Below the pieces are notes generated by a model that saw only the letters and a program-made list of their open reading frames with translations, did not search any database and was not told where the DNA came from. Below are positions 1 to 21,853 of a stretch of DNA of 21,853 bases, piece by piece. Both the position numbers and the translations under genes were made by a program. Every line of letters begins with the position of its first letter. Within the stretch, counting starts at the first letter, position 1. The stretch is from Circinella minor (Eukaryota > Mucoromycota > Mucoromycetes > Mucorales > Lichtheimiaceae), in contig JAEPRB010000441.1 in assembly GCA_016758965.1 (NCBI GenBank), positions 1-21,853 on the forward strand. The letters run 5' to 3'.

Positions 1-842
1 AATACATGAATAAGCTTTTTTTTTTCTGATTGAAAATCATTTTCATAAACCATGGCTTTTGGCTCATTGAAAATGCAAGACCTTTTTACTATTGGAAAAT
101 TAAATAAATAACTTGTATATATTTTGACTAAAAAAAGCTTTCATCAGAATCTAAACATGGATTTGTCTGTTTTACAAACTTGCATCTAATTTTAAATTGC
201 TTGTGAATTATAGAAATTATTTTTTAGAGAAATGTATAGCATGTAAATCACCATCGGTAATTTAATTAATGAACATCTTCTTTTTATACTTGTTTTTTAC
301 AGAAGCACAATGATTTATGCTCTGTTGTGATTGAGTAATTTGAGGTAGTACTGCTAGTATTGGATATGTACATTTTATAGAAAAAAAAAGGAAGTTGTTA
401 AAGGCCTACAACCATGAAAAGTTTTACCTGGGCCTATAAAATTTGTGATAACATTTGGCTTTCATGTGATTGAAATCATTGTGAACTACAGTATTTACAC
501 TTTAAATTCAGACAAAATAAGTAAAATTTGGGATGAAATGAGAATAAAATTGGGATGTAGTGAGGATAAAGTTTGGATATAATGAGAATAAAATTTAGAT
601 ATAATGAGAATAAAATTTAGATATAATGAAAATGATATTTGGATAAAGTGAGGGTAAAATTGAGATGAAATGAGAATGAGATTTAGAGATAGTGAGAAGG
701 GAAATCAAAAAAGATTAAATTAGTCTCAAGTATTTCAAAGAGTTAATCCAAATGAACTTACCTGTAATAATCTAAAGTCTTTCTGATAGCAGAAAGCCAA
801 ACCATGTACATTATGGCGATATAAAATATATATTAAGTAAAT
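1..842. other. AT-rich non-coding DNA downstream of the Fanzor gene
   Basis: No reading frame with coding character is visible on either strand. The stretch lies 3' of the Fanzor gene, which is on the minus strand. It contains a short palindrome at 31-45 (TGAAAATCATTTTCA) and a 22-bp tandem repeat at 530-700, listed separately. In TnpB and Fanzor systems the guide RNA is usually encoded at the 3' end of the nuclease gene and in the sequence just beyond it, so part of this region may be transcribed as guide RNA; that is inference only. I found no convincing terminal inverted repeat or target-site duplication, so the left boundary of any mobile element may lie outside the window. Confidence 0.6.
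530..700. repeat. 22-bp tandem repeat (minisatellite), about 7.7 copies
   Basis: Seven consecutive 22-base units can be laid out without gaps at 530, 552, 574, 596, 618, 640 and 662, followed by a partial eighth unit. Each approximates TAGATATAATGAGAATAAAA followed by TT; the fourth matches that exactly and the outer units are more diverged. There are no unique spacers between units, so this is a minisatellite and not a CRISPR-like array. It lies about 140-310 bases beyond the stop codon of the Fanzor gene, on that gene's 3' side. Confidence 0.9.
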
Positions 843-3465
843 TTAAACTCTCTTAAAAGCAGTAGGACGACCATCTTGATTCCAAATGGAAGATGCAATG
901 GACATCATATTCTTGGATGCGTTTACATCTCGCTGCCACAGTGTTTTACATGTTTTACAGACAAGAACACCAAAACCACGAGTATGAGAAGCTTTGTACA
1001 AGGTATCAGTTTTACAAATGTTGCAAATCCTAGACGTCTTGAACTCATCAATTGGCACAACTAGTAGTTCACCTTCTTTTTCACGTTTTTTCAGGGTTCT
1101 ATAGAACATGCCTGTAACACCATGCCTCAAACCTCTAAGTTTTACCAAATCTTTTCCTACCATACCTGTACCAAAAACAATTAGTGGCACTTTAGATTTG
1201 TCGTATTCAAATTTCGAAGGTTTCCATTTATTAGATCTATGTATTATATGTTATTAGACGACTATACAACATTTATTTTGCTCCAGATATTCTTACTTTG
1301 TAACATCATGGGTTCCAACAGTACCGGAAACATCGTTATCATTTATCTTCTTCTTTGCTCTTGCTTTTCTGTCTAAACGCTCATTGCTCTTTTTGGCAGC
1401 CTTCTTCATTTTTCTCCACTTCTTTCGCTTCGTCTTGTTTCTTTTCTTTTTATTATACTTCTTGTCTCCATTCAATAACATATTGACCATGATTTCAGGA
1501 GCTCTCTGTCTACCTTGATATAAAAAAAAGCGATCTTTTGCAGTATCTTTACCATAGAAAGCGAATAATTTATCTTTATGAATAATGATATATTGGATAA
1601 ATCTATCATACAAAATTGAACTGCAAGTCTTTTGTGTGGGAATGTTTGTTTCTATGCTAGTTAGACCTTTACTATCCTTCAGTTTTTGTAATCTTGATGA
1701 ATATTTAGTTGATCCAGTGAGGTTATAATACTCTTTGGTGGAGCATTGTCTAATTTGATGATTACTTGTGTCCAAGCCAATTGCTGCTGTATACACTGCC
1801 TTTCGACCAGGGTCAATAAATACAGGCTGATAAATTCTTTCGACTTCCTCATATTCAAAATCTTCTAAAACAAGGTCATGGTTCTCAATGTCTTTTTTTA
1901 CTTCTTTGAGAGCCGTAGCTCTTCTCTTTTCAAAAAGAAAATCAACTGTAAACCCATCCGATTTGATTGTATTGGAAAATAAAACATTATTTAATCCATT
2001 GGGACGCAAATCATCAATGCTACAATAGTAATGGGCATTTAATTAATATTATAATAGAGTATATTCTGCAGTGCATTGTTTACCTTTTGAATCCTAAGCC
2101 TTTAAAATCAAAATATTTATAAAATAAATCCAATTGAGCATTGTAGCCTCTGGGTAGCTTTTCTTTAGTGAAACAACACAAGGAATTGACACTAATTGTA
2201 ACAAATTTCCAACGAAAAGAAGGTGATGGTGAAATAGTAAATAATCTTGGTAATGGAAGACGTCTAACATCGTAAGGATTATGAGCCAAATGCTCTCTTT
2301 CATACTCGGAGAGTATATAAGCAAGAGAACGAACAAATTTCCCTGGAGAAGCAGATAATGATTTAAGGGTAACCTGAACATCTATATGAGTAGACAATGG
2401 CATGCAGACCTCTTTAATTCTTGACTGTTCACCTTCAGACAGTTGAATACTTTTAGGCCATACAGGATTTCCTTGGCAAACCATTTGATAACAAAATTCC
2501 TTGGCAACCTTGGCTACATGATCAGGACTCATCGTCTATATTCATTGTTAGTTATTTATAAAATATTATTTGTTCAGTATTTGATACTTACCATGAATGC
2601 ATTTTGAAGAATATAACGAATATAACGCAAGACTTTTGCTTCAAAAAGTTCTACTATATTATTCAAATAAGAAGTAGCAACTACAGTACATGCTTCTGAT
2701 ATGCATTGGCTGTTTCCAGAAGCCAAATTTACTTTATAAATGATAGCAGGATACTTGATACGAAATGTATCCCAAGCAGGAATCATGTCAGAAGGTAAGG
2801 CAGTTCCATTGGTTGCTTTACGATTATTTACTAATTGACATATAGAGTACCAGAAATTTTGTTTAAATATACAGTCTGGGATGATATCATCTTTATGCAT
2901 CAGTATATAATAATTTACAAATATTTGAGCCCTAAATATTAATTGTCTAACGTCCTCACAGGCACTTATGATTCTTGACTTGATAGTTGCAGCAGATTGT
3001 GGGTTAACTGATGATGATGTGGTTGCAATGATAGATTCGTTATTACGTATGCATGACCTAAATGGAATCTTTCTTGTAAATGACTGATGGGCTTTACCCA
3101 AATTATTATTGAAGACCTCCAACTTTGATGATAAATGATTTTTACAAAGTGGGGATCGCGATGAGCTATGTCCTACTTCTTTGCAGTTAGAACATACTAC
3201 ATTTGTATTATTTGTCTTTTGTTGTTTTGCTTCCTTCTTTTCTTGCTTCATTTCGAAGCTTTGATTTCTCTTGCATGATGTGCCCACTTTATAGTAGTTA
3301 GAATTGATGAAAAAGGCGATTATATCATACAAACTTACCGGAATCAGCAGTATCTGGGTTATATTTACTGCATTTATAGTAGTTTTTATTATAATGGCCA
3401 ACTAAACCACAATCTACACATGTGGGAACTATTGATTTGGTAGTTGGAATATACACCATTTTCAT
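843..3465 (-). CDS. Fanzor-type RNA-guided endonuclease (TnpB/OrfB-like), five exons
   Basis: Exons on the minus strand are 3465-3339, 3286-2592, 2535-2084, 2019-1297 and 1236-843, giving 796 residues with all phases closing. In order the protein has: two CX2CX4HX7C zinc knuckles (residues 16-32 and 74-90); a long N-terminal and wedge region; FIDPGRKAVYTAAIG with the RuvC-I Asp (about D494); a strongly basic segment (about 611-649), a likely nuclear localisation signal; IVFGTG at the RuvC-II site; IDEFKTSRICNIC, which supplies the displaced Glu (about E730) typical of Fanzors; a C4 zinc ribbon (C737, C740, C759, C762); and WQRDVNASKNMM with the RuvC-III Asp (about D769). The family are RNA-guided DNA nucleases spread with eukaryotic transposons. 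Length and introns favour Fanzor1, by inference. No frameshift or internal stop is seen, so it may be active. An alternative first exon at 3554-3488 is possible. Confidence 0.9.
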
Positions 3466-4384
3466 TTGCTTTGCTACAACTACTTACTAGTTTCAGAATT
3501 TCTTTGATATTTGACACTTTGGATTTTAGCATAGATAATTTCTTTGTAATACATTTAGATACGAAAGGTTTGATAACAAAAGAAAAAGAGCTTTATAATG
3601 ATATATCATTTCTAATAAAGTATGCTCAGTGTTCTGTTCGGTTATCTACGGGTAACCAGGCAGTCAAAAACTGATAACGGGAAAATAAGTATTTGGTTCA
3701 ATACGATGGTAATGAATGAAATAAACGAAAGAAAATGATTTAACTACAGTAAATGAGATTAATTTCATCACAGACAGTAAACATATTGCACTAATACAAT
3801 AAAAATAGTTTTGAAAGAAGGTACACTTGACAGGAAGTATCTTTGTTAGATTGAGTATAAGAAACTGGCTCATCAAAGCCCATCACTCAGTAATCGTCAG
3901 TTGACTAAATTTCAACAGATTGCGTGATAGCATTTAGACATGTTCTTGACGTGACGTATATTCATATTGTTTGGTTTTAATAATAAAGGTTTAAAATTAA
4001 AAAAAAATTATCTTTTTTTTTTTAATGCTTCAGCTTTTATTGTTCGTCAAAGAACCATTTTTTTTTTTTTCGTTCTGACGTTTATTGGAGTGTTTATATG
4101 AATAAAAAAGTAAGGGAGAATGAAAAAGTTATATGTGTGTGGAGAGAGAGAAAGAGAGAAGATATTATTTCCAAACCCGTCTCTTTTTACACACACACAC
4201 TCTCTCTCTCTTTCTGTTTCCCGCCAGGAGAAACACAGACACACATACACTTAATAACCACAAATAACTATGGCAGAATCGTAAGCGCGTGTTTACTTTA
4301 TAACAATGAATAGCTATTATATCTATAATTCCTTTTTATTCTAACTTTCTTTCTTTCTTTAATTACATGATGATATAAAGACAA
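3466..4384. other. Spacer between the divergent Fanzor and EMC3 genes
   Basis: This is the shared upstream region of two divergent genes. Bases 3488-3554 could form an alternative Fanzor 5' exon on the minus strand. At 3654-3670 is a short inverted repeat (GGTTA...TAACC). GA-rich, CA and CT simple repeats lie at about 4135-4220. A pyrimidine-rich tract (TTTCTTTCTTTCTTT) sits at about 4346-4360, just upstream of the EMC3 start, a common feature of fungal promoters. Overlapping open frames here on both strands are low-complexity or lack gene structure and were not accepted. Confidence 0.5.
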
Positions 4385-5667
4385 ATGTTATTAGATCCTG
4401 GTAAGTTAATAATTTTCAAGCCCAAAAAGTATTGATAAAGTTAATAAAACGTATATATCTATCTATTCCAGCTATTAGGGATTGGGTATTAATTCCCATC
4501 ATGATTGTCATGGTTCTCGTTGGTATTCTTCGTCATCATATTACAATGTTATTAACGGGAGAACCAAAGAAACCTCAAGTGAAAGCTATTCGTGAATCGT
4601 AAGTTGCCATCCTTTTATATAAAAAGTGGGGAGGGTATAATAAAAAAAAAAAAAAAGGAAGCTACGCGTTTCTTCAAGACCTTTCTTTTTAATTTATAAT
4701 GATATATAATAGAAAAGCACTTTTACGTGGTATGCGATTACGAACCTATGGCAATCATATTCCAACACATGCATTCAGTAGTAGAAAAGCAATTCTTGCA
4801 GAAGCATATGAAAATGGTCGATATTTAAAGAATTCAGAGGCGGGTAACACTAATAATAATAATAATACACCTACAGCACCACCTAATCCAATGACAGATC
4901 CTGATATGATGGAAGGCATGATGGAAAGCATGAAGAAACAATTGACCAATATGGTACCTCAAATGCTTATTATGGGATGGATTAATTTTTTCTTTAAGGG
5001 TTTTGTTGTTAGTAAGTATAAATATGAAATGGGGATTCCAATTATGAAGAAAATTAATTTAATTGATTATAATGATATGTTAATCAAAAAAAAAAATAGT
5101 TAAATTACCATTTCCATTGACACCTCGTTTTAAAACCATGTTACAAAGTGGTGTGGATACTCGTGATATGGATGTTACTTGGGTGTCTTCATTATCATGG
5201 TATTTCTTGAATTTGTTTGGTCTTGGAAGTGTATTCGCTCTTATCTTGGGTGATAATAATGGTAAATAATATTATATATAAATTACAAGGAACGAGGCAA
5301 AAACATAAAATTATTGGGGTTAATCGATTATTAATTAATTTTATCATTATTAGCTGCTGGAGTAGATATGGCTGCTATGGGTTCTATGCCTGGAGTTATG
5401 CCAGGTGCAGGTCAACCAGGTCAACAAACTGATTTTAAGAAACTTTTTACTGGTGAAAAAGAAAACTTATTAATCACGTCGCACAAATGGGATTTAGATG
5501 ATGTAGAAGAACGATTATTACAAAAATATGGTAAAAAACCAATTAAAAAGGAAAATACCAAAACACAACAAGAATCATCTTCATTGTCATCCAAGAAAGA
5601 AATGTCTGTAAAGGATAAGATTAGAGCAAGTCAACAACAAAAAGGAAATAGTGCTAAACGTCGATAA
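4385..5667 (+). CDS. EMC3: ER membrane protein complex subunit 3
   Basis: Exons are 4385-4400, 4472-4598, 4713-5011, 5100-5261 and 5354-5667, giving 305 residues. The first exon is only 16 bases and is recognised because it supplies the conserved start MLLDPA, joined to [12 protein letters not shown]3 is the Oxa1/YidC/Get1-family core of the ER membrane protein complex and inserts transmembrane helices into the ER membrane. Three membrane segments are visible: about residues 10-28, 132-147 ([13 protein letters not shown]) and 177-197 ([18 protein letters not shown]). Arg26 after the first helix (GILRHH) aligns with human Arg31, a residue important for insertase activity. PFPLTPRF and the C-terminal [13 protein letters not shown] are family signatures. 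The cytosolic loop carries an Asn-rich insert at about 92-99, and the Lys/Ser/Gln-rich tail is typical of fungal homologues. AATAAA signals occur at 5669-5678. Confidence 0.95.
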
Positions 5668-5763
5668 TAATAAATAAAGAATCTAATTATAATTATAAAA
5701 TATATACAATTTTTATATAAAACTTGAAAGATATAAAATAATAAATTTGTTTTGTATTCATTA

Positions 5764-7461
5764 TTATTTTGATTTTGCGAATCCTACACGCTTATTATCA
5801 TAATCAAAAACTGAATAATAATTTCTTAAAAATGTATCACCCATAATCACCATAGGGATAGGTGCATCCGCAATGCCTGAATAACACAAAGTTTTGTTTT
5901 CTGGATTGGACTTTTCACGAATTAAATCCTTATGAGGAACTGGAAATTCATAATCACCCAAACGGAAAATAACATCATTATTTTGAAGTGTATTGCTTGT
6001 CTTGCTATGATTATTTCGTTGCATGTTTTGTTCACAGGGTACTTGCCATCCAAATGATTTGTTATATTCTGCACCAGGAATAGCCATATGAATAGCTTGT
6101 GACATGGAAGGTGGTACTACGATTAAAGTAGTACCGGTATCAATGATCGCTGTAGTAGATGTATTCGATCCAATACTTGGACCACCACCAACACCTGACA
6201 TAATGGTTCGATTACCAATCTTAATACCATTGAATGGTACTTCCCAATATCGATCATTGGTGACATTAAGATAAGTGAAATTTCCTTGATATAAACTGGG
6301 GTCTGTAGCTCCAATTAACTATTATTTCAATATAATGAAAAAATTAGATCCAGGTTATACGTATAAATCCACTTGAATAATAATAAAAGGAACCATCTAT
6401 GTTATAACACATACCAATTGACCGCCTTGATCAGATTGACCTAAATGAAACGAGGCAACAGCGTTCTTGATGACACCTTGATATTTAAGATTTTCAACAA
6501 ATGATCTCTTTGATCCCATCAAAGATAATTTGGCAAACCCAAGTCCAAAAATACCATCCAATTCAGGATCTGTTGCAAATTGAGCAGATACTTTATCTGC
6601 CAATCCAAATAATTGATGTTTGGCAGTTAAGTTTCCAACAGTTAAATCGTCATATCCTTTTGTACCTTGAACAGCAGATCCATCACCATATTGTAATGTC
6701 CATGTATCTGTACGATTATTCAATGTAGTGTTACCATTTGGATTACTACTCTCTTCTTTCATACTGTTCATAGGACTCGTAGTAGGTGAAGATGTTGTTG
6801 TTGTCTCGTTATTTTCTGGAGCAAGTGTAAATGTTGAAGAGTTGAATTCTGAAAAAAATGGATGATCACCACATCGTTGACATCGTTGACTAGGAACCCA
6901 AATATCTGAACTACCTGTATCAAAATCGACATTAAATGATTGTGGTGGTGTACCAATTTGAAGAAGTCCAACGTACTATATAGATATATTTATTTAAATG
7001 AACATGTCAAGTTATACGAATTTCTAAAAGATAAAAATAAAAATAAAAATAAAAAATAGTGTATCCTTATAGAATATGATTTACCTCAACGTCGACGTTA
7101 ACACTTTTTAAATGAACTGCTCCACGAGGATTTTTAATTCCTTTTGTTGTTGAATTTGTCTTTGTTATTGATGGTGATGTAGTATTAGAGCCTGTATATT
7201 TAGCTAAAACACGGTAATGGCGTTCTGGTGTACTTAATATTCGCGTCTTTTTTCGTAGTGGAACCCTTTTTTATACATATAATAAACTAGTCAATCTATA
7301 TGAGTTGTACAGAGAGATAATATATCTATAGAGACATACCTAATTGTAGAATGCACTGGTGTAATCGACTGAATTGGTACAGCTTGAACAACTGCTGGCA
7401 GTAAAAACAACCCTATAGCAGTAATTATACATCCAACAAATAGAAATAATTTTGTTATCAT
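5764..7461 (-). CDS. Secreted pepsin-like aspartic protease (family A1)
   Basis: Exons on the minus strand are 7461-7340, 7265-7085, 6975-6415 and 6318-5764, giving 472 residues. The start is a signal peptide (LFLFVGCIITAIGLFLLPAV) followed by a propeptide containing a basic stretch (RKK). The mature enzyme begins near VEYVGLLQIGTPPQ. The first catalytic Asp is in DFDTGSSDIWVPS (about D120), the flap Tyr in LQYGDGS, and the second catalytic Asp in AIIDTGTTL (about D348). The C-terminal IMGDTFLRNYYSVFDYDN is the usual A1 ending. A Thr/Ser/Asn-rich insertion lies between the first active-site loop and the flap, and CQRC follows the first DTG. Rhizopuspepsin and mucorpepsin are known relatives. 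With no visible GPI-anchor tail it is most likely secreted or vacuolar. It converges on EMC3, with 96 bases between the stop codons. Confidence 0.93.
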
Positions 7462-7949
7462 TTATTATTCGTCTTGTAAAATATATATTGTTATTTGTGA
7501 GAGAAGAAGAAGAAAGAAAGAAAGAAAGAAAAGTACAATGGTAAGATTATTTCATTTTCTATAATTTAAACAAGTATGTTTTCTATTGACTGAGGTTTCG
7601 CATATACATCTTGAAAATATTCCTTTCTACCTCCCCTGCCTTAACATTTTAGCCCTTCCAAAAAGATGTATTATATGAAACCAAAATACATATATATATA
7701 TATATATATATATAAATTTACCGTGAGGTATTCAATAACCCCTGATTACAGATTAACCCCTCCCCCTCACTCATTAATTATCTTAAAGAATTCGCTGTTG
7801 CTTATAATTATGAAATCATCTAAAAAATCAATATCTTTTTTTTTTTTTTTCTATTCTATTCTCTTCTTTTTTTTTTTTTTTTTACCCGAAACGTTTGTTC
7901 TCGAATTTTTTAATTAAAAAAACCCAACAAAATTTTTATTTTATTTTTC
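7462..7949. promoter_or_regulatory. Divergent promoter region between the protease and LDH-like genes
   Basis: This 488-base spacer separates two genes transcribed away from each other, so it should hold both promoters. Visible are AGAA/AAAG repeats (about 7502-7532), a TA dinucleotide run (about 7688-7714), and two long T-rich tracts (7836-7849 and 7867-7883) just upstream of the LDH-like start. No specific transcription-factor site can be assigned. The open frame across 7666-7917 is made almost entirely of these simple repeats and is not a gene. Confidence 0.55.
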
Positions 7950-8302
7950 ATGGGCCATGGTAAAGTAGCCATTATAGGAGCAGGGTCTCTAGGTAGTACG
8001 GTTGCCTATAGTCTCATATTGCGCCGAATGGTTGCTGAGATATTACTTGTAGATATTAATACTGATATATTACAAGGGCAAATTTTGGATCTTTCTGGTG
8101 CTGCTTTAGGTACACATACTATTGTTCGTGCTGGTACCTTTAAAGAAGCAGGTCAAGCTGATATTATTTTAATCACTGCTGATGTTTTAAAACATCAACA
8201 TGAATCACAATTACAGGTAAACCCATTTATATATATAAAAGACATTGACTTTTTTAATGCAACTAAACTTCTTTTTTTTTTCTTCTTCTTAATGTAATAA
8301 CA

Positions 8303-8339
<37 letters not shown>

Positions 8340-8991
8340 GTGGGCAATGCGAAGTCGACAATTACTTGATAGTATTACACATGCATTACTTCCAATTCAA
8401 CCACGAGCTATATTAATTGTTGGTATTGATCCAGTCGATATACTGACACGCCATTTGCAAACAACGGTGAATTTACCTGTAAAACAAATATTCGGAGCTG
8501 GATGTAGTGCTTTAAATACAACCAGAGCAAGACATTGGGTTGCACAAATGAGTGAAGCAACCACCGATTCGAGTGTACAACTTTATGTTATGGGAACGCG
8601 TGATTTACCTGTCATAGGATGGTATTCTGGTTTAGTAGATGGTTTATCTGTGAGTGCCATACCACAATTGACGTTTCATCGACCTCTCTTGGAACGAATT
8701 TTAGCAGCCGATAGAATTAAAGAGATCAAAGAATATAAAGGTGGAGCATGGTATGGTCATTCAGCATTTTTGGTCAAGCTTATAAGGGCTGCTATGTCCA
8801 AAGAAGCCACCATTCATGTTCTTAGTACATATATTGAACGATTTAATACTTGTATTTCAATGCCTGTTATATTAACAAAAGATGGAGTAAAACAAGAAGT
8901 TCCTGTACCATTATCACCAGAAGAACAAGGATTATTAACAACAGCAGTTCATCAAGCAAAAAAAGATTTTGATGAAACAATGATATCTTAA
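7950..8991 (+). CDS. Lactate/malate dehydrogenase-family protein, probable pseudoenzyme
   Basis: Exons are 7950-8216 and 8341-8991, giving 305 residues with phase 0 at the intron. The N-terminal Rossmann fold is well kept: KVAIIGAGSLGSTVAY is the NAD-binding glycine motif, and Asp35 in LLVDIN is the residue that normally selects NAD over NADP. LDLSGAALG and the LIVGIDPVDILT segment also match lactate dehydrogenases. The active site is altered. The usual LDSAR motif reads LNTTR (about 147-151), so the catalytic Asp is Asn. The usual GEHGDS motif, with the catalytic His, reads GTRDLP (about 174-179) and has no His. The substrate loop region (KHQHESQLQWAMRSR) is also atypical. The frame is intact, so this looks like a selected, non-canonical protein and not a decayed gene. 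Loss of dehydrogenase activity is inferred. Confidence 0.85.
8303..8340 (+). repeat. (AAT)12 microsatellite forming the intron's 3' splice site
   Basis: Twelve perfect AAT units (8303-8338) end in AG at 8339-8340, the acceptor of the single intron of the LDH-like gene. The repeat therefore occupies the place of the usual polypyrimidine tract. A T-rich tract lies further upstream at about 8272-8290 and could serve instead. Confidence 0.85.
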
Positions 8992-9151
8992 ATTTTTATA
9001 CTTGTTTCGTTCATATATCATTCTATATATTCCATTCTCTCTCTCTCTCCCCCCCCCTTCCTGGCTCCCTTAAGAAAAAAAAATATTCTCCAATCCATAA
9101 TTTCATTGTTTATTGTAAAAGTTATATATATATATATATATAAAGAAGTTT
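8992..9151. other. Convergent 3' spacer between the LDH-like and malic enzyme genes
   Basis: This short region between two stop codons contains CT repeats running into a C run (about 9036-9057), an A tract, a TA run (about 9124-9142), and TTTATT at 9109-9114. The last reads AATAAA on the minus strand, about 40 bases past the malic enzyme stop, so it is a plausible polyadenylation signal for that gene. Confidence 0.6.
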
Positions 9152-11335
9152 TTAAATTTTATTCTTTAATAATTTTGGTTCAGGTGTCCACATATGATCT
9201 TCTATATAAGAAAGTAATTGTCCCTTTTTAAAAGCATCTTGAATAACTTGATTAGCAGTACCTTGATCGATTGCTTCACGACATACAGCTTCTGCAACAA
9301 TAGCAGATACAGGTCGAATACGATCTAATTCAGGATATAATAATCCTTGTTTTCGTTCTTGAGGAGATAATGAATCAGCTAATGCTTTTGCTGCTTTATA
9401 AATCATGACATCAGAAATAGTTTTAGGTTGTGCCAAAACAGCACCTAAACCTAAACCAGGGAAAATATACATATTATTGCCTTGAGCAGGTACAATGGTC
9501 TTTTGAGTTTCAGTAATAGTATAGGCAGGGAATGCTGTACCAGAAGCAAAAATGACTTGATTATGGGTAGCTTCCATAGCATCAATAAATGTACATTCTG
9601 CTTTTGTAGCTGGATTGGAAAGTGGGAATACAATAGGTCTTGCATTTAATTCGGCCATGCGTTTCAAAACATGGGTATTGAATGCACCTGAAGTAGATGA
9701 AAGACCAATCAATCTAATAAGTTTATATATATATTAGAAGCAACATTCCATCTTTATTTGTAAAAAAAATAAAATGGTTTTAAGGGAATAAAATACTTAC
9801 GCAGTAGGTTGAATATAATTGATAATATCCATTAAATTTTTATATTGTTTACCATTATTATCATTTCTTGCATAATAAACTTTATGTTGAGGAAGTTTAT
9901 CACCACGATCTAATGTAACAAGACCCTAATTTTATAAATAATATGAGTACGTATAATTATCATGACAATAGAATATATATTTCAAGTATACCTTACTATC
10001 TACAATCCAAAAAAGTCGACGTGCTTGTTCTTCTGTCATACCACAATCAATTTGAAAATAACTTTGAATTTGACGTGCAACACCAATAGCTGCAGAACCT
10101 GCACCATAAAATATAATACGATGACTATCTGGAGATACGCCTGATTCAGTATGTGCAAGTGCAATGGCATTAATCATACCTGATAATATGACTGCACCTG
10201 TACCCTAATATTGGAAAAAAAAAAAGAGCGGTGTGTTAAAAGTATAATTCGGAAAATTCTTCCGAATCCCTTCTTTACCTGAATATCATCATTAAAACAT
10301 AATAATTGATTTTGATATTTTTCTAATAATCCAAATGCATGTTCTGAACTCCAATCTTCAAATTGTACAAGAAGTTTTGGATGAACTGTTTTTAATGCTT
10401 TTAATACACGATCTACTGACTCATAAAACTATAAAAAAATAAAAATTCGAATTAAAAATATATTCTTAAATGGAAAATAATGGTGGAATAATATAAAAAA
10501 AAAAAAAAAAAATTACCTCTTTATCATCAGGTCTTAATTTTCTTTCACCAAGATAACATGGATCATTTAAAAGTTGTTCATTATTAGTACCCAAATCAAT
10601 AATAATAGGTAAAGTACGACGAGGATCAATACCAGCTCCAGCAACATAAAGTTGAAGTTTACCAATAGGAATACCCATACCACCTATACCAAGATCACCT
10701 AAACCAAGAATACGTGATCCATCTGAAATAACGGCAATCTCTGGAGAAAACTCTGAGAAAGTAGAAGAATGATAATTTCGAATAATATCACATAAAGTAT
10801 CAAAATCATCTGTACCAGATAAGAAAAGACCATCAGGTACACCAGGAGATGAAAGGAATGGATAAATATTAGAATATTCTTGACAAGCTGTACCTACAGT
10901 AGGTGTATAAATAATAGGTGCCAATTCCTTTATACGTAATTATAATATTTAGTTTCGTTTCATATTTTATTCGTATTGAACCCTTCCAAATAGAATACTT
11001 TCTTGTTCATTTATCTTTTACCTGTAATTCTTCAATTACAATTTTATAAAAGAGACGAATATGAGTGGTTCTTAAACGAGCTATTAAAATATACTTTTCT
11101 AACATGGATGATGTTGAACGAAGGTATTTTAAAATACGTTTCTTTTGAGTATTTATATCTTCAACAGCAGTGGGTAATCTTCCTGTCAAATGAAGAGCTT
11201 TACGTTCAGATAAGGACATAGCAGTTCCTATATTATTTATATAAATATTAAATATTATTTATACGGGTAGAAATACAAATAAAAATATAAAAATAAAAAC
11301 AAACCTTCATTTCCATTTGTAGTAGAATGATACAT
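9152..11335 (-). CDS. Malic enzyme (malate oxidative decarboxylase)
   Basis: Exons on the minus strand are 11335-11305, 11227-11022, 10927-10517, 10428-10279, 10204-9992, 9925-9801 and 9713-9152, giving 565 residues, the usual length. The enzyme converts malate to pyruvate and CO2 while reducing NAD(P). Visible motifs are LAPIIYTPTVGTAC with the catalytic Tyr (about Y86), GIPIGKLQLYVAGAGIDP with the catalytic Lys (about K169), QFEDW with metal-binding Glu240 and Asp241, CFNDDIQGTGAV (D263/D264), and the Rossmann motif FYGAGSAAIGVARQI. LIGLSSTSGAF and FPLSNPATKAEC complete the C-terminal domain. No mitochondrial presequence is evident (start MYHSTTNGNEGTAMSLSERK), so a cytosolic form is favoured. 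Cofactor preference cannot be settled by eye; the VDSKGL segment resembles NADP-type enzymes. In oleaginous Mucorales such enzymes have been proposed to supply NADPH for lipid synthesis. Confidence 0.95.
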
Positions 11336-11808
11336 GATTTTTCTTTTTTTAAAGAACAAGAAAGAAAAGTATAGGCTATTTTTTTTTGATTCTATATAAA
11401 TGTTTCCCTTTTTTTGTGTGTGTATGGTTTATTTTTGATACTCAGCATTCAAATTGACATTTTAGCTGAATAATCATATAGGCTTTTTGTGAGATTGTAC
11501 TTTTTAATGCGAAATTAACTCCATGAGTGTTCACATGACTAATAACTAAAAACAAATCATTTCATTCGGTCAATTTATTCCTTTTTCCTTTTTCCTGTTT
11601 TTTAACTTTTTATTATTGTTTATAATTAAAATTATAATATGTGTGTGTGTGTATCTCTTGATGTGTTATTAATATTATTGATTTATATGCAAAAAGGGTG
11701 GGGGTGGGGGAAAAAGGGAATTCATTTTTCTTTTTTAATATGTAAAAAAAAAAAAAAAAAAAGTTATGTACAAAATATATTATTTACGTATAATCATGCT
11801 TCAGTTCA

Positions 11809-11837
<29 letters not shown>
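11336..11837. other. Spacer: malic enzyme promoter and RING-gene 3' region
   Basis: Both neighbours are on the minus strand, so this holds the 5' region of the malic enzyme gene and the 3' region of the RING gene. Contents are simple sequence: TG-rich runs (about 11416-11424 and 11639-11650), a G-rich patch (GGGTGGGGGTGGGGG at about 11697-11710), a long A tract (about 11744-11762), and the ATT microsatellite at its right edge. No further gene is visible. Confidence 0.5.

Positions 11838-11840
<3 letters not shown>
11810..11840 (-). repeat. (ATT)10 microsatellite that supplies the RING-gene stop codon
   Basis: Ten ATT units read as TAA repeats on the minus strand. The reading frame of the RING gene enters this array in the TAA register at 11840-11838, so the stop codon is the first repeat unit, followed by further in-frame TAA codons. 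Confidence 0.85.
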
Positions 11841-11841
<1 letters not shown>

Positions 11842-13525
11842 GATGATGTACATGCTGGACTTCGACTATAATTTAAATTAATTTAAATTAATATTAAAAA
11901 AGGTATGATTTATAAAAGAAAGAACTTACCATACAGGACAACTTGCATTGACTTGTAACCATTGTTCAATACAACCACTGTGAAATCCATGCATACATGG
12001 TAAATTAATTAATTCTATATTAAAACCTAAAGAATTTAAACAGATAGAACAATCACTATATGTTGCTGTATCACCACGATTTAATTGATGTCTTGGTAAA
12101 GAAGCAATTAATTCTTCTGAAGCACTTTGTACGTGTCGACTTAAATCATATTCCCTAATGTAATAAATTATATTTTTAAAATAATTATAGAAACATCTTC
12201 CTCCTCCTCCTCCCCCCCTTTCTCTCTTTAAATCCTTATTTACCAATTAGAAGGATCTGTAAATGTTGTTTCATGTTGTTCTTGTATTATCCTATATAAA
12301 TTCAATCATATCAATATAAGTTATGACATCAATTATAAATAATTTAAACTTACCTAAGCAATGTCGATAAATGATAATCTGGATCATATTCAGTTGAATC
12401 AAATTCAGATTCTAAAAAAATAAAAATAAAATAAAATACCCGCTTAAGTTGTTAACATTGTATGGAGATACCCTTTTTTCTTTTTTTGTTATCAAATAAA
12501 AATATTTTACCATAATATTCTGGTGGAGGATCATATTCATCCACATCATTAGTAAAATTATCTTCCACATCAGGATATATATTAACATCATTGTCAACAG
12601 TTAAAGTTTCACGTAATAATTCTCCAAGTCCTACTATATCACTGTCTTCTTCTTCTTCTGCTGTTACTGTTTCTTCTTCATATGAATTATTATCATACGA
12701 ATATCTATGAAATAGAGTCGGGTCACTTTCAAATTCCTCATAATTATTATCATCAGAAGAAATGGATCTCCATTCTACATATTCATTTCCAATTTCATCT
12801 TGTATTGAAAGATAATCCACTGAACCCTCCTCATTTTCATTCAAGCTACTCCTATTATTACTGTTACTATTATTACTGACAAGATCTTGATAATCATCAT
12901 CACTATTAGGATCTGTTGGCCATGGTGAATTTGGTTCTTCATTATCATTTACATGTTCACGATAATTATCGAAAAAGAAATAATCAGGATTATATTCTTC
13001 TTCTTCTTCTTCTTCTCGTTCATCATTTTCGTCATAGTGTTGATAATATTCATTATAAGGATAATCATATCCTGTTTCTTCTTCTCCATCATTATTATTA
13101 TCGTTAGGAAAAGTTGTGTCTGTTGGTTCATTATTATTAGGAAAAAGAATATTTGTCAAATCATCATTTCCATATTCTACTTCTTGTTGTTGTTGTGGAT
13201 AAGTTCCAGGTAAAGGAGTATCACTAAAACCATTACGGAATACACTATTCCATAATGAAGCCAATGTTTCATCTTCATCACTCCAAGTGGTTCGATTGTC
13301 TTGAATGGGTTCAATCTAAATACCATTCAATATAAATATATATATATATATATACTTATTTATTTGAAAGAGAGAGAGAGAGAGAGAAAAGAAAAAACAG
13401 TTGAATTGTATATTTAGTAGTTATTTTACCTCTTCAACGAAATCAGAAAGACATCGTTCACATGCTAAATAGTGAGCAGCAATAATTTGAGTTTCTTCTT
13501 GACACGAATGACAATAATAATCCAT
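11838..13525 (-). CDS. RING-H2 E3 ubiquitin ligase with N-terminal BCA2-type zinc ribbon
   Basis: Exons on the minus strand are 13525-13430, 13315-12511, 12411-12354, 12291-12244, 12154-11930 and 11865-11838, giving 419 residues. Residues 5-25 form a C4 zinc ribbon (CHSC...CERC) in the pattern of RNF126/RNF115 (BCA2), followed by DFVEE. A long, very acidic, Asn/Asp/Glu-rich and probably disordered middle (about 35-300) is mostly simple-sequence expansion. The C-terminus is RING-H2: C371-x2-C374-x14-C389-x-H391-x2-H394-x2-C397-x10-C408-x2-C411. All eight zinc ligands are present, but the last is completed only by the 28-base final exon, spliced in mid-codon. The preceding SLPRHQL is also typical of this subfamily. 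RNF126-like proteins ubiquitinate substrates, including mislocalised membrane proteins; the substrate here is unknown. Confidence 0.9.
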
Positions 13526-15407
13526 TCAATATTTTATATATAATTAAAGCAAAACACACGCACACACAAAAAAAAAAAAAACAAAGAAACAAAAAAAGAG
13601 AGAGAGAGAGAGAGAGGAAGAAAAGAAAAAAAAAAGAAAAAAGGTGTGTGTCTATTATGTGTCTCTTTGTATATGTGTGGAACTTTGATAAAAAAAAAAA
13701 AAAAAGATTCCCTTGTTTATATATATGTATTAGGTTTGCGTGTGTACAACAAATAACTTTCACATATTTATTATGGCTCTTTTAGAATAAAAAACAAAGT
13801 TCTTGATATAGTTTCTTGTCAGTTTTTATAAAATAGATTGCATATTATGCATAAACTTCTTTTTTTTTAACTCATTAATCCATTATATATTAAAAGGTAT
13901 TTATTATTATTAAATTATTGTTTCGTTGACTCTAGAATAACTCCCCCCTTCCCCCCCTTTTTTTTTATTATTATTGTTGACAGCAATCATAATGTAACTA
14001 AGTAACACAAATAATCATTCATATGAAAAAATTGTTTTTTTTTTTGCGCTTCAACACCATGACCGACTAATCATTTTGATATTATTGTAATAGTACAGTA
14101 GCTTTTTTTTTTTTTTTACACTCTGGATCAGATATAACATCATCCACAATTTCAGTTTCACTAAAAATATTTTAATGACTTTAATCTACTACATATAAGT
14201 TCTCAAAAAAAAAAAGACCCTTGATCAAAAGTGAGTTTAACCTGTGTTATATATATTTATATTCATTTGTTACGTATTTTTCCAACTAATTCATATCACT
14301 GGGGGGGGTTAAGCTTTTTTTTTTTAAAAAAAAAGTAGGGATTCTTATATTTGCTACATAAATTATATAAAATAATAAATTCAGCATAATAGCAAATAAT
14401 GATTTTCTAAGCTTTTTTAATGAGTATAAATAATTTGTTTGATTTGTTTGTAGAACTTTATCAACAGTGTCAGTTAGTTTTTAAATTGGATCAACCTAAG
14501 AATATTATTTATTGTTAAAAAGGTTGTATAATTGTACCTGAAAATGGGTTGTTTTCATTTGACAGAATCCCCAAAAGTGGAAATTTATTTGAAAAAAGAG
14601 TTGCGACAGTGGTGTTCTTTGATAAGGTGATTTATTATATGTTAAAAAAAAAAGAGATCGCCCCATACCCGTTTTTTTTTGTTAGTAATTAATATAATTA
14701 GTGTTGTTGTCCTCATTGTCATTAAGATGTATATAAATACTGATGTTCAAGTTCTCTTTTTTTATATATTTGCCTCATTGACTTGTCCCGTGCGTCACCT
14801 TCTACCTAATAAAACGTCTATAAAATAATCCATTTGATTGTTCATAAGAAATTTTCCCATAATATTATATCATTCTATCGTATTTGAATAGTATAGCATA
14901 GAATATAATCATAGTTAATGTCTACTATAACATATTTTTCTTCCTATGATAAATCAATTGTTGATTAGGCTAGTAGTTTTTTGTGTTACATACCTGACTA
15001 TAAAAATAAATATATAGTTTCACTTTTTTTTGCTGCATAAATAATTCATGCTTATAATAAATGATTATTTATATAATAAGATTGATTCATTCTATTTTCA
15101 TTATATATATATATATATATATAATATATTTATTGCTTTCTTTTTACATCATAATAAACGCATTATTTTCGTTGTAAACTTAAATAGTTTTGTAGGGGGT
15201 GGGGGACAGAACCAAGTTATTTTTTTTTTCAACGCTTTTTAAATTCCGATTATGTATAGGCTTGTTCTATAGAGGTGGGCCCTTCAACTCCCTTTGTATC
15301 ATTTTACGGGTAACCTCTTCTTATTATTCTTTATTAATCGTTTTTTTTTTTTTATAATCTTTTTATTTTTTCAAACTTAATTATATGTTTAATTTAAATC
15401 CAATGCA
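13526..15407. other. 1.9-kb spacer between the divergent RING and Cdc4 genes
   Basis: Mostly AT-rich DNA with A/T homopolymers, GA repeats (about 13599-13615), C runs (about 13942-13957), a G run (about 14301-14308), a TA run (about 15104-15124) and a G-rich patch (about 15195-15206). No tRNA, snRNA or rRNA was recognised. One gene-like open stretch at 14420-14692 is listed separately. The outer parts should contain the promoters of the two flanking genes. Confidence 0.5.
14420..14692 (+). pseudogene. Possible relic of a coding region, one in-frame stop
   Basis: From an ATG at 14420 a frame stays open for 32 codons (MSINNLFDLFVELYQQCQLV at its start), meets a TAA at 14516-14518, and stays open in the same frame for another 57 codons to 14692. 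The part after the stop includes GCIIVPENGLFSFDRIPKSG and NLFEKRVATVVFFDK, which looks like ordinary protein and not simple repeat. I do not recognise a family. It could be a decayed gene fragment, an exon whose true splice sites I cannot identify, or chance. A possible acceptor (TTTGTTTGTAG) sits at about 14443-14453. Confidence 0.3.
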
Positions 15408-15411
15408 ATGA
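15403..15411 (+). promoter_or_regulatory. Two-codon upstream ORF overlapping the Cdc4 start
   Basis: The sequence ATGCAATGA contains an ATG at 15403, one further codon and a TGA whose last bases overlap the chosen Cdc4 start at 15408-15410. If transcription begins upstream of it, ribosomes would meet this minimal uORF first and could reinitiate at the overlapping ATG. The chosen start is supported only by an open frame into the Ser-rich exon; the annotation of the uORF as regulatory is inference. Confidence 0.35.
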
Positions 15412-18294
15412 ATAATACCACTTCTTCTTCTTCTTCTTCTTCATCCACAATTTTATCCTCGGTTGATATAAAACCACTTGATGAGGTTTGTTATGCAAAA
15501 AAAAAAAAAAAAAAAAAAGTAGTAATGTTTTTTTTATTTTTTATTTTTTGACTCTCCATTTCTAATCAAAAAAGACTTGGTGGGTGGGTGAACGGTTATT
15601 CTTTTGATTTCGGTGTTGGGGTGGATGGGATATTCTCTTTTTTATTATTTTCTTTATAAAAAAAAATTGTTAAATAGTCGATTACTACTACCAACACGAG
15701 TGCAACTCCCGTTCTTCAACAACAACAACAACCGATAACTTATAAAAGCATGAATGATCAAGATAATATATCTAAATGTACAACTAATACGGATGATCCG
15801 TTAAATAAGGCCAAATGGCCTTCATTTGAGGTGATGGATCTTTTTTTGTTTTGTTTTGTTTCGAGATCTTATCTATATGAATATAAAATGTATCTCTCTC
15901 TCTCTCTGTGTGTGTGTGTGGGGGGGGTTTACGTTCATGGATTTTATCCAATTTTTTTTTATAATATCTGGACAGGGGCAAAAAAAAAAAAGAACTCCTT
16001 CCACCGCCTCACCCCTCCTTTCTATTCCCTCCCCTCCTCCTCTCTAGAGTTTTATTTTATTTATGAAAGAAATCATAGAGTTTACTATTTATTCATATTC
16101 AAATTTTTTTTTTAATTTATAGGCTGTTATATCATGTATTCATAATCTATTTTCTCGTAAGCGACCTGTTGAAGAAGATGAGGATGATGACAGTGAGCAT
16201 GTACGACCATCTAAACGACGTCATCGAGAACAAAGTGTTGACAACAAAAACGACAATAAAACGAATACTATTGAAACCATTCATCACGTGAATACCTCTA
16301 ACAACACTAGTAATAATAATAACAGCAGCAGTAGCAGCAGTAGTAGCAGCAGCAATAACATGAATAATACCCCTATTTTAAAACATACAAGCTTACATGA
16401 TCTTAATCAATTACCTGGGATGGTGACAGCATTTGATGAATTAGATCCCGATACCAAAAGCTCCATTCTATTACAACTTCTCAAAAGATCATCTACAAAT
16501 ACCCTTCAACTTGTTAGTTCGTTAATTATCCCAACATTACGTCGTGATTTTTTATCATCCTTACCCAAAGAGATTTCGTTATGTGTTTTATTCTATTTGG
16601 ATGTTTTAACATTATGCAGGGCTTCTACTGTATGTCGATCATGGCGTGATTTAATTAATGGGGATGAATTATTATGGAAACGTCGAATGATACAAGATGG
16701 ATTTAAACATGATGATCCATGGGCATCTCAATATCGCGGTAGTATAAATATTACTTCTGATACCAATGATTCATCACCCTCTTCTTCCTCATCGTCATCA
16801 TCATCATCAACAACAACAACAAATATACTATCATCTAATAATATCAACAACAATAATAATAATAATAATAAAATCAATCCATACAAAGAACGTTATCGAC
16901 GACTTTATACGCTACAACAAAATTGGCGTAAAGGAAGGGTTCGAACAACCCGATTAATTAGCCATCCACATAATGTGGTTACCTGTCTTTCTGTAGACGA
17001 AGATAAAATTATTTCAGGTGCCGATGATCATGTCATTAATATTTATGATGCCAAAACATTAACACGACGACGTTGTTTACGAGGTCATGAAGGGGGTGTT
17101 TGGGCATTACAACATGTGGGTAATACACTTGTAAGTGGATCAACCGATCGAACGGTGCGTGTATGGAATATGTTGAATGGAAAATGTACTCATATTTTTC
17201 ATGGACATGTATCCACTGTACGTTGTCTTCAAATTGTCATGCCTAATAAAAATAATGAACCCAGTCAACCCTTGATTATTGCTGGATCACGTGATTCTAC
17301 TATACGTATATGGCGACTTCCAGATCCAGAAAATGATCCACCTTATGATTATGGTAATACCACCACAAGTAATACGGGTGTACGAAATAATACGACGGGT
17401 ACGAATGGAAATGGTATCAATAATAACAACCGTTCTTCGACTACATCCACCTCATCCACCCACAATAACAACAATAACAATCCATATCATATGTATACAT
17501 TAACAGGACATACAAATTCGGTTCGAGCCATTGCAGCCCATGGAAATATTTTAGTGAGTGGTAGTTATGATCGAAAAGTTTGTATTTGGGATTTATCCAA
17601 AGGAACATTAATTCATCGCATGGAAGGTCATGGTGAAAAAGTGTATTCCGTGGTGATCGATCCTGAACGAAACCAATGTATGAGTGGTAGTATGGATGCT
17701 TGTATCAAAATATGGTCTTTGGAAACAGGTCAATGTTTACGTACATTAGATGGTCATTCAATATTAGTTGGATTATTGGGACTTTCTCAAGATCATTTAG
17801 TATCTGCTGCAGCAGATACTACATTACGTGTATGGTCTCCAGAAGGGGATTGTATGCATGCTTTATTAGGTCATCAAGGAGCTATTACTTGTTTTCAACA
17901 TGATCAAGAAAAAATTATTTCTGGTTCAGAAGGTGGTTTAAAACTATGGGATATCAAGACTGGAAAACTTTTACAAAACTTTGTTTCTTATGCAACAGGT
18001 GTTTGGCGAGTTGCTTTTGATCAACGAAAATGTGTAGCTGCTATCCATTGGTAAATAATGAATGAATGATAATAATAATGATAGAGAGGAGGAGAAGGGA
18101 TTTTTCTGTATTGTTTTCATATAGACATAGGTATATTAATCTAATGCGTCTTTTTTTTTTTTTTTTATATAATAATAAGTAATAATATTACATATTTAGA
18201 AGTACTTGATTTTGGTTCTCATGGTTTAGAAGAAGCTATAAATTATGAGATATCATCTACAACCAATCGACCTTTCCATAAAACAAAATATTAA
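15408..18294 (+). CDS. CDC4: Cdc4/Fbw7-type F-box and WD40 protein (SCF substrate receptor)
   Basis: Exons are 15408-15485, 15678-15830, 16123-18050 and 18180-18294, giving 757 residues. The first 200 residues are Ser/Asn/Gln-rich and include a basic KRRH cluster (about 108-111), a possible nuclear signal. Then come a dimerisation helix (SILLQLLKRSS...LIIPTLRRDFL), an F-box (about 223-262, LPKEISLCVLFYLDVLTLC) that would bind Skp1, and a WD40 propeller from about 350. The three Arg residues that bind phosphodegrons in Fbw7 and yeast Cdc4 are conserved in STDRTVRVW, STVRCL and GSRDSTIRIW (about 420, 444 and 472). Low-complexity Asn/Thr inserts lie between blades. The final exon supplies the conserved YLEVLDFGSHGLEEA tail. 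The complex ubiquitinates phosphorylated cell-cycle regulators such as CDK inhibitors and cyclins in relatives. Confidence 0.95.
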
Positions 18295-19514
18295 ATATTT
18301 TCTTAACCTTTTCTTTTCTCATCCCTCTTTTATATATTTTTAAAAAATAAAAATAAAAAAAATAAAGTTTAACTAGCAACAGATCATAACATAAATACAA
18401 ATTTTAGAATGTTCTTTTTTTTTTTTATCGTATTTAAATAGATCTATCTTGGGGGGGGAGAGAAGTTGTTCTTACTTTTACAATATTTGGAATTGTGGTT
18501 TTTATAAATGACAAATGAATGTAATATTCTCTCTGCTAATGATCATTTATTTAAAGGGAAAAAAAGAAAAAGTTTTTTTCTTTTTTCTTTTTTCATTTTC
18601 ATTTGAATATATAACTCTTTGACAACGACGATAAAAACTTTATTTCGTATACCCAATTTTAAAAGAATAACATGAAGAGATAAAAAAAAAAAAAAGAACA
18701 GCAGATCCCCTATCTCTCTCTCCCGCCATCAAAAAAAAAAAGTTACCCAAAATCTCGGGACCTTTTCTTTTTATAAAGCTGTCAAGAAGGGAAAAAGGTT
18801 GTCAATCCATTTTATTACTATAAAAGTTTTTTAAAGTATCACAAGGCCCTTTTTTTTTTTTTTTTTTTTTTTACTCCAGCTAAAAATAATGTCAGCGGGA
18901 TCAAAAAAAAAAAATAAAAAAAAATAAACGCAATCTATTCATTTTAAACTTGATTAAAAAGATACCTTTCTTTTTTTTTTTTTTGGTTGTCATATTAGTT
19001 ACCATGGAAATCATTTCTTGATAATTTAAATAAAAGAAATAGTTGACGAAAAAAAAAAAAAAAAAAAAAGGTGTGATTTATTATTAAATTAAAAACGTGA
19101 ACTTGCAAAAAAAAAGTTGATGATCGTTTAATAAATAATTATTATATTACTTATTATTTTAAATCGTCTTTAAAAAGAAACCGATTGTGTGTTATATATA
19201 TGTCGTTCTTGTGTAACTTTTTTTTTTTTTTTTTTTACTTCTTTTGAGCTGGTGCAAAAAAAAAAAAAAAAAAAAAGGAGACGGGGGATTGGGAGTTGAG
19301 TTTATAATAAAGGCAACTTGGAACTTTTTACTTTATATTTCTTCTTCTTTTCCCTTTTTTTTTTTTAAAAATTCATCTTTTTTAAACATTCCATATTCCC
19401 CCCTTTTTCAACATCTTTTTTTCATCATCTTTTTTTTTTTTTCTAAAAAAAAAGAGCAAAACAAACAAATATATATATATATATATACATTTATAAAATA
19501 TTAACAACTCTGCC
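18295..19514. other. 1.2-kb low-complexity spacer between Cdc4 and the MEK gene
   Basis: Dominated by long A and T homopolymers, for example 18849-18873, 19050-19069, 19217-19236 and 19256-19276, with a G run at about 18449-18457. AATAAA-like signals for Cdc4 occur at about 18345-18366. Pyrimidine-rich tracts (19338-19442) and a TA run (about 19469-19487) lie just upstream of the MEK start and probably belong to its promoter. No gene or structural RNA was recognised; the open frame at 19244-19504 is homopolymer-derived. Confidence 0.55.
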
Positions 19515-21621
19515 ATGCCTTTACGAAAGAAACGTAACTTTAAAAACTTAACATTAGTCAATTCACCTGTCGTTGTGAGTGATAAACCTAAAGTACCAGA
19601 AAAACGAAGGTCATCAGCACGACGACTTGAAGAAGAATATAGTAAATTATGTGAGCAACTAAGTGATTTGGAGATTGGTCTTGAGTTGCGGCTGGATCTG
19701 CGTCCTGAAGACTTTGAAACTATTGATGAATTGGGTCGAGGTAATGGTGGAACTGTTTGTAAAGTATTACACGTACGAACTCATACTGTTATGGCGAGAA
19801 AGGTATTATTTAGCAAACTGAAAATAATAAAATTATTATTATTGTTATGCATTTTTTTATATTCCCTTTTTTTTTTTTTTATTCCCCTTCCCTTTCCCCC
19901 CCTTTCTTTCTTTCTTTCTCTTACACACACACACACACACACATACACATATATATATATGAAATTATTATATATAAAAACATATACAACCCACAAAAAT
20001 CTTCCCTTTCCCACCAACCCAATCCTTGAAAAAAAAAAAGATCATTATTAAGTGGATATATATAATTTAGGTAATTCACGTGGAAGCCAATGTCAACGTT
20101 CGAAAACAAATTATGCGTGAACTTCAGTTTATGCATGATTGTAATTCTCGACATATTGTCAGTTTTTATGGTGCATTTATGAATGGTGGTGATATTTCGA
20201 TTTGTATGGAATATATGGATATTGGGTAATGTATATATTCTCTTATGATTTATTGGGGGGTGGGGGTTTATATGTACCTTTTATGTTATTGATGTGTGGT
20301 ATACACAAGAAGTTTATTTATTTATTTATTTTGCCATGTGGTAACCACGCGTTGATTATTCTTATTGCAAATTATTATTAATGTTAATATGTTTAATTGA
20401 TTATATACTAATTTAAATTATTATTATTATTTTTTTGGGGGGGGCGGAACGTTATAATAGTTCACTTGACCGGATTTACAAAAAGCATGGGCCGATTCCC
20501 CTCGATGTATTAAAGAAAATTGCTTATGCGGTAATTCATTGTTATATTAGATTTTTTTTTTTATCGTTTGATTTGTTCATTTTTATATCATACTGTTATA
20601 TTGAACAAAGTTTTTATTTTTATTTTAGATTGTAGACGGTTTGATTTATTTGTATGACGAACATCGAATTATTCATCGAGGTAAAAAAAAATAAAGTTAA
20701 TTTATATACATATACATATATATATGTGTGTGTGTGTGTGTGTCTGTGGGGGGGGGCGGTTAGAGGGAAAAACTCATACTTCTTTATTATTATAATAATA
20801 GATTTAAAACCATCCAATGTACTTGTGAATTCTCAAGGACAAATTAAATTATGTGATTTTGGTGTATCAGGACAACTTATTAATTCTGTTGCAGATACTT
20901 TTGTTGGAACAAGCTCTTACATGAGTGTGAGTAGTATGGGGGAGAGATATAGAGAGATCTTATGGATATGAATTATATATATATAGTTATATAGTTATTT
21001 ACATTGATTATATACGTATACTTGTTTTCTAGCCGGAACGTATTATGGGATCCCCTTATTCTGTTAAATCCGATGTTTGGTCATTAGGTATAACTTTAAT
21101 GGAATTAGCACTTGCACGATTCCCATTCCCACCTGATGGTAATCCATTGTCCATCTTTGAATTATTGCAACATATTGTCAATGAACCTGTTCCTTCTTTC
21201 CCACCAAACAAGTTCCCAGAAGTATTAACAGATTTTGTGGATAAATGGTAAGTTTAATGTATATAATAAGATGAAAGGGGGGGGTGCGGGGACAGTAAGA
21301 AAGTTATACATGTTTATATAATGTGATTAAATTATATGATATTGGATATAAATAATAGTTTGGTCAAGGAAGTACAAGACAGAGCTACACCGAGTGATTT
21401 AAGAGTAAGTAAATTAATGATAAAATATGAGCTTAAAGATGATTAATATAAATATATGAAATTGGGAAATTCTATAGAAACACGAGTATTTAACAAATGC
21501 AGCTACAGAAAAGGTTGATTTGGAAAAATGGGCACGTAGTGTTGCAAGTGCACCTGATCGAATTGATATATCACAGTTACAATCAACAACATCTACAAGT
21601 ACTAATAGTCAATCTTCTTAA
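19515..21621 (+). CDS. MAP kinase kinase, MEK/Ste7/Byr1 type
   Basis: Exons are 19515-19802, 20071-20225, 20461-20530, 20629-20680, 20802-20926, 21033-21247, 21359-21404 and 21478-21621, giving 364 residues. The N-terminus holds a MAPK docking-site match, basic KKR followed by NLTL (about 5-14). The kinase domain shows the glycine loop GRGNGGTV (74-81), catalytic Lys96 in MARK, HRDLKPSN (Asp189) and DFG (Asp207). The activation segment [20 protein letters not shown] has Ser217 and Thr221 where a MAPKK kinase would phosphorylate. This SxxxT/FVGT pattern matches MEK1, Byr1 and Ste7/Fuz7 better than the Pbs2 or Mkk1/2 groups. It should phosphorylate an ERK-type MAPK in mating, filamentation or related signalling; the branch is inferred. 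A Ser/Thr-rich tail ends the protein. Several introns contain G runs. Confidence 0.95.
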
Positions 21622-21733
21622 ATTGAATTTTTCTCTCTCTCTTTTTTTTATCTTTTTTTTTTTTTTTCCAGAACTTTGCAACCAAAAAATCAACCTTTAT
21701 AAACCCCCTTTTCCTCCCTTTACAAAACAAAAA

Positions 21734-21780
21734 ATGACAGAAATTGACATTCCTTCTTGGGAAACACTGTTAGATTCGTT
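21734..21780 (+). CDS. Possible first coding exon of a gene continuing past the window
   Basis: An ATG at 21734 opens MTEIDIPSWETLLDS and is followed by a GT (GTAACA) at 21781. The nearest downstream AG (21818-21819) would lead quickly to a stop in the matching phase, so if this is an exon its acceptor must lie beyond 21853; otherwise it is a 16-codon ORF ending in TAA at 21784. It starts only 112 bases after the MEK stop codon. No family can be named. Confidence 0.3.
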
Positions 21781-21853
21781 GTAACAACTACTGTCTATCT
21801 ATCATCATCGTTGTTCTAGGTTATGATGCTGAACTGTCGCATTATACGTACTG

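Follow-up and report, generated by a model that had tools for sequence, protein, structure and literature searches.

Probable recent horizontal transfer of an apparently intact Fanzor1 gene between Mucor and a Circinella-like mould

The 21,853 nucleotides analysed here (hereafter, the window), assigned to Circinella minor, carry an apparently intact Fanzor1 gene. In our judgement the gene probably sits on a mobile element that passed not long ago between the line of Mucor and that of a Circinella-like mould, more likely from Mucor to Circinella than the reverse. Horizontal transfer is usually argued from a foreign copy that is closer than host genes are, from conflict between gene and host trees, and from a patchy distribution. 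In this case, the window protein is 96.9% identical to a foreign copy, against 55.9-59.9% and 65% for two host genes, and the gene tree conflicts with the host tree, since the Fanzor groups with Mucor and a WD40 host gene groups with Circinella.

The initial annotation had joined five exons into a protein of 796 residues, and this protein was reproduced: splice sites sought around its boundaries gave two combinations with an open frame, in one of which all introns are GT-AG. Its start codon, on the other hand, lies inside intron 1 of our revised model. Mucor plumbeus P0001, the best of the 11 matches of the first homologue search, opens with MYYKEIIYAKIQSVKYQRNS, whose counterpart exon is upstream of that start, and because the N-terminus of P0001 (MYYKEIIYAKIQSVKYQRNSKTIPTC) matches a first exon at 3554-3488 of the window, the start was moved to 3554. 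The revised gene (3554-843, minus strand) has six exons and encodes 806 residues, namely the new exon 1 (3488-3554, residues 1-23), placed by its in-frame GT-AG join and the P0001 N-terminus, followed in the splice model by exon 2 (3339-3428, residues 23-53, with zinc knuckle 1), exon 3 (2592-3286, residues 53-284), exon 4 (2084-2535, residues 285-435), exon 5 (1297-2019, residues 435-676, with the RuvC-I Asp), and exon 6 with the stop codon (843-1236, residues 676-806). The donor of intron 1 reads GTAAGT (3487) and its acceptor CAATAG (3429); three exon-2 acceptors keep the frame, yielding 806, 801, and 797 residues, and only the first of them both retains zinc knuckle 1 and matches P0001. 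The frame was described as free of stops and frameshifts, which is also true of the six-exon model, and retention of any single intron of the five brings a stop within six residues of the junction. Alignments to homologues, which are gene predictions themselves, run through the exon joins, and an N-terminal stretch like exon 1 is present in P0003, P0005, P0006, and P0009, forming a helix in the P0006 model.

The identification as a Fanzor was borne out: a profile match, alignment of key residues to SpuFz1, and the predicted fold of a relative all place the protein in Fanzor1. The PF07282 profile (Cas12f1-like TNB) scored 38.4 bits against a cut-off of 26.3. The catalytic residues and the C4 ribbon are where they had been reported, D494, E730, and D769 becoming D504, E740, and D779 after the start revision; the RuvC-I Asp D504 (1812-1814), the displaced Glu E740 (1044-1046), and the RuvC-III Asp D779 (927-929), all on the minus strand, align with D383, E541, and D606 of SpuFz1. 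The zinc ribbon (C747, C750, C769, and C772; 948-1025, minus strand) was recognised from the Pfam profile and the residue positions. The Fanzor1 motif of Bao and Jurka comprises a RuvC Asp, a C4 zinc finger preceded by [TS][TS]xx, and RD after the finger (PMC3627910); the window protein has D504, TS two residues ahead of C747, the C4 at 747-772, and RD at 778-779. Moreover, a basic stretch at residues 621-659 (1347-1463, minus strand; 24 of 39 residues K or R) may by its composition be a nuclear signal or contact RNA. For the structure comparison that the initial annotation had proposed, the relative P0006 was modelled as a surrogate in place of the window protein, and its predicted fold matches solved Fanzor1 proteins; sequence searches of the PDB returned no close solved member of the clade. 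It is fair to read the gene as a candidate, and as a candidate only, for an active RNA-guided nuclease. The first exon, the N-terminal knuckles, and the discord between the kinship of the gene and that of its host are additions to the initial annotation.

Ahead of the Fanzor1 core, pattern matching located two zinc-knuckle-like C-X2-C-X4-H-X7-C motifs on the minus strand, at residues 26-42 (3370-3420) and 84-100 (3144-3194), a pair that did not arise once when the first 110 residues were shuffled 20,000 times. Among the window protein and its 33 matches, 20 of 34 have at least one such motif and 7 have both; the 14 that have none are mostly short or partial, with one long protein, P0033 (996 residues). 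The pair may be taken, on sequence grounds, as a putative mark of the clade of the window Fanzor. Classical zinc knuckles have the spacing H-X4-C, from which H-X7-C departs, and Pfam zf-CCHC remained under its cut-off in the window protein (11.8 versus 20.8 bits). Against the PDB, the N-terminal 131 residues gave a chance match only (myoglobin, E 1.3), and a profile of 33 rows reached a retroviral nucleocapsid at E 5, the level of chance; the structure comparison takes in the surrogate from residue 96 on. No mention of a Fanzor with a zinc knuckle or CCHC motif was found in the literature searched, which lacks most subscription journals, so the pair is only possibly new.

According to the NCBI taxonomy, Circinella belongs to Lichtheimiaceae and Mucor to Mucoraceae. 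The host assembly comprises 46.6 Mb in 619 contigs, and position 1 of the window is also the first base of contig C441. For 11 matches taken from at least 120, identities over aligned residues were computed: the F-box/WD40 gene of the window (16288-18051) shares 95.6% with Circinella umbellata, 82% with Phascolomyces and Fennellomyces, and 55.5-59.9% with proteins of Mucor, Parasitella, Rhizopus, and Gilbertella. In the same group order, the search's own identities are 90, 79, 71, and 45-51%, with Rhizopus and Gilbertella at 46-48%. In a quick tree of 26 of these proteins, with SH-aLRT and no bootstrap, this gene groups with C. umbellata (SH-aLRT 100) at a path length of 0.03, paths that leave the four-row clade measuring at least 1.2; the long stem of that clade suggests that the gene may be fast-evolving. 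Furthermore, the CDC4-like protein P0046 of C. umbellata has a 96% match on host contig C75, at a locus where the best stretch of M. flavus P0103, perhaps not an exact orthologue, reaches 65%. Judged from these genes, the host genome is Circinella-like (Lichtheimiaceae).

By eye, positions 4271-21853 contain what we take to be EMC3-like, aspartic protease, lactate/malate dehydrogenase-like, malic enzyme, RING finger, F-box/WD40, and MAP kinase kinase genes; the region looks like ordinary host genes, of which the WD40 gene and a piece of the EMC3-like gene were searched. About 1.2 kb separate the start of the Fanzor from that of the presumed EMC3-like gene, so named from its sequence by eye, of which a 92-residue piece has a single match in the host genome, as expected of a host's own gene. 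Base composition was considered as a sign of foreign origin and set aside, since GC3 does not mark the Fanzor (0.28) against the WD40 gene (0.21) in this comparison of two genes.

The closest relatives retrieved for the window Fanzor are in Mucor. Counting gene-model damage in, identity is 96.9% to M. plumbeus P0001 (INT46_008991; 672 aligned residues), 90.6% to M. plumbeus P0002 (INT46_004668; 554 aligned residues), and 75.0% to M. flavus P0005 (533 aligned residues). In a tree of 25 rows chosen from the 34 proteins, eight of them with less than half of the columns filled, the window protein joins P0001 and P0002 (98/90) and then P0005 (100/100), its own end branch having length 0. Leaving out columns of low local identity, the window protein and P0001 differ in 18 of 630 columns, where nearer relatives side with the window 15 times and with P0001 once (2 unclear); for P0002 the differences amount to 36 of 530 columns, with the relatives siding 31 times with the window and once with P0002 (4 unclear). 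Nearly all differences fall on the side of Mucor; the sole column clearly derived on the side of the window is the same in both comparisons.

As annotated, P0001 and P0002 are without the C-terminal WQRD motif, and stretches of them match another frame of the window in 18 of 19 and 23 of 26 residues (41 of 45 together). We read these stretches as likely frameshifts in the Mucor genes, annotation or sequencing error being possible, and the closest annotated M. plumbeus copies accordingly look broken or decayed. Since shifted-frame residues are under no direct selection for the Fanzor protein and are nearly identical, the DNA itself must be nearly identical, a condition that fits recent transfer and that purifying selection explains poorly. 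It is partly for this reason that we consider it very improbable that the gene is old in both lineages and was kept near-identical by strong selection, through vertical inheritance or domestication. A single intact copy with only one clearly window-derived residue would suit such a history, but the annotated M. plumbeus genes appear broken, and the same species also has homologues at only 56% (P0003 and P0004). Separately, M. plumbeus P0003 (INT46_000497) is without the RuvC-I Asp, so that the annotated Mucor Fanzors include likely dead ones.

The distribution of relatives bears on the same question. Overall, 33 distinct relatives were retrieved from protein records, the second search covering the best 7997 candidates, and 27 have an organism name: Mucor (13), Mycotypha (4), Parasitella, Rhizopus, and Phycomyces (2 each), and Gilbertella, Pilobolus, Cokeromyces, and Benjaminiella (1 each). 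These genera are, as we assume, Mucorales outside Lichtheimiaceae, Circinella umbellata and Mucor plumbeus being the two species whose placement was looked up. Within those best 7997 candidates, and in annotations that often omit transposons, no Lichtheimiaceae occur among the 27 named of the 33 relatives, although proteins of Circinella, Phascolomyces, Fennellomyces, and Lichtheimia are present in the searched database; the pattern may be patchy, and would then count against an old gene under selection. In viral contigs, 93 pattern matches were obtained and none was confirmed as a relative. One relative, P0018 of Mucor velutinosus, is annotated as "dTDP-fucopyranose mutase", most likely a misannotation.

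The main rival to recent transfer is contamination, that is, a chimeric or contaminated window contig, or M. plumbeus contigs of P0001 and P0002 that are Circinella DNA, and we regard such an artefact as improbable. It draws support from the start of the contig just 842 bases past the Fanzor stop codon. However, the EMC3-like neighbour, through its 92-residue piece, is single in the genome, and the gene at 16-18 kb on the same contig is clearly Circinella-like; a Mucor protein, M. flavus P0103, has no near-identical match in the host genome, where two Fanzor queries, scoring the best candidates, return the window gene only. In addition, M. flavus independently carries the sister copy P0005, and the two M. 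plumbeus copies differ from that of the window and from one another. Broad contamination with M. plumbeus might also have brought P0003 and P0004, 56% identical, to the surface in the genome search with the window Fanzor.

Comparison with sibling copies, suggested by the initial annotation, returned a single Fanzor of the window kind in the host genome. Scoring best candidates only, searches that took as queries the Fanzor, the DNA on either side of it, and the surrogate P0006 each yielded one place, with no second copy and no non-coding relatives, and so they point to no movement within the host genome. A second, very different Fanzor-like family is present in the host, at L008 (contig C22, 313743-313961), L007 (contig C102, 39930-40151), and L009-L011; these five places match PF07282 under its cut-off, and of the two inspected, L008 has a 406-residue open frame with GIDLGET, DEYCSS, two CXXC pairs, and HRD, while L007 has pieces of the same.

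Past the stop codon of the Fanzor the contig has 842 bases; L012 and L013 are also cut at the contig start, and since this start is position 1 of the window, the right end of the element may be missing. Between the flanks at 1-842 and 3555-4300, no terminal repeats exceeded chance (best local scores 22 inverted and 27 direct, where single-base shuffles of the inverted comparison reach 26 at the median and 31 at the 90% point), and around the Fanzor gene no target-site duplication was found in the window with its 842 bases past the stop. Upstream, a minus-strand block at 3639-3698 translates into 12 of 20 residues like M. flavus P0005, with a stop in the window frame, and is probably the non-coding left part of the element. 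In the host genome, this left-end block matches only the window itself (the reversed control of one search also gave one match), as does the right flank 1-842. A palindrome-like stretch at 3639-3659 was considered as a transposon end and rejected, no second copy being found. P0005 (MFLAVUS_011127) has a transposase-like piece, at about residues 78-127, joined upstream of its Fanzor part; this piece matches 16 host places at E 0.01 or better (best 1.8e-9, worst 0.008), and one of them, L015, gives DDE_3 at E 6e-6, just under the cut-off of that family, while P0005 itself has no transposase match in Pfam. We make no claim of a transposase as mobiliser, as none was recognised beside the window gene and P0005 is perhaps a gene-model fusion.

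Downstream of the stop codon there is a tandem array of eight copies of a 22-bp unit (522-698, by repeat scan), and a stretch with two predicted stem-loops on the minus strand (226-325, 518-617 bases downstream of the stop). The latter, the best of 42 overlapping windows scanned, folds with z -3.9 on the Fanzor strand, none of 200 shuffles being as good, against z -0.8 on the other strand, and we treat it as a weak candidate for a guide-RNA scaffold, as a lead only. At 743-860, a segment that spans the stop codon and continues past it, folding is unremarkable (z -0.9), positions 1-4300 have no Rfam match at gathering scores, and no tRNA was found. For comparison, two papers describe in S. punctatus an RNA of 88-90 nt downstream of the Fanzor gene (PMC10432273) and for PpFz1 an RNA of 75 nt with one stem-loop between the first stem-loop and the guide (PMC11423790). 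In this context, a recent arrival with an intact but inactive protein, its right end and guide RNA lost or the gene silenced, is possible, though we think it unlikely; the single copy and the failure to find inverted repeats, a target-site duplication, or non-coding relatives fit it, and the strand-specific structured stretch downstream and a frame almost without decay argue against it.

If the element is instead functional, the protein would bind an omega-RNA encoded at the right end of the element (minus strand, below 843), and the knuckles would hold RNA or single-stranded DNA. The loaded protein would find a short adjacent motif and open the DNA, and the RuvC site would cut both strands. 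For TnpB, cutting of donor or empty sites has been proposed to favour retention or copying of the element, and the same activity here would favour its keeping or copying.

Fanzor1 has been known from Mucor since 2013. Ten families were listed for M. circinelloides, among them MCi-4, which lies in a MuDR-like element, and the families of that species, Rhizopus, and Phycomyces share with the window gene the RuvC Asp, the C4 ribbon, multi-exon genes, and occurrence in Mucorales (PMC3627910). Set beside the descriptions in that paper, rather than its sequences, the present gene differs in its Circinella-like host and its two N-terminal zinc-knuckle-like motifs. SpuFz1 of Spizellomyces punctatus (PDB 8gkh, 9cez) has 16-18% identity to the surrogate in structure alignments, its aligned core starting at residue 18 against residue 97 in the surrogate. 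PpFz1 of Parasitella parasitica (PDB 9cf0, 9cf1), at 14-18%, gave no match by sequence profile; it has a RuvC insertion of about 100 residues that binds cyclophilin, whereas the window protein has a basic insert, with no kinship of the two implied, and since its residues 1-102 fall outside the aligned range, shared knuckles are possible. M. plumbeus P0001 and P0002 are of the same subfamily as the window Fanzor but differ in their shifted-frame stretches and, as annotated, in being without WQRD. Literature searches that paired Fanzor with Mucor returned PMC3627910 alone, those with Mucoromycota returned none, and in PMC10711439, retrieved for Fanzor with horizontal transfer, a term search for Mucor, Parasitella, and introns gave nothing. 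Likely transfer of Fanzors among eukaryotic species was proposed from their distribution in 2023 in Nature (PMC10432273). The present case is new in detail, not in kind.

In brief, we give about even chances to the full account, in which an RNA-guided nuclease element crossed recently between mould families, the Circinella copy is working and near-ancestral and the M. plumbeus copies are decayed, and the N-terminal zinc-knuckle pair is new among Fanzors and perhaps holds the guide RNA or aids transfer. The gene offers a candidate nuclease from a clade with no close solved member in PDB sequence searches, and the two N-terminal knuckles form a well-delimited module that can be deleted to see whether it takes part in binding guide RNA. 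If true, so recent a transfer, intact on one side and decayed on the other, would make it possible to ask experimentally whether a Fanzor promotes the spread of its element.
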